Source: Luteolibacter rhizosphaerae
GTDB lineage: Bacteria; Verrucomicrobiota; Verrucomicrobiia; Verrucomicrobiales; Akkermansiaceae
Direction of reading: 5' to 3'
NCBI RefSeq assembly: GCF_025950095.1
Contig: NZ_JAPDDR010000009.1
Location: 186,001 to 250,000 of the forward strand
DNA length: 64,000 bases
Shown one piece after another: positions 1-64,000 of the stretch. How positions within the stretch are numbered: the first letter of the stretch is position 1; every line of letters begins with the position of its first letter. The notes below the pieces were generated by a model, which was given only the letters and a program-made list of their open reading frames with translations, was not told the DNA's origin and did no database searches. Both the position numbers and the translations under genes were made by a program.

Positions 1-706
1 GATGCTTCCAGAGAATCGCGGCGCAGCCTTCCGGGCTGATCACGGAGTAATAGGCATTCTCCATCATCAGCACCCGGTCCGCCACACCGATGCCGAGGGC
101 ACCGCCGGAGCCTCCCTCGCCGAGCACGATCGCGATCACCGGCACCTTCAGCAGCATCATCTCGCGGAGATTGTAAGCGATCGCCTCGGCGATGTTCCGC
201 TCTTCCGCACCGATGCCGGGGTAGGCACCCGGGGTGTCGATCAGGGTGATGACCGGCAGGCCGAACTTCTCCGCCAGCTTCATCAGGCGGAGCGCCTTGC
301 GGTAGCCTTCCGGATGGGCGCTGCCGAAGTTGCGCTTGAGATTCTCTTTCGTGTCCCGGCCCTTCTGGTGGCCGATCACCACTACCCGCTTGCCGCCGAT
401 CGTGGCGAAACCTCCGGGCATGGCATGGTCGTCCCCGATCCGGCGATCCCCGTGGAGTTCGCAGAAATCCGTGAAGGCGTGGGCCAGATAATCGAGCATG
501 AATGGCCGCTGGGTATGACGGGCGATCTGCACGCGTTGCCAAGGTGTCAGATTCTCATAAATGCTCATCCTGGTTTCGGCCAGTTTCTCTTCCATCCTCG
601 CGATTTCATCGGACATGTCGATGTTCTGCGAGGCAGCCTTGGAACGGAGCTTGTCCAGCTCGCGTTCGAGTTCGGCGATGGGCTTTTCGAATTCCAGCAA
701 TTGCAT
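1..706 (-). CDS. accA: Acetyl-CoA carboxylase carboxyltransferase subunit alpha (3' end cut by window edge)
   Basis: This is the alpha subunit of acetyl-CoA carboxylase carboxyltransferase, which moves the carboxyl group from carboxybiotin to acetyl-CoA in the first committed step of fatty-acid synthesis. About 235 residues are visible from an ATG at 706; the C-terminus lies beyond base 1. The N-terminus ([20 protein letters not shown]) and a coiled region are typical of AccA. They are followed by the crotonase-type core with [23 protein letters not shown] and the oxyanion segment [12 protein letters not shown], then [16 protein letters not shown]. It is transcribed away from the LysM gene with about 40 bases between them. 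acpP, 1.6 kb upstream on the same strand, is another fatty-acid gene, so a shared transcript is possible but not shown. Confidence 0.96.
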
Positions 707-747
707 GCGTGTGGGAAAATGGGATCTGGCCGGGGCGCGGGGAAAAT

Positions 748-1653
748 CTAGGGAGTGATCGCGCGGATTTCCACCTCATTCCCCGGCCGTAGCAGCAGGG
801 CGAGTTCTTCCGCATCTTCCACCGCCAAATGGAAGCCCGGGTCGGGCGAGAGATCTTCTCCGGGCTGAGCCTCCGCGGCGGGATCCACCGAGCCGATCCG
901 GAGCGAGGACTTCTCCAAGGCGAAGGATTTCTCCGATTCGCGGTAATCTTTCATTCCGGGCGTCACCCTGCGCTCACCGGAAATCCCGACTTTCGAGGAA
1001 ATCTTGGTCCGCAGGGCTCCCTTCAGGCCGCCCAGATCCATCGAGACAAGCGAATACTCCTTGATGAAACGCCCGCCCTCCCAGAGGGAAAGCGTCTTCC
1101 GCGCAGGCTCGATCAGAACCCGCAGTTCCAGCGGCATCACCACCAGCTCCTCTCCCGGTCTCAGGCCGGACAGATCCATCAGCCCGTTCAAATGCATGAT
1201 GCAGTCGAGCGTCGTTTTGTGCTTGGCGGCGATCCCGAGGAAAGATTCGCCGGGCCGGACGATGTGGATCTCCTTGCCGTCCATGCGCGCGGCAGAAAGG
1301 AGATCGTCCAAGTTCATTTCGCCGACGATGCGGCGGGCCTCCGGAGCGGCCTTCGAGCGAGGGTAGATATTCACCACCATCAGCAGCCGTTCCCGCGCCG
1401 CAGGCAGATCTCCCACTGCGATCAGCTCCTTGGCCTTCTCAAAAACCTTGGCCCCCGGATCGATCTCCGGCAACGAGGCATCCGCCTCCGGCAGCGTTTC
1501 GATCGGCTTCGGCTCGAACTGCACCGGCACCAGATCGGTGAAAACCCCGCCCAAGGGCTCCCGCTGGACATGCCACGCAAGCATGAGGGTGAAAATGGTG
1601 ACCACAAGGACCACCACTCCCGCTACCAGCTTGATCAAAGTCCACAGTCGCAT
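748..1653 (-). CDS. Membrane-anchored LysM protein with degenerate L,D-transpeptidase-like C-terminus
   Basis: The 301-residue product has an N-terminal hydrophobic anchor (residues 5-27), a short TPR-like helical stretch (about 68-115) and a LysM peptidoglycan-binding module (about 128-174, [20 protein letters not shown]). The C-terminal part (about 176-300) resembles the YkuD/L,D-transpeptidase fold ([19 protein letters not shown]). I see neither the catalytic SxGC(I/V)R cysteine motif nor its histidine, so cross-linking activity is doubtful and a peptidoglycan-binding role is more likely. The start is an ATG at 1653, 16 bases from the stop of the preceding minus-strand gene. Assignment of the C-terminal fold is inference; the LysM module is clear. 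Confidence 0.8.
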
Positions 1654-1669
1654 CCGCGGCGGCGTTCTA

Positions 1670-2206
1670 TCAGAGCAATCCCCGCCTGTGGAAGTCGAAG
1701 CGGTTGATCGGCCACGATTGGCGGATCATCTCGAAGGCGAACTTGAAAATGCAGACCTCCCACGCGTCATCCACGCCCTCGATCACGGCACGGGCCGGAT
1801 TCCCGACGCGACGCGCTTCTTCCAAAACGCGCTCGCGAACCACATCCATCGAGTCATGGATGATCTCCTCCTGGACCCGACCGCTGCGGAAGCGGAACCC
1901 GTAGCGCAGGAAAGCGAGATCCTTGCCCTCCTCCTTCCACTTCTCGATCACGGCATCCATCCGCTCCCGGGCCTTGTCGCCGAATCCTTCCAGCTCGATC
2001 TCCTGCATCGAGTCCGGGCGCAGGATACGCGGACGCATCGCTTCCACCTCCCCTGTCCGCACCCGGATCTGCCCGGCATCGTCCATCAGTTCGCTGAGGA
2101 GTTGAAACTCGAAGCGGGTATCGCCGAAGGTGTCGATCCGACGGTCCGGCTCCAGCAGGACCTTGGTGACTTCCATCGCGTACTGGATGTTGTCGGGCGA
2201 GTGCAT
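1670..2206 (-). CDS. Conserved hypothetical protein, soluble, 178 aa
   Basis: I do not recognise this family. The product has no signal peptide or membrane segment. It is rich in Arg and Glu, with a predicted helical middle (ERMDAVIEKWKEEGKDL) and a run of basic residues near RFRSGRVQEEII. It lies between acpP and the LysM gene on the same strand, separated from the LysM gene by 16 bases, so those two are probably co-transcribed. The acpP terminator sits just upstream of its ATG at 2206, so this pair probably has its own promoter around 2207-2245 or depends on read-through. Codon use matches the neighbours. No function can be assigned from sequence. Confidence 0.7.
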   Translation of the reverse strand: MHSPDNIQYAMEVTKVLLEPDRRIDTFGDTRFEFQLLSELMDDAGQIRVRTGEVEAMRPRILRPDSMQEIELEGFGDKARERMDAVIEKWKEEGKDLAFLRYGFRFRSGRVQEEIIHDSMDVVRERVLEEARRVGNPARAVIEGVDDAWEVCIFKFAFEMIRQSWPINRFDFHRRGLL

Positions 2207-2244
2207 GTTACGGGTAGCAGCGGACTTCTACGCCGGATCGGTGC

Positions 2245-2278
2245 AAAAAAAAGGCAGACTCTTGTGGAGTCCGCCCTT
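2245..2278 (-). terminator. Rho-independent terminator downstream of acpP
   Basis: Read on the minus strand, a 9-bp stem (GGCGGACTC / GAGTCTGCC, one G-U pair) closes a 5-base loop and is followed by eight T residues (2245-2252 on the plus strand). It starts about 35 bases after the acpP stop codon, which is ideal placement. It should insulate the very highly expressed acpP from the genes that follow. Confidence 0.88.
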
Positions 2279-2309
2279 TCGTTGAAATAGCTCGGGCGAG
2301 CAACTGGGC

Positions 2310-2549
2310 TCAGCTCTGGCTCTTGATGTAGGTCACGACATCGCCCACGGACTGGAGCTTCTCGGCTTCCTCATCCGGCACTTCGATCTCGAACTCTTCT
2401 TCGAAGGCCATCACGAGTTCGACCGTGTCAAGGGAGTCGGCACCGAGGTCTTCGATGAACTTGGCCTCCAGGGTCACCTGGTCGGCGTTGACGCCGAGCT
2501 GGTCGACGATGATGTCCTTAACGCGGTCTTCGATGCTCTTGTCAGACAT
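2310..2549 (-). CDS. acpP: Acyl carrier protein
   Basis: Acyl carrier protein carries growing acyl chains on a 4'-phosphopantetheine arm in type II fatty-acid synthesis. The 79-residue product starting at ATG 2549 has the standard size and acidity. The attachment serine is Ser39 within [10 protein letters not shown], and the C-terminal helix ends VVTYIKSQS. An open frame extends further upstream but that extension is not ACP-like, so the internal ATG is the start. A strong terminator follows the gene. No fab genes adjoin it in this window, although accA is on the same strand downstream. Confidence 0.97.
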
Positions 2550-2640
2550 TGGGGTGTTCTTGGTAGTTGACGCTGCGGAGGGATTACCGCCCCCGCCGGA
2601 CCTTGGCAACCCCGAAAAATACAGCTTCTTGCCAGTATTT

Positions 2641-3453
2641 TCAGGACTCCGGTGAGGCAGGCCGGGCCGCTTCCGCGTCTTCGGAGACAAACTCGATGAT
2701 CTCACCGCGGAAGTTCTCGCGCACCCGGCGCATCAGCGCTTCCGCAGGCTCGCCCTGTTCCTTCTTGAATCCACCGTAGGTCAGGCCATCGATCCGGATC
2801 TTCCGCTCGCCGCCCTCACGCTTCGACCACAGGAAAGCCAGCCCCTTGGTCTCCCACTTCCGCAGATCCAAGCGGATCAGATCGGCGAAGGGAACCCTCC
2901 CCCCATCGACCGGATAAAGCGCCTCGCCATCCACGGCGATACTGCGGCGGACCGTCCGCAATAGCACGAAAAGCGCTCCCATGAAGAGGGTAAGACAAAT
3001 CCAGAACACCACCCACTGCTCCAGGATTTTGCGTGAATCGAAGGGCTTTTCGGGAGCCTCCTTCTTGACGCCCTGCTCCCCGCGGTAATCGTCGAAGAGC
3101 TTGGATTCCTGCTCCGACAGCGAGGCCTTCATGCGCTCGGCATCGAGCAAGACCGGGGGCCAGGGCATCGGCACCTGCGTTCCTACCGGCACGACCGAGC
3201 GATCCTCGGGGAAGGGCACAGTCTGCGCCTCGGCATGGGCGCGCCACTCTGCCGGGCTCAGCTCCTTCTTCGCCTGAAATTCCTCGCGGGCCTTCTTGAA
3301 GGCGGATTGGAGATAATAGGCCAAGTTCTCCTCCCGGTAGCCGGTGCTGCCGTCCCGGTAGAACATGGCGGCGAAGACCCCGAACATAAGCAGCATGGCG
3401 ACCGCGCGGAGCAGGAACCAGGAAGTAGGCTTGCAGACGATTCGTTCGCTCAT
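2641..3453 (-). CDS. Membrane protein of unknown function with two transmembrane segments
   Basis: The 270-residue product has a hydrophobic segment near the N-terminus (about residues 11-29, [20 protein letters not shown]) and another at about 147-166 ([19 protein letters not shown]). A charged loop of roughly 115 residues lies between them. The C-terminal ~100 residues look like a compact beta-rich domain ([31 protein letters not shown]), reminiscent of PH-like domains seen in bacterial membrane proteins; this is only a resemblance. The gene is divergent from thiH across about 90 bases and lies 91 bases upstream of acpP. No catalytic motif is visible. Confidence 0.7.
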
Positions 3454-3544
3454 GGGTTAGGGGCAGCGACGGGAGCAAAACCGGCCAAGGCCCTTATGGC
3501 AAGCTCCGGGGGATCACGCTTTGACGAGCCCCCCTCCCCACTGC

Positions 3545-4711
3545 ATGCTCCCCCCGTCCGTGAGTTTTTCTGCCCATTTTGTCCCCGCCCTCGAGCGCAA
3601 GTCGCCCCTGCTCCGCCGCTTCGAGCAATTGATCGCACCGGTTTCCGACCGCGATTTGGAAGCTCTTGCCCGCGAAAGCCAGCGCCTGACCCGCCACCAT
3701 TTCGGCCGCACGATGCGACTTTTCGCACCGCTGTATCTTTCGAACGAGTGTGTGAACAATTGCTCTTACTGCGGCTTCTCGCGGGATAACGGAATCTTCC
3801 GCGTGACCCTGACGGTCGATCAGGTGCTGCGGGAAGCCCGCTACCTGCATGATATGGGCTTCCGCAATATCCTCTTGGTCGCGGGCGAGCACCCGAAGTT
3901 CGTTTCGGAAGGATACCTGCAGGAATGCATCGATGCGCTGAAAGGCATGTTCCCCACCATCGGCATCGAGGTGGGCCCGATGGAAGACGACCAGTATGCC
4001 GAGATCGTGCGCCACGGTGCCGAGGGCTTGGTGGTGTATCAGGAGACCTATCACCGCGAAACCTACCAGCGCCTGCATACCGCCGGCCCGAAGAAGAACT
4101 TCGACTGGCGGCTCGACTGCCCGGAGCGCGCCTACGCGGGCGGCTTCCGCCGGATCGGCATTGGCGCACTCTTCGGCCTCGCCGAATGGCGCTTCGAGGC
4201 CACGGCGCTGGCCGCGCATCTGGAGTATCTCTACAAGCACTGCTGGAAGGCCCAGTTCACCGTCGCCTTCCCCCGCATGCGCCCCTATGCGGGAAACTAC
4301 CAGTACGAGCCGGATGCCGATCTCTACTTATCGGACCGGGCGCTCGTGCAGGTACTCTGCGCCTTCCGCGTTTGCTTCCCGCAGGTGGGCATCGTCCTCT
4401 CCACCCGCGAGCCCGCCAAATTCCGCGACTCTCTCGTGCAGCTCGGCGTGACCTCGATGTCCGCCGGTGCCCGCACCGAACCGGGCGGCTACACCGGAGC
4501 CGGTAGCGATGACCTCCACCTGACCGTGAAAGGCCGTCGCGTCGAGCTGGCTCAAACCACCGGCTGCGAGAAGGCTACCGAACAGTTCAAGATCGATGAC
4601 AGCCGCTCGCCCGCCGAGGTGGCCGAGATGCTGCGATCGAAACAAATCGAAGCGGTGTGGAAAGACTGGGATGAAGCCATCCTTTCCCAAGAAGCCATCG
4701 CCGGGGCCTGA
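3545..4711 (+). CDS. thiH: 2-iminoacetate synthase (thiazole biosynthesis radical SAM enzyme)
   Basis: ThiH cleaves tyrosine by radical SAM chemistry to give dehydroglycine (2-iminoacetate), a precursor of the thiamine thiazole ring. The radical SAM cluster motif CxxxCxxC is present as CVNNCSYCGF, followed by a TIM-barrel of normal length (388 residues from ATG 3545). Later conserved pieces include GIGALFGL, FPRMRPYAG and MSAGARTEPGGY. An in-frame TTG at 3521 would add eight residues, but the ATG is preferred. thiS follows after 2 bases, so the two are co-transcribed. Neither thiG nor thiF is in the window. No TPP riboswitch core was found upstream. Confidence 0.95.
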   Translation: MLPPSVSFSAHFVPALERKSPLLRRFEQLIAPVSDRDLEALARESQRLTRHHFGRTMRLFAPLYLSNECVNNCSYCGFSRDNGIFRVTLTVDQVLREARYLHDMGFRNILLVAGEHPKFVSEGYLQECIDALKGMFPTIGIEVGPMEDDQYAEIVRHGAEGLVVYQETYHRETYQRLHTAGPKKNFDWRLDCPERAYAGGFRRIGIGALFGLAEWRFEATALAAHLEYLYKHCWKAQFTVAFPRMRPYAGNYQYEPDADLYLSDRALVQVLCAFRVCFPQVGIVLSTREPAKFRDSLVQLGVTSMSAGARTEPGGYTGAGSDDLHLTVKGRRVELAQTTGCEKATEQFKIDDSRSPAEVAEMLRSKQIEAVWKDWDEAILSQEAIAGA

Positions 4712-4713
4712 TC

Positions 4714-4917
4714 ATGACCATCACTCTGAACGGACAGCCACGCGGCTTCGATGCCGCCACCCTCACCGTGGAAGGCCTGCTGGCAGAAGTCGGTCTGGCA
4801 GGTAGACCCGTGGTCGTGGAGGTGGATCTCGAGGCGGTTTTCCCCGCCGACTATGCCGGGACCGCCCTGCGCGACGGATCCTCGGTGGAGATCGTGACCA
4901 TCGCCGCGGGAGGTTAA
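4714..4917 (+). CDS. thiS: Sulfur carrier protein ThiS
   Basis: ThiS is a ubiquitin-like sulfur carrier whose C-terminal glycine is adenylated and thiocarboxylated to donate sulfur to thiazole formation. The product is 67 residues with the expected start MTITLNGQPRGF, a beta-grasp pattern and the essential C-terminal Gly-Gly (IVTIAAGG). It starts 2 bases after thiH, which confirms a thiazole operon. The size is typical of the family. From thiS to the next ATG at 5133 there are 215 bases with small hairpins but no gene that I can support. Confidence 0.95.
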   Translation: MTITLNGQPRGFDAATLTVEGLLAEVGLAGRPVVVEVDLEAVFPADYAGTALRDGSSVEIVTIAAGG

Positions 4918-5132
4918 CCGGGATCTGGAAGAAGACCCGGGGTACATTACCGGAGGGTCGTATTAGAAGCGCTGCGAACTTCCTACGGGTAGGAGCCGGT
5001 GATTGGAGCCTCAGAAACGCGGAGCCCCCTTTTTGAAAGGAAGGCACCTGCGCTGCCGTGAAATACTGTTAGGTAGACAGGGAGCACCAATCATAGCCAG
5101 CTTCCCTGCCCTAACCCACACGTCGAGCCCCT

Positions 5133-8100
5133 ATGTCTCCCCTCCGACGAGTCATTCTCGCCCTCCATCTCGCGATCATCTGCATTCAACCGCTGCACGC
5201 CTCATTTGAAAGCGTCGTGAAAGTTGTAGGCAGTGCTGCGCTGCCTCGTGATCCCACCCCCCACGATGTCGATGGTGATGGCGACATGGATATCTTCTAT
5301 GTGGACGGCAGCGAAACCACCGGCAAGCCGACCGAAGTAGGATGGTTCGAAAACACGGGAAACGGCAGCAGTTGGGTCCGCCGAATTCTTGCAAGCGGAC
5401 TCCGCGGACCCTCCTCCCTTGACGTGGCGGACCTTGATGGCGACGGCATCACCGATCTGGTCGTAGGCCTGCGACTCGGAGACGGCGTGGTGTGGTTCAG
5501 GGGGCAAGGCGGAGGCAACTTTGCGCCGGTCCAAACGATCCAGTCCCCGATCTATAGGATGGAAGATGTGACGGTGGCCGATCTCAACCGCGACAATCGT
5601 AAGGACATCATCATTTCCACATCCTCCGGACCACAATGGTTGAGACGACTTTCCTCCGGAGGATTTGCTACCCCGGTCTCGATCGCCACCGTTTCCGGAT
5701 CTTTCCCGGAACAGCACAAGTGCGAAGCCCACGACTTCGATGGGGATGGAGATATCGACCTGGTCTTCTCCTTCGCATCGGCCGACCGTCTGATTTTTTG
5801 CCGCAACAACGGCAATGGCACCTTCGCCACCGCGGTCAACCTCGGCATTCCGGAAGCGGAAGCTCTGGACTCAGGAGATCTCGACGGCGACGGGTTGCGC
5901 GACGTGGTAACCGCCGGCGGTGGCTTCGATGATCGCCGCGTGGTGTGGTTCCGAAACCTCGGGTCGGGCACTTTCAGTACCGCAAGGGTCCTGGATCCAT
6001 CTCTCCAGAACGCGCGTTCCGCGGTGATCGCCGACTTCGATCGCGATGGGGACATGGATGTCGTGATCGCAGGTTACTTCGGGCCCGTAGTCTGGTTCGA
6101 GCAGCAAAGCCCGGGAGTATTCTCCGCGCGAAAAGAGATCAGCCAAGGCGGGGATGGAATGCGCGATATGGTCCACGGCGACTTCGACGGAGATGGCGAC
6201 CCGGACCTCGTCGCCGCCCAGTGGGATACCGATCAATTCGTCTGGTACAAGAACACGACGCCGCCACCGGTGATTCCAGCGCCCCAGATCATCTCCTTTA
6301 CCGCGGACGATACCAGCGTGGCAGCGAACGCGACTCTCCGGTGGCAGGTGAACGGCGCCACTCAAGTGGAGATCAGCCCGCAGATCGGCGTCGTTACGGG
6401 TGGCGGCAATCGCACCCTGCCCTTGGATGCGACCACCACCTTCACGCTCACCGCGCGAAATACCGCAGGAACTTCCACGGCGAACCTTACCGTGGTCGTG
6501 GGGCAAGCGCCCATCATCCGCAGTTTCTCCGCGCTGGACGACACCATAGCGCGCGGACAGAACGCGGATCTCCTATGGGACGTGGCCGGAGCCCAGTCCT
6601 TGAACCTCCTGCCCGGCCCCGGAATCGTCAGCGGGAATTCGTACCGGCCGCTTATCTCGGCCACGACCACCTTTACGCTGTCGGCTGCAAATGAATTCGG
6701 CGAGACCCGCGCAGATCTCACTGTCAGGGCGGGAGATCCACCGGTCATTTCAACTCTCACCGCAACACCCTCGACGGCGACCCTCAATCAGCCCGTAAAC
6801 CTGAGCTGGACTTCCCAAGGCGCTGACACCTCGTTCGTAAGCGGACTAGGAGAAGTGCCGGTGGGGAACTCCACCGCTGTGATCCCCCCCAGCACCCGAG
6901 CTTATACCGTGACGGTGAGCAACGAGTTCGGGAGCGCTTCACGATCGGTCACGGTCACGGTTAACGGCAACCTTCTTGCACGCTCGCCCAAACCTCTCTC
7001 CGATTCTCCCTACGAGATCCTGGATGTGTATTTCGCGGATCTGAATGGCGACGGTTTGAAGGATCTCCTCCAAACCACGGCCTCTTCGTTTACGAATGCA
7101 ACCTTCAGCTGGCGGCCTGCCATTGCAGGCGGCACCTCCTTCGGCACGGCTAGGATCCTACAGACCTCCACGAATCGTCTCAGGGTGCCGCAAGCCTACG
7201 ACATGGATGGCGACGGTGATCTCGATCCCATCGTCGGCGGAGATGGTCCGATGCGCTGGTACCGGAACAACCAGAATGGCGCCAGCTTTAGCACGGCCAT
7301 CACTCTAATTCCTTCCAGCGTCTTCCGTCCGATGGCTATCGCGGATTTCAATGGCGACGGGATGCCGGATGTTGCGGGTGGCATTTCTTCCGAACTGCGG
7401 TTCTACCCGGGCATCGCCGGTGGGGGCACCGGCACACCCCAGATTATCGATGACTTCGATGGCAGTATCGATTTCGTCGAGACCGACATGGCGGACATGG
7501 ACGGCGATGGCGATCTGGATCTTGTCTCGGGCAAGGACTTCGATGGCGAGGTGTACTGGTTCCAGAACAACGCCGGGCTCTTCACCAATCGCTTTCCCAT
7601 CTACACCGGCGGTGAACGCATCTTGGGAGTCACGGCTCGCGATACGGATGGAGATCTCTTCCCCGAGGTGCTGATCCAAACCGGAGGCTCCTCCTTCGTG
7701 CTGGTGGACGGCCAGAACGGAAACTTCCAGTCTCCCGTAAACCGCACCATCAACCTGAGCGCCGGAATCCGCGACTACAGCATGGTGGACTTGGATCTCG
7801 ATGGCGACCTCGACATTGTCGTGACGGGAAGATCGATGCTCTTCATCGAGAACCGGGGAGGAAACGTTTTCGCAGTAAAGGATCAGTTCGAGGTTCCCGC
7901 ATTCGCCTTCGATCCGGATTCCATGACGGTGGGAGATGTCGACCGTGATGGCGATCCGGATATTGCGGTGGCCAATAACGATGTCGCAGTCTGGATCGAG
8001 AACCTTTATCGACCGGCGGCACGGCCTACCGCCGCGGACTACCGGCCCGTGATCCCGCTCGCTGAGGACTTCGGCCAGCAGTCGCTTCCGCTTCCTCCGC

Positions 8101-9188
8101 TTTTTGCCGATGCCGATACGGCGACAAGTTCGCTCACCTATAGTCTCAGGAGCAGCCAAGGCACCCAGATCCTCAGCTCGATCTCGGTTCAAGCCGGCCC
8201 GCCCCGCCTGGAGATCCGCTCCAATCCCGATCTGAACGGCTTGGCCAAGGCCGTCATAAGAGCCACCGATCCTGCGGGGCTCTACGCGGAAATCGAGGTT
8301 TCCTTCGAAGTAGCCGCAGTCCCCGATGCGCCCCGTACGGTCGGAACTCCCGCGCCGCTCGTGGCCGATGCTGCGGCCATGCCGGTGCAAGTTCCTGTCG
8401 GTGGATGGTTCACCGATCCCGACGAGGGGGACATCCTCCGATACTCCCTGACCGGTAACACAAACCCCGGAATACTCGCCAATGCAGCCGTGAGCGAGAG
8501 CGCCGGGCAACTGACGCTATCCTTCGCCCCCTATGTGTCCGGCAGCACCACGCTTCAGATCACCGCGACCGACCAGACCGGCAGATCGGTGAGCCAGGAT
8601 CTGAGTGTTACCCTGCCCGAACTTCCACCTCCGGCACTGCAGTCGGTCGGCACGATCTCACTCAATCGCCAGACCGGCCTCTACGAACTGACGATCACCG
8701 TCACCAACAATGGCGCCCGCGCCTTGGGCGGCTTCCGTCTGGACATCTCGAATCTTCCCGATGGCGCGATTCTCCGCAACGGCAGCAGCGAAAACGGTTT
8801 CGACTACCTTACACCGCTGGGGATCGGAGAAAGCGTTACCTTGACCCTCGAATACTCGGTCCCGGGCCGGGTCGGCGGAGGCCAGCCGCTGGTGACCGCC
8901 ATCCCCGCACTGCCTCGAAGCCCCGAAGCGGGCAGTTCGGGCTTCGCGATCGACCGCGTCGAGATCCTCGCGGATTCCTCCGTGCTGATCGAATTCACCA
9001 GCACACCCGGCAGCCGGTACGCCATCGAGTATTGCGCGGTGGGAGGACCATGGCAGGTCTCGCCCGTCGTCATCATGGCAGCAACGAATCGCACACAGTG
9101 GATCGACCGCGGGCCACCCTACACCTCCAGTCATCCGTCCACCTCCCCGTCGCGGCTCTATCGCATGCGCCTGCTCCCTGCCGAATAA
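5133..9188 (+). CDS. Giant secreted FG-GAP/VCBS-repeat protein with Ig-like domains
   Basis: The 1,351-residue product has a signal peptide (about 1-24). A first run of FG-GAP/VCBS repeats follows (about 28-375), with many calcium-binding DxDGDGDxD loops such as DVDGDGDMDIFYVDGS. Next are three successive ~80-residue Ig-like modules (about 385-625, each ending in a TFTLxAxNxxG-like strand), a second FG-GAP run (about 630-965) and cadherin/Ig-like modules (about 970-1351). Two propeller blocks flanking Ig linkers suggest an extracellular adhesion or polysaccharide-binding role. No peptidase or glycosidase motif is visible. A barrel-like protein follows 14 bases downstream, so the two may function together. 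Domain borders are approximate. Confidence 0.85.
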   Translation: MSPLRRVILALHLAIICIQPLHASFESVVKVVGSAALPRDPTPHDVDGDGDMDIFYVDGSETTGKPTEVGWFENTGNGSSWVRRILASGLRGPSSLDVADLDGDGITDLVVGLRLGDGVVWFRGQGGGNFAPVQTIQSPIYRMEDVTVADLNRDNRKDIIISTSSGPQWLRRLSSGGFATPVSIATVSGSFPEQHKCEAHDFDGDGDIDLVFSFASADRLIFCRNNGNGTFATAVNLGIPEAEALDSGDLDGDGLRDVVTAGGGFDDRRVVWFRNLGSGTFSTARVLDPSLQNARSAVIADFDRDGDMDVVIAGYFGPVVWFEQQSPGVFSARKEISQGGDGMRDMVHGDFDGDGDPDLVAAQWDTDQFVWYKNTTPPPVIPAPQIISFTADDTSVAANATLRWQVNGATQVEISPQIGVVTGGGNRTLPLDATTTFTLTARNTAGTSTANLTVVVGQAPIIRSFSALDDTIARGQNADLLWDVAGAQSLNLLPGPGIVSGNSYRPLISATTTFTLSAANEFGETRADLTVRAGDPPVISTLTATPSTATLNQPVNLSWTSQGADTSFVSGLGEVPVGNSTAVIPPSTRAYTVTVSNEFGSASRSVTVTVNGNLLARSPKPLSDSPYEILDVYFADLNGDGLKDLLQTTASSFTNATFSWRPAIAGGTSFGTARILQTSTNRLRVPQAYDMDGDGDLDPIVGGDGPMRWYRNNQNGASFSTAITLIPSSVFRPMAIADFNGDGMPDVAGGISSELRFYPGIAGGGTGTPQIIDDFDGSIDFVETDMADMDGDGDLDLVSGKDFDGEVYWFQNNAGLFTNRFPIYTGGERILGVTARDTDGDLFPEVLIQTGGSSFVLVDGQNGNFQSPVNRTINLSAGIRDYSMVDLDLDGDLDIVVTGRSMLFIENRGGNVFAVKDQFEVPAFAFDPDSMTVGDVDRDGDPDIAVANNDVAVWIENLYRPAARPTAADYRPVIPLAEDFGQQSLPLPPLFADADTATSSLTYSLRSSQGTQILSSISVQAGPPRLEIRSNPDLNGLAKAVIRATDPAGLYAEIEVSFEVAAVPDAPRTVGTPAPLVADAAAMPVQVPVGGWFTDPDEGDILRYSLTGNTNPGILANAAVSESAGQLTLSFAPYVSGSTTLQITATDQTGRSVSQDLSVTLPELPPPALQSVGTISLNRQTGLYELTITVTNNGARALGGFRLDISNLPDGAILRNGSSENGFDYLTPLGIGESVTLTLEYSVPGRVGGGQPLVTAIPALPRSPEAGSSGFAIDRVEILADSSVLIEFTSTPGSRYAIEYCAVGGPWQVSPVVIMAATNRTQWIDRGPPYTSSHPSTSPSRLYRMRLLPAE

Positions 9189-9202
9189 ACTCCCCCCTGC
9201 CC

Positions 9203-10342
9203 GTGAAGCTGCTTTCTCCCTATCTCGCCCTGGTCATTCCCGTCACTGCCGGAGAACCCAAACAAACCGTCTCCACCGGCAACTGGGAATGGACGCTTTC
9301 CGCAGGCCCCTCGGTCCGTAACATCGGCACGCTGAAGATCAATGCCGCTTCGCGCAGTTCAGCCTTCGCGCTCCCTTCCTTGGTGGGAAGCTCGTCACTG
9401 GTGACTCCATCGGTAGGCGACCCCGAAGTCCCCGCGGATCGGACCTACGATGACGGTTACGTGCGCCAGGATGCCGGGACTGCGCTCGACGGCTCCACTT
9501 GGAACTGGGGTTATGAGTCCCCCTCCCAAGTCCAAGGCGATAACCTCGTCTACACTGCAACCGGTTCTCAGAGCGTGCTGCGCGGCGACATCGATTCCTC
9601 GCGCAGCGGTGCCTACAGTCGCGACAGCCTGCGGGGCTTCTCCCCGCACCTGCAGTTGGATGGCGTGGGCCCGCGGAGCTTCGCGGGCTTTCGAATCGGA
9701 TTCAGCGCCGGTTTCGACTACACCCAAGTGGACCAGTCGCTGGCATTCTCGGATTTCGCCGCGAGCCAGTTCCGCGATGACTACCGCTTGGACTACGTGG
9801 ACACTTACGCGCTGGGAGGCATCATCCCGCCTTCGGCTCCCTACAATGGCACCTACGCCGGTCCCGGCCCACTCATAAGCAACCTTCCGATCAACCGGTT
9901 GATCACGCACGTGCTCCTCTTCACGGACACCGCGGGCTTCTCGAACTCCGCTATCACCTCCATCGACATGGATGTGTCCAGCATCACCCTCGGCCCGACA
10001 TTGACACGCAGTTGGGGGCCGGTCGGCCTCGCGGTGCAAGCCGGGGTGATCCTCAACGTCTATCAGTGGGAAGGCCGTCAGTATGAGTCCCTGCAAGGCA
10101 CGAACTCAGGGGGACCCACCACGCTCGCCAAATGGGTGGACCACGACTCGGGAACCAAATTCCGGCCCGGGGTCTATCTCCAGAGCGACCTCACCTACGA
10201 CGCGGGCAACCACCTCTCCTTCGGCTCTTTTTTCAGGATCGATGCTGCAAGTGAGTTCCGCGCTCAAGCCGGCCCTAGCACCTTCAAGGTCGATCCCTCG
10301 GGATTCAGCGCCGGCTTTCAGGTACGCTACCAGCTCCCGTAA
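9203..10342 (+). CDS. Putative outer-membrane beta-barrel protein
   Basis: From a GTG at 9203 the product is 379 residues, starting with a signal peptide (KLLSPYLALVIPVTAGEP). The rest is rich in alternating polar and aromatic strands (GNWEWTLSAGPSVRN, FAGFRIGFSAGFDYTQVDQS, PTLTRSWGPVGLAVQAGVIL). It ends in an outer-membrane-like terminal strand (SAGFQVRYQLP), though the final residue is Pro rather than Phe. This pattern supports an outer-membrane barrel of unknown function. A longer frame runs back into the upstream gene, but the GTG 14 bases after its stop gives a proper signal peptide and is preferred. Co-transcription with the FG-GAP gene is likely. Confidence 0.72.
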   Translation: MKLLSPYLALVIPVTAGEPKQTVSTGNWEWTLSAGPSVRNIGTLKINAASRSSAFALPSLVGSSSLVTPSVGDPEVPADRTYDDGYVRQDAGTALDGSTWNWGYESPSQVQGDNLVYTATGSQSVLRGDIDSSRSGAYSRDSLRGFSPHLQLDGVGPRSFAGFRIGFSAGFDYTQVDQSLAFSDFAASQFRDDYRLDYVDTYALGGIIPPSAPYNGTYAGPGPLISNLPINRLITHVLLFTDTAGFSNSAITSIDMDVSSITLGPTLTRSWGPVGLAVQAGVILNVYQWEGRQYESLQGTNSGGPTTLAKWVDHDSGTKFRPGVYLQSDLTYDAGNHLSFGSFFRIDAASEFRAQAGPSTFKVDPSGFSAGFQVRYQLP

Positions 10343-10356
10343 AAATCGGGGACCGT

Positions 10357-11031
10357 TTACTCGGGCAAGGTCTCTTTCTCTCCCAAGTGCTTCGGTCTGG
10401 TCCCGAGCACCCGCACGTCGAGCCACATCTTCACCCGTGCACCCACTTCTCGGAGCTTGGTCTTGAGGCCTCCGCGCGTCGCCACGTCCTGGGCATTGAA
10501 AGCCGTGACGTTCATCCCGTTCGCTTCCGCCAGATACACCGCGCGCTCGTTGTGGAAGCGCTGCGAGATGAAGACGGCTTCGTTCAGCCCGAAGACCTCC
10601 TTCGCCCTCACCACCGAATCCAAAGTCCGCAGGCCGGCATAGTCGCATGCGATCCGGTCCTCGGGGATTCCGCGGTTGATGAGCGCGCGCTTCATCTTCT
10701 CGGGCTCGTTGTAATACTTCTCCCGGTTATCCCCGGAGACGAGGATGATCTTGATCTTGCCCGCTCTCCAGAGCTTCTCCGCCGCATCGATGCGGTAGCG
10801 GAAGTAAAGGTTCTCCCGATCCTGAAACCGATCCGTGGTGCCGAAGACCAAGCCCACCCGGCTCACCGGAACCTTGGTCACATCATCGAATAGCTTCCCC
10901 CGGCTGGCATGCACCGCCGCGTAATTCGCCCAAGCCACGAAGCCTGCGGCGAGAACGACGGCAGCTCCGATCATCCACAGGACCCGCTTGAGCCAAAGCT
11001 TCCAGAAACTCTTCTTCGCCGGCTCCGTCAC
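10357..11031 (-). CDS. sanA: SanA/YdcF-like DUF218 membrane protein
   Basis: The product (224 residues from GTG 11031) has one N-terminal membrane segment (VLWMIGAAVVLAAGFVAWANYA) and a DUF218 domain with GLVFGTTDRFQDRENLYFRY, IILVSGDNREKYYNEPEKMK and the acidic-basic pattern CDYAGLRTLDSVVRAKEVF. These match SanA/vancomycin-exclusion proteins, whose E. coli member affects the envelope barrier at high temperature. The GTG start overlaps the stop of the upstream kinase gene as GTGA, a coupling style common in this window. An upstream in-frame GTG at 11064 is less attractive. The symbol rests on family resemblance. Confidence 0.85.
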   Translation of the reverse strand: MTEPAKKSFWKLWLKRVLWMIGAAVVLAAGFVAWANYAAVHASRGKLFDDVTKVPVSRVGLVFGTTDRFQDRENLYFRYRIDAAEKLWRAGKIKIILVSGDNREKYYNEPEKMKRALINRGIPEDRIACDYAGLRTLDSVVRAKEVFGLNEAVFISQRFHNERAVYLAEANGMNVTAFNAQDVATRGGLKTKLREVGARVKMWLDVRVLGTRPKHLGEKETLPE

Positions 11032-11990
11032 ACCTTCTGCTCCACGGGTTTCCATTTGGTCCACGCCACCATCGCTTTCACCGATTCGACGAAGCGGCTA
11101 CCGATCGGCTCGGCGGGAGCGATCACCCGCAAACGGCCGGGATCCTTGTTGCCGAACTCCACCGAATTGAAGCGCCCCGCCAATTCACCATCCACTTGCA
11201 CCGGCACCTCGCGGTCGGCATTCACCGTCAGCGAACGCGCCTGCAGGTAGCTCACGGTGCTGCTATGCTCCTCCAAACCTCCCAAGGCGATGCCCCGCAG
11301 CGAATCCATCACCAGCTTGTAGCCGGCTTCCTTGAAGACCAACACGTCCAACATGCTGTCGCGGTTGTCAGCCTTGTGGAAGAGCTTGAACTGGCCGCCA
11401 TAAAGCGAGCCGTTCCCCGCCAAGACGGCGACTCCTTCCTCACGCCTGCCATCGTCGCACACGATTTCCATGTGCGGCGGCTTCTCACCCAGCACCTTCA
11501 CTGCGGCGAGGAGATAGGCGAGCGGTCCGAGCATCTTCTTGCTCTCCCAAGTCGTCTCCTCGATGACCATGGCGTCGAAGCCGACTCCGGCCATCTGCAC
11601 GAAGGGAAGGCCGTTCGCCTCGAAAAGATCGATCTCCTTCACCAGACCCGCCTCGATGACCTCGAAGGCGCGGGGCAGATTGTCGAAGGGAATGCCCAGC
11701 TCGCGGGCGAAAACATTCATCGTGCCGGCAGGCAAGACCCCGAGTGCGGTCTCTGAACCGGCCAGTCCCTGCACCACCGCGTTCAGGGTGCCGTCCCCCC
11801 CCGCGGCGATCACCACCGGTGCGCCCTGCCGGGCGAACATGGCCGCAAGCTCCCGGGCCTCTGCCGCGCTGCTCGTGGCATGCAGGGCGAAACGCGTGGC
11901 GTGGTCCATGAGGAAACGCAAGGCGCGCTGCCCCTTCTGACTGCGTGCCTTCGGATTAAAAATCAGCGGATACCGCCCCAGCCCCGTCAC
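11028..11990 (-). CDS. Diacylglycerol/lipid kinase family protein (YegS/DgkB-like)
   Basis: The 320-residue product has the DAGK catalytic fold. It opens with PLIFNPKARSQKGQ, the nucleotide-binding GGDGT motif is at residues 64-68 (AAGGDGTLNAVVQGL), and GVLPAGTMNVFARELGIP follows. A C-terminal beta-sandwich contains MAGVGFDAMVIEET and VDGELAG. Family members phosphorylate diacylglycerol or related lipids at the cytoplasmic face of the membrane; the substrate here is not determined. The start is a GTG at 11990. Its end overlaps the SanA-like gene, so both belong to one minus-strand operon. About 90 bases of short direct repeats separate it from maf upstream. Confidence 0.9.
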   Translation of the reverse strand: MTGLGRYPLIFNPKARSQKGQRALRFLMDHATRFALHATSSAAEARELAAMFARQGAPVVIAAGGDGTLNAVVQGLAGSETALGVLPAGTMNVFARELGIPFDNLPRAFEVIEAGLVKEIDLFEANGLPFVQMAGVGFDAMVIEETTWESKKMLGPLAYLLAAVKVLGEKPPHMEIVCDDGRREEGVAVLAGNGSLYGGQFKLFHKADNRDSMLDVLVFKEAGYKLVMDSLRGIALGGLEEHSSTVSYLQARSLTVNADREVPVQVDGELAGRFNSVEFGNKDPGRLRVIAPAEPIGSRFVESVKAMVAWTKWKPVEQKV

Positions 11991-12079
11991 GACCTGAATG
12001 GAAACCGGGCACGGGGAAGTTCCAAGTAAGAAGTATCAAGTTCCAAGAAACCCGAACATCTCCCCTCTCCTCCTCCGTC

Positions 12080-12670
12080 CTACCTAATACCCAGAGCCTC
12101 TAGCACTTTGGCCACGGGCAGGCCCATGACGTTGTCGAAATTCCCCTCGATTCCCCGGACGATCAGGTCGCCGCTCTCTTGGATCCCATACGCCCCCGCC
12201 TTATCGAGCGGGTTAGCCTCCCGGAAATAGGCTGCAATCGCCTCGTCATCGAGCACCCGGAAATGCACCTGGGTAAGATCGTGGAACCGACGGACCTCGC
12301 CCCCGGGGAACACGACACAAACACCGGTGCAGACCGTGTGGATGCGGCCTGAAAGACGTCGCAGCATGGCACGGGCCTCCTCCATGTCCTTCGGCTTGCC
12401 GAGCGGATCCCCATCGATCCACACCAAGGTGTCCGCACCGATCACAATCGCCTCACGGCAATCCACCGCCACCGCCGCAGCTTTCAGTTCGGCATTCTTC
12501 TCGCAGAGTTCGGCCAGCGGGATCGAGGCATCGTGGATTTCTTCCGCAGGGGATGCCACCACCTCGAAGTCCAAGCCCGCCTCGCTCAAAAGTTCGCGGC
12601 GGCGGGGTGAACTGGAAGCGAGGATGACTTTCACGGGCGGCTCATTAAAACCCTCCCGCTGCTTTGCCAA
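12080..12670 (-). CDS. maf: Maf family nucleoside triphosphate pyrophosphatase
   Basis: Maf proteins hydrolyse non-canonical or free nucleoside triphosphates (dTTP/UTP or modified nucleotides) to monophosphates and pyrophosphate and have been linked to septum control. The core motifs are present: ILASSSPRRRELL, SPAEEIHD, the catalytic IGADTLVWIDGDPLGKP and the C-terminal GIEGNFDNVMGLPVAKV. The longest frame starts at a TTG (12670, 196 aa) directly after an in-frame stop. A GTG at 12634 would start the protein at KVILASSSP, matching usual family N-termini, and may be the real start. Which nucleotide it prefers cannot be told. Confidence 0.92.
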   Translation of the reverse strand: MAKQREGFNEPPVKVILASSSPRRRELLSEAGLDFEVVASPAEEIHDASIPLAELCEKNAELKAAAVAVDCREAIVIGADTLVWIDGDPLGKPKDMEEARAMLRRLSGRIHTVCTGVCVVFPGGEVRRFHDLTQVHFRVLDDEAIAAYFREANPLDKAGAYGIQESGDLIVRGIEGNFDNVMGLPVAKVLEALGIR

Positions 12671-12713
12671 CTATCACCCCTGTCTCGTCCGCGCGAAATC
12701 GTGAGATTCAAAA

Positions 12714-12735
12714 TTATCGCAATTTATTTGCATAA
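12714..12735 (+). promoter_or_regulatory. Candidate operator/promoter upstream of the zinc-receptor gene
   Basis: An AT-rich 22-bp stretch in otherwise GC-rich DNA contains the inverted repeat GCAA-TTTAT-TTGC (12719-12731), with outer TTAT and ATAA arms. A weak promoter match overlaps it (TTCAAA at 12707, CATAAG at 12731). It lies 27 bases before the ATG of a zinc-binding receptor gene, so a Fur-family (Zur) site is a reasonable guess. I have no consensus for this lineage to test it against. Confidence 0.4.
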
Positions 12736-12761
12736 GCCGTTCTGAATGCAAGATTCCGGCC

Positions 12762-13643
12762 ATGCGCCTTGCAGCTCTGCTTCTATCCGCTCTGGCATTC
12801 CCCTTGGCCGCCGCCGAGCTTCAGGTGGCCAGTCTTCATCCCTTGATTGCCGATCTGACCCGCCAAGTAGGTGGCGAGCGGGTTGAAGTTATCGACCTCA
12901 TCGGCAGAAATGGCGATCCCCACCACTTTGAGCCTGCTCCGGCGGACCTTGAGAAGGCCGCCAAAGCCAAGCTCTACCTGGCATCCGGTATGGGGCTGGA
13001 ATCCTACCTCCCTTCTTTGCGTGAGATCATCGCGGACAAAGCGCCGATCGTGGAAATCGGCAAGGACCTACCTTCAATCGAAGGCGAATGCGATCACGAC
13101 CACGAGGGCCACGATCATGCCCACGAGCACGAAATCGATCCCCACTGGTGGCACTCCATCGACCTCTTCCGCCGCGCCACCACCATCATGGCGGAAACCC
13201 TCTCGAAGGCCGATCCCGCCGGTGCGGAGACTTACGCCAAAAATGCTGCCGCCTACCGCGCGAAGCTCGACGAACTGGAGCGCTGGACCCGCAAGGAGAT
13301 CGCCCGCATCCCCCGGGACAAGCGCCATCTCGCCACGGCCCATGCGGCTTTCGGATACTTTTGCAAGGACCACGGCTTCGACGCGATCCCCGTCCAAGGC
13401 CTGAATCGCGAGCAAATGCCCTCACCGAAAAAACTGGCAGCTCTCATCGCCGAGCTCAAGGAGCACGAGGCCGGAGCGATCTTCCCCGAAAAGGAATCCA
13501 ATCCGAAAGTCCTCCAGGCCCTCACCAAGGACACCGGCATCAAGCTCGGGCAAGCCCTGTATGCCGACGGATCGGGGGTCGAAAGCTACGAGGCGATGAT
13601 CCGCCACAATGTCAGCACGATTGTCGACGGATTGGCGCCCTGA
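12762..13643 (+). CDS. znuA: Zinc ABC transporter periplasmic receptor (ZnuA-like)
   Basis: The 293-residue product has a signal peptide (MRLAALLLSALAFPLAAA) and the cluster A-I metal-receptor fold. Likely metal ligands are His54/His55 in GDPHHFEP and the DPHWWH motif (126-131). A His/Asp/Glu-rich loop (about 110-124, CDHDHEGHDHAHEHE) is typical of zinc rather than manganese receptors. It would deliver zinc to an inner-membrane ABC permease. No ATPase or permease gene follows; the next gene is a sensor kinase 130 bases on, so the transporter partners must lie elsewhere. The AT-rich upstream region may be a zinc-responsive promoter. Confidence 0.9.
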   Translation: MRLAALLLSALAFPLAAAELQVASLHPLIADLTRQVGGERVEVIDLIGRNGDPHHFEPAPADLEKAAKAKLYLASGMGLESYLPSLREIIADKAPIVEIGKDLPSIEGECDHDHEGHDHAHEHEIDPHWWHSIDLFRRATTIMAETLSKADPAGAETYAKNAAAYRAKLDELERWTRKEIARIPRDKRHLATAHAAFGYFCKDHGFDAIPVQGLNREQMPSPKKLAALIAELKEHEAGAIFPEKESNPKVLQALTKDTGIKLGQALYADGSGVESYEAMIRHNVSTIVDGLAP

Positions 13644-13773
13644 AATCCGGGCTCATACGGGATCCTCCCCGGCGGGAGACAACGGCAAGGTCGACATGTT
13701 CAAAAGTCCGGTAAAAATAATTGCCGAGATTTTTAAAATATGTTAAGCACTTGCTCGCTGTCGCCCGTAAAAC

Positions 13774-15807
13774 ATGAAAAACCAACACCCGAGGTTGCCC
13801 CGCCTCCGCGTTGGCCTGCTTGCCCTTGTTGCCCTGCTCCCCACGCCCTTGCCTGCCGCCGATGTGGCTCAGACAAGTAACCCGATTGGTCGGGTGGCCA
13901 GGCTCTTCAACCGCAAGCTGGTCGAGGTAGAAAACAGGATCCGCTGGCTGGAAAGCCGCGCGGATAACCTGGCTGCATTTGGCGAGAAGCCTCTCAAAGA
14001 GAACGTCGGGTGGCGTTGCGGGCGTATCGAGGAAACGGGTGGCAAGCCGTGGATCGCGCTCGATCTCGGCCGGGAGGTGCCGCTTGGCCAGATTTTCCTG
14101 GTGCCTGCGCAGCAGCAGGCCGGCGATCCGAATGACCTTTTTCCCCGTCGCTTCTCGATCGAGGCGGCCTGCTCCGCGGATTTCTCGGATGCCCGGACGA
14201 TCTACCGGACCGGCCAATTGCCCCAGCCTTCCCCGCAGGGATACCCGGTGCGGGTGAACGGGGATAAGCTCGCCGCCCGGCATGTGCGCCTGACCCTTGA
14301 GGAGGGCTACCGCCGCGGCCTGCAAGACGTGTGCGCCCTCTCGGAGATGTTCGTCTTTTCCGATCACACCCCGGTTTCGCTGGGCGCCAAGGTGAGCGCG
14401 AATCAATCCGTGGAAGTCCCGGGTGTCTGGGACCCGGAATTCCTGGTGGATGGGCGGACGCCTCTCGGCGTGTGGCAGGGCGGTATGACGACTTGGACCA
14501 TCTCTCACGGCGATTGCCTGGAAGTGCCCTTGGAGAATCAGCATGTGGAATGGATCGTCGATCTGGGTGAAACCACTCCGGTCGATCGCATGGTCTTCTT
14601 CCCCTACGCCCTGCCCGAACTTTCGGGGCCCGGCGTGATACCACCTCGCATCCGCGTGGAGATCGCCGACAATCCTGAATTCAAAGGAGCAAAACAGATC
14701 GCCTCCAACGGCGAACGCGACTTGCCGGTGGATCTCACGACGCCCGTCGTCATGCCCACGGATGCCGTGCCCGGGCGTTACCTGCGCGTGATTGCGGACA
14801 AGGCATGGCAACTCGGCAACCGGCGCCTGCAAGCACTGGGCGAAATGGAAGTCTGGACGGGCGATCGCAACCTCGCCGCCGGGCGCGAGATCGTGGCACG
14901 TCACGGCGGGATCGACCAACCCACCGCGGAACTCAGCGACGGCTTGGGCGGAGGCGGCCAGATCCTGCCGCTTCACACCTGGCTCTCCCAACTGGTGGAA
15001 CGCAGCCAGATCCGCGGCGAGTGGGAAGGCCTGCGCGCCTCGCACCTGACCATGGCGTCGGAAAGTGAACTGAACACCACCTGGGGTGCCGCAGTCGCGC
15101 TCGGGCTCACCTTCCTCATCCCCGTCGCCATCGTCGAGCGACGCCGCCTCGTGTCGCGCACCCAGCTCGACAAGCTGCGCAAGCGCATCGCCTCCGACCT
15201 GCATGACGACATCGGCAGCAACCTTGGAAGTATTTCCCTGATCGCCCGCTCGGCGAAACGCGATCTCGAGCGCCTTCACGGGCCGGACGTCGTGGCCAAT
15301 GACCTCGGTGAGGTGGAGACGATCGCCCGCGAAAGTTCGCTGGCCATGCGCGATATCGTCTGGCTGCTGGAGCGTCGCCAGGACACCATCGGCGATCTGG
15401 TCCAGCGCATGCGGGATTGCGCCGCACGCCTCCTGCGCGAAATCGAGTATTCTCTCGTTTGCCGCTCCTCGAAGACGGCGGCAAAGCTGACCCTCGATTC
15501 CAAGCGGCACCTCTTCCTCTTCTACAAGGAGGCCCTGCACAACGTGGTGAAGCACTCCAAGGCCACCACCGTCACCGTGCGGCTCTTCGACGTGCGCGAG
15601 CGCCTCGTGCTCGAAGTCTGCGACAATGGCATCGGCCTGCCTCGCAATGAGGACGACCAGATGGCCGCGGTGAAGAAACTCTCCGACCGTGCCCGCGTGC
15701 TGGAAGGCACGCTCGAAGTGGAATCAGCCCCGGGCCGAGGCACCACCCTCCGACTCTCCGTCAAAAGAACCAGCCTGATGGCTACAAGAGCAAACGCCCA
15801 TGAGTAA
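13774..15807 (+). CDS. NarL-type sensor histidine kinase with two discoidin-like extracytoplasmic domains
   Basis: The 677-residue product has a signal peptide (about 1-29) and a periplasmic region with two F5/8-type-C-like modules (about 75-200 and 205-365), each with strands such as WIALDLGREVPLGQIFLVP and EWIVDLGETTPVDRMVFFP. A single membrane segment follows (about 436-455), then a HisKA_3 dimerisation domain with phospho-acceptor His477 (ASDLHDDIGSNLGSISLIA). The HATPase domain has N-box EALHN (586-590) and DNGIGLP. It overlaps its response regulator gene by 8 bases. The sensory part suggests recognition of a carbohydrate or envelope ligand, by analogy with discoidin folds. An AT-rich stretch at 13713-13747 probably holds the promoter. 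Confidence 0.88.
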   Translation: MKNQHPRLPRLRVGLLALVALLPTPLPAADVAQTSNPIGRVARLFNRKLVEVENRIRWLESRADNLAAFGEKPLKENVGWRCGRIEETGGKPWIALDLGREVPLGQIFLVPAQQQAGDPNDLFPRRFSIEAACSADFSDARTIYRTGQLPQPSPQGYPVRVNGDKLAARHVRLTLEEGYRRGLQDVCALSEMFVFSDHTPVSLGAKVSANQSVEVPGVWDPEFLVDGRTPLGVWQGGMTTWTISHGDCLEVPLENQHVEWIVDLGETTPVDRMVFFPYALPELSGPGVIPPRIRVEIADNPEFKGAKQIASNGERDLPVDLTTPVVMPTDAVPGRYLRVIADKAWQLGNRRLQALGEMEVWTGDRNLAAGREIVARHGGIDQPTAELSDGLGGGGQILPLHTWLSQLVERSQIRGEWEGLRASHLTMASESELNTTWGAAVALGLTFLIPVAIVERRRLVSRTQLDKLRKRIASDLHDDIGSNLGSISLIARSAKRDLERLHGPDVVANDLGEVETIARESSLAMRDIVWLLERRQDTIGDLVQRMRDCAARLLREIEYSLVCRSSKTAAKLTLDSKRHLFLFYKEALHNVVKHSKATTVTVRLFDVRERLVLEVCDNGIGLPRNEDDQMAAVKKLSDRARVLEGTLEVESAPGRGTTLRLSVKRTSLMATRANAHE

Positions 15808-16456
15808 CACCGCCACCACCCCGCTCCGGATCTGGATCTGCGAAGACCACGCCAACTTCGCGAAGCAGATCTCCCGTCTCATCGCCGGTGAGGATGACCT
15901 GATCTGCGAGAAAGCTTTCTCGCATCCGGACGACCTCTTCGCCGAATTGAACTACTGCTCCGCACCGCCGGATCTCCTGATGCTCGACCTCGGCCTGCCC
16001 GGCAAGGACGGCCTGCAGGTCCTGCGCGAAGTGAAGGCCAAGGTCCCGGAACAGAAGATCGTCATCCTCACCTCTTTCGACGATCGCGAGCGCGTCTACC
16101 GCGCCATCTGTAACGGCGCCTCCGGTTACCTGCTCAAGACCGCCGATCCGGATGACATCCTTTCCGGCATCCGCGATGTGATGAAGGGCTCCGCCGCACT
16201 CAGCAGCCCAATCGCGAACATGATTCTCGAAGGCTTTGCCAAGCACGGCCCGGTCGAGGAAACCGAGCCGCTCACTTCCCGCGAGGAGGAGGTGCTGCGC
16301 CTGCTGGTGAAGGGCTTCATCAAGAAGGAGATCGGAGATCAACTCGACATCTCCCAGCACACCGTGGACATGCATCTGCGCAGCGTTTACCGGAAGCTTC
16401 ACGTCCGCACCCAGACGGAAGCCGTCTCAAAGGCCCTCCGCAAAGGATTGGTCTGA
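15800..16456 (+). CDS. LuxR/NarL-family response regulator
   Basis: The 218-residue product has an N-terminal receiver (about 9-125) with acidic pocket CEDH, phospho-acceptor Asp63 (LLMLDLGLPGKDG), the switch Thr in VILTSF and Lys in YLLKTADPD. A LuxR-type helix-turn-helix occupies about 155-215 (PLTSREEEVLRLLVKGF, KEIGDQLDISQHTVDMHLRS). It is translationally coupled to the preceding kinase by an 8-base overlap, so the two are cognate. It ends 74 bases before the HMG-CoA-reductase-like gene on the same strand, which makes that operon the obvious candidate target; this is inference from position only. Confidence 0.95.
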   Translation: MSNTATTPLRIWICEDHANFAKQISRLIAGEDDLICEKAFSHPDDLFAELNYCSAPPDLLMLDLGLPGKDGLQVLREVKAKVPEQKIVILTSFDDRERVYRAICNGASGYLLKTADPDDILSGIRDVMKGSAALSSPIANMILEGFAKHGPVEETEPLTSREEEVLRLLVKGFIKKEIGDQLDISQHTVDMHLRSVYRKLHVRTQTEAVSKALRKGLV

Positions 16457-16530
16457 GCTCCTGCACCATATCTTGTCTTCCCCGCCGGATTCCTTGCGTG
16501 GTGCGCATACCCGTGTAATTCCTGTCTCCA

Positions 16531-17802
16531 ATGACGGGAAAACGCGGGCTGACGCAGCAACACGTGATGCGGATTCTGGGCGGTGAAAGCCCGGATGTGG
16601 TGGCCGCCCGGCTCGCCCCAGATCTCGCGAATCTCCCGGATGTCCCGGCGGGCAGCGCGAAGGTCACACGGGAACGTGCCGAGGCCTTGTGGGAGGAGAC
16701 CGGCCTTGATCAGGAGTCGCGGAAAACGCTGCTGGACGGAGCGGCAGCGGAAGAACTCCCACTCTATCAGGGCAATATCGAGAATGCCATCGGTCTGATG
16801 AAAATGCCGCTGGGCCTGGCGGGGCCCTTGCGGATCAACGGGGTCTCGGCGAAGGGCGACTATCACATCCCCCTCGCCACCACGGAGGCCGCACTGGTGG
16901 CTAGCTATCACCGCGGCTGCCGTTTGCTCACGGCTGCCGGAGGCTGCTCGGCCATGGTGCTCTACGAGAGCCTGAGCCGTGCCCCTGCATTCGTTTTCAA
17001 AACGGCGCCCGACGCCTGCCGGTTCATCATCTGGGCGATGGAGCGGCTGGAAGATTTCCAGAAGGTGGCGGCAACGACCACTTCGCACGGCAAGCTCATC
17101 GACATGGGCGTGACCATGGAGGGCAACCACGTTTACCTGAACTTCGAGTTCACCACGGGAGACGCTTCCGGACAAAACATGGTGACCATCGCCGGCCAAG
17201 CGATTTGCGACTTCATCGTCGAGAACTCGCCGGTCAGCCCCGTCCGCCACTATGTGGAGTCGAATCTCTCGGGCGACAAGAAAGCCAGCACCAAGGCCTA
17301 CACCACGACCCGCGGCAAGAAGGTGACGGCGGAGGCCCTCCTCTCCGCCGAGCTGGTGAAGAAGCACCTGCACACCACCCCGCGGGCGATGGAGCAGTAC
17401 TGGCAGATGTCCGCCATCGGCGGCGTGCTCAGCGGCACCCTTGGCATCCACGGGCACTTCGCCAACGGCCTCACCGCTCTCTATCTCGCCACCGGCCAAG
17501 ACGCGGCCTGCGTGGCCGAATCCGCCACCGGGGTGACCCGCTTCGAGGTCACCGCGGAAGGCGATCTCTACGCCACCGTCACCCTGCCCGGAATCATGGT
17601 CGGCACTGTGGGCGGTGGTACCGGCCTGCCCACCCAGAAGGCCTGCCTGCAACTCATGGGACTACACGGAGCCGGCAAAGCGCGAGCACTGGCCGAGGTC
17701 TGCGCAGGATTGCTGCTCGCCGGTGAGCTCTCGATTATCGGTGCTCTGAGCGCAGGACATTTCGCACGCGCTCACCGCAAGCTGGCCCGGGACCGTAAAT
17801 AA
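16531..17802 (+). CDS. HMG-CoA reductase-like protein, first gene of lipid/prenyl operon
   Basis: The 423-residue product matches 3-hydroxy-3-methylglutaryl-CoA reductase, which makes mevalonate. Catalytic positions are retained: Glu84 (IENAIGLMKMPLGLAGPL), Lys250/251 (SGDKKASTKAY), Asp324 (TGQDAACVAE) and His410 (SAGHFARAHRKLAR). VGGGTGLPTQKACLQLMG is also conserved. The nucleotide-binding motif that is usually DAMG(M/A)N reads DASGQNM (211-217), so cofactor use may differ. No other mevalonate gene is in the window, so it could work on HMG-CoA or on a related acyl-CoA. It heads a seven-gene plus-strand operon; the next ATG is 11 bases downstream. Confidence 0.88.
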   Translation: MTGKRGLTQQHVMRILGGESPDVVAARLAPDLANLPDVPAGSAKVTRERAEALWEETGLDQESRKTLLDGAAAEELPLYQGNIENAIGLMKMPLGLAGPLRINGVSAKGDYHIPLATTEAALVASYHRGCRLLTAAGGCSAMVLYESLSRAPAFVFKTAPDACRFIIWAMERLEDFQKVAATTTSHGKLIDMGVTMEGNHVYLNFEFTTGDASGQNMVTIAGQAICDFIVENSPVSPVRHYVESNLSGDKKASTKAYTTTRGKKVTAEALLSAELVKKHLHTTPRAMEQYWQMSAIGGVLSGTLGIHGHFANGLTALYLATGQDAACVAESATGVTRFEVTAEGDLYATVTLPGIMVGTVGGGTGLPTQKACLQLMGLHGAGKARALAEVCAGLLLAGELSIIGALSAGHFARAHRKLARDRK

Positions 17803-17813
17803 GACGCGAGAGG

Positions 17814-18707
17814 ATGAACCGTTGGTGGATCTATCAGAAGGAGCGCTTCCCGCTGCTCGCACACGGCCCCTTGATTGCGGCCTTTAGCGCCTGCGCCGTT
17901 TCCTTCTCTTCCCTGATCCGGCACGCGCCCCTGCCCGGCTGGGAGATGTATCTCACCGCCTTCGTCGTCTGCCTCCTGATGTTCCTCCAGCTCCGCATCG
18001 CGGACGAGTTCAAGGATTTCGAGGATGACTCCCGCTGGCGACCCTACCGCCCGGTCCCGCGGGGCCTGGTAAAACTTTCGGAACTCCGCATCCTTTTCAT
18101 CATCGCCGCTGCGATCCAGCTCGGCCTGGTGCTGTGGCTCGATCCGCGACTCGTCTGGGTGCTCGGCATCGCGTGGACCTACCTCGCGCTGATGAGCGTG
18201 GAGTTCTTCTGTCGCGAATGGCTGAAGGCTCGCCCCATCGTTTATCTCGTCAGCCACATGGGCATCATGCCCCTGGTGGACTTCTTCGGCACCGCATGCG
18301 AATGGCTCCCGCGCGCGGGAACCGCTCCGCAGGGCCTCGGATGGTTCCTCGCGGCCAGCTTCTTCAATGGCGTGGTGATCGAGCTGGGACGCAAGCTGCG
18401 GCAACCCGCCGATGAAGAGGAGGGTGTGGAGACCTACAGCGCACTCTGGGGCATGCGGCGCGGCGTCACCGTGTGGCTCTTCACGCTGCTTGCCACGCTC
18501 GCCTGCGCACTCATGGCCGCCCGCTCGATCGAGTTCATCACGCCGGTCGCCATCGGACTTGGCGCGGTGCTCCTGATCGCCTTGGCCGCGATCTTCGGCT
18601 ACGCTCACCGCGGGATGTCCGGTAAGAAGATCGAGGCGGTTTCCGCCCTCTGGACCCTCGCTCTCTACCTCCTTCTCGGCCTCGTGCCGATCTGGCTGAA
18701 ACACTGA
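17814..18707 (+). CDS. UbiA-family prenyltransferase
   Basis: The 297-residue polytopic membrane protein (about eight or nine hydrophobic segments) carries both Asp-rich motifs of the UbiA superfamily. The first is RIADEFKDFEDD (61-72) followed by RPYRPVPRGLV; the second is around IELGRKLRQPADEEEGVETY (189-208). Such enzymes transfer a prenyl diphosphate to an aromatic or other lipid acceptor at the membrane, with Mg2+ held by the Asp residues. It starts 11 bases after the HMGR-like gene and ends 3 bases before the PEP-synthase-like gene. It is not obviously UbiA, MenA, COX10 or a chlorophyll synthase, so the acceptor is unknown. Confidence 0.85.
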   Translation: MNRWWIYQKERFPLLAHGPLIAAFSACAVSFSSLIRHAPLPGWEMYLTAFVVCLLMFLQLRIADEFKDFEDDSRWRPYRPVPRGLVKLSELRILFIIAAAIQLGLVLWLDPRLVWVLGIAWTYLALMSVEFFCREWLKARPIVYLVSHMGIMPLVDFFGTACEWLPRAGTAPQGLGWFLAASFFNGVVIELGRKLRQPADEEEGVETYSALWGMRRGVTVWLFTLLATLACALMAARSIEFITPVAIGLGAVLLIALAAIFGYAHRGMSGKKIEAVSALWTLALYLLLGLVPIWLKH

Positions 18708-18710
18708 TTC

Positions 18711-21149
18711 ATGAGCTTTCTCTTCCCCGCTTCCAACATCCCGGGCCTCGGCGGCAAGGGCGCGGCACTCGCCAAACTCGGCGAGGCCGGATTCGAGGTA
18801 CCCGCATGGTTCGCCGTGCCTCCTGCCGCCACATGGAGCGAGGAGGAATTGGCCGCCGCTGTCACACGGCTTGGCGAGGGCCCCTTCGCCGTCCGGTCCT
18901 CGGCCACGATGGAGGATGGCGCGGGGCATTCTTTCGCCGGCCAGTTTGAAACCTTCCTTGTGGTCCCTGCGGATCAGATTGCGGGGAAGATCAACGCGGT
19001 CCGCGACTCGGCCCGGCACGACTCTGTCCTCACCTACTGCCGGGAACGCAACCTGCCGCTCCCTGAACCACCGACCGTGCTCGTCCAGCACATGGTCCTG
19101 CCGCGCGCCGCGGGCGTGGCCTTCTCCGCAGATCCCGTGACCGGCCGACGCAGTGTCGCGCTGGTATCCGCCGTGGAAGGAACCGGCGAGAAGCTGGTAT
19201 CCGGCGATGTCGATGGCGAGAACTGGCGGATCGGAGTGGAAACGCTTGAACCGCCTGCCAACGCGCTCCTCAAGGAAGAGGAAGCCCGCGAAATCGCGGA
19301 GCTCGCCCGCGATTGCGCCGAATACTTCGGCCGTCCGCAGGACATCGAGTGGGCCATCGATTCAGGCGGCAAGCTCTGGCTCCTGCAGTCCCGTCCCATC
19401 ACCACTCTCGCAAACCTCGCCGATCCGGATGAAACCCTGCGGGTCTGGGATAACAGCAACATCGCGGAGAGCTACGGTGGCGTCACCACGCCCCTCACCT
19501 TCTCCTTCGCCCGCCGGATCTATGAGTCCGTGTATCGCGAGTTCTGCCGCCTGATGTCGGTCCCCGCCGACCGCATCGAGCGCGCCGATGATGTCTTCCC
19601 GCAGATGCTGGGGCTCATCCGCGGCCGCACCTACTACAACCTTGCGAGTTGGTATCGCGTGCTCGCCCTGCTGCCCGGCTTCCAGCTCAACCGCTCTTTC
19701 ATGGAGCAGATGATGGGCGTGAAGGAACCGCTGCCCGAACCGCTGGTGCAGAAGATCATCGCGGAATCGACCGTCAGCCGCAGCGCTGACATGCGGGCCT
19801 TGGTCGGCACCTGCATCGGCTTGATCCGCCAGCTTCTCGGGCTTCGCAAGCAAGTGGCAGCCTTCCAAGTGCGACTCGATACCGCGTTGGCTCCGACTCC
19901 CATTCCGCTTTCCGAAATGAGCGGAGAAGACCTCGTCGCCCACTACCGCGAGTTGGAGCGCAAGCTCCTTAAGCGCTGGGACGCACCTCTGGTGAACGAC
20001 TTCTTCGCCATGATCTACTACGGCGTCCTCCGTAGCTTGTGCACGAAGTGGGCCGGAGATACGGATGGCACCCTGCAGAACGACCTGCTCGCCCACACCG
20101 GTGGCATCGTTAGCGCGGAGCCGCCCCGCCGCATCATCCGCATGGCCCGGCTCGCCATGGAGGTTTCCGGTCTTCCGGCCATGCTGGCGGACCCTAAGCT
20201 CACGGCAAAGGAGAAGCTCGCCGCGGTGAAACGCCACGGCTCGCTCGGCGCGGAGTTCGAACTTTATCTCGCTGACTTCGGCGATCGCTGTCTGGAGGAG
20301 CTTAAGCTCGAAAGCCCCACGGTGAAGGACGATGCCTCCACCCTGCTGTCCTCGATCGGTGCCTTGGCCCTCCGTGGCAATCTTCCTGACGAGGAACAGC
20401 AACAGCTTCCGGCTCCAGCCCCCTCTCTCAAAGGATTCTTCCAGCAACTCATCTTCACCCACGTTCTCAAGCAAACGCGCGAACGCGTCCGCTGCCGCGA
20501 GAATCTCCGCTTCGAGCGCACACGGCTTTTCGGGCGGGTACGTTCCGTCCTTCGCGAGCTTGGCAAACGCCTGCATGCGGATGACCGCTTGGAATCGCCG
20601 GAGGATGTCTTCTATCTGGAGCTCGGCGAGGTGCTGTCCGCATGGGAGGCTACCGGCACCACCGCCCGCTTGGCCGATCTGGCAGCTCTCCGCCGCGCGG
20701 AGTTCGATGGCTATCGTCAGGAAGAGGCCCCTCCCGATCGCTTCGAGACCCACGGTCCGGTCCATCGCTACACCGCCTTCGAGTCCACGCGTCAGGAGGA
20801 AACCGGCCCTGCGGATGCGAGCGGGATCAAGGGTATCGGTGCCTGCCCCGGAAAAGTTACCGGTCGCGTGCGCGTGGTGATGGATCCGCGCAATGCCCGT
20901 CTCGAACCCGGGGAGATCCTCGTCGCCCAGCAAACCGACCCCGGCTGGGTAGTCCTCTTCCCCGCAGCCTCCGGTCTCTTGGTCGAACGCGGCAGCTTGC
21001 TCTCTCACTCCGCCATCGTCTCCCGCGAACTCCGCCTGCCCTGCATCGTTTCCCTCAGCCGCATCACCACCATCCTCGAGACCGGCGACCTGGTCGAGAT
21101 GGATGGCAAGACCGGCGAAGTCCGCATTCTGGAAGCCCCCCATGAGTAA
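18711..21149 (+). CDS. PEP-synthase/rifampicin-phosphotransferase-like enzyme
   Basis: The 812-residue product has an N-terminal ATP-grasp domain of the PPDK/PEP-synthase type (PFAVRSSATMEDGAGHSFAG, AGVAFSADPVTG, DIEWAIDSGGKLWLLQSRPI). A long middle part follows, then a C-terminal swivelling phosphohistidine domain with catalytic His766 (GSLLSHSAIVSRELRLPCIV). The PEP/pyruvate-binding TIM barrel of true PEP synthase is absent. The ATP-grasp/middle/phosphohistidine order is that of rifampicin phosphotransferase, where ATP and an alcohol give a phosphorylated alcohol plus AMP and phosphate. A role in phosphorylating a pathway intermediate is therefore plausible but unproven. It starts 3 bases after the UbiA gene and overlaps the next gene by 8 bases. 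Confidence 0.86.
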   Translation: MSFLFPASNIPGLGGKGAALAKLGEAGFEVPAWFAVPPAATWSEEELAAAVTRLGEGPFAVRSSATMEDGAGHSFAGQFETFLVVPADQIAGKINAVRDSARHDSVLTYCRERNLPLPEPPTVLVQHMVLPRAAGVAFSADPVTGRRSVALVSAVEGTGEKLVSGDVDGENWRIGVETLEPPANALLKEEEAREIAELARDCAEYFGRPQDIEWAIDSGGKLWLLQSRPITTLANLADPDETLRVWDNSNIAESYGGVTTPLTFSFARRIYESVYREFCRLMSVPADRIERADDVFPQMLGLIRGRTYYNLASWYRVLALLPGFQLNRSFMEQMMGVKEPLPEPLVQKIIAESTVSRSADMRALVGTCIGLIRQLLGLRKQVAAFQVRLDTALAPTPIPLSEMSGEDLVAHYRELERKLLKRWDAPLVNDFFAMIYYGVLRSLCTKWAGDTDGTLQNDLLAHTGGIVSAEPPRRIIRMARLAMEVSGLPAMLADPKLTAKEKLAAVKRHGSLGAEFELYLADFGDRCLEELKLESPTVKDDASTLLSSIGALALRGNLPDEEQQQLPAPAPSLKGFFQQLIFTHVLKQTRERVRCRENLRFERTRLFGRVRSVLRELGKRLHADDRLESPEDVFYLELGEVLSAWEATGTTARLADLAALRRAEFDGYRQEEAPPDRFETHGPVHRYTAFESTRQEETGPADASGIKGIGACPGKVTGRVRVVMDPRNARLEPGEILVAQQTDPGWVVLFPAASGLLVERGSLLSHSAIVSRELRLPCIVSLSRITTILETGDLVEMDGKTGEVRILEAPHE

Positions 21150-22248
21150 ATCCGAGATCCAGCACCGTGCCGATTTCTCCAAGGTCCGCTACGCCCAATG
21201 CTGGGAGGACTCTCTACTGCTCGTGAAGTCCCTCCAGCCCGCGGGCCGGCATTGCCTCAGCATCGGCTCGGCCGGAGATAACAGCTTTTCCCTCCTCGCC
21301 GCCGGAGCAGCCTCCGTCACCGCGGTGGAGATGAACCCCACCCAAGTCGCTTGCATAGAACTACGCAAAGCGGCGTACCTGACCCTTGATCATCCCGCCT
21401 TCCTCGAGCTCCACGGGTCCCGGCCCTCCACCCGCAGGCCCGCCCTCTACGCCGAGTGTCGCCTCTTGCTCCCAGACGAAGCCCGCACCTTCTGGGATAC
21501 TCGTCCCGAATCCATCGCCACCGGCATCGGCGGCTGCGGTAAGTTCGAGAACTACTTCCGGCTCTTCCGCAGCCGGGTGCTGCCGATCGCACATTCCCGC
21601 AAGCGCGTCCTCTCCCTCTTGGAACCTCGCACAGCCGCCGAGCGACGCCGATTCTACGATGAGGTTTGGAACAACCGCCGCTGGCGCGCCATCTTCCAGG
21701 TCTTCTTTTCCCGCACCATGATGGGTGCCCTCGGTCGCGATCCCGAGTTCTTCAAGTATGTGGAAGGCTCCGTGGCCGACCGCATCCTCTCCCGCACCGA
21801 GCACGCCCTCGCCGTTCTCGATCCCTCGGCCAATCCCTACCTCCACTGGATTCTCACAGGCACGCATGGCGAGCATCTCCCGCATGCGCTCGAAGAGGAG
21901 AACTTCGAGATGATCCGGGTCGGTCTCCAGCAGGAGCGCTTCCGCGTCCACGGCTCGTCCATCGAGGCCTTGTTAGAATCAGAACCGGAGAAGCGCTACG
22001 ATGCCTTCAATCTGAGCGACATCTTCGAGTACATGAGCGAGGCGAACACGGAAGCGCTGCTCCGCCGCCTCGTCGCCGCCTCTAATCCCCGCGCCCGTCT
22101 GGCTTACTGGAACATGCTGGCCCCGCGCTCCCGCCCGGAAAGCATGGCTCAAGTCCTGCAACCGCGCGCCAGTGAATCCACCGCGCTCTTCCATGAAGAC
22201 CGCGCCTTCTTCTACAGCCGCTTCGTCGTGGAGGAGGTGCGGGGATGA
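21142..22248 (+). CDS. DUF3419 protein, BtaA-like SAM-dependent 3-amino-3-carboxypropyl transferase
   Basis: The 368-residue product starts at an ATG that overlaps the end of the previous gene (CATGAGTAA). It has the DUF3419 signature: YAQCWEDSLLL near the N-terminus, an SAM-binding loop CLSIGSAGDNSFSLLA (38-53), acidic strand AVEMNPTQVAC, then RFYDEVWNNRRWRAIFQVFF, FNLSDIFEYMS and LAYWNMLAPRS. The family includes BtaA, which moves the 3-amino-3-carboxypropyl group of SAM onto diacylglycerol in betaine-lipid synthesis. No BtaB-type N-methyltransferase is present nearby, so the product need not be a betaine lipid. It overlaps the next gene as ATGA. Confidence 0.85.
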   Translation: MSKSEIQHRADFSKVRYAQCWEDSLLLVKSLQPAGRHCLSIGSAGDNSFSLLAAGAASVTAVEMNPTQVACIELRKAAYLTLDHPAFLELHGSRPSTRRPALYAECRLLLPDEARTFWDTRPESIATGIGGCGKFENYFRLFRSRVLPIAHSRKRVLSLLEPRTAAERRRFYDEVWNNRRWRAIFQVFFSRTMMGALGRDPEFFKYVEGSVADRILSRTEHALAVLDPSANPYLHWILTGTHGEHLPHALEEENFEMIRVGLQQERFRVHGSSIEALLESEPEKRYDAFNLSDIFEYMSEANTEALLRRLVAASNPRARLAYWNMLAPRSRPESMAQVLQPRASESTALFHEDRAFFYSRFVVEEVRG

Positions 22249-23564
22249 CATCCGCCGAGTGGCTGGCAGTGGCCGCGGTGCTCGGAGCCCTCCTGCTCGG
22301 GCTTCCGCTATTCCGTTGGCTCTGCCGGCGCTGCGGTGCCTCCGCCGAGGTCTCCCGCAAATCGGTCCACGTCGCCATGGGTCTCGCCTGCGCGGCCTTC
22401 CCATGGATTTTCGATCGACCGCTACCGGTCTGGATTCTCGCCGCTCTTGCGACACTCCCTTTGGCCCTGCTGCGCTGGGTTCCCGCACTTCGCTCAGGCA
22501 TCGGCTCCACCCTTCACGGCGTGAAGCGCATCTCTTACGGCGAGATCCTTTTCGCGCCCGCCGTTGCCGCTGTCTTCGATCTCTCGAATGGCGATGCGCT
22601 GCTGCATGCCATCCCCGTCGGCATCCTCACCGTGGCGGACGCAGCAGGTGCCATCGCAGGCACCCGCTGGGGCCATCGGATGTATGTCTGCGGCACATCC
22701 CGCAAAAGCGTGGAAGGCTCCGCAGCCTTCCTCGCCGTTGCCTTCCTGTGCACCTTTCTTCCGCTCTGGCTCAGTGGTCGCACCGAGCCCTTCCAGACCG
22801 TCCTCATCGCACTCACCCTCGCCATTGTCTCGATGATGGCGGAGGGCATCTCGGACCGGGGCTTCGACAACCTCGTCATCCCCATCGGTTGCCATCTCCT
22901 GCTTGCCCGCTTTCTCGCCAGCAGCGATGCCGAAATGATCGTCCGCTTCGCCGCCGCCTCCTTGCTCCTCGGCCTGGTGAGCGCCGGGGCGCGCTGGAGC
23001 ACCTTGAGCGGTAGCGCGCTCATCGGTGCCGCCCTGCTCGGCTACGGCTGTGCGATCCTCGCCGATCCCCGCTTCGCCCTGCCGCTGGTCGCCATCTTCA
23101 TCTGCCATCTCGTCACCACTCGACGCCATCGTCTGGGCCAGACCTTCGACCATCGTCTGGATACAGTGATCTCCCACGCCCTCGGCAGCCTCCCTTGGTG
23201 TTTGGCCGTCGACCGCGGCTCGCTGGAACCCTCCATCGCGCTGGCCGGACTTTCCTTCGCCATGGCGATCCAGCTTACCATCGCCGATGTCGCCACACGC
23301 CATCACCTCGATCCCGGCCACCCGCGCTTCGCACGAGCCATCCTGAAAGGCTGGATCATCGGCGGATTGCCCGGACTCCTCTGGCTTTGGCATGGCTTCG
23401 ACCGCATCGCATTGCCAGCCCTCGCCGCGCTTCTCCTCACTCCGTTTGTCGCATGGTGCTGCCATCGCATCGAGTGCCGCCGCCTTGTTTCGGAAACCTC
23501 GCTGTGGATGGCCCGCGGGATACTTTCCCTCATCTGTTCCAGCACCGTCCTTTTCACGCGATGA
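22245..23564 (+). CDS. Fusion of dolichol/phytol-kinase-like domain with DUF92-like (phytyl-phosphate-kinase-like) domain
   Basis: The 439-residue polytopic membrane protein has an N-terminal half (about 1-225) of the CTP-dependent dolichol/phytol/diacylglycerol kinase family: SRKSVHVAMGLACA, KRISYGEILFAPA, TVADAAGAIAGTRWG, RKSVEGSAAFLA and EGISDRGFDNLVIP. The C-terminal half (about 226-439) resembles DUF92/TMEM19 proteins (STLSGSALIGAALLGYG, ALPLVAIFICHLVTTR, DTVISHALGSLPWCL). In plants VTE5 (phytol kinase) and VTE6 (DUF92, phytyl-phosphate kinase) catalyse successive steps, so this could be a bifunctional prenyl-alcohol to prenyl-diphosphate kinase. The kinase half is well supported and the DUF92 half is a weaker call. 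ATGA overlaps link it to both neighbours. Confidence 0.78.
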   Translation: MTSAEWLAVAAVLGALLLGLPLFRWLCRRCGASAEVSRKSVHVAMGLACAAFPWIFDRPLPVWILAALATLPLALLRWVPALRSGIGSTLHGVKRISYGEILFAPAVAAVFDLSNGDALLHAIPVGILTVADAAGAIAGTRWGHRMYVCGTSRKSVEGSAAFLAVAFLCTFLPLWLSGRTEPFQTVLIALTLAIVSMMAEGISDRGFDNLVIPIGCHLLLARFLASSDAEMIVRFAAASLLLGLVSAGARWSTLSGSALIGAALLGYGCAILADPRFALPLVAIFICHLVTTRRHRLGQTFDHRLDTVISHALGSLPWCLAVDRGSLEPSIALAGLSFAMAIQLTIADVATRHHLDPGHPRFARAILKGWIIGGLPGLLWLWHGFDRIALPALAALLLTPFVAWCCHRIECRRLVSETSLWMARGILSLICSSTVLFTR

Positions 23565-24547
23565 ATGCCACCATCCTCCATCATGACGGCCCCGGCCTAC
23601 CGGAAATCACACTCGCCGAAGGCCTGGAATCTCCTGCCGCCCTCGCTCCCGAAAGCGAGCATCCGGACGATAGGATTTCCCTCATCGAAGATGGCCGCAC
23701 CATCGCCTGCGCCAGCCTGTGGTGGACCGAAGCACCGCCGCTCGAAGGCGAGCGCGTCGGCTGCATCGGTGGCTTCGCGGCACGCGATGGCAAAGCCACT
23801 GCTATTCTGTTAGAAGCCGCGGAGCAGCGTCTGCGCGAGGCCGGCTGCACCCTCGCCATCGGTCCGATGAACGGAAACACCTGGCGACGCCACCGCTACG
23901 TGATCGAAAGCAGCGCCCGCGGCCCTTTCCTCTTGGAGCCGCGCAATCCCGTAAACTATCCCGGCTGGTGGCGCGCCTCCGGCTATCGCGAACTCTCGCG
24001 CTACTCATCCTCCGCCATGCCGCTCGATGGTTCTTCGGTCGTCGCTCCCGCCCTTAAAGCGAGATTGGAGCGCTCCGGCCTCATCATCCGCCCCCTCCAC
24101 GCGGATCGTTACGACGACGAACTCCGCGCCATCCACGCCATCAGCCTCCGCAGCTTCGCGAACAACTTCCTCTACACTCCGCTCGAAGAGGAGGGTTTCC
24201 TCGACGCCTATCGCAAGGTGAAGGACCGCGTGGATCCGGATCTGGTCCGCATCGCCGAGAAGGATAGCAAGCCTTGCGGCTTCGTCTTCGCCATCGCCGA
24301 TCTCGAAGCCGCAGCCCGCGGCGAGAAACCCGCGCTCATCGTCAAGACCCTCGCCGTCGACCCCGAATCGCGCTGCGCCGGTCTTGGCAGTCTTCTCGTC
24401 GACGAAGTCCACCGCCTCGGCCGCGAGAAAGGCTTCACCGAGGCAATCCACGCGCTGCAGCACGAGACGAATACGTCGCTCAAAATCACCGGCCGCCATC
24501 AAGGCACACCCATCCGCCGCTACGCCCTGTTCTCGAAATCGCTATGA
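23561..24547 (+). CDS. GNAT-family N-acyltransferase
   Basis: The 328-residue product starts at ATG 23561, overlapping the preceding stop (ATGA). It appears to contain two GNAT-like halves. The first has ACASLWWTEAPP, IGGFAARDGKATAILLEAAE and the characteristic GPMNGNTWRRHRYV. The second has the acetyl-CoA-binding loop within LAVDPESRCAGLGSLLVDEV. The double fold is seen in several peptide or lipid acyltransferases; the substrate is unknown. In this operon it would be suited to N-acylating the amino group added by the DUF3419 enzyme, but that is inference. A CTGTTAGA motif lies inside it at 23807. It overlaps the ligase gene by 4 bases. Confidence 0.8.
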   Translation: MNATILHHDGPGLPEITLAEGLESPAALAPESEHPDDRISLIEDGRTIACASLWWTEAPPLEGERVGCIGGFAARDGKATAILLEAAEQRLREAGCTLAIGPMNGNTWRRHRYVIESSARGPFLLEPRNPVNYPGWWRASGYRELSRYSSSAMPLDGSSVVAPALKARLERSGLIIRPLHADRYDDELRAIHAISLRSFANNFLYTPLEEEGFLDAYRKVKDRVDPDLVRIAEKDSKPCGFVFAIADLEAAARGEKPALIVKTLAVDPESRCAGLGSLLVDEVHRLGREKGFTEAIHALQHETNTSLKITGRHQGTPIRRYALFSKSL

Positions 24548-26094
24548 ACCTGGTGGCACTTCTCCGCGAGCGCGCCGCTCTTCATCCGGACCGACCCGCC
24601 CTCATCGACCGACACAAGGGCCGCGACCGCAGCGTCAGCTTCGCCGAACTCCAGCAGCGGGTCCAAAGCGGAAACACCCGCCTGAAGAAACTCGGCCTCA
24701 CCCGCGGCAGCACCATCCTTGTCTTCCAGCCGGTCTCGATCGAACTCTACGAGATTCTCCTCGCCGCCTTCCACGGCGGCCTGCGGGTCATGCTCGCCGA
24801 TCCCTCCGCCGGTCGTACATTCCTCTCCCTCTGCTGCGAACGCCTGCCACCGGATGCCTTCTTCGGCCCGTGGAAAGCCCACCTTCTCCGTCTCGCCGTA
24901 ACCGGCCTCCGCCGCATCCCGCGCGCGATCCGCTCCAGCGGCTACTTCCCCGGCACGTCCATCTGGCAAACGGACGATAGCCCCTCGCCTCTCGCCGATC
25001 TCCCCGATGAAGAGCCCGCGTTGATCACCTTCACCAGCGGCAGTACCGGCGTGCCCAAGGCCGCTGTTAGAACGCACGGCTTCCTACTCGCCCAGCATCA
25101 TGCACTTGAGAAGGCCCTCGACTTCGAGGACGGCGAGGTCGACCTCATCACGCTTCCCGTCTTCGTCCTCGCGAACCTTGCCTCGGGCCTCACCAGCGTG
25201 CTCGCGGATACCGATTTGCGCTCGCCCGGAAAGGCCGACGCTGCGGCAATCCGAGCCCAATGCAAACGCCACGGCGTGAACCGCTGTGCCGCCTCACCCG
25301 CCTTCTTCGAGGCCCTCCTCGCAGGACCGGGCCCTCTGCCAGAGCTGGCGAAGGCCTACACCGGCGGAGCCCCGGTTTTCCCCGATCTGTTAGACCGTCT
25401 TCAAGCCTCTCTTCCACAGTCGGAAGTCACCGCCGTCTTCGGCTCCACCGAGGCCGAACCGATGAGCCATCTCGGCGCGCGCGAGTATGACGAAGCCCTC
25501 GTCGCCCTCACGGGCTCGGGTCACGGTCTCTGCGCCGGCACCCCGGTTCCGGAAGTGGAACTCCGGGTGATCCGCGACCACTGGGGCCAAGCTCTCACGA
25601 AACTCTCTCCCGAGGAGTTCGACCTCCTCGCCCAACCGGCGGGCCAACCCGGTGAAGTGGTCGTCACCGGCGATCACGTCCTCTCCGGCTATCTCGGCGG
25701 TATCGGCGACAGTGAAACGAAGATCCATGTCGCGGGAAAAGTCTGGCACCGCACCGGCGATGCCGCATGGCTGGATACCGAGGGCCGCCTCTGGCTCCTT
25801 GGTCGCTGCGCCGCCAAGCTCCCCGCCGCCCCCCTCTCCCGACCCGATCTCCCTGAAGGAGCACTCGACTACCCCTTCGCGATCGAATCGGCCCTCCGCG
25901 TCCGCCACCCCGGCACCCGCACCGCCGCGCTCGGCTGGAGAGGCGAGCGCATCCTCGCCACAGCTGCCGCGGGTCTGGAGCAGGACGCCGCCGAGTTCGG
26001 CATCACCCGGGTCTTCCGCGTCGCAGCCCTGCCGCTCGACCGTCGCCACAATGCCAAGATCGACTACCCGGCCCTGCTGAAGATGCTGGAGTAG
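24544..26094 (+). CDS. AMP-dependent acyl/aryl-CoA synthetase-like ligase
   Basis: The 516-residue product is an ANL-superfamily adenylating enzyme. The phosphate-binding loop is at 161-173 (LITFTSGSTGVPKAA), the A5-type motif is FGSTEAEPMS, the A7 Asp is in HRTGDAAWLDTEGRLWLLGR, and the catalytic A10 lysine is Lys505 (RRHNAKIDYP). The overall shape and the GRLWLLGRCAAKL segment resemble OleC-like and other lipid-pathway ligases. It would activate a carboxylate as adenylate or CoA ester, or a beta-lactone precursor in the OleC case. It is the last of the overlapping genes (ATGA with the GNAT gene). aroB follows after 61 bases. Two CTGTTAGA motifs are present (25064 and 25387). Confidence 0.85.
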   Translation: MNLVALLRERAALHPDRPALIDRHKGRDRSVSFAELQQRVQSGNTRLKKLGLTRGSTILVFQPVSIELYEILLAAFHGGLRVMLADPSAGRTFLSLCCERLPPDAFFGPWKAHLLRLAVTGLRRIPRAIRSSGYFPGTSIWQTDDSPSPLADLPDEEPALITFTSGSTGVPKAAVRTHGFLLAQHHALEKALDFEDGEVDLITLPVFVLANLASGLTSVLADTDLRSPGKADAAAIRAQCKRHGVNRCAASPAFFEALLAGPGPLPELAKAYTGGAPVFPDLLDRLQASLPQSEVTAVFGSTEAEPMSHLGAREYDEALVALTGSGHGLCAGTPVPEVELRVIRDHWGQALTKLSPEEFDLLAQPAGQPGEVVVTGDHVLSGYLGGIGDSETKIHVAGKVWHRTGDAAWLDTEGRLWLLGRCAAKLPAAPLSRPDLPEGALDYPFAIESALRVRHPGTRTAALGWRGERILATAAAGLEQDAAEFGITRVFRVAALPLDRRHNAKIDYPALLKMLE

Positions 26095-26155
26095 CAGACA
26101 CTCAAGCCACGCTTCAGGGTTGGACCTTGCCGCGCCGTTGTCCATGCTCCGCGCC

Positions 26156-27241
26156 ATGCCGACGGTGCACGTTGATTTGGGTGAGCGCTCCTATGAGGTT
26201 CTGGTGGAAACCGGTCTCTTGGCGCGCGCCGGTGAAACCATCGCCCGAGCGGGCCTGAAGGGACGTGCCGCCATCGTTTCCGACGAGACCGTCGCCAAGT
26301 ACCACGCGGAGGCCCTGCAAGCCTCGCTCCAAGCCGTCGGCTTCAACCCCACCCTTCATCTCGTCCCCGCAGGCGAAGCCTCCAAGTCGATGTCGCGGGC
26401 GGAAGAGGTCTGCTCCTCACTCGCAGCCGCCGGTCACGATCGTCGCTCCTTCGTCGTCGCTCTCGGTGGCGGCGTGGTCGGCGATCTCGCGGGCTTCGTC
26501 GCCTCGGTCTTCTATCGCGGCATCCCCTTCGTTCAGGTTCCGACCACCATCGTCGCCCAAGTCGACTCGTCGGTGGGTGGCAAGACCGGCGTGAATCTCG
26601 CGGAGGGAAAAAATCTGTTAGGCGCATTTCACCAGCCCAAGCTCGTGATCGTGGACCCATCGGTCCTCGCCACACTCCCCGCCCGCGAGTACCACGAGGG
26701 CTTTGCCGAGGTCATCAAGCACGCCGCCATCCGCGATGCCGCCATGCTCGCGGAGATCGCGAAGCTCGACCCCGCCACACGCGACGTGCCCGCCGATCTC
26801 ATCGCTCGCAACATCGCCATCAAGGCCCGCATCGTCGAAGCCGACGAACACGAGACCAAAGGCATCCGAGCCCTCCTGAACTTCGGCCACACCATCGGCC
26901 ACGGTATCGAGGCCGCCGTACCCTATGGCGAGATGCTCCATGGCGAGGCCATCGGCCTCGGCCTCCGCGCGGCCCTCCTCCTTTCGGAGAAGCACTCCGG
27001 CCTTTCTCCCTCCGCCAGCAAGTCGATCCTCGACCTGCTCGCGCACTTCCACCTCCCCCTCGTGCTTGATCCCGCCATCACCACCGGGCGGGTTCTTCAC
27101 AAGCTTGGCCGCGATAAGAAGTTCGAGGCCGGCAAGGTCCGCTTCGTCCTCCTCCGCGATGCCGGCGATGCCTTCGTCAGCGATGCCGTCACCACGTCCG
27201 ATATGGAGGCAGCCATCGAGCACCTGCGCATGCCTCGCTGA
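26156..27241 (+). CDS. aroB: 3-dehydroquinate synthase
   Basis: AroB converts DAHP to 3-dehydroquinate in the shikimate pathway using NAD+ and a divalent metal. The 361-residue product from ATG 26156 has PAGEASKSM, the nucleotide-binding VVALGGGVVGDLAGFVASVF, QVPTTIVAQVDSSVGGKTGVN, the metal ligands in EVIKHA and the HTIGHGIE/MLHGEA histidines, all at normal spacing. Upstream in-frame ATGs at 26120 and 26144 give longer N-termini without family similarity. It is the last plus-strand gene before a convergent minus-strand operon and may be read from the lipid operon or from its own promoter in the 61-base gap. Confidence 0.96.
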   Translation: MPTVHVDLGERSYEVLVETGLLARAGETIARAGLKGRAAIVSDETVAKYHAEALQASLQAVGFNPTLHLVPAGEASKSMSRAEEVCSSLAAAGHDRRSFVVALGGGVVGDLAGFVASVFYRGIPFVQVPTTIVAQVDSSVGGKTGVNLAEGKNLLGAFHQPKLVIVDPSVLATLPAREYHEGFAEVIKHAAIRDAAMLAEIAKLDPATRDVPADLIARNIAIKARIVEADEHETKGIRALLNFGHTIGHGIEAAVPYGEMLHGEAIGLGLRAALLLSEKHSGLSPSASKSILDLLAHFHLPLVLDPAITTGRVLHKLGRDKKFEAGKVRFVLLRDAGDAFVSDAVTTSDMEAAIEHLRMPR

Positions 27242-27243
27242 CC

Positions 27244-27287
27244 CGCTCCAAAAGAAAAGGGCCGCTCGCAGCAAGCGAGCAGCCCTT
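27244..27287 (-). terminator. Intrinsic terminator between aroB and the pseudopilin operon
   Basis: A 13-bp stem (AAGGGC-GCTCGC type arms at 27257-27269 and 27275-27287, loop AGCAA) is followed on the minus strand by TTCTTTT. Read on the minus strand the single C-A mismatch becomes a U-G pair, so the full stem forms. It lies about 25 bases after the stop of the minus-strand pseudopilin gene. It may also stop aroB transcription from the other side, although no U-run follows in that direction. Confidence 0.8.
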
Positions 27288-27312
27288 GAGATGCTATGAC
27301 ACGGAAACCGGA

Positions 27313-28254
27313 TCACATCCCCGGCAGCTCCACCGTGCGGGAATATTGGAAGGACTCCGCCGCAAGAATCTTCTCACGGGCTGCGTCCGGCAGTTGCTGG
27401 TTGTTGAGACGGATCACGGCCGAATCGGAGAGAACGGTCACACCGATCTCCACTCCGGTCAGTCGGCCAGCCTTGAGCTCGTCTTCCGTGACGCTGGGCT
27501 TCAGCGCGCTGCCGGAGGCATCGGTCACGATGCCATTGCCGCGCAGGCGCATCTCCTTGCCGGCACCGTTCTCGCCGAGGGTCACGCGGACCGGAACGGT
27601 CGTGGTGGTCCCACCCGTTTGCTGCTGGGTCACTTCCACTTGGAAGGTCAGCGTGAACTGATAGATATTCTCGCAGACGAAGTTCTCGGGCTCCTTGATC
27701 TTGTCGTCCTTGCTCGAGAAGGCGTCATCCAGATCGGCTTGGCCGAGCAGATCGTCGAAGGTCTCTTTCGGATCGACCAGATAACGGTAGAAGACGAAGG
27801 TCGAGGAGTCGCCCTCGGCTTCTTCCTCACCCGTCACCGGATCTTGATACTCGAGCTTGTAGGCCACACAGGATACATCGCCGCCCAGATCGGAAGCAGT
27901 GCCGATCTGGCCGAGATAGCGGTCGGTGGCAGCCGTGAAGAAGATCAGGTCAGCCGCATTCGAACTCTGGTTGGCAGAGGGACCCGGCAGGTTATCCGCC
28001 ACCTTCGCGTAGAGCCACTCGAAGTTGTTACCGCGGCGCGAAACGAGGGACTCGAAGTCCTTCGCCATGGTGTCGAGCATCGACTTCGCCTGACGGGACG
28101 CACGGATCTCGGAGCGGCCACGCTGCCACGAATCCAGTGCAATGCCGGTGATGGATACCAGCACGGTGACGATGACCGTCGTGATGGCCATCGCGACCAT
28201 CAGCTCGATCAGCGTGAAGCCACCGCTGTGTTTGGAAGTTTTCGGGGTTTTCAT
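27313..28254 (-). CDS. Type II pseudopilin, GspJ-like
   Basis: The 313-residue product has a prepilin leader ending in Gly before GFTLIELMVAMAITTVIVTVL, the class III methylation motif with Glu5 and a hydrophobic N-terminal helix. Its large globular part suits a minor pseudopilin of the GspJ type that caps a pseudopilus. It includes a flexible acidic loop (TGEEEAEGDSS) and a segment with QQQTGGTTTTVPV. It is the last of three pseudopilin genes on the minus strand, 22 bases after the GspI/V-like gene. No prepilin peptidase, ATPase or secretin gene is nearby. A terminator follows. Confidence 0.85.
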   Translation of the reverse strand: MKTPKTSKHSGGFTLIELMVAMAITTVIVTVLVSITGIALDSWQRGRSEIRASRQAKSMLDTMAKDFESLVSRRGNNFEWLYAKVADNLPGPSANQSSNAADLIFFTAATDRYLGQIGTASDLGGDVSCVAYKLEYQDPVTGEEEAEGDSSTFVFYRYLVDPKETFDDLLGQADLDDAFSSKDDKIKEPENFVCENIYQFTLTFQVEVTQQQTGGTTTTVPVRVTLGENGAGKEMRLRGNGIVTDASGSALKPSVTEDELKAGRLTGVEIGVTVLSDSAVIRLNNQQLPDAAREKILAAESFQYSRTVELPGM

Positions 28255-28276
28255 TGAGGGCAGGTTCTAGCCGCAA

Positions 28277-28999
28277 TCAGCGGCGGACGGCGAGATTTCG
28301 TGTGAAGACGGGCTTCGTAAGGTTCTCCGGGTTGAACTTGCCACCGGGCCTCACGTAGTTGGGGTCACTGTTCGGCACGATGAAGAATTCGGCCGCGAAC
28401 GCAATCACAGCCTCCACGTAGGCGTCGGAGCCCGTGCCGCCCAGGCTTTCATCGGTCCCGTTCGGATCATTGTTGATGCCTTCGTCTTCACGCTTCACGA
28501 GCTGGCCGTTGGCAAACTCGAGTTGGGTCAGCTTCGTCGTGAAGATCCGGCCATCGAGAGCCTCCAAGTCTTCCAAGAAAAGCGGATCGTCGCGCTTGCG
28601 CACCGAAGGCTGGACAATGAAATCCTTGCCGGCGACTCCACCGCCCTGGGTAAACGGCTCCATCGAACCGTCTTCGCGGATCTCGTTCGGCGTGCCGCGA
28701 TACTGGTAGAGGAAAATGGATGCGTCGGCGTCCGAGGAGGCTTCTTCAATCCATTGGTAGGCCTTGTCGAAGCCGGTCTTATACTCCGTGGTCGTGCCGG
28801 GGCGCAGGGTCACCAGCTCGCGCTCCAAGGCGGCGGCAAGACGGTCGGCCTCCTGCACGCTGATGGCCTTGCGCAGACCGGTGGTGGCAGGACCGAAGAC
28901 GGCAAGGAACGCCGTGAGGAGCAGGGCCAGCACGCCAATGGCGATGACCGTCTCCATCAGGGTGAAGCCGCGTCGCATGCGGTTGAAAGTGGACTTCAT
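28277..28999 (-). CDS. Type II pseudopilin, GspI/PilV-like
   Basis: The 240-residue product carries a basic leader (MKSTFNRMRR) followed by the prepilin motif GFTLMETVIAIGVLALLLTA. This is the variant FTLMETV typical of GspI/PilV minor pilins, with the conserved Glu5. The globular part is soluble and of unknown fold (YQYRGTPNEIREDG, VQPSVRKRDDPLFLEDL). It starts at ATG 28999, 8 bases after the stop of the GspH-like gene, and precedes the GspJ-like gene. The three probably form one minus-strand transcript making the tip complex of a pseudopilus. No assembly machinery is in the window. Confidence 0.85.
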   Translation of the reverse strand: MKSTFNRMRRGFTLMETVIAIGVLALLLTAFLAVFGPATTGLRKAISVQEADRLAAALERELVTLRPGTTTEYKTGFDKAYQWIEEASSDADASIFLYQYRGTPNEIREDGSMEPFTQGGGVAGKDFIVQPSVRKRDDPLFLEDLEALDGRIFTTKLTQLEFANGQLVKREDEGINNDPNGTDESLGGTGSDAYVEAVIAFAAEFFIVPNSDPNYVRPGGKFNPENLTKPVFTRNLAVRR

Positions 29000-29007
29000 G
29001 TGCGGGA

Positions 29008-29676
29008 TCAGAATTCGTTGACTGTTGAAGGGATGCCGATCTGGTCGGGACCGCGGAAGAGCGAGGTGCGCCCGTTACGCCAGACCACGAAACCACCGAA
29101 ATCACGTTTGCCATCAGCCGTGGCACGCGGGTCTTGCCCCTGCGGGCGGACCCCGGAACCCATCACGAAGCTCGCTCCCGGCGTCGTGCAGATGCCTTCG
29201 GAGTTGAACTCGTAGTAGAGATAGTTTCCGTCGAAAGCGGTTTTGCCGAATTCGAAGCTGTCCTCCTCGATGTCGCCACCGCCACCTTCGTGCTCGCGCT
29301 TGCTATACTCCTTGCTGAAGAAGATCCGCTCGGGAAGCGTCAGGGCACGGCTGGAAAGCGCCCACTTCTCGGTAGGCTCCCCTTCCTCGTCCAGTTCCTG
29401 ATAAGCGACCAGCAGGCGGCGCAGATAGTTTTCTTCGTCTTGCGGGTCGTTTACATCGACTAGGACACGGGACTTCGTGCCCTTGCCCACTGCGATGGCT
29501 CGCGCTTCGTCAAAGAGGGCTTCCGAGGTCGCTACGGCGGCACCGATGCCATTCCCGCCGGAAATCCCCCGCAGGCCAACGGCCCCGAGGGTAAGCAGCA
29601 TGGAAATGATCAGGATGACCACGAGCAACTCGATCAGGCTGAAGCCTGCGAGGTGGCGTTTTTGTGACGGGATCAT
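29008..29676 (-). CDS. Type II pseudopilin, GspH-like
   Basis: From ATG 29676 the 222-residue product has the leader MIPSQKRHLAG and the cleavage/methylation motif GFSLIELLVVILIISMLLTL with Glu5. The globular domain includes FDEARAIAVGKGTKSRVLVD, typical of GspH/FimT minor pilins. The frame is open further upstream, but only the 29676 start places the leader properly. It is the first gene of the three-pseudopilin operon and has a reasonable promoter match 22 bases before its start. The C-terminal part (KRDFGGFVVWRNGRTSLFRG) ends shortly before the GspI-like gene. Confidence 0.86.
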   Translation of the reverse strand: MIPSQKRHLAGFSLIELLVVILIISMLLTLGAVGLRGISGGNGIGAAVATSEALFDEARAIAVGKGTKSRVLVDVNDPQDEENYLRRLLVAYQELDEEGEPTEKWALSSRALTLPERIFFSKEYSKREHEGGGGDIEEDSFEFGKTAFDGNYLYYEFNSEGICTTPGASFVMGSGVRPQGQDPRATADGKRDFGGFVVWRNGRTSLFRGPDQIGIPSTVNEF

Positions 29677-29697
29677 GACGGGGTTTTGGTTTATGAA

Positions 29698-29726
29698 TTT
29701 ATGGTCCTGCCTGTGCCGCGATGCAA
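29698..29726 (-). promoter_or_regulatory. Sigma-70-like promoter of the pseudopilin operon
   Basis: On the minus strand TTGCAT (29726-29721) and CATAAA (29703-29698) are separated by exactly 17 bases, in an AT-rich patch 22 bases upstream of the GspH-like ATG. This is the best promoter match seen in the window but is unconfirmed. Confidence 0.5.
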
Positions 29727-29767
29727 GCGAGAATGTGTTTACATCGCAATTACCGGCAATTTCCTGA

Positions 29768-30769
29768 TTACGATTCGTATCGGCCTTTCCGGGGCCCGGA
29801 CATCCATGCCCAAGCCGAACGAACCATATCGCGGACGTCCTTGTGCTCTGCCTCCCAACCAAGGTTTTCCTTGGCAAAAGTCGGATCCGCAAGCAGTTGC
29901 GGCGGATCGCCCGCACGTCTCGGGCTGTATTTCACCGGAACCTGACGCCCCGTGACTTCCTCCGTGGCAGTGATGATCTCCTTCACGGAGACCCCCACCC
30001 CGGTGCCGAGGTTGCAGGCCAAAGAATCTCCTCCGGCACTCAGGTGACCGATCGCCTTCGCGTGGGCCGAGGCCAGATCGTTCACGTGAATGTAATCGCG
30101 GATGCAGGTGCCGTCCGGCGTCGGATAGTCGGTGCCGAAGACGTCGAGATGAGAGATTTCTCCGGTCACGGCCATCAGCACGCGCGGAATCAGGTGGGTT
30201 TCCGGATTGTGATCTTCGCCGATCTTCCCGTCCTCGGACGAGCCGCTGGCGTTGAAATAGCGCAGCGCCACAGTTTTCAGGCCCCAGGCCGTGTCGCAAT
30301 CCTTCAGCACCCATTCCAGCATCAGCTTGCTGCGGCCGTAGGGATTGATCGGATTTTGCGGATTGCTCTCCACGATCGGGATGCTCTCCGGCACCCCGTA
30401 GGTCGCGCAGGTGGAGGAGAAGACGAAGTTCTTGCAGCCCTTCTCCTGCATCACCTCCAGCAGGGCCAGCGGTTCCGCGGTGTTGTTGCGGTAGTACTTC
30501 AGCGGGTTGGTCACGGACTCGCCGACGTAGGCGTAGGCTGCGAAATGCACCACCGCACCGAAGCCGTATTGATCGAAAAGCTTCGAAATCAGCGCCTTGT
30601 CTCCGATATCGCCGACCACCAATTCCACCCCTGCATCCACGATCGCATCGCGATGACCAAAGACCAGATTGTCCAGCACCACCACCTTGTATCCTTGGGC
30701 GGCGAGAAAACGAACGGTGTGCGATCCGATATAACCGGCTCCGCCGGTGACGAGTACAGGCAAACTCAT
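29768..30769 (-). CDS. galE: UDP-glucose 4-epimerase
   Basis: GalE interconverts UDP-glucose and UDP-galactose (or the N-acetyl forms) for envelope polysaccharide synthesis. The 333-residue product from ATG 30769 has the NAD-binding VTGGAGYIGSHTVRFL, the Ser/Thr catalytic region FSSTCATYG, the YxxxK pair in NPYGRSKLMLEW, RYFNASGS and GTCIRDYIHVNDLA. The frame continues open for more than 1 kb upstream, antisense to the lipoprotein gene, but that extension is not GalE-like. It is divergent from the lipoprotein gene across 213 bases and lies 91 bases upstream of the pseudopilin start on the same strand. Confidence 0.96.
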   Translation of the reverse strand: MSLPVLVTGGAGYIGSHTVRFLAAQGYKVVVLDNLVFGHRDAIVDAGVELVVGDIGDKALISKLFDQYGFGAVVHFAAYAYVGESVTNPLKYYRNNTAEPLALLEVMQEKGCKNFVFSSTCATYGVPESIPIVESNPQNPINPYGRSKLMLEWVLKDCDTAWGLKTVALRYFNASGSSEDGKIGEDHNPETHLIPRVLMAVTGEISHLDVFGTDYPTPDGTCIRDYIHVNDLASAHAKAIGHLSAGGDSLACNLGTGVGVSVKEIITATEEVTGRQVPVKYSPRRAGDPPQLLADPTFAKENLGWEAEHKDVRDMVRSAWAWMSGPRKGRYES

Positions 30770-30982
30770 GAAATCAGGTTGGGGCAGCGTGATGCCGGGA
30801 GAAAACGGATTTGGTGGGGCCGTGTCAACGGCAGGGATGCCGGAACCTAAGGTCTGGCGTGGACCGGAGGTAATCCATGGCTCGTCACGACATGGGACAA
30901 GAAGGAGCCGGTGGGATCCAAGCCGCCGCTGGACTTCATGGGAAACGGTTGAATAATCCTCTCTAGCAACCGTCACATCGCC

Positions 30983-31885
30983 ATGATCCGGACAAAACGT
31001 TGGATTCAAGCTGCCGCACTCGCAGCCCTCACTCTCGGAGCCACTTCCTGCTACTATGATCCCTATTACGGAGGGGGTGGTGGCGGCTACGCTGGCGGCG
31101 GATATTACTCCGGCGGCGGAGGCGGAATCAGCACCACCTTCGTTTACACCAGCAATGATCGCTGGCTCTACGACCCGCTCGTCTATTGCTACTACGACCG
31201 CTATCGCGGCTGCTACTACGATCCCTACCTCTACGGCTACTACCCTGCTGGCTACTGCCCGCGCCCGCTCTACGGTGCCTACCACCCGCACGGCTGGCGC
31301 CCGGGCCATGGCACTCTGGCTCCGCCCACCGGTTTCCGGGACCGCTTCCTGAGCAACTACCAGAACCGGGTCCAGCAGTTGAAGGACCGGAACTACCGCT
31401 GGGCGAACAATGTCCGCGAGCAGAACGACCGCGCTGCCGATGCCCTTCGCAACCAGCGCGCCCGCGCCGCTGCGAAGTTCAAGGACGCCCAGTATTACCA
31501 GAAGGAGCGGAACCAGAACATGCGCGCCAACCAGGCCCAGCGCATGGATAACCTCCGCGACCGCCAGCAGCAGTTCAACCAGAACGCATGGGGCCGCCCC
31601 CAACCGCAGCAGCAGCCGCGACAACAGCAGCTTCGCCAACAGCCGAACCCGCAGCGTGGCTATCCACAGCAGCGCCAGCAGATCCAGCGGCAGCAGAGGA
31701 ATCCCTATGACCAACCGGTGAACACCGCTGGCCGCAATCCGGGAGCCGGTCGCGCTGCCGCTCAGCAGGCACAACGCGAGGCTGCCATGCAGCAACGCGC
31801 TGCCCGCCAACCGCAGCCTCAGCAGCAAGGCGGCGGCGGCGGACGCCAGAGGCAGATCGAGCAGCGCCAGCGCGGCGGCTTCTGA
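30983..31885 (+). CDS. Low-complexity Tyr/Gly/Gln-rich lipoprotein
   Basis: The 300-residue product has a lipoprotein signal peptide with the lipobox LGATSC and acylated Cys23. A Tyr/Gly-rich section follows (YYDPYYGGGGGG, YYSGGGGG), then an aromatic, Cys-containing section (CYYDRYRGCYYDPYLYGYYP) and a predicted helical stretch (about 128-205, RFLSNYQNRVQQLKDRNYRW). A Gln/Arg/Pro-rich tail has many QQ repeats. Composition suggests a surface or periplasmic structural protein anchored in the outer membrane. I know no named family. It stands alone between divergent galE and the convergent rhomboid gene. Confidence 0.8.
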   Translation: MIRTKRWIQAAALAALTLGATSCYYDPYYGGGGGGYAGGGYYSGGGGGISTTFVYTSNDRWLYDPLVYCYYDRYRGCYYDPYLYGYYPAGYCPRPLYGAYHPHGWRPGHGTLAPPTGFRDRFLSNYQNRVQQLKDRNYRWANNVREQNDRAADALRNQRARAAAKFKDAQYYQKERNQNMRANQAQRMDNLRDRQQQFNQNAWGRPQPQQQPRQQQLRQQPNPQRGYPQQRQQIQRQQRNPYDQPVNTAGRNPGAGRAAAQQAQREAAMQQRAARQPQPQQQGGGGGRQRQIEQRQRGGF

Positions 31886-31947
31886 TCCTGCCGGATATCA
31901 ATTCACGGGGCTCGTTCGCCATGCGCGGACGGGCCCTTCTCTTTTTC

Positions 31948-32625
31948 CTAAGACGCTCCTTCGCGACGCTCCCTTTCCCTCATCAGATCTTCCTTGGTCA
32001 ACCGCGGGCCCAAGCTCTTTCGCCCCAAATACCAGCCCGCCGCTGCTCCGCCCAGATGACATCCGCTACCGATTTTCTCCAAACCCGATCCCGGCAGCAT
32101 CCAAGCGGCAGCAAGGATCCCGGCCTCGGCAATGAATATTCCGATAGCCAGATTCCGCCCCTTTAGTCGAACAGGCCACATTCGGTCGTCGGCATGGATG
32201 GTGAGCAGCCAGAACATCGCCGCGAAAAGTCCGCCCGAAGCACCGATCAGCGGAAACGGAACGGATGACGAGAGCATTTGCAGGACCGCCCCGCCGAGAA
32301 CTCCTGCACCTAGTGTTTTCAGAAGGATCCTTGCGCCGCCGATCCGTTCTACTCGCCCCCCTACCATCATCAGGCAAATCAGGTTCAGCGCCAGATGCCA
32401 CCAATAGGTCCACCATGGACCATGAACCAGCGCGTGGGTGAATGGCTGCCACAGTCTGCCAGCGAGAATTCCATCCCAGGATAGCCCGAAGATGTCGTAG
32501 ATCCAGTCGGGCTGTCCCGCGACCGTCACTCCGGCTTGAACCGCGATAAGCACAAGAGCCAAATATCGGGTCACCAGTTCGCCAAGCAGATCCCTGCCCA
32601 TGCGTTGCCAGCGGCTCCTTTCCAT
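31948..32625 (-). CDS. Rhomboid-family intramembrane serine protease
   Basis: The 225-residue product has about six membrane segments and the rhomboid catalytic dyad, with Ser130 in LIGASGGLFAAMFW and His190 in GSGCHLGGAAAGWYLG. Further rhomboid features are HLALN (77-81) and WQPFTHALVH. Rhomboids cleave transmembrane substrates; the substrate here is not known. The start is ATG 32625; a second in-frame ATG eight codons later is possible. It lies 67 bases downstream of nuoC on the same strand and converges on the lipoprotein gene, with 62 bases between stops. Confidence 0.9.
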   Translation of the reverse strand: MERSRWQRMGRDLLGELVTRYLALVLIAVQAGVTVAGQPDWIYDIFGLSWDGILAGRLWQPFTHALVHGPWWTYWWHLALNLICLMMVGGRVERIGGARILLKTLGAGVLGGAVLQMLSSSVPFPLIGASGGLFAAMFWLLTIHADDRMWPVRLKGRNLAIGIFIAEAGILAAAWMLPGSGLEKIGSGCHLGGAAAGWYLGRKSLGPRLTKEDLMRERERREGAS

Positions 32626-32692
32626 TGCCGCAGTCTTTCTATCGGTAAGAGCTGCTCCAAGCAGGAAACGATCCCACCACTCCAGCTTCGCC

Positions 32693-33262
32693 TTACTTCA
32701 CCACGCGGGCGCGCGGCTCGCGCTTCACCACATCGCTCGTGCCCGGGGAGGTCACGAAGGGGCCGCCCTCAAGCGGGGCGATACCGGTGAACGCCACATC
32801 CGGCATCTCGCTCGGACGACCGGCCAGCGGGAAATCCTTGCGCAGCGGGTAGAAGGGATAGCCCTCCCACATCAGGATCCGGCGCAGATCGGGGTGACCG
32901 CTGAAGCGGATGCCCATCATGTCGTAGACCTCGCGCTCGTGCCAATCGGCACCGAGCCAGATGTCCGTCGCCGTGGGCACTTCCTCGTCCTCGGAGACCT
33001 TGGACTTCACCCGCAGGTGCTTGGAGTCGTCCACCGTCACCAGCTCGTAAACCATCTCGAAGCGCGGCTCCTCACCGAAGTGGTCGAGGCTGGAGATGTC
33101 GATGATCATCTCATAGCCAAGGTCCGTCTTCGCGGTGGCCAGCAGATCATGCAGCACGCCGAGCTTCACCGAGATGGTGTGCTCGCCGCGGAACTCCTTG
33201 GTCCCGACGACATCCGCGCCGAACTTGGCGGACAAGGTTTCGATATCCTGGGCGGCGGACAT
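32693..33262 (-). CDS. nuoC: NADH-quinone oxidoreductase subunit C
   Basis: NuoC is part of the peripheral arm of respiratory complex I, helping hold the quinone-reaction module. The 189-residue product has SSLDHFGEEPRFEMVYELV, the family signature ADWHEREVYDMMGIRFSGHP and DLRRILMWEGYPFYPLRKDFP, all at normal length. It starts 9 bases after nuoB, so the two are co-transcribed. No nuoD or other complex I gene follows; the rhomboid gene does. The remaining subunits must be encoded elsewhere. The C-terminus (about 150-189) is a longer unstructured tail than in E. coli. Confidence 0.96.
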   Translation of the reverse strand: MSAAQDIETLSAKFGADVVGTKEFRGEHTISVKLGVLHDLLATAKTDLGYEMIIDISSLDHFGEEPRFEMVYELVTVDDSKHLRVKSKVSEDEEVPTATDIWLGADWHEREVYDMMGIRFSGHPDLRRILMWEGYPFYPLRKDFPLAGRPSEMPDVAFTGIAPLEGGPFVTSPGTSDVVKREPRARVVK

Positions 33263-33271
33263 GGGAAAATA

Positions 33272-33808
33272 TCAGGCGAGGTCTTCGATGAACTCCTTCT
33301 TCTGATTCTGCAGGGCCGGATCGGCTTCGATCTTGGCCTGAAGCTTCATCAGCCCCTCGATCAGGGCCTCGGGCCGCGGCGGGCAGCCGGAAATATAAAC
33401 GTCCACCGGGATCAGGCGGTCGATCCCCTGCAGCACTGCGTAAGAGCGATACATGCCGCCGGAAGAAGCACAGGCACCCATCGCGATGCACCACTTCGGC
33501 TCCGGCATCTGGTCCCAGATCCGCTTCACCGCCAGCGCCATCTTGTAGGTCACCGTGCCGGCCACGATCATCACGTCGGCCTGGCGGGGCGAGAAACGCA
33601 TCACCTCGGCGCCGAAACGGCTGAGGTCGAAGCGGCTGCAAGCGGCGGCCATCATCTCGATCGCGCAGCAGGCGAGTCCCATCGGCATCGGCCACATGGA
33701 GTTCTTGCGCATCCAGTTCATCGCCGCGTCCACGCGGGTGAAGATGATGTTGCCCTCGATCTTTGAATCGTAGGCGGCGTGGGCGGTCTGGGTGGAATCG
33801 CTGACCAT
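33272..33808 (-). CDS. nuoB: NADH-quinone oxidoreductase subunit B
   Basis: NuoB carries the terminal iron-sulfur cluster N2 that passes electrons to quinone in complex I. The 178-residue product contains the tandem cysteines of the cluster ([10 protein letters not shown]), the third cysteine in [11 protein letters not shown] and the fourth in [31 protein letters not shown] is also conserved. The start is ATG 33808. nuoC follows after 9 bases, but nuoA does not precede it; the upstream 128 bases lead to a divergent peptidase-like gene. The pair therefore forms a small separate complex I locus. Confidence 0.97.
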
Positions 33809-33936
33809 AAGGCTGCGGCGGGACGATGCCCCTCCCCCGCCCCGCTCTCAAGCCCCGTTTGTGAAATTTTTCACAAGCGCCCCAGGCCGGTGCGCTCAAG
33901 CCTTGCGGCGAGCCCCGGTTTACGCTGGGCTCCCGG

Positions 33937-34959
33937 ATGGCCCGTCTCCGGCTGCTTCTCTGGCTCGCGCTGGCTGCAAATGCCGTCGCGTATCCCATCA
34001 ACGGCGAGCGGATCTGGACGGGCAAGAACGGAAGAAAAATCCGGGGTTCCGACGCTATGGTGACCCCCGACGGACTCGCCATCGACGTGCTGGTCATGGG
34101 CAAGTTCCAACGCATCGCCATCGCCAACCTGAGCCAAGAAGACCAGGAATTCATCCACGCAGCGGCCAAGGACAAGCCCGCCCACCCAAAAGCACCGGCC
34201 TCGGGCAATCCGGCCGATTTCAAGGCTCCGGGACCGGTAGACCGCACCCGGCTCCCTCTGCTGAGCCAAGGCGAATATGGCCAGAAACAGAGCGATTGCG
34301 TGCCGAGCTCGTTCTGCAATTTCCTCCTTTGGTGGGATCAAGAGGGCATCCTCCCGATCCCCAAGCGGGGAGACTTCGAAGATAAGGCGGAGTGGGTCCA
34401 TACCCGGCTGGGCCGCTACTGCGGCACGCGCAACACCTCGGGCACCGGCATCTCGGAAGCGCTCGAAGGGATCACTGAGTATTTCAGGAAAGACGCCGGT
34501 GAACTGGCCACCTTCCGCTTCAAGGTGGACTACGACGTCCGCCCCGCAAACCTGGCCCGATACGCCCGCGGGGAAACGGCGACGATGCTGAACCTCACCA
34601 CCCGCAGGAAAAATGGGCACGACGGGGGCCACTGGGTGGCCCTGATGACGGCCCAAGAAAACGGGCAAGTAGTCATCCATACTTGGGGAGCGCGATTCGA
34701 GGGCATGGTCAAGGTGCTCGAGGAAGACCCCACCACCATCATGCTGGACGGGCAGAAAATCCCGAAAACCAGCTACGAGATCGAATTCACCAACCGCGAC
34801 TCGCTGCCGGAGTGGGTCAAGAATGCCGAGATGCGGTTCCTCCTGCTGCCCGAGAGATCCGACAGCATCATCGCTATCAAACCCTATGCTTTCGCGAATG
34901 CCGGCGTCCTCTCCGCGCCGCCGGCCGACCCGCTCTTCGATACCGCGCCGTCCCCCTGA
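33937..34959 (+). CDS. Secreted protein with SHD1-like domain and cysteine-peptidase (C39-like) domain
   Basis: The 340-residue product has a signal peptide (about 1-19) and a short beta domain (about 25-75, WTGKNGRKIRG, FQRIAIANLSQEDQEFI) that resembles the SHD1-like modules frequent in Planctomycetes/Verrucomicrobia. A papain-fold-like domain follows, with Cys121 in QSDCVPSSFCNFLLWW, His232 in GHDGGHWVALM and IHTWG downstream, the arrangement of peptidase C39-like proteins. It may be a secreted or periplasmic peptidase or transglutaminase-like enzyme; activity is not established. It is divergent from nuoB and stands 76 bases before trpA. Confidence 0.72.
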   Translation: MARLRLLLWLALAANAVAYPINGERIWTGKNGRKIRGSDAMVTPDGLAIDVLVMGKFQRIAIANLSQEDQEFIHAAAKDKPAHPKAPASGNPADFKAPGPVDRTRLPLLSQGEYGQKQSDCVPSSFCNFLLWWDQEGILPIPKRGDFEDKAEWVHTRLGRYCGTRNTSGTGISEALEGITEYFRKDAGELATFRFKVDYDVRPANLARYARGETATMLNLTTRRKNGHDGGHWVALMTAQENGQVVIHTWGARFEGMVKVLEEDPTTIMLDGQKIPKTSYEIEFTNRDSLPEWVKNAEMRFLLLPERSDSIIAIKPYAFANAGVLSAPPADPLFDTAPSP

Positions 34960-35035
34960 CCCCATCCATCACTCCCCCCACATTCCCAAACCCGCTCTTG
35001 TCACGGCGGGGGGAAGCGCGGAATCTCCGCGCCCC

Positions 35036-35830
35036 ATGAATCGCATCGACGCCGCGTTTGAACGGCTCCGCTCGGAAGGCAAAAAGGCCTTTGTCGCCTA
35101 CGTCGCCGCAGGCGATCCCTCCTTCGAGGCCTCCTTGGAAGTGGTGAAAGCCCTCGCCGATGCCGGGGCCGATGTGATCGAACTCGGCCTGCCCTTCTCC
35201 GATCCGCTCGCCGACGGGATCGTGAACCAGATGGCCGCCGACCGTGCCCTCAAAGCCGGGATGAACACCCCGCGCTCGCTCGAACTCATCCGCGAGTTCC
35301 GCAAGACCCACGAGACCCCGATCGTCCTCTTCACCTACCTCAATCCGATCTTCACCTACGGCTTCGAGAAGTTCCATGCCGATGCCGCCGCCGCCGGTGC
35401 CGATGGCATCCTGCTGCTCGACCTCCCGCCGGACGAAGCGAAGCTGAATGCCGACCTCGCCAAGGGTGAAGGACTCAAGCACATCCGCTTGATCGCCCCG
35501 ACCACTCCCGACGAGCGCGTCCAACTCCTGGCCCGGAGCGGCGATGGATTCATCTACGCGCTCTCCCGCACCGGCGTGACCGGTGCCCACGGCGTGCCCT
35601 CGGAGGGCATCGGAGCCCAAGTCGCCAAGATCAAGGCCCATACCAACATTCCGGTCTGCGTCGGCTTCGGCATCACTCGTCCCGACCAGGCCGAGATGGT
35701 TGCGAAAACCTCGGATGGGGTGATTGTCGGCTCCGCCATCGTGAAGCAGATCGAACTCAACCCGGACCGCGCCGCACAGGCCGTCCGCGAATTCGTCACG
35801 CCCCTCATCGAGGCCACCAAGTCCGTCTGA
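35036..35830 (+). CDS. trpA: Tryptophan synthase alpha chain
   Basis: TrpA cleaves indole-3-glycerol phosphate to indole and glyceraldehyde-3-phosphate and channels indole to TrpB. The 264-residue product from ATG 35036 has VAYVAAGDP, catalytic Glu49 (ADVIELGLPFSDPLADG) and Asp60, with IYALSRTGVTGAH and VCVGFGITRP for phosphate binding. An open frame extends upstream into the previous gene, but the internal ATG gives the canonical N-terminus. trpB is not adjacent. It is followed 23 bases later by dapF, so it likely begins an amino-acid biosynthesis transcript. Confidence 0.96.
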   Translation: MNRIDAAFERLRSEGKKAFVAYVAAGDPSFEASLEVVKALADAGADVIELGLPFSDPLADGIVNQMAADRALKAGMNTPRSLELIREFRKTHETPIVLFTYLNPIFTYGFEKFHADAAAAGADGILLLDLPPDEAKLNADLAKGEGLKHIRLIAPTTPDERVQLLARSGDGFIYALSRTGVTGAHGVPSEGIGAQVAKIKAHTNIPVCVGFGITRPDQAEMVAKTSDGVIVGSAIVKQIELNPDRAAQAVREFVTPLIEATKSV

Positions 35831-35853
35831 TATTTTCCTGACCTTCCCGCCCT

Positions 35854-36666
35854 ATGTTGCTCCATTTCTACAAGATGAACGGTGCTGGCAACGACTTCGT
35901 TGTCATCGACAACCGCGACCTCGCCACCAACCTGAGCAAGGACCAGATCGAGCATCTCTGCGACCGTCACCGCGGTATCGGAGCCGACGGCCTGCTGGCC
36001 GTGGAGCCGGCGGAAAACGGCGCAGACTTCAGATTCCGATACTACAACGCGGACGGCGGCGAGGCCGAGATGTGCGGCAATGGTGCCCGCTGCTTCGGCC
36101 GTTTCACCGCCGCGCTCATGGACGGCAGCCCGGACCAAGTGACCTTCGAGACCATCGCGGGTAAACTCGCCGCCGAACTCGTCGAGGACGAAGTCCGCAT
36201 CGCCATGTCCGAGCCGAAGGATCTGAAGATCGACACCGGCGTGAAGATCCCGGACCTGAACGCCACCCTTCACTTCATCAACACCGGCGTCCCTCATGTG
36301 GTCGCCTTCGTGGCCGACCTGCCGGGCACGGAAGTCGTCCGCCACGGTGCGACCATCCGCTATCATCAGGCCTTCGCCCCCGCCGGGACGAATGCGAACT
36401 TCGCCACCGTGCTCGCCCCCGGCCACATCGCCATCCGCACCTACGAGCGCGGCGTGGAGGATGAGACCCTCGCCTGCGGCACCGGAATGGTCGCCTCCGC
36501 CCTCATGCACCACCTCCTCGATGGAGCCCCCTCCCCGATCAAGGTCGACGTGAAAGGCGGCGATACCTTGGAGATCGGTTTTGAAAAGACCGGAGACTCC
36601 ACCTTCACGAATGTGACCCTCACCGGTCCCGCCGATTTCGTTTTCGAAGGCGATATCGAAATTTGA
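35854..36666 (+). CDS. dapF: Diaminopimelate epimerase
   Basis: DapF converts LL- to meso-diaminopimelate for lysine and peptidoglycan. The 270-residue product starts HFYKMNGAGNDFVVIDN and has both catalytic cysteines, Cys74 (AEMCGNGARC) and Cys208 (ETLACGTGMVAS), with GVPHVV and NANF segments. It starts 23 bases after trpA. Its final seven codons form the first copy of a 21-bp tandem duplication that continues into the intergenic region before a VapBC module. dapA and dapB lie downstream, separated by toxin-antitoxin pairs. Confidence 0.97.
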   Translation: MLLHFYKMNGAGNDFVVIDNRDLATNLSKDQIEHLCDRHRGIGADGLLAVEPAENGADFRFRYYNADGGEAEMCGNGARCFGRFTAALMDGSPDQVTFETIAGKLAAELVEDEVRIAMSEPKDLKIDTGVKIPDLNATLHFINTGVPHVVAFVADLPGTEVVRHGATIRYHQAFAPAGTNANFATVLAPGHIAIRTYERGVEDETLACGTGMVASALMHHLLDGAPSPIKVDVKGGDTLEIGFEKTGDSTFTNVTLTGPADFVFEGDIEI

Positions 36667-36694
36667 CATCACGCGATATCAAAATTTGACATCA
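36651..36694 (+). repeat. Tandem 21-bp direct repeat at the dapF 3' end
   Basis: Bases 36651-36671 and 36674-36694 are identical except for one position (CGATATC[G/A]AAATTTGACATCA). The first copy contains the dapF stop codon and the second is intergenic. Each copy contains TTGACA, a perfect -35 hexamer, so the duplication could supply promoter or regulator sites for the following vapBC pair. Confidence 0.85.
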
Positions 36695-36700
36695 TCCTGA

Positions 36701-36723
36701 CCATGCTCCACCATGGGGCATGG
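36701..36723 (+). promoter_or_regulatory. Inverted repeat over the vapB start, candidate autoregulatory operator
   Basis: Arms CCATGCTCC (36701-36709) and GGGGCATGG (36715-36723) are complementary at 8 of 9 positions around a 5-base loop, and the right arm contains the vapB ATG. Type II antitoxins usually repress their own promoter through such palindromes. Regulation here is inferred. Confidence 0.5.
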
Positions 36724-36980
36724 CCAAGTCGAACTATCGCGCCACGAACAAGCGCACCATCGTCGACCTCCCCGACGACGATCTCGCCCGTCTGGACGAA
36801 GTCGCCGAGCAGCAGTCCGTATCCCGCGCGAGCGTCCTCCGGGAAGCCGTGGCCGAGTATGTGACCCGCAAAAGCAAAGCCCCGGCCGCACCCAAGCCGC
36901 TGACCGGCTATGGCGCGCTGAAGGGCTACTATGGCGAGGCCCAAGCGTATCAGGACCAACTTCGCTCTGAGTGGGAATGA
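36720..36980 (+). CDS. vapB: VapB-type antitoxin (ribbon-helix-helix), module 1
   Basis: The 86-residue product has a ribbon-helix-helix-like DNA-binding N-terminus (RTIVDLPDDDLARLDEVAEQ, VSRASVLREAVAEYV) and a C-terminal tail (YGALKGYYGEAQAYQDQLRS) suited to wrapping around a toxin. It overlaps the PIN toxin gene as ATGA, the usual antitoxin-first arrangement of VapBC. A palindrome covers its start codon and a 21-bp repeat lies just upstream, consistent with autoregulation. The module sits between dapF and dapA, two unrelated biosynthetic genes on the same strand. Confidence 0.85.
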   Translation: MAKSNYRATNKRTIVDLPDDDLARLDEVAEQQSVSRASVLREAVAEYVTRKSKAPAAPKPLTGYGALKGYYGEAQAYQDQLRSEWE

Positions 36981-37348
36981 CCGGCTTCTTCGATACCAAC
37001 ATCCTGATCGATTTCCTCAACGGCGTTCCCGAGGCGCAGGTCGCCACCGCTCCTTACGGCAGACGCTGCATCAGCCGGATCACTTGGATGGAAGTGCTGG
37101 CCGGGGTGAAGGACACCCCGGGCGAGGACATCGCTCGAACCTTTCTCGCCCAGTTCGATGTTGTGGAACTGACCGAAGACGTGGCCGAAGGAGCCCTGAC
37201 CCTGCGGAAGCATCACGTGCCGCGCCTCAAGCTTCCGGATGCCATCATCCTCTCATCCGCACGACTGATGGGCACGCGCCTCATCACCCGAAATTCCCGG
37301 GACTTTCCGGCGGATTCCGCCGACGTGCACCTCCCCTACCGAATGTGA
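36977..37348 (+). CDS. vapC: VapC-type PIN-domain ribonuclease toxin, module 1
   Basis: The 123-residue PIN domain starts at ATG 36977, overlapping the antitoxin stop. Acidic metal ligands are visible: Asp6 (FFDTNILIDFLNG), Glu in TWMEVLAG, Asp in LKLPDAIILSSA and the TRNSRDF segment. VapC toxins are Mg2+-dependent endoribonucleases cutting tRNA or rRNA; the target here is unknown. A GTG two codons upstream could also start it. It ends 67 bases before dapA. Base composition is close to that of its neighbours, so any transfer is not recent or came from a similar genome. Confidence 0.9.
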   Translation: MTGFFDTNILIDFLNGVPEAQVATAPYGRRCISRITWMEVLAGVKDTPGEDIARTFLAQFDVVELTEDVAEGALTLRKHHVPRLKLPDAIILSSARLMGTRLITRNSRDFPADSADVHLPYRM

Positions 37349-37415
37349 CGGGAATTTTCACAATCACCGGTTACGGGGTTGAAGAGCGGCGGCGGATGTT
37401 CATTCTCCGCGCGCC

Positions 37416-38300
37416 ATGACATTCCGAGGCACCTACACCGCACTGATTACCCCGTTCCGCGACGACCGTATCGATACTGCGGCTTTCAAAGCCTTGATCG
37501 ATCGTCAGGTGGCTGCGGGTATCACCGGTATCGTGCCCGTCGGCACCACCGGGGAGTCTCCTACCGTCGATACGGATGAGCACATCGAGGTAATCCGCCT
37601 CGCCGTGGAATTCGCCGCCGGTCGCTGCCAAGTCGTGGCCGGCACCGGGGCGAATGCCACCAAGGAAGCGATCGAGCTCACCCAAGCCGCCGAGAAGGTC
37701 GGCGCCACCGGCACCCTTCAGGTCTGCCCTTACTACAACAAGCCGCCGCAGGAAGGCATCTACCGCCACTTCCGCACCGTCGCGGAGAACACCAATCTCC
37801 CGGTCATGCTCTACAGCGTGCCCGGACGGAGCGGCGTGGAGATCGGCGTGGACACCGCCGCCCGCCTCGCCGCGGACTGCAAGAACATCGTCTCGATCAA
37901 GGAAGCCGGCGGCTCCGTCGAGCGCGTGAACCAGCTCTTCCAAGCCCTGCCCGCGGACTTCTCGATTCTCTCTGGAGATGACCCGCTCACCTTGCCCTTC
38001 ATGTCCTGCGGCGCGGTCGGCCTCGTCTCCGTCGCCTCGAACCTCGTCCCCGAGGTCTTGGTGAAGCTCGTGCAGACTTGCCTCGATGGCGATTTCGTCG
38101 GCGCCCTCGCCCAGCAGAAGCAGTGGTATCCCCTCTTCCGCGGCCTGATGTCGCTTGAGGTCAATCCGGTCCCGATCAAGGAAGCCGTCGCGCTCCAAGG
38201 TCATTGCACCAATGAGTTCCGCCTACCGCTGACCCCGCTTCCCGACACCGCCAAGGCTCAACTCAAGACTCTTTTGACAGACTTTTCACTCCTATCCTGA
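37416..38300 (+). CDS. dapA: 4-hydroxy-tetrahydrodipicolinate synthase
   Basis: DapA condenses pyruvate with aspartate semialdehyde, the first step of the lysine/diaminopimelate branch. The 294-residue product has TALITPF, the TT pair in VPVGTTGESPT, Tyr133 (MLYSVPGRSG) and Schiff-base Lys162 (VSIKEAGG), all at the usual positions. It begins 67 bases after the first VapC toxin and ends 57 bases before the second antitoxin. The pathway genes dapF and dapB flank the toxin-antitoxin pairs on the same strand, so the dap genes were probably contiguous before the modules arrived. Confidence 0.97.
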   Translation: MTFRGTYTALITPFRDDRIDTAAFKALIDRQVAAGITGIVPVGTTGESPTVDTDEHIEVIRLAVEFAAGRCQVVAGTGANATKEAIELTQAAEKVGATGTLQVCPYYNKPPQEGIYRHFRTVAENTNLPVMLYSVPGRSGVEIGVDTAARLAADCKNIVSIKEAGGSVERVNQLFQALPADFSILSGDDPLTLPFMSCGAVGLVSVASNLVPEVLVKLVQTCLDGDFVGALAQQKQWYPLFRGLMSLEVNPVPIKEAVALQGHCTNEFRLPLTPLPDTAKAQLKTLLTDFSLLS

Positions 38301-38357
38301 GGGGGAAAGATGATTTCCCGCCTGGAATTTTCATCAAATCTACTTTAGAATCCCTTC

Positions 38358-38588
38358 ATGCGCCTCACCATCGATGTTGCAGAAGAGGATTTGAAGGAAT
38401 TGATGGATCTGACGGGCGAGAAAAAGAAAGGGCCAGCCGTTCTGAAAGCGGCCTTGGAATTCGTCCGGCGCGAGAAGGTGAGGGAGTTCACCCGGCGCGT
38501 CATGGCCGGGGAATTCGATTACCCGGTTACCAACGACGAACTTGAGGCCGCTGAAATCGCGGACATGAACCGTCATGGTGCTGATTGA
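38358..38588 (+). CDS. vapB: VapB-type antitoxin, module 2
   Basis: The 76-residue product begins MRLTIDVAEEDLKELMDLTG, close to the VapB family that has an N-terminal RHH-like strand, and continues with KKKGPAVLKAALEFVRREKV. Its tail (DYPVTNDELEAAEIADMNRH) would bind the toxin. It overlaps the VapC gene by 14 bases. It is unlike the module 1 antitoxin in sequence, so the two modules are independent acquisitions rather than a local duplication. An AT-rich 57-base gap after dapA probably holds its promoter. Confidence 0.85.
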   Translation: MRLTIDVAEEDLKELMDLTGEKKKGPAVLKAALEFVRREKVREFTRRVMAGEFDYPVTNDELEAAEIADMNRHGAD

Positions 38589-39003
38589 TACCAGCGCTTG
38601 GATCGAGTTTTTCCGCAAGACCGGGGATCTCAGAGCAAAGCTCGCCGTTGCAAACTTGCGCGACGAAATGATGGCAGCGGTTTGTGGACCGGTGACAATG
38701 GAGATATTCGGTGGAGCTCGCGAGCCAGACCTCAAGCAACTCAGGGCGGACTTCTTGATGCTCCCCTATCTGCGGGGAGGAGAACAAGTATGGCAGCTCG
38801 CAGCTTCCAACTACCGGCTTCTCAGCTCTAACGCTATAACGGCACCTTGGAATGATATCCTCATCGCTACCGTAGCCCGTGAGCACTCCTGCCGAATCTA
38901 TGCCACCGACCGGCATTTCACCCTGATGGCTCCGATTTTGGGCATCAAGCTTTACGAACCCGGCATCAACGGCCAATACCGGCCCGACAGCAACGCACCA
39001 TGA
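38575..39003 (+). CDS. vapC: VapC-type PIN-domain ribonuclease toxin, module 2
   Basis: The 142-residue PIN domain has Asp5 in VLIDTSAWIEFF, Glu in VTMEIFGGAR, Asp in PWNDILIATVA and YATDRHF, the acidic set of VapC ribonucleases. It overlaps its antitoxin gene by 14 bases and overlaps dapB as ATGA (the dapB ATG lies in the vapC stop), so dapB translation may depend on toxin-gene translation. The C-terminal tail (PGINGQYRPDSNAP) is unlike a PIN domain and may have arisen from fusion to the former dapB leader. Base composition is slightly lower in GC than dapA and dapB. Confidence 0.92.
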   Translation: MVLIDTSAWIEFFRKTGDLRAKLAVANLRDEMMAAVCGPVTMEIFGGAREPDLKQLRADFLMLPYLRGGEQVWQLAASNYRLLSSNAITAPWNDILIATVAREHSCRIYATDRHFTLMAPILGIKLYEPGINGQYRPDSNAP

Positions 39004-39737
39004 TCCAACTTCTCGTCACCGGCAAGTCCGGCCGCATGGGCCAGGCCGTCCTCCAAGCCGCCAGCCAGGAACCGGCCGTCACCGTCGCCTCCACGCATGA
39101 CGCCGGCGAAAACCTCGCCGCCGCCATCGCCGAAGCGAACACGGTGATCGATTTCACCATGCACAAGTTCACAAAGGAGCTCATCGAAGCGGCCCTCGTG
39201 AACAAAACACACCTCGTGATCGGCACCACCGGCCACACCGATGAAGAGCGCGAGATGATCCGCGAGGCCTCCAAGACCCTGCCGATCGTCTATGCTCCGA
39301 ACTTCTCGGTCGGTGTGAACACCCTCTTCTGGCTCACCCAGCGCGCGGCGCAGATCCTCACTCAGGATCGCTTCGACATCGAGGTCACGGAGATGCACCA
39401 CCGCCACAAGATCGACGCCCCCTCCGGCACCGCCCGCCGCCTGCTGGAGATCCTCAATGAGGAAACCGGGACGAAATACGATCAAGACATCGCCCACGGC
39501 CGCTTCGGCAACGTGGGCCCGCGTCCGCCCCGTGAGATCGGAATGCACACCCTGCGCGGTGGCGATGTCGTGGGCGACCACACCGTGATGTTCGCCGCCG
39601 ATGGCGAGCGCGTCGAACTGACCCACAAGGCCAGCTCCCGCCTCACCTTCGCCGCCGGTGCCGTGCGTGCCGCCGTCTGGCTCTACGACAAGCCGCCCGG
39701 CATCTACGACATGCAGGACGTGCTTGGCCTGAAGTGA
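39000..39737 (+). CDS. dapB: 4-hydroxy-tetrahydrodipicolinate reductase
   Basis: DapB reduces the dihydrodipicolinate precursor with NAD(P)H to tetrahydrodipicolinate. The 245-residue product has the dinucleotide-binding GKSGRMGQAV, VIDFTMHKF, GTTGHTDEE, the APNFSVGVNTLFWL region and the catalytic/substrate motif MHHRHKIDAPSGTA. Its ATG overlaps the stop of the second VapC toxin gene and its stop overlaps folK as GTGA. It completes the dapF-dapA-dapB set present in this window; the other lysine genes are elsewhere. Confidence 0.96.
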   Translation: MIQLLVTGKSGRMGQAVLQAASQEPAVTVASTHDAGENLAAAIAEANTVIDFTMHKFTKELIEAALVNKTHLVIGTTGHTDEEREMIREASKTLPIVYAPNFSVGVNTLFWLTQRAAQILTQDRFDIEVTEMHHRHKIDAPSGTARRLLEILNEETGTKYDQDIAHGRFGNVGPRPPREIGMHTLRGGDVVGDHTVMFAADGERVELTHKASSRLTFAAGAVRAAVWLYDKPPGIYDMQDVLGLK

Positions 39738-40255
39738 AGACCACCGGCGAAACGCGCGTCGGCATTGCGCTCGGCTCGAATGTTGGCAATCGCCTGAAGC
39801 ACCTTCAGGACGCCCGTAACATGCTCCGCAAGCTGGGGGCCCCGGACACCCTGCGCCAGGCCCCCATCTACCAGACCGAGCCCGTCGATTGCCCGCCGGA
39901 CTCCCCGGACTTCTACAACACCGTGGTGGAGATCGCCTACTCCGGCAGCCCTCATGATCTGCTGGATGCCACCCAGGCGATCGAGTTCCATCTCGGTCGC
40001 TCCGCCGTCCCGGAGCGGAACGCGCCCCGTGTGATCGATGTGGACATCCTCTACTTCGGGGATGAGCGGATCGACGACGGCGGAATCCTCGATCTCCCCC
40101 ACCCCCGCCTCACTTCGCGGCGCTTTGTACTTCAGCCCCTCGCCGATATCCGGCCGGACCTGATTTTGCCCGGCGATCAGGTTTCGATTGCGGAACACCT
40201 CCGCCACCTTGACTCTAGCGAACCGCCGCTGGTGACTGTCCAAGCGACGTGGTAA
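39734..40255 (+). CDS. folK: 2-amino-4-hydroxy-6-hydroxymethyldihydropteridine pyrophosphokinase
   Basis: FolK transfers pyrophosphate from ATP to the pterin alcohol in folate synthesis. The 173-residue product from GTG 39734 shows the family order: GIALGSNVGNRLKHL, YQTEPVDCPPDSPDFYNTVV, the signature RNAPRVIDVDILYF and LPHPRLTSRRFVLQPLADI. The GTG start overlaps the dapB stop. folB and folP are not adjacent. Together with thyA and folA further on, it puts several folate-linked genes in one 4-kb stretch. Confidence 0.96.
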   Translation: MKTTGETRVGIALGSNVGNRLKHLQDARNMLRKLGAPDTLRQAPIYQTEPVDCPPDSPDFYNTVVEIAYSGSPHDLLDATQAIEFHLGRSAVPERNAPRVIDVDILYFGDERIDDGGILDLPHPRLTSRRFVLQPLADIRPDLILPGDQVSIAEHLRHLDSSEPPLVTVQATW

Positions 40256-40267
40256 TTCCAAGCTGCC

Positions 40268-41056
40268 GTGACCGGTCCCGAAAAAGTCGCCGCCCTCGCC
40301 CGCCGGAAAGCCTCAGGCCCGCCGCTCACCATGCTGACGGCCTACGACTACCCGACCGCCCGCCTCTTCGATGATGCCGGGGTGGACATGCTCTTGGTCG
40401 GCGATTCGCTAGGGATGGTGGTACTCGGCTTTCCGGATACCACCCACGTGACCATGGACCACATGCTCCACCACGTGGCCGCCGTGGCCCGGGCCAAGCC
40501 ACGGGCGCTGGTCATTGGTGACCTCTCCATCGGCACCTATCCCGATCCCGAAACCGCACTGGCCAACGCCCGCCGCCTCGTTGCAGCCGGAGCGGAGGCC
40601 GTGAAGCTGGAAGGCGGCGTCCGCCAGGCAGCCAAGGTCCGCGCAATCGTCGAGGCCGGCATTCCCGTCTGCGGGCATCTCGGCATGCTCCCCCAACGCG
40701 TTCTGGAGGAGGGTGGCTACAAAAAGAAGGGCAAGACTCCCGAGCAAAGCGCCGCCATTCTGGAGGGCGCCCGCGCGCTCGAACAAGCAGGCGCCTTCGC
40801 CATCGTTCTGGAAAGCGTGGTGCCCTCCGCCGCGGAATGGATCACCTCGCAGATCGGCATCCCCACCATCGGCATCGGCAGCGGTGAGCACACCTGCGAT
40901 GGCGAAGTGGCCGTAGCGACCGACCTCATCGGCACCTTTCCCTGGTTCGTGCCTCCCTTCGCCAAGCCGGAGGCCAATCTTGCACCTCAGATCACCGCCG
41001 CCGCCGCTGCCTATTGCCGGCGGGTCCAGAGCGTTCCGATCTCCCATCCCGGCTAG
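40268..41056 (+). CDS. panB: 3-methyl-2-oxobutanoate hydroxymethyltransferase
   Basis: PanB transfers a hydroxymethyl group from methylenetetrahydrofolate to ketoisovalerate in pantothenate synthesis. The 262-residue product from GTG 40268 has LTAYDYPTARLFDDAGVD, LVGDSLGMVVLG, VKLEGGVRQAA, GHLGMLPQRV and IPTIGIGSGEHTCDGEV. The last of these normally reads GIGAG, so a Gly-Ala to Gly-Ser difference is noted. It starts 12 bases after folK, whose pathway supplies its cofactor. panC is not adjacent. Confidence 0.96.
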   Translation: MTGPEKVAALARRKASGPPLTMLTAYDYPTARLFDDAGVDMLLVGDSLGMVVLGFPDTTHVTMDHMLHHVAAVARAKPRALVIGDLSIGTYPDPETALANARRLVAAGAEAVKLEGGVRQAAKVRAIVEAGIPVCGHLGMLPQRVLEEGGYKKKGKTPEQSAAILEGARALEQAGAFAIVLESVVPSAAEWITSQIGIPTIGIGSGEHTCDGEVAVATDLIGTFPWFVPPFAKPEANLAPQITAAAAAYCRRVQSVPISHPG

Positions 41057-41062
41057 AGGGGC

Positions 41063-41467
41063 ATGCCAAACATCGTTCTGCGCCACTCCAGCGATTCGGA
41101 TCGGTTGATCGCCGCCGTCGAGTCCTTGGGCTACGAGTTGGAGCGCAAGTGGGCTCCGGGCGATCGCTATCTCAAAAGCCGGACGCACGAAACCTACGGC
41201 TTCAATCTATGCCTCGTGTCGGACAGGGATGAAAGCCTTCTGACCGAATGCTTGGAAGAAGCGCTCTACGAACTCGACGACCTGAACGAAGGACTCGCCA
41301 CCACCGGCCATTCGCTGCAGGGATGCTCCATGGATATCGGCGTCTTCGGCGATCCGGATACCTTCTGTCGCTCGGTGAAGCTTTCGGCAGGTCAATGCGC
41401 CTACCTCGGCAAATTGGGCGTGGATTTCGAAACCTCCTTTTACCCCTCTTCCCCGTCGCAGGCATGA
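41063..41467 (+). CDS. Hypothetical protein, 134 aa, coupled to a release-factor-like gene
   Basis: I do not recognise this family. The soluble, acidic product has no signal peptide or membrane segment. It contains YELERKWAPGDRYLKSRTHE, an acidic stretch (SDRDESLLTECLEEALYELD) and SMDIGVFGDPDTFCRS, suggesting a small alpha/beta fold. Its ATG lies 6 bases after panB and its stop overlaps the release-factor-like gene as ATGA, so the two are translationally coupled. A role linked to ribosome rescue is possible only by association. Confidence 0.75.
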   Translation: MPNIVLRHSSDSDRLIAAVESLGYELERKWAPGDRYLKSRTHETYGFNLCLVSDRDESLLTECLEEALYELDDLNEGLATTGHSLQGCSMDIGVFGDPDTFCRSVKLSAGQCAYLGKLGVDFETSFYPSSPSQA

Positions 41468-41868
41468 GCAGCCCGGAGAAACAAGCCGCGCTGGAAGAGC
41501 GCATGGCCCGCCTCGGCATCGAGGAAGAGGACCTGCATGAAAGCTTCATCCTCGGCTCAGGCTCCGGCGGACAGAAGATCAACAAGACCAACTCCTGCGT
41601 CTTCCTGAAGCACTTGCCCAGCGGGCTCCAGACCAAGTGCCAGGAGAGCCGCTCGCGGGAAACCAACCGCTATCTCGCCCGCGAGGCCCTCTGCGATGCC
41701 TTCGAAGGCATCAAGCGCGACAAGGCCACCGCGCAGAAGCAGGCCATCGAGAAAGCACGCCGCACCAATCGCAAGCGCTCCCGCCGCTCGAAACAGCGCT
41801 CGGTGGCCGAAAAACGCCAGCTCTCCGAGAAGAAATCCCTGCGCCGCACCCCGGGGCAGGACGAGTGA
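41464..41868 (+). CDS. Short class I release-factor-like protein with GGQ motif
   Basis: The 134-residue product consists of a release-factor peptidyl-tRNA hydrolase domain with the catalytic GGQ at residues 35-37 (GSGSGGQKINKTNSCVFLKH), then TKCQESRSRETNRYLAREAL. A strongly basic tail follows (KKARRTNRKRS-type), resembling the C-terminal extension with which ArfB/YaeJ enters the empty mRNA channel. It lacks the codon-recognition domains of RF1/RF2. The likely role is hydrolysis of peptidyl-tRNA on stalled ribosomes. The exact subfamily (ArfB or PrfH-like) is not decided. It overlaps the upstream unknown gene by 4 bases. Confidence 0.85.
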   Translation: MSSPEKQAALEERMARLGIEEEDLHESFILGSGSGGQKINKTNSCVFLKHLPSGLQTKCQESRSRETNRYLAREALCDAFEGIKRDKATAQKQAIEKARRTNRKRSRRSKQRSVAEKRQLSEKKSLRRTPGQDE

Positions 41869-41910
41869 TTTCCATTTCCCATACCCCGCAGCCCTGCTAA
41901 TCCTGTAGCC

Positions 41911-42726
41911 ATGAAAACCTACCTTGATCTGATGCGCGATGTGCTCGAACACGGCGAGGATCGCGCCGACCGGACGGGCACCGGTACGCTTTCGGTTTTC
42001 GGTCGCCAGGTCCGCTACGACCTCCGCGAAGGTTTCCCCTGCCTCACGACCAAGAAGCTGCACCTTCGCTCGATCATTCACGAGCTGCTCTGGTTCATCA
42101 AAGGCGACACGAACATCGCCTACCTGAAGGAGAATGGCGTGCGCATCTGGGACGAGTGGGCCGATGAGAGCGGCGAGCTCGGCCCCGTCTACGGCCGCCA
42201 GTGGCGTTCCTTCCCCACCCCGGATCAGGATGGGCGCACCGTCGATCAGATCGCGGAGCTCGTTCACGGCCTGCGCGGGGATCCCCACTCGCGCCGCCAT
42301 CTCGTGGTCGCGTGGAATCCGGGCGAGATCAACCGCATGGCCCTGCCGCCCTGCCACTGCCTCTTCCAGTTCTTCGTCCATGATCCCGACTCGGATCGCC
42401 CCGGCCTCTCCTGCCAGCTCTATCAACGCTCCGCGGATCTCTTCCTCGGCGTCCCCTTCAATATCGCCTCTTACGCCTTGCTCACCATGATGCTCGCGCA
42501 AGTCTGCGGCTTCGAGGCGCGCGAGTTCATCCACACCTTCGGTGACTTGCATCTCTACAAGAACCACGTCGACCAAGCGGCCGAGCAACTCCAGCGCAGC
42601 CCGCGCGCTCTGCCCAAAATGTGGATCAATCCGAAGATCGCGGAGCTCGACGACTTCACCTTCGAGGACTTCCGTCTGGAGAACTACGATCCCCATCCGC
42701 ACATCAAGGCGGAGGTTTCGGTGTAA
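41911..42726 (+). CDS. thyA: Thymidylate synthase
   Basis: ThyA methylates dUMP to dTMP with methylenetetrahydrofolate, leaving dihydrofolate. The 271-residue product has [29 protein letters not shown], catalytic Cys148 in [30 protein letters not shown] and [10 protein letters not shown], all canonical. folA, which regenerates tetrahydrofolate, lies 360 bases downstream on the same strand with one small membrane-protein gene between them. The 42-base gap upstream shows no riboswitch. Confidence 0.97.
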
Positions 42727-42732
42727 GTCATC

Positions 42733-43089
42733 ATGCTCCGTCTCGAGCACCGCCGGCAGCGCCCTCTCAGCAATCGCCACTTCGCCCGGCGCATGCTGCG
42801 CTGCGCCGCCATCGCCGGTGGCATCACTCTGATCGTACTCTCCATCGGCATCGCCGGTTACCACTGGATCTGCGGCTTGGGATGGGTGGATTCCTTCCTG
42901 AATGCCTCGATGATTCTCGGCGGCATGGGCCCGGTGAACGAGATCGCCGGGGATGCCGGGAAGATCTTCTCCGGCTGCTACGCCCTCTTTTCGGGCTTGG
43001 CCTTCGTCGCCTTGGCAGGCTTCCTCGTCGCGCCGGTCGCGCACCGGATCTTGCATCGCTTTCACTACGAGGAGGACCAGGAATCGTGA
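42733..43089 (+). CDS. Small membrane protein of unknown function between thyA and folA
   Basis: The 118-residue product has a basic N-terminus (RLEHRRQRPLSNRHFARRM) and two or three hydrophobic segments (about 24-44 IAGGITLIVLSIGIAGYHW, and about 80-103 CYALFSGLAFVALAGFLVAP). A polar Gly-rich loop lies between them (ASMILGGMGPVNEIAGDAGK). The pattern of a helix, GGMGP loop and second helix is faintly like two-helix pore modules, but no selectivity filter is visible. It starts 6 bases after thyA and its stop overlaps the folA GTG, so it is part of the thymidylate operon. Confidence 0.75.
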   Translation: MLRLEHRRQRPLSNRHFARRMLRCAAIAGGITLIVLSIGIAGYHWICGLGWVDSFLNASMILGGMGPVNEIAGDAGKIFSGCYALFSGLAFVALAGFLVAPVAHRILHRFHYEEDQES

Positions 43090-43562
43090 GCCGTTTGATC
43101 GCCATCGTCGCCATGACCCCGCAGCGGATCATCGGCCGGAATGGAACCCTGCCCTGGCACTTGCCGGAGGATCTCGCCTTCTTCAAGCGCACCACCTCCG
43201 GGCATGCCATCGTCATGGGCCGCAAGACCTACGAGTCGATCGGCAAGCCGCTCCCGAAGCGTCGCAATATTGTGCTCACCCGCGATCCCGCCTGGAGCGC
43301 CCCCGGCGTCGAGGTGATCCACTCCCCCGCCGGGCTTGCGGCGATCACCGCTCCGGACGAGACCGTCTTCGTCATCGGCGGTGCCGAGATCTACGCCGTC
43401 TTCCTCGATCACCTCGATGAAGTGCTCGTCTCGCACGTTTTCGAGAATTACCCGGGTGACACCGCGCTCCCGGTATTCGAGCATGCCTTCACCTCTCCGG
43501 AACTCGTCGAATCCCACGCCGCTTTCGAAGTCCTCCGCTATCAACGTCCAACTTCCCACTGA
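43086..43562 (+). CDS. folA: Dihydrofolate reductase
   Basis: FolA reduces dihydrofolate to tetrahydrofolate with NADPH. The 158-residue product from GTG 43086 has IVAMTPQRIIGRNGTLPWHL, the proton-relay Asp29 (LPEDLAFFKRTTSGH), the cofactor motif VMGRKTYESIGKPLPKRRNI and VFVIGGAEIYAVFL. Size and motif order are those of type I DHFR. The GTG overlaps the upstream stop. A DUF3127 gene follows after 3 bases, so thyA, the small membrane gene, folA and DUF3127 make one transcript. Confidence 0.96.
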   Translation: MSRLIAIVAMTPQRIIGRNGTLPWHLPEDLAFFKRTTSGHAIVMGRKTYESIGKPLPKRRNIVLTRDPAWSAPGVEVIHSPAGLAAITAPDETVFVIGGAEIYAVFLDHLDEVLVSHVFENYPGDTALPVFEHAFTSPELVESHAAFEVLRYQRPTSH

Positions 43563-43565
43563 GCC

Positions 43566-43937
43566 ATGGCCCAAACATTCGAACTCGAAGGAACCCTCAA
43601 GCACATCCTCGACCTCCAGACCTTCGCCAGCGGCTTCAGCAAGCGCGAGTTCGTCATCGAAGTGCCGGACGGCAAGTTCCCGCAGATGATCAAGTTCGAG
43701 TGCGTGAAGGATAAGACCGCCATGCTCGACAAGCTCGGGCCCGGCGACACCGTGAAAGTCTCTTTCGACATCCGCGGCAGCGAATATAAGGAGCGCTTCT
43801 ACGTGAACCTGAACGCATGGAAGATCACCAAGACCTCCGGCAGCACCGCGGATGACGGCGACGGGCACCGCACGAATTCCTCCATGGACGCCAGCTTCGA
43901 CAACGAACCGGACATGTCCGACGACATCCCGTTCTGA
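43566..43937 (+). CDS. DUF3127 OB-fold-like protein with SSB-like acidic tail
   Basis: The 123-residue product matches DUF3127: [50 protein letters not shown] and [20 protein letters not shown], ending NLNAWKI. This is an OB-fold-like family. The last ~25 residues are acidic and finish DMSDDIPF, closely resembling the conserved C-terminal peptide of single-stranded DNA-binding proteins that recruits repair and replication partners. It sits directly after folA in a nucleotide-synthesis operon. A nucleic-acid role is plausible; it is not standard SSB. Confidence 0.82.
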
Positions 43938-44013
43938 CAGAAAGAAGCTGCCGCTTGAAAAGCTGTGTCTTCCCCGAAAGGTATGGTCATTCGGCCAAAT
44001 GGCGCGTTTGGCA

Positions 44014-44508
44014 TCACTCTTCCTTCAGCATCACCGAACGTATCGGCTGAGTTAGAATCACACCGGAGAACCCACCAGATGCTCCCCACTTGAACAACCC
44101 TCGCGAAGGATCAAAATCTTCCACGTTCACGAAACCCACAGCATTCTCTTTTACCAATACCGGCCTATATCGGAAAGCGGCGAGGACCTCCTTGTTTTCC
44201 TCAAATACGATAAACCCGAATATTCCGCGTTTGAATGGAACATCAAGCCATGCATACTCTCCTCCACGGTCCGAAAAACTGCCTGCCTTGAATAGACCGA
44301 GAACCTTCTCGCGCTTCTTTTGAACAGAAGTTATCTCAAACCGGCTCCAACTGTCGTCTGTCGGCTCGACAAACCACACGTTGATGCTGCGCTTTCTCTT
44401 CTCCAAAAGGCTAACGAAATCCTTATAACCTTGGCGGTCTGCCGGGAACCCGTTATCTGCAAAAGCCCACCCGGAGCAAAAAAGCAGGGCTAGAAGACAA
44501 ATCTTCAT
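44014..44508 (-). CDS. Secreted hypothetical protein of lower GC content
   Basis: From ATG 44508 the 164-residue product has a clear signal peptide (MKICLLALLFCSGWAFA). The mature part is of unknown family (FPADRQGYKDFVSLLEKRKR, YAWLDVPFKRGIFGFIVFEE, GASGGFSGVILTQPIRSVML). Its coding DNA is visibly poorer in G and C than the flanking genes, and third positions are less biased, which suggests recent acquisition or a rarely expressed gene. It stands alone on the minus strand between the convergent DUF3127 gene and cinA. A longer frame from 44571 exists but would bury the signal peptide. Confidence 0.7.
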   Translation of the reverse strand: MKICLLALLFCSGWAFADNGFPADRQGYKDFVSLLEKRKRSINVWFVEPTDDSWSRFEITSVQKKREKVLGLFKAGSFSDRGGEYAWLDVPFKRGIFGFIVFEENKEVLAAFRYRPVLVKENAVGFVNVEDFDPSRGLFKWGASGGFSGVILTQPIRSVMLKEE

Positions 44509-44601
44509 CCCTTGCATCTCAAAACGTCTCTTCCCAGACATGTCGAAGGGTCCGGGAAAGGGGCAAAGCAAGTCAAGTCCTCAACAGCCCGAGGAATCTA
44601 C

Positions 44602-45840
44602 CTACCAGCCCTTCAGCGCCAGCTTGCGAATCCCATCCAACGCACTCTGGCTTGTCGCCAGCTTGAAGTCCTTCCGATTGCGCGGGTGAACCTGCTTCAC
44701 CGCCACGGTGCGATGCCCCTTGGCCGCCCACGCGATCCACACCGTCCCCACCGGCTTGTCCGGCGTGCCGCCATCCGGTCCGGCGATGCCGGTCACCGCC
44801 ACCGCGATATCCGCACCGCTGACTCGTAGCGCACCCTCTGCCATCGCACAGGCCACCGGCTCGCTCACCGCACCATATTCATCGAGCAAGGCCTGCGGCA
44901 GGCCTAACAGATCCCGCTTGGCCTCGTTCGCATAGGTGATGAAGCCGTGGGTGAATACCGCGCTGCTACCGGGAACATCCGTGATACGGTTCGAGATCAG
45001 CCCGCCGGTGCAGCTTTCGGCGGTGGCAAGCTTGAGACCCTTCTCGGTGAGCAAGCGCACTACGACCGTCTCCAGGTGCGAGCAGTCCTCGGAAAAAATC
45101 TGCTTCGCGAATCGCTCATGCGCGATCTGCCTCCCCGCGGCCACGGCTCCCTCGTCACCGATCAAGCGCAGATCCACTTCCCCGATGCGCGCGCAGTAAC
45201 CCACCTCCAAGCCCGGGATCTCCGCGAGCTTCGCATCGATCTCCTGCTGGAGATCACTCTCCCCCACCCCGGCGATCTTCAGTTCGAGCATGCTTGGCGG
45301 CTGCGACCACCCGGCCAGCGCCACCAGTCGCGGTGCCACCTCTTGGCGGAACATCGGGTAAAGCTCCCGCGGCGGGCCCGGCAAAAGGAACACCGCGCAG
45401 TTGGCAGCCCCGTTGAGGCGCGGCGGCACATAGATCCCCGGCGCGGTACCATTCGCATTGGGCAGCACGTCCGCACCGACTAGCACCTGCGCCTGCTTGC
45501 GGTTCACTTCCGCCATCACCTTGTTGCGCACGGCGAAGAACTCCTCCAGCGAACGCATCGCCGCCTCGTCCTCGATCAACTCCGTGCCGAGCACTTCCGC
45601 CGCACACTCGCGGGTCAGGTCATCGCTCGTCGGCCCCAGACCGCCCGTCACGATCACCGCATCCGCTCGCGAGACACACTCACGCAGCGCCTGTGTGATA
45701 GCATCCCCGTCCGGCACCGTGGTCAGGCGCTGGATCCGGAAGCCGAGCTTGAACAGCTCCTCCCCGAACCACTTGCCGTGGGTGTTCAGCGTGGTGCCGA
45801 GCAGCAACTCGGTGCCGGTATTCAGGATCTCGATGCGCAC
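44602..45840 (-). CDS. cinA: CinA family protein (nicotinamide-nucleotide amidase / competence-damage inducible)
   Basis: The 412-residue product has both halves of full-length CinA. The N-terminal COG1058 MoaB/MogA-like domain (EILNTGTELLLGTTLNTHG, VIVTGGLGPTSDDLTREC, FLLPGPPRELYPMF) is linked to ADP-ribose pyrophosphatase activity. The C-terminal amidase domain (KLATAESCTGGLISNRITDV, YANEAKRDLLGLP, VTGIAGPDGGTPDKPVGTVW) deamidates NMN. The GTG at 45840 (RIEILNTGTELL) is chosen over an upstream start at 45900. It is followed by nothing on its strand until the orphan gene 93 bases on. Upstream is a repeat-filled region. Confidence 0.93.
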   Translation of the reverse strand: MRIEILNTGTELLLGTTLNTHGKWFGEELFKLGFRIQRLTTVPDGDAITQALRECVSRADAVIVTGGLGPTSDDLTRECAAEVLGTELIEDEAAMRSLEEFFAVRNKVMAEVNRKQAQVLVGADVLPNANGTAPGIYVPPRLNGAANCAVFLLPGPPRELYPMFRQEVAPRLVALAGWSQPPSMLELKIAGVGESDLQQEIDAKLAEIPGLEVGYCARIGEVDLRLIGDEGAVAAGRQIAHERFAKQIFSEDCSHLETVVVRLLTEKGLKLATAESCTGGLISNRITDVPGSSAVFTHGFITYANEAKRDLLGLPQALLDEYGAVSEPVACAMAEGALRVSGADIAVAVTGIAGPDGGTPDKPVGTVWIAWAAKGHRTVAVKQVHPRNRKDFKLATSQSALDGIRKLALKGW

Positions 45841-46384
45841 GACGGGAGACAGAAGACGGGAAGACTCAAGACGCAAGACCGGAAGCCCGCCCTGACACAA
45901 CCCTTTGCAAAAAATAAGGGCTCTCGCGCAGCCCTCATTCCCATCTCATTCATCGAACCCATCCGGATCCCAATCCTCTTCATCCGCGCAATCCGTGCCA
46001 TCCGCGCAATCCGTGCCATCCGCGGTCAATCTGCCCGAAGCCCGGAGCGGACGACCGCCCCCACCAGCACCGCAATCAAATCCCCATCTCATCTTATCCA
46101 TCCCATCCATCCCGGCCCCCAATCCCTGATCTGCGTGCATCCCTTTCATCTGCGGTTGAGCGGCAATCCCCCGGCTCGTTGCCCTCCCTTTTCTCCTTTC
46201 CCTCCTGTTCAAAATCCCCAACGGCACCGCAACCAAATCCACATCCCATCTTATCCATCCCATCCATCCCATCCATCCCGGTCCTCATCCTCTTCATCCT
46301 CTTCATCCTCTTCATCCGCTTAATCCGTGTTATCCGCGGTTGAGCGGCTGCTTTGGAACCCACCGGCAAATCGGTCTGCGCCCC
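45841..46384. repeat. Repeat-filled intergenic region between cinA and rplI
   Basis: About 540 bases with no supportable gene. It contains three near-identical 18-mers starting CATCCGCG at 45981, 45999 and 46017, two blocks of CATCCCATC-type repeats (46092-46118 and 46251-46281), and three 9-bp units CATCCTCTT at 46286-46312. It ends with ATCCGCGGTTGA at 46333-46344. Similar blocks recur at 58164-58199 and 59764-59859, so this is a dispersed intergenic repeat family. Open frames across it have no protein-like composition. Confidence 0.8.
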
Positions 46385-46424
46385 AAAAAAGAAAAGCGCG
46401 ACCCCGTCCGGAGCCGCGCTTTTG
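46385..46424 (-). terminator. Intrinsic terminator downstream of rplI
   Basis: On the minus strand a long stem (AAAAGCGCG outer arms at 46392-46400 and 46415-46423, inner arms pairing with G-U wobbles) is followed by TTTTCTTTTTT. It begins about 20 bases after the rplI stop codon. Strength and position fit a strong factor-independent terminator. Confidence 0.87.
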
Positions 46425-46443
46425 GAAAGATTGGGAGCGGCGA

Positions 46444-46917
46444 TCAGCCTTCCTCTTCCTCTTCGCCGTTTGCTTCGACGTTGATGGTGAGGATGGTGCT
46501 GACTTCCGGATGGACGCGAACAACCACGTCGCTCTTGCCGGACTTCTTGATCGGCTTCTCGAGCTCGATCGCGTGGCGGTCGATCTTGATGCCTGCGGCT
46601 TCGAGCTCCTTGTGGATGTCGAGCGAGGTGACCGAACCGAAAGCCTTGCCGCCTTGGCCGAGTTCCAGCGTGAACTTCGGGCGGAGCTTGGAGATCTTGT
46701 TGGCGAGTTCCTTGGCCTGCTCGAGCTCCTCGGCTTCGCGCTTGGCGCGGGTCGCCTTGAGGTTTTCGACGTGGCGCAGGTTCGAGCCCGTTGCTTCGTA
46801 GGCCTTGCCCTGAGGAATCAGGAAGTTACGGGCGTAACCGGCACGGACCTTGACGACATCGGCTTCGGCACCGAGACCTTCGATTTTTTCGCGGAGAATG
46901 ACTTGAGCGTTGGCCAT
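46444..46917 (-). CDS. rplI: 50S ribosomal protein L9
   Basis: L9 binds 23S rRNA near the L1 stalk with two domains joined by a long helix. The 157-residue product has QVILREKIEGLGAEADVVKV, the signature GYARNFLIPQGKAYEAT, a charged connecting helix (AKREAEELEQAKELANKISK) and the C-terminal domain (FGSVTSLDIHKELEAAGIKI). A short acidic tail, NGEEEEEG, is an extension beyond the usual end. It lies 93 bases downstream of gatA and has its own terminator. rpsF and rpsR, common neighbours elsewhere, are not adjacent. Confidence 0.97.
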   Translation of the reverse strand: MANAQVILREKIEGLGAEADVVKVRAGYARNFLIPQGKAYEATGSNLRHVENLKATRAKREAEELEQAKELANKISKLRPKFTLELGQGGKAFGSVTSLDIHKELEAAGIKIDRHAIELEKPIKKSGKSDVVVRVHPEVSTILTINVEANGEEEEEG

Positions 46918-47010
46918 GAGAGTCGTGGTCGTTCGTTGGGGCGGCGGAGGTAGGCTCCCGGAGCCCGGGAGTCAAGGGAAGAAAGCTTTTTTGGTAGAAA
47001 TCGGGCCGTT

Positions 47011-48438
47011 TCAGGCTTGGCCCTCGGCAGCCTTCGCCACCCGCAGCAGGGTCGACTCCCCGAGGTGCGGCGCCAGAATCTGGAGTCCGACCGGCAGTTC
47101 CGTCCCCTCTCCCGACGCCACAGTGCCGCAGGGAACCGAAATCGCACAGAGACCGGCGAGGTTCGGCGCGAGGGTGAAAATGTCCGATAGATACTCGTGG
47201 AGCGGATCGTCCGCGAACTCCCCGATCTTCCGCGCCGGGCCCGGGGCTACCGGGGTCAGGATCGCATCCACCTGCCCGAACGCATTCTCGAAGTCCTTGC
47301 GGATCAAGGTCCGGACCTTCTGTGCGCGGGAATAATAGGCGTCGTAGTAACCAGAGGAGAGCACATAGGTGCCAAGGATGATCCGGCGCTTCACCTCCGG
47401 ACCGAAACCCTCTTCGCGCGAACGCTGGTAAAGCGCCGCCAGATCGGCCGGTTGGTCAGCCCGCTTGCCGTAGCGAATCCCGTCAAAACGCGAGAGGTTC
47501 GAGGAGGCCTCCGCCGGAGCGATGATGTAGTAGGTCGCCACCGCGTGCTCGGTGTGCGGCAGGGAGATGTCCACCAGTTCCGCTCCCTGATCCTGCAGGC
47601 GCTTGGCCGCTGCCTCCACGCGGGCCCGGACCTCCGGGTCGATCCCCTCGCCGAAATACTCGCGCGGAATGCCCAAACGCAGCCCGGCCACGCCCTTGCC
47701 CAACTCGGCCGAGTAATCCGGCACCGGAACCTTGAGGCAGGTCGAATCGCGCTGATCCTCCCCGGCAATCGCTTGGAGTAGCAGTGCGGCATCCTCCACC
47801 GACTTCGTGAGCGGCCCGATCTGGTCGAGCGAGGAAGCGAAGGCCACCAATCCATAGCGCGACACCCGCCCGTAGGACGGCTTGAGACCCACCACTCCGC
47901 AGTGCGAGGCCGGCTGGCGGATCGAGCCACCGGTATCCGAGCCCAGCGCCGCGATCGCCAGATCCGCCGCCACCGCCGCCGCCGAACCGCCGGAGGAGCC
48001 ACCGGCGATCCGAGAAAGGTCGCGCGGATTGCGGGTCAGCTGCAGCGCGGAGTTTTCCGTCGCCGAGCCCATTGCGAACTCGTCCAGATTCGTGCGACCG
48101 AAAAGCACCGCCCCCGAACGCTTCAGGCGCTCCGTCACCCCCGCGTCATAAGGAGCCGTGTAACCGCTGGCCAAGAAGCGCGAGCCGCAGGTGCAGGGCT
48201 GCCCCGTGACATTGATATTGTCCTTCAGCGCGATCGGGATCCCCCCCAGTGGCAGGGACAGATCCGCTGCAGCCGCAGCCTCCCGGGCCGCCGCCAGATC
48301 ATGCGAAAGGTAGGCACCCACCTCCGCATCGCGCGCCGCAATCGCCGCCGCAAGATCATCAACAATATCGACGGCACTGATCTCGCCCGCTTGCAGGCGC
48401 TTCCGCAGGGAAGAAATCGTGGAACTGGAAAGGGACAT
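47011..48438 (-). CDS. gatA: Asp-tRNA(Asn)/Glu-tRNA(Gln) amidotransferase subunit A
   Basis: GatA releases ammonia from glutamine for transamidation of misacylated tRNA. The 475-residue product contains the amidase-signature Ser-cisSer-Lys triad: Lys72 (GIPIALKDNINV), cis-Ser148 (AGGSSGGSAAAVAA) and nucleophile Ser172 (GSDTGGSIRQPASHCG). Also conserved are SLDQIGPLTKSVEDAA and IILGTYVLSSGYYDAYY. It starts 12 bases after the gatC stop, so the two form one transcript. gatB is not in the window. Presence of GatCAB usually means at least one of GlnRS or AsnRS is missing. Confidence 0.97.
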   Translation of the reverse strand: MSLSSSTISSLRKRLQAGEISAVDIVDDLAAAIAARDAEVGAYLSHDLAAAREAAAAADLSLPLGGIPIALKDNINVTGQPCTCGSRFLASGYTAPYDAGVTERLKRSGAVLFGRTNLDEFAMGSATENSALQLTRNPRDLSRIAGGSSGGSAAAVAADLAIAALGSDTGGSIRQPASHCGVVGLKPSYGRVSRYGLVAFASSLDQIGPLTKSVEDAALLLQAIAGEDQRDSTCLKVPVPDYSAELGKGVAGLRLGIPREYFGEGIDPEVRARVEAAAKRLQDQGAELVDISLPHTEHAVATYYIIAPAEASSNLSRFDGIRYGKRADQPADLAALYQRSREEGFGPEVKRRIILGTYVLSSGYYDAYYSRAQKVRTLIRKDFENAFGQVDAILTPVAPGPARKIGEFADDPLHEYLSDIFTLAPNLAGLCAISVPCGTVASGEGTELPVGLQILAPHLGESTLLRVAKAAEGQA

Positions 48439-48450
48439 AAAAAGAGTATC

Positions 48451-48747
48451 TCAAGCTTCGGCGATGACCTTCGGCACGCGGATCTGCTCCTGCGCCTGAT
48501 CCGGCGCGTTCGCCAGCACCGCCGCCTGCGGCAGGCTCGGCCCCGGCTCGTCCTCCCGCATCACATCATAGACCGGCGCCGGATAAGACGTCGGCTCGAT
48601 CCCCGTCACATCCAGCGCCGCCAGCGACTCCGCATGCCCCAGGATCGCCTCCAACTGCCGCTGGAATACAGCGCACTCCTCCTCGCTGAGTTCCAGCCGG
48701 GCCAGATCCGCCACATAGCGGACATTGATGTGTTGTTCGGACGCCAT
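48451..48747 (-). CDS. gatC: Asp-tRNA(Asn)/Glu-tRNA(Gln) amidotransferase subunit C
   Basis: GatC is the small subunit that clamps GatA to GatB. The 98-residue product from ATG 48747 has the usual N-terminus (INVRYVADLARLELSEEE), FQRQLEAILGHAESLAALDV, then a flexible segment ending VMREDEPGPSLPQAAVLANA. Length and order match the family. An upstream in-frame start would add 18 non-conserved residues. It is divergent from the thioredoxin-fold gene across about 120 bases and leads the gatC-gatA transcript. Confidence 0.95.
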   Translation of the reverse strand: MASEQHINVRYVADLARLELSEEECAVFQRQLEAILGHAESLAALDVTGIEPTSYPAPVYDVMREDEPGPSLPQAAVLANAPDQAQEQIRVPKVIAEA

Positions 48748-48870
48748 CGCGGGCGGATTGGAGAGGAAAGCCCCCGCCGGGGCAAGAATTGCAAGCACCA
48801 CGCCGCGACATCGCCGCGACAGCCATTCGAGGGACTTGTCAGGACCCGCACCACGGATAGCGTTCCCGCC

Positions 48871-49953
48871 ATGCGTTTTTCACTCCTCGTCCCCTTGGCC
48901 ATCGCCGCGACCGCGTTCCCGGCTTGGGCCGGCACGCCCAAGGAAGCTGCCGCCATCCGCGAGGCCTACGACCGCGATTTCCAGATCTGGGTCCTGAAAC
49001 TCCAGGTCGCCCCCAACGCCGACGAACGCACCAAGCTCGCCGCCATCCGCCCGGACACCGCCTCCGCCTCGCGCAAGATGTGGAACACCATCCAGCCGAA
49101 CCTCGCCGAGGACTGGACCCTCGATTACGCCGCATGGCTCCTCCGCATCAGCGCCGGTCGCACCGTCCAGAATGACCAGGGCCAGCCCGTCCCCCTCATC
49201 GGCGATGCCTCCAACGCCATCCGCCAGGCCGTCGAGAAGCACCACCTCGCCAGCAAGAACCTCGCCCCGCTCTGCATGGCCGCGGTCGCCATCAACGACC
49301 CGAACTCCCTGCCCATGCTCCAGAAGATCGAGGCCCAAGCCCCCGACCGTAAGGTCCAGGGCGTCGCTGCCCTCGGCATCGCCATGCTCATGAAAAACCT
49401 CGGCGACGAATCCGAGGTCATGCGCCAGCGCCTCACCCTCCTGAAGAAAGCCATCATCGAAAGCAGCGACATCGAGATCAACGGCACCAGCGTCGCCAAG
49501 CTTGCCGAGGACGAACTCTACATCATCCGCTTCCTCAGCAAGGGCCGCCAAGCCCCGGACCTCGTCGGCACCGGCTCCGGCGGCCAGCCCATGAAGCTCT
49601 CCGACTACCAGGGCAAGGTCGTCATCCTCATCTTCTGGCGCGCCGAAGAAGGCAGCACCGAGCAACTCGTCGAGCTCGGTCGCGGCCTCCGCGAACGCTT
49701 CGCCGACAAGCCCTTCGAGGTCATCGGTGTCAACCGCGACCCCGTCGCCAGCCTCCGCGGACTTCAGGCCGATGGCCAGATCGCATGGCCGAACTTCTCC
49801 GATCCCGATAACAAGCTCGGCGCCCAGTACCGCGTCGGCACATGGCCCCTCGCCTACGTCCTCGATGGCCAGCGCAACATCCACTACGTCGGCCCCGTCG
49901 GCTCCTTCGTCGAGCTCACCGCCGCCGCACTCCTGAACCCGGAGAAGAAATAA
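48871..49953 (+). CDS. Secreted thioredoxin-fold (TlpA/redoxin-like) protein lacking the CXXC motif
   Basis: The 360-residue product has a signal peptide (about 1-20), a helical N-terminal region (about 25-215) of unknown family, and a C-terminal AhpC/TlpA-like thioredoxin fold (about 225-355, GRQAPDLVGTGSGGQPMKLS, DYQGKVVILIFW, RVGTWPLAYVLDGQRNIHYV). Where TlpA has FWATWCGPC, this protein reads FWRAEEGSTE (256-264), so both redox cysteines are absent. It is probably a binding or structural domain rather than an oxidoreductase. The start at ATG 48871 gives the signal peptide; the frame is open for about 1 kb further upstream by chance. Confidence 0.82.
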   Translation: MRFSLLVPLAIAATAFPAWAGTPKEAAAIREAYDRDFQIWVLKLQVAPNADERTKLAAIRPDTASASRKMWNTIQPNLAEDWTLDYAAWLLRISAGRTVQNDQGQPVPLIGDASNAIRQAVEKHHLASKNLAPLCMAAVAINDPNSLPMLQKIEAQAPDRKVQGVAALGIAMLMKNLGDESEVMRQRLTLLKKAIIESSDIEINGTSVAKLAEDELYIIRFLSKGRQAPDLVGTGSGGQPMKLSDYQGKVVILIFWRAEEGSTEQLVELGRGLRERFADKPFEVIGVNRDPVASLRGLQADGQIAWPNFSDPDNKLGAQYRVGTWPLAYVLDGQRNIHYVGPVGSFVELTAAALLNPEKK

Positions 49954-49967
49954 GCCCGCAGGGCTTC
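49952..49967. terminator. Short hairpin between convergent genes
   Basis: AAGCCC-GCA-GGGCTT forms a 6-bp stem that overlaps the stop codon of the plus-strand thioredoxin-fold gene and abuts the stop of the minus-strand HAD gene. No clear U-run follows on either strand, so termination is uncertain. Confidence 0.3.
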
Positions 49968-50565
49968 AGCCCCGCATCAGCTCCCCCGCCAGCCATCGCT
50001 CGAAGGCGGCGTGATCGTTCAGGTCATACTGCCAGGACCGGAAGCCGAAGCGCTTCCCCGTCTCGATGTTCGGCCCCAAGTCATCGATGTAGCGCGTCTC
50101 CGCCGGCTTTAGCCCGTGCTCGCGGATCGCGTATTCATAGATCGGATCATGCGGCTTGATCCCCTTGGCCTCGTGCGAAAGCACCGCTCCCTTGAAGTGG
50201 CGGAAGATCTCGTACGTCTCGAAAATCCACGGGCAGTGAATCCCGTTCGTGTTCGAGAACAGGATCAGATGATGCCCACCCGCCGCCAGGCTCTCAACCA
50301 CCCGCCACATCGGCTCGTTCGGCGTGAAAATGTTCCGCCACGCATCCATGAAAATCTCCGGTGTCACCTGTCCCCCGAGACTCTCGATCGCCCACGGAAT
50401 GTACTCATCGTTCGGGATCAGCCCGCCCTCGAAGTCATCCTTCCTCGCCAGCAGCGCGGCCAGCTTCACCTCTGCATCCGCCGTGACTTCCGGCAGCAGG
50501 GTCACGAGGGACTTCTCGAAATGGAAGTCGAGCAAGACACGGCCGATATCGAAGAGAAAGGTCAT
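49966..50565 (-). CDS. HAD-superfamily phosphatase (YihX-like)
   Basis: The 199-residue product from ATG 50565 has HAD motif I as FLFDIGRVLLDFHF, motif II Ser in LILFSNTNGIH, motif III Lys in EAKGIKPHDPIYEYA and motif IV in RYIDDLGPNIETGKRFGF. The D-x-G form of motif I is the one found in YihX, an alpha-glucose-1-phosphate phosphatase, so a sugar phosphate is a reasonable substrate. It converges with the thioredoxin-fold gene and is divergent from the hybrid kinase gene, with 105 bases between starts. Confidence 0.9.
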   Translation of the reverse strand: MTFLFDIGRVLLDFHFEKSLVTLLPEVTADAEVKLAALLARKDDFEGGLIPNDEYIPWAIESLGGQVTPEIFMDAWRNIFTPNEPMWRVVESLAAGGHHLILFSNTNGIHCPWIFETYEIFRHFKGAVLSHEAKGIKPHDPIYEYAIREHGLKPAETRYIDDLGPNIETGKRFGFRSWQYDLNDHAAFERWLAGELMRG

Positions 50566-50670
50566 CCGCGCGCGACCATGCCGCGAAGCCCCCGCCCTTC
50601 CAAGCGCCAAGAAGCGCCGTCGATCGCGATGACCTGTTGACTCGTGCGCCAGCCGGGAGAACCATCGGCT

Positions 50671-52599
50671 ATGCCCGGACCCAGCGGCGACTCCCCCCTT
50701 GCCTTCCCCGATACCGCCATCTCCCCTTGGCTCAAGGACCGCAAGGGCCACTTCGACCAACTCGTAGCCTCCGTCGAGGACTACGCCATCTTCATGATGA
50801 ATCCCGAGGGCATCATCCTCGACTGGAACCGCGGCGCCGAACGCCTGAAGGGATACACTGCGGCGGAGATCGTCGGCCATCACTTCTCCCGCTTCTACTC
50901 CGAAGAACAACAGGCATCCCGCTACCCGCAGAACGAATTGGAAGTCGCCACCCGCGATGGTCGCTTCGCGGAGGAAGGCTGGCGCATCCGCAAGGACGGC
51001 ACCCGCTTCTGGGCATCCGTCACCATCACCGCCATCCGCTCGGAGATGGGAGAGATCGAGGGCTTTCTCAAGATCACCCGCGATCTAACGGAACGCAAGC
51101 TTGCCGAGGAAAACCTGCACCAGAGCGAGGAGCGCTTCCGCCTCTTGTTAGAGAGCGTGCAGGACTACGCCATCTTCATGCTCGACCCCGAGGGCCACGT
51201 GATGAGCTGGAATCAGGGAGCAAGACGCATCAAGCAATACGAGGCGGGCGAGATCGTCGGGAAACACTTCTCCATCTTCTACCCTCCGGAAACCCTCGCG
51301 ATCGACTTGCCGCAGACACTCCTCCGCCGCGCTGTTAGAGACGGCCGTGCGGAAGACGAGGGCTGGCGCGTCCGCAAAGACGGCACCCGCTTCTGGGGCA
51401 ATGTCGTCATCACCGCGCTCTATGACCCCTCGCAGGAACTCCGCGGCTTCGCCAAAATCACGCGCGATCTCAGCGAGCGCCGGCATATCGAACAACTCCA
51501 GGAGGCGGGCAAGCGCAAGGACACCTTCCTCGCCACCCTCGCGCACGAACTCAGGAACCCGCTCGCCCCGCTCCTGCAGAGCGTCGAGTTGATCGTGCAA
51601 GCCCCCGGGAACACCGCGGTCGTTACCCGCGTCGCCGAAATCGTTCGCAGGCAGGTGGATCAAATGGCTCACCTCATCGACGACCTTCTCGATATGTCCC
51701 GCATCAGCGCTGGCAAGATCGAGCTGAAAAAGTCGACCCAATCCTTGGAAAGCATCTTGGACGCCGCGATCGAAACCGCCGCTCCCCTCATCCGTCAGCA
51801 CCAACACACGCTGGATCTCGATATCGCGAAAGGCCTGACGATCGAAGCCGACCCCCATCGTCTCGCCCAGATCGTCTCGAACCTTTTGTCGAATGCCGCC
51901 AAGTACACTCCTCCCGGCGGGAGCATCCGGCTGAAGGCGCAGCAAGAAGCCAAAGGCCTGCTGAAGATCTCCGTCTCCGACAATGGCATCGGCATTCCCG
52001 CCTCGCTCCAGCAGTCGATCTTCGACCTCTTCGACCAAGGCATCAGCGGCTCCGCGGAGGGCTTGGGCATCGGCCTCACTCTCGTGAAAAATCTGGCCGA
52101 ACTCCACGGCGGCGGCGTGACCGTCAGCAGCGGTGGCGAGGGCAAGGGCAGCGAGTTCACCGTGCTCCTGCCGATCATCATCGCCTCCGAGACCGCATCG
52201 GGATCCCCCGCCCCGCATGCCCCCGTCCGCAGGCTGGGACCCGCACGCGTTCTGGTGGCAGATGACGGTCGGAATGCCGCCGACATCCTCTGCATGTTTT
52301 TCGACATGGAGGGCATGGATACCGAGGTCGCCTACGATGGGGAAGAAGCCGTGGAAGTCGCCGCAAGCTTTGCTCCGGACTTCGTCTTCCTCGATCTCGG
52401 CATGCCCAAGCTTGATGGCTATGAGGCCGCGCGACGCATCCGCAGGCTTCACCCGCAGACCGTCTTGGTCGCCCTCAGCGGCTGGGGCACGGAGGAAGAT
52501 CGCCAGCGCTCCGCGGCAGCGGGCTTCGATGCTCACCTGTTGAAGCCCGCCAAGCCGGATGACTTGCGTGCCATTCTGAACCGTCACGGCTCGGCATGA
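50671..52599 (+). CDS. Soluble hybrid histidine kinase with two PAS domains and a C-terminal receiver
   Basis: The 642-residue product lacks membrane segments. Two PAS domains (about 28-142 and 155-270) share near-identical blocks (GWRIRKDGTRFW and GWRVRKDGTRFW), pointing to internal duplication. HisKA follows with phospho-acceptor His292 (LATLAHELRNPLAPLLQSVE), then HATPase_c (LLSNAAKYTPPGG, DNGIGIP, GLGIGLTLVKNLAELHGGG). A receiver (about 525-640) has Asp575 in FVFLDLGMPKLDGYEA and Lys in LLKPAKP. No DNA-binding domain or partner regulator adjoins it, so phosphotransfer goes to a distant protein or the receiver acts by itself. ATG 50671 is preferred to a GTG at 50644. Confidence 0.93.
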   Translation: MPGPSGDSPLAFPDTAISPWLKDRKGHFDQLVASVEDYAIFMMNPEGIILDWNRGAERLKGYTAAEIVGHHFSRFYSEEQQASRYPQNELEVATRDGRFAEEGWRIRKDGTRFWASVTITAIRSEMGEIEGFLKITRDLTERKLAEENLHQSEERFRLLLESVQDYAIFMLDPEGHVMSWNQGARRIKQYEAGEIVGKHFSIFYPPETLAIDLPQTLLRRAVRDGRAEDEGWRVRKDGTRFWGNVVITALYDPSQELRGFAKITRDLSERRHIEQLQEAGKRKDTFLATLAHELRNPLAPLLQSVELIVQAPGNTAVVTRVAEIVRRQVDQMAHLIDDLLDMSRISAGKIELKKSTQSLESILDAAIETAAPLIRQHQHTLDLDIAKGLTIEADPHRLAQIVSNLLSNAAKYTPPGGSIRLKAQQEAKGLLKISVSDNGIGIPASLQQSIFDLFDQGISGSAEGLGIGLTLVKNLAELHGGGVTVSSGGEGKGSEFTVLLPIIIASETASGSPAPHAPVRRLGPARVLVADDGRNAADILCMFFDMEGMDTEVAYDGEEAVEVAASFAPDFVFLDLGMPKLDGYEAARRIRRLHPQTVLVALSGWGTEEDRQRSAAAGFDAHLLKPAKPDDLRAILNRHGSA

Positions 52600-53717
52600 A
52601 TCGGCGGGAGTTCCCCGCCTTTGCAGCGCGCCAGAATGTGCTTCGCAGCGGAGATCGCCCCGGCATTCCGGCCGTGCAGCTCCAGCTTGCGCTTCATCCC
52701 TCGCCACAGCGCGGCATCGTCCGCCAGTAGATCCGCCACCGCGGTCCGCAGCGCCTCCGGACTCTCCGCCAGCTTCCCCGCACCGATCATTTCCAGCAGC
52801 CGCAGGTTCCCTTCTTCCTGCCCCGGCACCAGATGGTGCACCAGCATCGGGCACCGCGCCGCGATCGCCTCGTGCACGGTCGCGCCGCCTGCCTTCCCCA
52901 CCACCAGGTGGTGGGAGTTCAGCAGCGCCGGCACCTTGCGTGTCCAGCCCTTGATCTTCACCCGCCCGGGGAAGGCATCCTTGATCTCCTTTGCCTTCTT
53001 CCAAAGGTGTCGCACGTTCTTGCCCAGGATGATCGTGATATGCGTCCGCGGTGAGGTCTGCAGGATCGCCTTCGAGATCCGCCGCACGTGCAGCCGCCGC
53101 CCCGTGGTGAAGTAGAGCACCTTGAAGGGCTCGCAGGGATCCTCCGCCGGCAGCGGCTCCATCCGCGAGAAGTCCGGATGCACCGGGAAGCCGGTGTCGA
53201 TCAAGCGCTCGCCCGGCAGGCCGGACCGCATCATCGCCGCCCGCGTGTGCGGATCGGAGACGATCCACTCGCCGCTCGGCGCCTTGATCCAAGCCGCGTT
53301 GATCTCAATCGAGTCGGTCACCACCGTGAAAAGCTTCGGCTGGTGGATCTTCCCCACCAGCAAGCGCTCCATGAAGTAGGGGTAGAGTGGGTAGGTGGAT
53401 ACCACCGCGTCCGGCTTCCAGTCTTCCACCAGCTCGCCCAGCTTCCGCTCCGGCTTGCGCATCAGCGGCATCCGCTGCTTGGAGAAGTCCACCTCGTCCG
53501 TCTTCAGATACACCCGGTACCACAGCCGCGGCGCACGGGTGGTGATGATCCGGTAGCCCTTGCAGATCCACTTCGTGCTCACGGGCGCACCCAGCATGCA
53601 GGGATCCGCCACCCGGGCTTCCGCCCCCGCCTCTTGCAGCGCCAGCGCCAGATTCCGGGCCGCGCTGTTGTGCCCTTCCCCGAAGGCGGCGGTACAGATG
53701 AGTATTCGGGCTGGCAT
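52584..53717 (-). CDS. MGDG-synthase-like / MurG-like glycosyltransferase
   Basis: The 377-residue product starts MPARILICTAAFGEGHNSAA, the acceptor-side motif of monogalactosyldiacylglycerol synthases, and continues with VVSTYPLYPYFMERLLVGKI and TVVTDSIEINAAWI. The C-terminal GT28-type donor site has ILGKNVRHLW, LVVGKAGGATVHEAIAARCP and VPGQEEGNLRLLEMIGAGKL. Such enzymes put hexoses on diacylglycerol or related lipids at the inner membrane, so a membrane glycolipid is expected; sugar and acceptor are not determined. It converges with the hybrid kinase gene (stops overlap by 16 bases) and is divergent from the next gene. Confidence 0.88.
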   Translation of the reverse strand: MPARILICTAAFGEGHNSAARNLALALQEAGAEARVADPCMLGAPVSTKWICKGYRIITTRAPRLWYRVYLKTDEVDFSKQRMPLMRKPERKLGELVEDWKPDAVVSTYPLYPYFMERLLVGKIHQPKLFTVVTDSIEINAAWIKAPSGEWIVSDPHTRAAMMRSGLPGERLIDTGFPVHPDFSRMEPLPAEDPCEPFKVLYFTTGRRLHVRRISKAILQTSPRTHITIILGKNVRHLWKKAKEIKDAFPGRVKIKGWTRKVPALLNSHHLVVGKAGGATVHEAIAARCPMLVHHLVPGQEEGNLRLLEMIGAGKLAESPEALRTAVADLLADDAALWRGMKRKLELHGRNAGAISAAKHILARCKGGELPPIHAEP

Positions 53718-53803
53718 CGTCGGGTGTCGGGCGCTTCTTAGGTCAAAGCCGGGCATTGCGTCGAACGGCATTTACGGCTTTCGTTCCCCCGTCTCTCGTT
53801 TTC

Positions 53804-54910
53804 ATGCCCGATCCCGATCCTACACCGAAGCTCCGCATCCTGGACGAAGGGGATGCCGCGGCGGAACAACCGGTGGTCCGTCTGGGAAAAAGCGGAGAAA
53901 CCCTCTCGGCAGCCAGCAAGCCGATGGCCGGACCTGCACCTGAAACCGCGGAACGGATCGAGGCGGAGGGCCGGGAGAATTTCGATGGCCGCAGCATTGA
54001 TCCTACCATCGACGCGATTCTCGACCCGCAGGAAGCGGCTGAGAACATCGAGCAGCCATGGGGCCGGGAAGGCACCCGACTTGCTGGCATTCCTTACGGC
54101 TGGTTTATTCTCATCGCCTTGGTCGTTGCGGGAGCCGGGGTTTGGTCCCTGCGCTCCATGAAGAAGGGCGAGGAATCCGTGGTCAGGGTCCAGGAAACGG
54201 TGCGGGAGAAGGTCGAGGAGGACGAGAAAAACGAGGCCGCCGCGCTCGAACTCGTCGGCGCGGTCGAAGCCGCCGCCAGGAACTACCTCGCCGCCGATAC
54301 TCTTGAGGAGATCCTCCCCTTGGTTCGCGAGCCGGAGCGGGTCCGCCCCCTGATCGAGGAAACCTGGGCTGCCAATCCGCCCCGCTCCCGGCGCTTCAAG
54401 CGCCTCGCCATGTTCCAGCCCGCGGTGATCGAGGGCAGATCCTTCTGGGTGATTCAGGCCGAGATTGAGGACGCCCCTTCGGAAAGCCTTCTCCTGGAAG
54501 AACTAGCGAACCACGGGGTGAAGGTCGATTGGGAGACCCAGGCCTGCTACCAGCCGCTCCCTTGGGACAGCTTCGCCACCACCCGCCCTGTAGGGAAAAG
54601 CTTGGAATTCCGGGTTTGGGCCACGCCGGACAACCACTACAGCCACGAATTCTCCAGCTCCGGAAAGTGGAACTGCTTCCGACTGACGGCCAAGAACTCG
54701 GACGAGCACGTCTTCGGCTACGCCCCGCTTGAGAGCGAGGTGGCCAAGAAACTGATCGCCCTCTGCCGCGGCTCCCGGCATGGCACTGCCACCGTGATCC
54801 TCAGCCTGAAGGTGCCGGACCAGGGCAATTCCCCCCGCGGAGTCCTCATCGAGAAGATCGTCGAGCCACGCTGGGCCCGGGTGCCCCCCGCGGCCAAGAA
54901 CGCGCCTTGA
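53804..54910 (+). CDS. Single-span membrane protein of unknown function
   Basis: The 368-residue product has a long acidic N-terminal cytoplasmic part (about 1-90, rich in Glu and Ala) and one membrane segment (about 96-116, YGWFILIALVVAGAGVWSL). A charged coiled stretch follows (VQETVREKVEEDEKNEAAAL), then a C-terminal domain (about 150-365) with RSRRFKRLAMFQPAVIEGRS, HEFSSSGKWNCFRLTAKNSD and KVPDQGNSPRGVLIEKIVEP. I do not know the family. Similar one-span proteins with a C-terminal domain recur in Verrucomicrobia genomes. A TTG at 53756 would lengthen it without gain. It precedes the sulfatase-like gene by 122 bases. Confidence 0.72.
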   Translation: MPDPDPTPKLRILDEGDAAAEQPVVRLGKSGETLSAASKPMAGPAPETAERIEAEGRENFDGRSIDPTIDAILDPQEAAENIEQPWGREGTRLAGIPYGWFILIALVVAGAGVWSLRSMKKGEESVVRVQETVREKVEEDEKNEAAALELVGAVEAAARNYLAADTLEEILPLVREPERVRPLIEETWAANPPRSRRFKRLAMFQPAVIEGRSFWVIQAEIEDAPSESLLLEELANHGVKVDWETQACYQPLPWDSFATTRPVGKSLEFRVWATPDNHYSHEFSSSGKWNCFRLTAKNSDEHVFGYAPLESEVAKKLIALCRGSRHGTATVILSLKVPDQGNSPRGVLIEKIVEPRWARVPPAAKNAP

Positions 54911-55032
54911 CCCGCGGAGATCGCCTGCGAGCGTCGCGCCCGCCGGACGCGATGGATTCGCCCTTTCCCCGGCGTATCCTGCCCGGTCCCCGGCGAGCGC
55001 CGGCCCCCGGCTCCTTCATTGCCTAGCTTCCG

Positions 55033-57219
55033 ATGACCCGAGATTCTTCATCCGCCCCGGCTTGGCGTCCTCTCTTGAGAGGCGCAGGCACCGGGATCGC
55101 GTTCTTCTTGGCTTGGCTCTACGCCCGCGCCCTCTGGACCCTCGCGAATAGCACCGGCGGCATGGACAACAAGTTCAGCAAGCTTGCCCGCGAGGACTAT
55201 CTCTCCTTCCTGATCGGTCAGAACCTGATCGTGCTCGTCGCCTACCTGCTCCTGTGGATCGCGGCGCTGTTCCTGATCGTGCCACCGCTCGCCGCGATTG
55301 TCCGCCGCAGTCCTTGGCGTGGCCGCGGCTCCATCGCCATTCCCGCCCTGCTGCTCGCGATGCTGCTGCATGAGTATTTCATGCTGCGCTTGATCCAGAG
55401 CCGCCCTTATTTCCTCTCGGAGGGACAGTTCGGCAGTTGGTTCTACGGCATCCTTCAGGCACCGCCGGAAGCGTGGCGTCCGGGCATCAATCGCGCGCTC
55501 TTCTCCATCCTGCCATGGGTGGTTCTCATGCTGAGCGGCTGCTGGTGGATTTGGGCATTGCGGGCGAAACCACGCCTGCGCCTGATCGCCACGTCTTTGG
55601 CGCTTCTCGCCCTCGCCTCGATCGGTATCGCTTCGATTCCGCGCCAGGTGGAGGTGCAGGCCAAGCAGGCGCAGGACCGGCCGATGAACATCATCGTCAT
55701 CGCCTCCGATTCCCTTCGTGGTGATCGTCTCGGTTACTCGGGCTATAGGCCGCGCCGCACCGATGGCGTGGCCGCCGCCGGGGTCTCGCCGAATATCGAT
55801 GCCTGGGCCCGGGATGCGGTCCGCTTCGAGCGCTGCTACGTCCCCATGGCCTCCACGCTGGAGTCCGCGGTATCGGTGATGTCTTCCACCTACCCGCACA
55901 CGAACCGGATCCGCCACATGTATCCGGATCGCGAGACGGTCGAGGCATCCGGGAAGGTCATTCAGCCCATCGCGCAGGTGCTGAAGGAAAAGGGCTACGA
56001 TACCGCCGCCATCGGCGATTGGTGCGCGGGCTTCTATGAGATGATGCCCCTCGGCTTCGAGGACATCTCGGTGTCGAGCTTCGATAACTTCCGGATCTAC
56101 ATGAGCCAGGCCGTCTTCATGGCTCACTTCGTCGTGCCGCTGTATTTCGATAACCGGCTCGGCTACGAGATCTTCCCGCAGGTCGGCTCCTTCGCCCAGT
56201 TCGTCACGCCGGAAGTGGTGACCCGCCGCGTCGAGGACAAGCTCGCGGAGCAGGCGAAGAGCGGCCGCCCCTTTTTCTGGCACGTCTTCTACTCCTGCAA
56301 TCACCTCCCCTATCGCTGCGCGGAGCCTTACAACACGATGTTCACCGACCCCGCGTATCAAGGGAAGAACAAGACTGGGGTGGACTTCGATATCGACGAG
56401 TTTGTCAGCGGCACTGCACTGGAGGACAAGATGGGCGCACTGCCGGATGCGGATATCCGCCAGATCCGCGCGCTCTACGACGGCTGCACCCGCCAGTTCG
56501 ACGATTGCTTCGGTCGCATCCGCGAGGCCCTGCGCCGCCACGGCATGGAGGACAATACGATCGTGGTCGTCACCGCCGACCATGGCGATGATCTCTATGA
56601 ACCCGGCGTGACCCTCACCCACGGCTTGGGCTTCAATGGCGGGGACCACTGCTTCCACATCCCGCTGGCGATTCGTGTCCCCGGCATCTATCCCGCCAGC
56701 ATCGCCGAGCAGGTGCGGAGCATCGATCTCTCCCCCACTCTTCTGGATCTGGTAAACACCGCCCGCCCCGCCTCGTGGGAAGGTCAGAGCCTGGCGGGCT
56801 GGATGCGCGGCACCGGGAAACCGCAGGACCTCCCTTACTTTGGCGAGACCAGCTTCCCCTTCATCCAGTTCAAGGTGCCGGGCGTGGAACGCCCTCATCT
56901 GCCCCCGATGGATGAGCTCACCACCATCGAGCCGGCCTTCAATCATCAATTCGTGATGAAAAAGGAGTATGACGAGCCGGTGCGGATCGCGAAGCAGCGT
57001 TGCCTGCGCACCCGCGATTGGAAGGTCGTCTGCACTCCTTGCAGCGAGGGCGACCGCCATTTCGGACTCTTCCATCTGGCGGAGGACCCGGACTGCCGCC
57101 GCGACCTGTCCACCGAGCGCCCGGAGGTGCTCGCGCCGATGGAGAAAGCCCTCACCCGCTGGATCGACGATCATCGCGAAACCCCGGTCAGCGAGATTTT
57201 CCCGCAGGGTGAGCCGTAA
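55033..57219 (+). CDS. Membrane-anchored sulfatase / phosphoglycerol-transferase-like enzyme
   Basis: The 728-residue product has five membrane segments (about 18-36, 60-90, 102-122, 155-178, 184-202) and an extracytoplasmic alkaline-phosphatase-superfamily domain. Metal ligands are visible in IVIASDSLRGDRLGYSGY (Asp226), VTADHGDDLYEPG and NGGDHCFHIPL. The nucleophile region is VPMASTLESAVSVMSSTYPH, so Ser274 or Thr275 would be used. There is no Cys-x-Pro-x-Arg sulfatase signature, so a formylglycine sulfatase is unlikely; LtaS/OpgB-type phosphoglycerol or phosphoethanolamine transfer fits better. Envelope lipid or glycan modification is inferred. Confidence 0.85.
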   Translation: MTRDSSSAPAWRPLLRGAGTGIAFFLAWLYARALWTLANSTGGMDNKFSKLAREDYLSFLIGQNLIVLVAYLLLWIAALFLIVPPLAAIVRRSPWRGRGSIAIPALLLAMLLHEYFMLRLIQSRPYFLSEGQFGSWFYGILQAPPEAWRPGINRALFSILPWVVLMLSGCWWIWALRAKPRLRLIATSLALLALASIGIASIPRQVEVQAKQAQDRPMNIIVIASDSLRGDRLGYSGYRPRRTDGVAAAGVSPNIDAWARDAVRFERCYVPMASTLESAVSVMSSTYPHTNRIRHMYPDRETVEASGKVIQPIAQVLKEKGYDTAAIGDWCAGFYEMMPLGFEDISVSSFDNFRIYMSQAVFMAHFVVPLYFDNRLGYEIFPQVGSFAQFVTPEVVTRRVEDKLAEQAKSGRPFFWHVFYSCNHLPYRCAEPYNTMFTDPAYQGKNKTGVDFDIDEFVSGTALEDKMGALPDADIRQIRALYDGCTRQFDDCFGRIREALRRHGMEDNTIVVVTADHGDDLYEPGVTLTHGLGFNGGDHCFHIPLAIRVPGIYPASIAEQVRSIDLSPTLLDLVNTARPASWEGQSLAGWMRGTGKPQDLPYFGETSFPFIQFKVPGVERPHLPPMDELTTIEPAFNHQFVMKKEYDEPVRIAKQRCLRTRDWKVVCTPCSEGDRHFGLFHLAEDPDCRRDLSTERPEVLAPMEKALTRWIDDHRETPVSEIFPQGEP

Positions 57220-57296
57220 AGAGCTCCCGATTGCCGCTTGAGTTTCCGGCGTAAGCGGAAATGCTTCCGCCTCTCCTCCGGCTACCGATTGCCTCC

Positions 57297-58079
57297 ATGA
57301 AATTCGCGCTTTTCCCGCTTGCCGCCCTCACCTGCACCGCAGCCTTCGCCGCGGAGGCCCCCAAGATCTTCACGGACCTGCTCCCCGCGGATACCCCGAT
57401 CAAGGGCGAGATCGTCGTGGTCGTTCCCCCGCCGGAACTGGACAAGTACATCGCGAAGGTGGAGCAGGCCGCCCGCAAGGATCCCGAGTGGTTCAAGGAA
57501 CACGCTAAGAACGGCAAGCCCGGCGTACCCCTGCCCTACGACGAGCGCCTCGGCCTGACCAAGGAGGAATACGACGACTACCTCAAGACCTGGGGCAAAC
57601 GGGAATTCAAGCCGGTGGAACCCGTGGCCATCCAGCTCAAGGGCGACAAGGAAGGCCGCTGGACCGTCAATATGACCGGCGGCGCCCAGAATGTTTCCAC
57701 CCTGAAGTACGACCCGAAGGAAGACGCCTTCAAGTCCCCGAACGGCACCCTCAAGCGCATTGAGGACGTTTCCGCGGATGCCGATAGTACTCTGGGTGCC
57801 TGGTCCGGCTCCGAGTGGAAGTTCGAGGAGCAAGGCTCCTTCGGCACCACCAAGGAGAACTTCGCGATCGGGAAAACCGCGGACAAGAAGTACGGACTCG
57901 TCGTCTATCGCTTCCAAGAGGTGTCCGGCCAAGGCACCCGCCTCGCTGACCGCGGCATGGTGGTACGCTTCCCGCTCGGTGCCGCTGGCATCATCAAGCC
58001 GAAGGCGGCCCCGGCCCCGAACGCCAAGCCCGCGCCGGCCCCCAAACCGGCTCCTGCTCCGACCAAGAAGAAAAAGTAA
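57297..58079 (+). CDS. Secreted hypothetical protein with Ala/Pro/Lys-rich tail
   Basis: From ATG 57297 the 260-residue product has a signal peptide (MKFALFPLAALTCTAAFAA). The mature domain is of unknown family (GEIVVVVPPPELDKYIAKVE, YDERLGLTKEEYDDYLKTWG, KREFKPVEPVAIQLKGDKEG, GRWTVNMTGG). The low-complexity tail PKAAPAPNAKPAPAPKPAPA ends KKKK; such tails are typical of periplasmic linkers binding the cell wall or LPS. It starts 77 bases after the sulfatase-like gene on the same strand. No catalytic motif is visible. Confidence 0.75.
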   Translation: MKFALFPLAALTCTAAFAAEAPKIFTDLLPADTPIKGEIVVVVPPPELDKYIAKVEQAARKDPEWFKEHAKNGKPGVPLPYDERLGLTKEEYDDYLKTWGKREFKPVEPVAIQLKGDKEGRWTVNMTGGAQNVSTLKYDPKEDAFKSPNGTLKRIEDVSADADSTLGAWSGSEWKFEEQGSFGTTKENFAIGKTADKKYGLVVYRFQEVSGQGTRLADRGMVVRFPLGAAGIIKPKAAPAPNAKPAPAPKPAPAPTKKKK

Positions 58080-58163
58080 GCGGGCCCCGGCCACAGCAGG
58101 CGCGGTGGTGACCTCGCGGAAGCATTTGCGGACACCGAACCGCACAAAGCTTCCGCCCATCGC

Positions 58164-58199
58164 TCTTTTCCCATCCCATCCATCCTATCCATCCTGGTC
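58164..58199. repeat. CATCC-type dispersed repeat
   Basis: A run of CCCATCCCATCCATCC-type units lies in the 152-base gap between the secreted protein and the AsmA-like gene and ends with CTGGTCC. Closely similar blocks end with CGG(C/T)CC at 46092-46118 and 46251-46283. No gene is present in the gap. Confidence 0.7.
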
Positions 58200-58231
58200 C
58201 AAATTTTTGGCCCGGATGAGGATCTCGAAAA

Positions 58232-59650
58232 ATGCCCGACGAGCCGATCCGCTCTTCCCGGTGGAAACGCAGGATCCGCAATGTCCTGCTCGGTCTCGTC
58301 TGTACTCCGCCGCTGCTGCTCGCAGCCGGAAATCTCGCATTGGCCACTCCATGGGCCAAGGCTGCGCTGGCCCGTAGCGTGAAGGCCCGCACCGGCTTTG
58401 ACGCGGAATTCGGTGCCGTATCATGGACTCCTTGGAGTGGAGCACGTCTCGGCAATTTCCAACTGCTTCAGCCGGAGCCGCTCCGGGCCCTTGTGCCCGA
58501 GCCCTTGCTCGCATTGGAGGAAGTCGAAGTCCATCCGTACTGGAAACCCCTTCTCAAAGGCGACCTCCAGCTCGCGACGATCCGGCTCAAGCGCCCTCGC
58601 TGCGCCATCCCCATCGAGTTGCTCGCAAGCCTGGCACCCCGGGAAACCGGACCCCTCGCTTCGGGACCAAGCATCGCAGCACTTCCTTCCGCGACTGACA
58701 CCCCGCCATTCTCGGCCCCCTCCTCCCCGGCGGATGGCACCGTTCCCAAACCGCAGCCACCCGCCACTCCCGCAGACGCGCCGCCTCCCCCGGCTCCGGG
58801 CGAAGAACGCGCTACCACTTGGGTGGAGATCGAGGAGGGACAACTCGACTTCTTTCTCGGCGCCACCAACGTGATCAAGCTCTCCAGCTTCGGCGGAAAG
58901 ATCCCGGTCGCGGGAGCGCCTGCTGAGGGCCACTTCTCGGGCGAGTCGATCTTGGCGATCGGCCAAAGTCTGTCCCCGGGCTTTGACCTACCCCTTGGGT
59001 GGAAGGGTCCGGAACTTCGCGTTGGCCCCGGCGAGATCATGGTCTCCGGCACCCGCGTAAGGCTCGAAGTCGCCCTCGGCCGCTTGCCGGGCCTGCCCTT
59101 TGGCGCGGACCTGATGGTTGCGGAGCAGGCAGTCGATGCCTCCGCTGCTTTCGCCAAGCGCCAGCCTCGGGCCGCTCGGGTCACCGCCCGGGCTCAGGGT
59201 GGCGGCTTCATCCTCGTACCCGGCACTTGGCGGGCCGCAGCCGGACTTGCGGTGCAGGAGCTCACCCTCCAGAGCACCAGCGGCGAGATCCGCTTCTCCC
59301 AAGCCGGATTCACTGCCACCTTGGAAGGCGGCACCTTGCTTTGCCCGGAAGCCAAGCTCATCGGCGATTCAATCTCCCTCCTCGGGAATGGCCGCATCGA
59401 CCTCGGAGGCGAAACCAACGCGGTACTGCGCGGCGTGATGCCTCCCGAAGTTGCCGCTATGTGGAAAGGCAAGCTCGAGAAGATGGGCGTGGCCGTCCCG
59501 CCGGTCTTCACCCCGCTCGAAACTCCCGATCGCGTCTACATCGATCTACGATGGGTCTCGTACCCCGGCGGACAAGGCATCGAGTTCGGGCCGGGAGGGC
59601 CGGTACTGCCCTTGCCACTGGCGATGGCTGTGGTAATCGGCACCACCTGA
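58232..59650 (+). CDS. AsmA-like protein
   Basis: The 472-residue product has an N-terminal membrane anchor (about 15-38, NVLLGLVCTPPLLLAAGNLA) followed by an AsmA/TamB-like beginning (WAKAALARSVKARTGFDAEF, GAVSWTPWSGARLGNFQL, LLKGDLQLATIRLKRP). A Pro/Ala-rich linker (about 140-195) and a long beta-rich C-terminal part (RVRLEVALGRLPGLPFGADL, ITLQSTSGEIRFSQAG-like strands, GNGRIDLGGETNAVLRGVMP) follow. AsmA-like proteins bridge inner and outer membranes and affect lipid transport. It stands alone, 150 bases after the previous gene. The domain call rests on pattern. Confidence 0.78.
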   Translation: MPDEPIRSSRWKRRIRNVLLGLVCTPPLLLAAGNLALATPWAKAALARSVKARTGFDAEFGAVSWTPWSGARLGNFQLLQPEPLRALVPEPLLALEEVEVHPYWKPLLKGDLQLATIRLKRPRCAIPIELLASLAPRETGPLASGPSIAALPSATDTPPFSAPSSPADGTVPKPQPPATPADAPPPPAPGEERATTWVEIEEGQLDFFLGATNVIKLSSFGGKIPVAGAPAEGHFSGESILAIGQSLSPGFDLPLGWKGPELRVGPGEIMVSGTRVRLEVALGRLPGLPFGADLMVAEQAVDASAAFAKRQPRAARVTARAQGGGFILVPGTWRAAAGLAVQELTLQSTSGEIRFSQAGFTATLEGGTLLCPEAKLIGDSISLLGNGRIDLGGETNAVLRGVMPPEVAAMWKGKLEKMGVAVPPVFTPLETPDRVYIDLRWVSYPGGQGIEFGPGGPVLPLPLAMAVVIGTT

Positions 59651-59939
59651 AGCGCAATGACCTTGAGTGCCGGGGAAACCCGATGAACCACGGGCTAAGC
59701 GGATTCTTCGGATTCGAAGCCAGCTTGGGAGAATAGCCGTTCCTCTCTAAACCCAAAACTCGCATCCGTCTAATCCGTCTAATCCGTCTAATCCGTCTAA
59801 TCCGTCTAATCCGTCTAATCCGTCTAATCCGTCTAATCCGTCTAATCCGTCTAATCCGTGGTCAACCGTCTTGAAGCTAGGAGAAGATAGCCCATCAAGA
59901 ACGAGTCCTTGACGGCATTGACCTGAAGCACTTGCCGGA
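59651..59939. other. Gene-free gap holding a 9-bp tandem repeat
   Basis: About 290 bases between the AsmA-like gene and rsmD. Its only notable content is the tandem array at 59764-59859. Open frames across the array encode only monotonous repeats and are not genes. Confidence 0.8.
59764..59859. repeat. Perfect 9-bp tandem repeat (ATCCGTCTA)x10
   Basis: Ten identical copies of ATCCGTCTA run from 59764 to 59853, followed by a partial copy ATCCGT and then GGTCAACC. The period equals that of the CATCCTCTT block at 46286 and both arrays end in an ATCCG(C/T)GGT(C/T) sequence. Perfect identity points to recent slippage expansion, so copy number probably varies among strains. Confidence 0.95.
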
Positions 59940-60524
59940 GTGAAGGTTTCAAGGCAGCTTCTTCCCGTGCGCATCATCGCGGGAACTGCAGGACGACTTG
60001 CCATCAAGGTCCCGAAGGCCGTGGCCCGGCCGACGACCGACTTCGTCCGGCAGGCGATTTTCTCGATCCTCGGTCCTTCGGTGGAGGGAACCACCGTGCT
60101 CGATCTCTTCGCGGGCTCCGGTGCCATCGGTTTGGAGGCTCTCAGCCGCGGCGCGGCGAGCTGCGTTTTTGTCGATGAACACCGCCAGGCCGAATCCGTG
60201 ATCCGCGAGAATCTGGAGAAATCCAAACTCCAAGGCGGCCGGATCGTCCGTGCCGACGTCCATGCATGGCTCACGCGGGACGCTTCAACCTACGACCTCA
60301 TCTTCGCCGATCCACCTTATGCCAAGTATCCCGGTCACAAGGATCACGTGAAAGCGCTGCTCGCGAATCCTGCCCTCCGCGACCGCTTGGCGGATCCTGG
60401 TTGGTTCATCGCGGAGTGTCCTTCATCGGGACGCTCGCCCGAAGGCGAGGGCTGGATTCTCAAGGACCGCCGCGAGTATGGCGGCAGCGCCATCCTGCTT
60501 TACGCTAAGGCGGAGCCTTCCTAG
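59940..60524 (+). CDS. rsmD: 16S rRNA (guanine966-N2)-methyltransferase
   Basis: RsmD methylates G966 of 16S rRNA in the 30S subunit. The 194-residue product has RIIAGTAGRLAIKVPK, RPTTDFVRQAIFSIL, the SAM site TVLDLFAGSGAIGLEALSRG and the catalytic motif LIFADPPY. The frame starts at GTG 59940; a GTG at 59967 would start the protein at RIIAGTAGR, closer to many homologues, and is equally likely. It is followed 10 bases later by waaA. In other bacteria coaD often follows rsmD, which is not the case here. Confidence 0.95.
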   Translation: MKVSRQLLPVRIIAGTAGRLAIKVPKAVARPTTDFVRQAIFSILGPSVEGTTVLDLFAGSGAIGLEALSRGAASCVFVDEHRQAESVIRENLEKSKLQGGRIVRADVHAWLTRDASTYDLIFADPPYAKYPGHKDHVKALLANPALRDRLADPGWFIAECPSSGRSPEGEGWILKDRREYGGSAILLYAKAEPS

Positions 60525-60534
60525 CCTTAACGCG

Positions 60535-61806
60535 ATGCCGTTCCGCTTCGTTCTCGGGCTCTATCGCCTGCTCTTGCCCGTTTTCTTCCTTCTCGTGTTA
60601 CCGGGATGGATCCTGCGCATGGGACGCCGCGGCGGATTTGGCAGCGGCCTCCGCGAACGTTTTTCGATCTATACGCGTCCGGAGGAAGAGGAGCCATGCG
60701 GCGCGGTTCATGTCCATGCGGTGAGCGTGGGCGAAACCCTGCTGGCCCTGAAGCTGATCCGCGCCTGGCAAGCCCGCGTGCCGGGCAAGCGCTTCGTCCT
60801 CGCGACCGGCACGGCCACCGGTCATGCGGTGGCAGCGGAGGCGGCACTCGCGGATGTTCGTGTCACCTATGCCCCGGTCGATTTTCCGGTCTGCGTGAAC
60901 CGCTACATGAACCGCTTTGAGCCGGAGCGCCTCGTTCTCGTCGAAGGCGAGGCATGGCCTCACCTTCTGCTCGCTTGCCGCAAGCGCGGCATCCCGGTGA
61001 CCCTTCTTAACGCCCGGCTTTCTCCTCGCTCCGAGCGCCGCTATCGCAAGGTCGCTTCGATTGTGCGCCCGGTATTCGGCATGCTCGATGCCGTGGCGGC
61101 TCAGGAAGAGGCCGATGTCCCGCGCTGGGAAGCCTTGGGCGTAACCCGTGACAAGATCACCGTCACCGGCAGTTCAAAGTTCGATCCCGGCGCCGCCGTA
61201 CTTCCGGCACAGCGCGCGGAATTTGCCGCGATGCTCTCCAGCTTCGGCTCCGCTCGTCCGGTGGTCCTCGCCGCCAGCACGCATGCCGGCGAAGAAGCAT
61301 GGATCGGCAAGGCGATCCGCGAAACCACCGCACTCTATGCGGTCGTCCCCCGCCATGCCGAACGTCGTGCCGAAGTCCGGGCCGATCTCGAAGCCGAGGA
61401 CTTCGAAGTGGTTCAGCGCTCCGCCTTCCATCCGCCTTCCGATCCCTCGCGCGCTTGCTTCATGATCGATAGCACCGGTGAGCTCCGCGATTGGACCGCC
61501 CATGCCGACCTCGTCGTGATCGGCAAAAGCATCCTAGGCACCGGGGGCCAGAGTCCTGCGGAAGCGATCCTCGCCCGCAAGCCGCTCCTCTTCGGACGAA
61601 ACATGCAGAACTTCGAACCGCTCGCCACCTCGCTGGTGAATGCAGGTGGTGCGATCCGCTTCGACTCCGCCGCGAGCCTCAAACAACTCGTCGGGGAACT
61701 GCTCGCCGACCCCGCCCGCCGCGCTCGCATGAGCGATGCCGCCAGCCACGTGCTCGCCACCCATGCGGGTGCCACACAACGGATGATCGATCTCCACGAG
61801 GACTGA
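60535..61806 (+). CDS. waaA: 3-deoxy-D-manno-octulosonic acid (Kdo) transferase
   Basis: WaaA/KdtA adds Kdo to lipid A precursors at the inner face of the cytoplasmic membrane, so the organism makes LPS. The 423-residue product has an N-terminal membrane segment (about 5-24), GSGLRERFSIY, the catalytic-Glu region HAVSVGETLLALKLIRAW, LVEGEAWPHLLLACRKRGIP, LNARLSPRSERRY, a linker, and the GT-B donor site GGQSPAEAILARKPLLFGRN. It starts 10 bases after rsmD and is followed by an Arg/Gly-rich gene after a 109-base gap. Confidence 0.94.
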   Translation: MPFRFVLGLYRLLLPVFFLLVLPGWILRMGRRGGFGSGLRERFSIYTRPEEEEPCGAVHVHAVSVGETLLALKLIRAWQARVPGKRFVLATGTATGHAVAAEAALADVRVTYAPVDFPVCVNRYMNRFEPERLVLVEGEAWPHLLLACRKRGIPVTLLNARLSPRSERRYRKVASIVRPVFGMLDAVAAQEEADVPRWEALGVTRDKITVTGSSKFDPGAAVLPAQRAEFAAMLSSFGSARPVVLAASTHAGEEAWIGKAIRETTALYAVVPRHAERRAEVRADLEAEDFEVVQRSAFHPPSDPSRACFMIDSTGELRDWTAHADLVVIGKSILGTGGQSPAEAILARKPLLFGRNMQNFEPLATSLVNAGGAIRFDSAASLKQLVGELLADPARRARMSDAASHVLATHAGATQRMIDLHED

Positions 61807-61915
61807 TCGCTCCGTCACAGTGTTAGAATGCACAGTGATTTGCGGCCGAAATTGGGGGCAGAGATTGTTGCAAGGTGAGTTTGTCATTTCCGGAAGGCCC
61901 GCTAGTCTCCGCGTC

Positions 61916-63475
61916 GTGAGCGAACCCTCCGATGAGCTGGCCAAGCGCCTGCTGTCCGCATTCGAGCTGGGCCCGTCCTGGGCCCGGAGCGATGCACCGG
62001 CGAAAAAATCCGTTGAATTCCGCGAAGATGCAGCGCCGCGGGAACGCCGCGACCGCGATGACAATCGCGGCCGTCGCGACTTCGACCGCCGCGATGGCGA
62101 TCGCCGTGGCGGGGGCGGACAACGGGATTCGCGCGGAGCTGGCTTCCGTGATCGCCGTGGCGGCGGTGGCCGTGACTTCGGTCCGCGTGAACTGCCGCAG
62201 CCTGCAGAAGGCGTCCGCGTCAGCCTCACCCCGGCCGCGGAAGCCGTTCACCTCGTCGTCCGCGAAATCCATCACGTCGCCCGCGTCTATTCGCTCTTCG
62301 ACGTCGCCCAGATCCTCCTCGCCGGCCGCGAACGCTATCACCTCAATTTCAGCCTCGCCGGCAACGCCCCCTCCCTCTTCCTCTCACGCAAGGACAAATC
62401 TTTGTGGATCACTAAGGATGAGGCGGTTGCACACTTCTGGCAGTCCGACACCGCCAACGAATACTACGAGTCCGAAGAAACCGAAACCGATCCTCCGGTT
62501 GGGAATTTCCAAGTCGTCGCCCGCTGCGGCATGAGCGGCGAGTGGCTCGGCCCCCCGAACTTCCACTCCTACCAGACCACCCTCCGCCGCATCCATCGCG
62601 AGCGCTTCTCGAATATGCCGTTCGAGGTCTACGCCTCCCGCGTCCGCACCGAGCGCGGCGAAGAAGCGGTCAACGCTTGGCTCGACACCATGCGCAAGCG
62701 CGTGCGCTGGCGGGCAAAAGGCGCCGACGACTCTGCATGGCGTTTCGATCGCAGCGAGATCGAGCGTGACTTCGCCACCCGCGTCTTCCCCGAAGTCTAT
62801 CAAGAAGTCCGCACCGCCGAACTCTCGGGCGACATCCCCGCGAAGAACCTGTCGCACGGTCTTCTCGCCTGCGTCCGCATCGCCGGATCCCACGCCCGCA
62901 AGCATCCCGCCATTCTGATCCCGGCCATCTGTCGCCTTCTCGAGAACGAGCATCTCTCCGTCTTCAAACGTGAGGGCAAGCTCTTCACGGGTCCCGCACG
63001 TCCACACCCGCTCACCACGGATGCCGTGCTCGCCGAGCGCCCCTCTGCCATCGTAACATGGCTCGAAGCGAATCCGGGCACCAAGCTGGCACAGCTCTGG
63101 GCTGGCATCTTGCCGGAAGGTCAAACCGAGCCCGGCACCGAATGGTTGGCTGACCTCTTCTGGTTGCTGACTCAAGGTCACGTACTCCTCTTCGCTGATG
63201 ACAGCTTGGTTCTACCAAAGCGCCGGACGCCACAAGGTTCGCCCGCTGCCAAGGACACCAAGGCTCCCGCTGTAAAATCGGCGAAAAAGAAGAAGCGGAA
63301 GAAGCGGAAAAGATCTCGCAAGCCTTACCTCACGGTGCAGAGCCCCGCGAAGCTGATCCGCAACATCTGCCGCATGAGCCCCTCCCGCTTGAAGCAACTT
63401 CGCGGCCCCGCCCTGCTGTGGCGCCGCCGCCTCGAAAAGCGCGGCAGGATCTCATCGCTGGTGGAAGAAAAATGA
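61916..63475 (+). CDS. Arg/Gly-rich protein of unknown function
   Basis: From GTG 61916 the product is about 519 residues. A short helical start (SEPSDELAKRLLSAFELGPS) precedes an RG/RD-rich disordered region (about 41-92, DRRDGDRRGGGGQRDSRG and similar) like those of RNA-binding proteins. A globular domain (about 100-440) has HLVVREIHHVARVYSLFDVA, GPPNFHSYQTTLRRIHRERF and LSHGLLACVRIAGSHARKHP. Near the end is a Lys/Arg cluster (KSAKKKKRKKRKRSRKP) and a basic C-terminus. Nucleic-acid binding is likely; the domain is unknown to me. A GTG at 61820 would add 32 residues. The stop overlaps the next gene (ATGA). Confidence 0.78.
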   Translation: MSEPSDELAKRLLSAFELGPSWARSDAPAKKSVEFREDAAPRERRDRDDNRGRRDFDRRDGDRRGGGGQRDSRGAGFRDRRGGGGRDFGPRELPQPAEGVRVSLTPAAEAVHLVVREIHHVARVYSLFDVAQILLAGRERYHLNFSLAGNAPSLFLSRKDKSLWITKDEAVAHFWQSDTANEYYESEETETDPPVGNFQVVARCGMSGEWLGPPNFHSYQTTLRRIHRERFSNMPFEVYASRVRTERGEEAVNAWLDTMRKRVRWRAKGADDSAWRFDRSEIERDFATRVFPEVYQEVRTAELSGDIPAKNLSHGLLACVRIAGSHARKHPAILIPAICRLLENEHLSVFKREGKLFTGPARPHPLTTDAVLAERPSAIVTWLEANPGTKLAQLWAGILPEGQTEPGTEWLADLFWLLTQGHVLLFADDSLVLPKRRTPQGSPAAKDTKAPAVKSAKKKKRKKRKRSRKPYLTVQSPAKLIRNICRMSPSRLKQLRGPALLWRRRLEKRGRISSLVEEK

Positions 63476-64000
63476 TCCGTTCCTCGCGCAAGGTTTCCTT
63501 ACTCGCTGTCACATTGGCGAGCTTGTGGACGTGCACGGCATCCGCCGTGCCGCACCTCATCAATTACCAAGGCCGTATGGTGGTGAACGGCGTGAACTTC
63601 GATGGCAATGGCCAGTTCAAGTTCGCGCTCGTGAACCGCATCGGTAGCCAGACCTACTGGACCAGCTCAGCAGACTCAGCTCCAGCGGATGGCGTTCCCG
63701 ATACCGGGCTCACGCTACCGGTTTCCAAAGGCCTCTATTCGGTTGCTTTGGGTGACACCGCTCTCGCCGGGATGATGGCGCTCCCTCCGGGGGTTTTCAC
63801 AAACGACGAACTCTTCCTGCGCGTCTGGTTCAATGATGGGACACGTGGCTGGGAGATGCTGGCACCCGACCAGAGGATCGCTGCCGTCGCCTATGCGATG
63901 ATGGCCGAGAACGTACCGGATGGTGCCATTACCGCTGCGAAGATAGCACCGGGAGCAGTCACGGGTTCACACATCGCGGCAGGCGCCATCGCGGCGGCGG
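63472..64000 (+). CDS. Secreted protein, 5' part only (window edge)
   Basis: The first 176 residues are visible from ATG 63472, which overlaps the previous stop as ATGA. There is a signal peptide (RKVSLLAVTLASLWTCTASA), then LINYQGRMVVNGVNFDGNGQ and FKFALVNRIGSQTYWTSS, and the segment QRIAAVAYAMMAENVPDGAI followed by repeats of the type AITAAKIAPGAVTGSHIAAG. This architecture is frequent in long exported proteins of Verrucomicrobia and related phyla that carry pectin-lyase-like, collagen-like or tail-fibre-like repeats. The C-terminus is outside the window, so size and function are open. Confidence 0.8.
   Translation, partial: MIRSSRKVSLLAVTLASLWTCTASAVPHLINYQGRMVVNGVNFDGNGQFKFALVNRIGSQTYWTSSADSAPADGVPDTGLTLPVSKGLYSVALGDTALAGMMALPPGVFTNDELFLRVWFNDGTRGWEMLAPDQRIAAVAYAMMAENVPDGAITAAKIAPGAVTGSHIAAGAIAAA

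Follow-up and report, generated by a model that had tools for sequence, protein, structure and literature searches.

Organization of the seven-gene locus

An open reading frame check of the window (the whole 64,000-nucleotide stretch of Luteolibacter rhizosphaerae DNA that was analysed) identified seven open reading frames on the forward strand between positions 16531 and 26094, arranged head to tail and each starting with ATG (Table 1). In gene order the frames are separated by 11 and 3 bases and then overlap by 8, 4, 4 and 4 bases, which confirmed the place, strand and spacing of the seven coupled genes as given in a preliminary description of this DNA. Pfam matches above the cut-off were obtained for six of the seven proteins, the kinase-like protein being the exception. 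No sigma-70-like promoter was found in positions 15700–27400.

Table 1. Genes of the cluster, with the main evidence for each assignment.
Feature	Position	Strand	Evidence
HMGR-like reductase (predicted cluster-type class I HMG-CoA reductase paralogue)	16531..17802	+	PF00368 (HMG-CoA_red family), 378.6 bits; E243
UbiA-superfamily membrane prenyltransferase	17814..18707	+	PF01040, 49.4 bits; D64, D68, D72, E201
PEP-synthase-like ATP phosphotransferase (predicted rifampin-phosphotransferase type)	18711..21149	+	PPDK_N, 150 bits; PEP-utilizers, 79 bits; H766
DUF3419 protein, of a class predicted to be distinct from BtaA	21142..22248	+	PF11899, 220.1 bits; score class; no BtaB-like neighbour
Phytol/dolichol-kinase-like membrane protein	22245..23564	+	Residues invariant in 55/55; model; CDP-DAG synthase at Z 8.5, a value that helical proteins can reach by chance
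Tandem-GNAT N-acyltransferase	23561..24547	+	PF00583, 38.2 bits; model against tandem GNAT structures
AMP-forming acyl ligase (PRK09274 / OleC-like group)	24544..26094	+	PF00501, 147.7 bits; NF006754 below cut-off

The genes flanking the cluster were rejected as parts of it. The downstream aroB gene (26156–27241) passes the AroB cut-off and had no match in the 19 loci of the phylum, and the upstream sensor kinase/response regulator pair (13774–16456) was present in only one of these loci, that of a congener. A role in anti-phage defence was also rejected for the four cluster proteins scanned.

Conservation and distribution

The search for co-occurrence across genomes that the preliminary description had proposed found the seven families together, with all seven genes present in 51 of the 98 distinct loci. 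The complete loci showed three gene orders (38, 9 and 4 loci, respectively), and the median gap was −4 for every one of the six main adjacencies. In relatives the same families lie side by side, at about 28–82% identity. Because the same families adjoin in relatives and all seven do so in this many loci, a chance arrangement was excluded. The scattering of homologues without synteny, named beforehand as the outcome that would speak against a single pathway, did not occur, and the one-pathway claim is supported. Conservation and tight coupling mark the seven genes as a unit.

By record title, the carrier loci belong to 16 phylum-level groups, and the distribution is patchy: within the genus the set was found in two of six genomes. 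Among the carriers of all seven genes are Haloferula luteola, Methylomonas sp. SURF-1 and Alkalilimnicola ehrlichii, which are non-pathogenic and in culture. The commonest recurring family outside the seven was present in only 10 of the loci; a P450 together with a sulfotransferase was found beside four clusters and a P450 alone beside two. The kinase was not found in six loci (L094, L101, L103, L115, L117 and L123), and among the five cyanobacterial loci the ligase was seen in none, and two (L093 and L126) showed DUF3419 alone. HMGR was absent from some clusters and from whole genomes (G006, G084, G117, G230 and the fragmented G004 and G275), and no consistent substitute gene was seen when the nine loci lacking it were inspected by eye. 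Scanning the viral_contigs set with the kinase detected no relative.

The HMGR-like enzyme

The HMGR-like protein shares its family and catalytic residues with the HMG-CoA reductases of the mevalonate pathway: E119, K250, D324 and H415, which we take to be E559, K691, D767 and H866 of human HMGR, are conserved in cluster-type and other HMGRs alike. The cluster type differs from them in the HMG pocket, in which all 63 cluster-type enzymes have Glu at the position of E243 and all 17 others have Ser; this position presumably equals human S684, the cis-loop Ser holding the HMG carboxylate. The cluster type also forms a separate score class, and half of its carriers lack HMG-CoA synthase (HMGS), which was missing from 7 of the 14 genomes with a cluster-type HMGR against 1 of the 63 with a canonical one. 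The genome of the organism itself, which is 98.05% complete, yielded DXR of the MEP pathway but no HMGS (PF01154), and a mevalonate pathway in this genome was rejected for these two reasons. One genome, G350, has HMGS, yet its only HMGR is of the cluster type; this enzyme could serve mevalonate synthesis, or a second HMGR could be missing from the genome, which is 89% complete. Judged by sequence comparison, the HMGR-like enzyme is a separate paralogue, of a class apparently set apart from mevalonate synthesis.

UbiA and the kinase-like protein

The UbiA protein exceeded the PF01040 cut-off of 34.2 bits, and the residues of its Asp-rich metal-binding motifs together with E201 were each conserved in at least 95% of 73 sequences, in agreement with the original assignment. 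The genome also has two polyprenyl synthases, which could supply UbiA with ordinary prenyl diphosphates and make the kinase and PEP-synthase-like steps unnecessary.

The kinase-like protein matched CTP_transf_1 below the threshold (20.3 bits, cut-off 24). Comparison of 55 family members showed a conserved N-terminal half (about residues 1–225), with E35, R38, K39, H42, D132, K154, E157, G158, G206, D208, N209 and P213 invariant in all 55, and a variable C-terminal half with zero invariant residues. The model (pLDDT 95.2) matched the CDP-DAG synthase 4q2g at Z 8.5 over 149 residues (3.8 Å) and 5guf at Z 6.5, values that helical proteins can reach by chance. Foldseek gave no match at E ≤ 0.001, and the PDB sequence search with the kinase profile gave none at E ≤ 1.

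The second half of this protein had been labelled a DUF92 fusion. No Pfam match to DUF92 was found in the window kinase; weak matches in the C-terminal half appeared in two of ten proteins scanned singly (residues 236–288 in L105 and 243–283 in L114), and DUF92 was matched somewhere in 5 of the 55 members. When the C-terminal half was aligned with five true DUF92 proteins (hhalign), only the first 66 columns were covered (E 0.001, probability 22%), and the residues invariant in these five had no counterpart at conserved C-terminal positions of the 55 kinases. A working DUF92 half was rejected on the grounds of the missing motif residues and the short, low-probability alignment; the C-terminal half appears to be at most a remote DUF92-like stretch, and the label was dropped.

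The C-terminal half is short in L109 and L124, and in L088 it is replaced by UbiA, the kinase and UbiA being fused in frame. The kinase and UbiA parts of this fusion are 46 and 60% identical, respectively, to two separate adjoining genes of L110. The fusion is a single case from a metagenome bin, with no second case in 398 Pseudomonadota genomes; as a natural fusion it strengthens the kinase–UbiA link already drawn in the preliminary description.

The remaining enzymes

In the PEP-synthase-like protein, PPDK_N and PEP-utilizers were the only Pfam families at E ≤ 0.01; this protein has the ATP domain and the swivel His domain without the PEP/pyruvate barrel domain, and H766 was conserved in at least 95% of 79 sequences. 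Its best solved relatives were 5fbs, 5hv2 and 5hv1, labelled PEP synthase in the match table, which we take to be rifampin phosphotransferase. The domain content and relatives suggest an enzyme of the rifampin-phosphotransferase type.

BtaA, a member of the DUF3419 family, and BtaB carry out betaine-lipid synthesis. The cluster proteins belong to the same enzyme family but form a lower score class (170–220 bits, against 332–387 for the BtaA-like class) and are without the BtaB-like neighbour: a BtaB-like motif, derived from the BtaA-class loci themselves, was found next to 13 of 15 BtaA-class loci but none of 98 cluster loci, and nowhere in the window. Three of the BtaB-like neighbours of the BtaA class are methyltransferases by Pfam. 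The PDB sequence search with the DUF3419 profile gave no match at E ≤ 0.1. The cluster DUF3419 proteins are thus predicted to be a class set apart from BtaA betaine-lipid synthesis.

The GNAT protein passed the PF00583 cut-off, and its model (pLDDT 94.6) matched the tandem GNATs 7q3a and 2wpw and also 5kf1 and 1ozp. This tandem-GNAT fold and the PF11899 score agree with the DUF3419 enzyme and N-acyltransferase originally proposed. In the AMP ligase the motif residues were conserved in 65 sequences, and the score against NF006754 (314.7 bits) was under the cut-off of 478.

Proposed pathway and alternatives

The seven genes very probably act together as a single production line for a membrane molecule of fatty, isoprenoid-like character. 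The substrates, the product and the order of the steps we infer from the family chemistry of the predicted enzymes. The AMP ligase would activate a carboxylic acid, and the HMGR-like enzyme would form an alcohol by reducing some acyl-CoA that is not HMG-CoA. The kinase-like protein would phosphorylate a prenyl or allylic alcohol, with CTP the probable donor, and the rifampin-phosphotransferase-type enzyme would add a further phosphate, possibly giving a diphosphate. UbiA would then move the chain onto an acceptor, the DUF3419 enzyme would attach a 3-amino-3-carboxypropyl group derived from SAM, and the tandem GNAT would acylate the amino group. This would yield an N-acyl aminocarboxypropyl lipid whose chain is isoprenoid or fatty; some strains might hydroxylate and sulfate it as well. 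That the genes encode one dedicated membrane-lipid pathway leading through kinase and UbiA chemistry to such a lipid has, in our estimate, about an even chance. Against it stand the loci lacking HMGR or the kinase, the cyanobacterial loci without the ligase, the option of mevalonate synthesis in G350, the prenyl diphosphates that the genome's own polyprenyl synthases could provide, and the single occurrence of the fusion. The scheme of the preliminary description was right in outline but held no role for the HMGR-like paralogue or the rifampin-phosphotransferase-type enzyme.

In that scheme the kinase fusion alone, by its phytol-kinase and DUF92 halves, made the prenyl diphosphate for UbiA. 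Plants do form phytyl diphosphate by two separate kinases, VTE5 and then VTE6 (PMC9782597), and the weak C-terminal DUF92 matches and the alignment E-value point the same way. The low probability and early end of that alignment argue against it, however, and a self-sufficient diphosphate kinase is unsupported because the C-terminal half lacks the DUF92 motif residues and is swapped for UbiA in L088; we consider this route improbable. A variant in which UbiA itself uses a kinase-made prenyl or alkyl monophosphate, in the manner of decaprenyl-phosphate phosphoribosyltransferase, and the PEP-synthase-like enzyme phosphorylates the head group of a phospholipid, seems rather unlikely as well. The UbiA superfamily includes one or more enzymes that act on a prenyl phosphate (PMC5133447), and the kinase–UbiA fusion is compatible with a monophosphate substrate, but a sugar- or phosphoribosyl-donor enzyme is not among the seven families.

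A reductase and two phosphotransferase families in one operon also resemble the logic of the mevalonate pathway, and the operon could supply a modified isoprenoid diphosphate, formed by HMGR-like reduction and two phosphorylations and used by the remaining genes. G350, with HMGS and only the cluster-type HMGR, would fit this, but the genome studied has DXR and no HMGS, the HMG-pocket Ser is replaced in every cluster-type enzyme, and several clusters have no HMGR, all of which makes the reading improbable. Least probable is an operon of convenience, with unrelated functions joined by co-expression or block transfer: the patchy distribution, even within the genus, would agree with it, but the same seven genes are kept through three rearranged orders and one fusion, and no outside family occurs in more than 10 loci.

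Comparison with known systems

For the dedicated lipid pathway, no description of the seven-gene set was found in the open-licence literature (preprints lying outside this scope), consistent with the original remark that the combination is not a described one; absence from print is not implied. The VTE5/VTE6 phytol salvage (PMC9782597) is alike in placing a prenol kinase in one scheme with UbiA-type prenyl transfer, but the operon differs in having no DUF92/VTE6 motifs and a rifampin-phosphotransferase-type enzyme adjoining UbiA. The ebo operon (eboA–F) is likewise a conserved multi-gene operon with a UbiA-superfamily member: it is described as uncharacterised, present in various bacterial groups and containing a novel UbiA-superfamily subgroup, with an isoprenoid hybrid compound as the proposed product (PMC5133447). 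Of the six annotations in its abstract (novel family, metallo-hydrolase, UbiA-like, sugar phosphate cyclase, xylose-isomerase-like and phosphate hydrolase; PMC5133447) only the UbiA superfamily is in common, and neither 'HMG-CoA' nor 'phosphoenolpyruvate' occurs in the main text of that paper.

The sharing of a fixed seven-enzyme operon by many phyla suggests that its product is genuinely and repeatedly useful. The clusters may, somewhat short of an even chance, represent an unnoticed lipid class in some 16 phylum-level groups, an N-acylated isoprenoid lipid of the homoserine (aminocarboxypropyl) type; the fixed set of seven enzymes assembling it would include one of the HMGR family with a substrate other than HMG-CoA. 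Annotation may mistake the cluster DUF3419 class for betaine-lipid synthesis. Identifying the lipid would give functions to seven uncharacterised subfamilies together, among them a reductase whose family is the target of statins and which has seemingly departed from mevalonate synthesis.

Gene content of the cluster

The ORF analysis reproduced the placement of the seven ORFs in the preliminary description, including coordinates, strand and spacings (in gene order 11 and 3 nucleotides, then overlaps of 8, 4, 4 and 4). Six of the seven families exceeded the Pfam cut-offs in the window proteins, and the window kinase matched CTP_transf_1 only, below threshold. Upstream (13774-16456) lie a LuxR-type response regulator and a sensor kinase containing an F5/8-type-C-like region, a pair that may act as a local regulator; among 19 other phylum loci the pair was kept only in that of the congener (L033). 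Prepilin-like proteins at 27313-29916 (minus strand) were recognized from the ORF list alone.

Genes of the window cluster and P450 neighbours of clusters at other loci (L numbers)
Feature	Location	Strand	Remark
HMGR-like	window:16531-17802	+	ATG start
UbiA	window:17814-18707	+	ATG start
PEP-synthase-like (PEPS)	window:18711-21149	+	ATG start
DUF3419	window:21142-22248	+	ATG start
Kinase	window:22245-23564	+	ATG start
GNAT	window:23561-24547	+	ATG start
AMP ligase	window:24544-26094	+	ATG start
P450 + Sulfotransfer_3-type gene	L034:13997-16446		
P450 + Sulfotransfer_3-type gene	L054:14931-17410		Pfam
P450 + Sulfotransfer_3-type gene	L078:2427-4996		
P450 + Sulfotransfer_3-type gene	L082:2441-4857		
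P450 without sulfotransferase	L076		
P450 without sulfotransferase	L119		

Conservation and taxonomic spread

The kinase matched 25 of the 387 phylum genomes, five of them weakly (E 3.8e-6 to 7.0e-4). Within the window's genus it matched two of six genomes, counting the window's own genome. The phylum loci compared were the 19 places with stronger kinase matches, excluding the window's genome. DUF3419 adjoined the kinase in 17 of these, together with one to five further families of the seven; the exceptions had the kinase without the others (L042) or lay at a contig edge (L046). The gene set is a genuine unit in the phylum, with a patchy distribution.

Beyond the phylum, genome contigs scanned with an alignment of DUF3419 proteins gave at least 550 relatives, of which the best 80 were retained. 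Together with the phylum loci these made 99, or 98 distinct loci once L079, a duplicate of L036, was discounted. The full set of seven families occurred in 52 of the 99 loci, or 51 of 98 without the duplicate; counts for DUF3419 and the kinase are biased upwards since the loci were retrieved by these two. Some incomplete loci were on contigs ending within the cluster (e.g. L052, L104 and L108), and others genuinely lacked a gene in the retrieved DNA.

The complete loci showed three gene orders: HMGR-UbiA-PEPS-DUF3419-kinase-GNAT-ligase (38 of 51), the same with GNAT-ligase shifted to the front (9), and HMGR-DUF3419-kinase-GNAT-ligase-UbiA-PEPS (4). The pairs UbiA-PEPS, DUF3419-kinase and GNAT-ligase were unbroken in all three, and the six main adjacencies each had a median gap of -4 with script-assigned start codons. 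The commonest additional family, present in 10 of the loci, was an ABC-transporter ATPase (one member scanned), and many unlabelled families were ORFs overlying the seven genes. The co-occurrence of all seven in three orders upholds the earlier claim of one pathway, and the genes very probably constitute one conserved pathway.

The tree of 79 full-length PEPS proteins had 65 named rows spanning 16 phylum-level groups by record title, the labels being submitters' titles and many records metagenome bins. The labels cluster (21 changes vs 38.7 when shuffled; minimum possible 15); some phyla are interleaved, which is no proof of transfer. Six records without a bin label carried the full set of genes: Rubritalea profundi, Haloferula luteola, Natronospirillum operosum, Desulfobulbus rhabdoformis, Alkalilimnicola ehrlichii and Methylomonas sp. 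SURF-1.

Four clusters are flanked by P450 and sulfotransferase genes and two more by P450 without sulfotransferase (only the L054 pair by Pfam), in Verrucomicrobiota and Gammaproteobacteria records, which suggests a possible optional decorating module. A SnoaL/DUF4440-like protein was present in the DUF3419-GNAT-ligase variants L115, L117 and L123, and also in L104 and L034. L117 had a second PEPS gene. In L066 and L102 the PEPS gene matched as two separate segments, through a frameshift, a split gene or a misassembly. An MMPL-family transporter, possibly a product exporter, lies directly 3' of the kinase gene in L092 (12503-14779).

Kinase and UbiA

The DUF92 half earlier ascribed to the kinase was not confirmed. 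DUF92 had no Pfam match in the window kinase, and 2 of 10 individually scanned members matched it weakly in the C-terminal half; profile comparison with five true DUF92 proteins gave 22% probability (E 0.001) limited to 66 columns, and the DUF92 motif residues had no counterpart among the conserved C-terminal positions. The invariant residues are all within the first 213 (55 members). The N-terminal half of the model (pLDDT 95.2) aligned with CDP-DAG synthase (Z 8.5, 149 residues, 3.8 A), values that helical models reach without kinship.

In L088 (11092-12783) a UbiA domain stands in place of the kinase C-terminal half as an in-frame natural fusion. Residues 1-267 share 46% identity with the kinase of another locus, L110, and residues about 255-554 share 60% identity with the separate UbiA of that locus; by Pfam the UbiA domain scored 28.0 bits, below cut-off. 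The fusion query matched 3 of 398 Pseudomonadota genomes, a lower bound because the query is divergent, with both domains in the seed genome (G391) only. This single case, from a metagenome bin, links the kinase step directly to the UbiA step.

HMGR-like and DUF3419 proteins

Of the 387 genomes, 71 contained PF00368 and 63 contained HMG-CoA synthase (HMGS). PF00368 scores were bimodal, with 14 cluster-type places at 335-383 bits and the others at most 306. Every HMGS-bearing genome had an HMGR; eight other genomes had HMGR without HMGS, seven cluster-type and one canonical (G130). The window's genome has DXR, and HMGS was not found in it. HMGR was missing from several clusters and from their genomes.

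When 63 cluster-type HMGR proteins were aligned with 17 others (16 from the phylum and 6hr7), catalytic E119, K250, D324 and H415 were retained, as were R150 and K251. Position 243, corresponding to human S684, a residue that contacts the HMG carboxylate, was Glu in 63/63 cluster-type vs Ser in 17/17 others; further differences were 247 Ser/Cys, 308 Gly/Ala and 411 Phe/Leu. With the basic partners kept, Glu243 should occupy the place of the HMG carboxylate, so that the cluster-type substrate would probably lack it. HMGS was found in seven of the 14 cluster-type genomes. Six of those also carry a canonical HMGR, and in the remaining one, G350, the cluster-type protein is the sole HMGR, which either counts against a new substrate or stems from its 89% completeness.

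PF11899 was found in 39 of the 387 genomes, with a top-scoring class (332-387 bits, 15 places), the class including the cluster proteins (170-220 bits, 20 places) and a divergent group with split weak matches. A BtaB-like motif, derived from the top class itself, was found at 13 of its 15 loci vs none of the 98 cluster loci, and the window too lacked it; three BtaB-like neighbours were methyltransferases by Pfam. Given this and the separate score classes, a betaine-lipid pair was ruled out as the identity of the cluster DUF3419. The group transferred by the two enzymes may still be the same. The window's genome has a further, very divergent DUF3419-like gene of the third group (C4:446294-447304; split match, 42 + 37 bits), and cyanobacterial L093 and L126 have a cluster-class gene and no member of its six companion families in the retrieved DNA.

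Remaining proteins and proposed pathway

By Pfam PEPS comprises an ATP domain and a swivel domain only; its closest solved structures are 5fbs/5hv2/5hv1, and H766 is kept in at least 95% of 79 proteins. UbiA residues D64, D68, D72 and E201 are likewise conserved in 95% or more of 73 proteins. The GNAT model (pLDDT 94.6) is a tandem GNAT matching 7q3a best, then 5kf1, and also 1ozp; 3 of 41 members touched the N-myristoyltransferase profile (best E 2.8e-5). The ligase was closest to NF006754, under cut-off.

In the proposed scheme the ligase would activate an acid, the HMGR-like enzyme would form an alcohol by reducing an acyl-CoA, the kinase would phosphorylate an alcohol and PEPS would add a second phosphate; UbiA would transfer the chain, DUF3419 would add an aminocarboxypropyl group and GNAT would acylate it. 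The three unbroken gene pairs fit steps linked in pairs. A rigid scheme is disfavoured by loci that lack HMGR, kinase or ligase: no kinase was detected in L094, L101, L103, L115, L117 and L123, nor a ligase in any of five cyanobacterial loci. The full step order is a tentative and rather doubtful proposal, and the explanation with step order open has about an even chance of being correct.

No description of the set was found in the portions of the literature returned by full-text search. The nearest system by kind, the ebo operon, shares only the UbiA superfamily in the retrieved text (PMC5133447). The seven-gene set is graded as a biosynthetic operon with a predicted lipid-like product.
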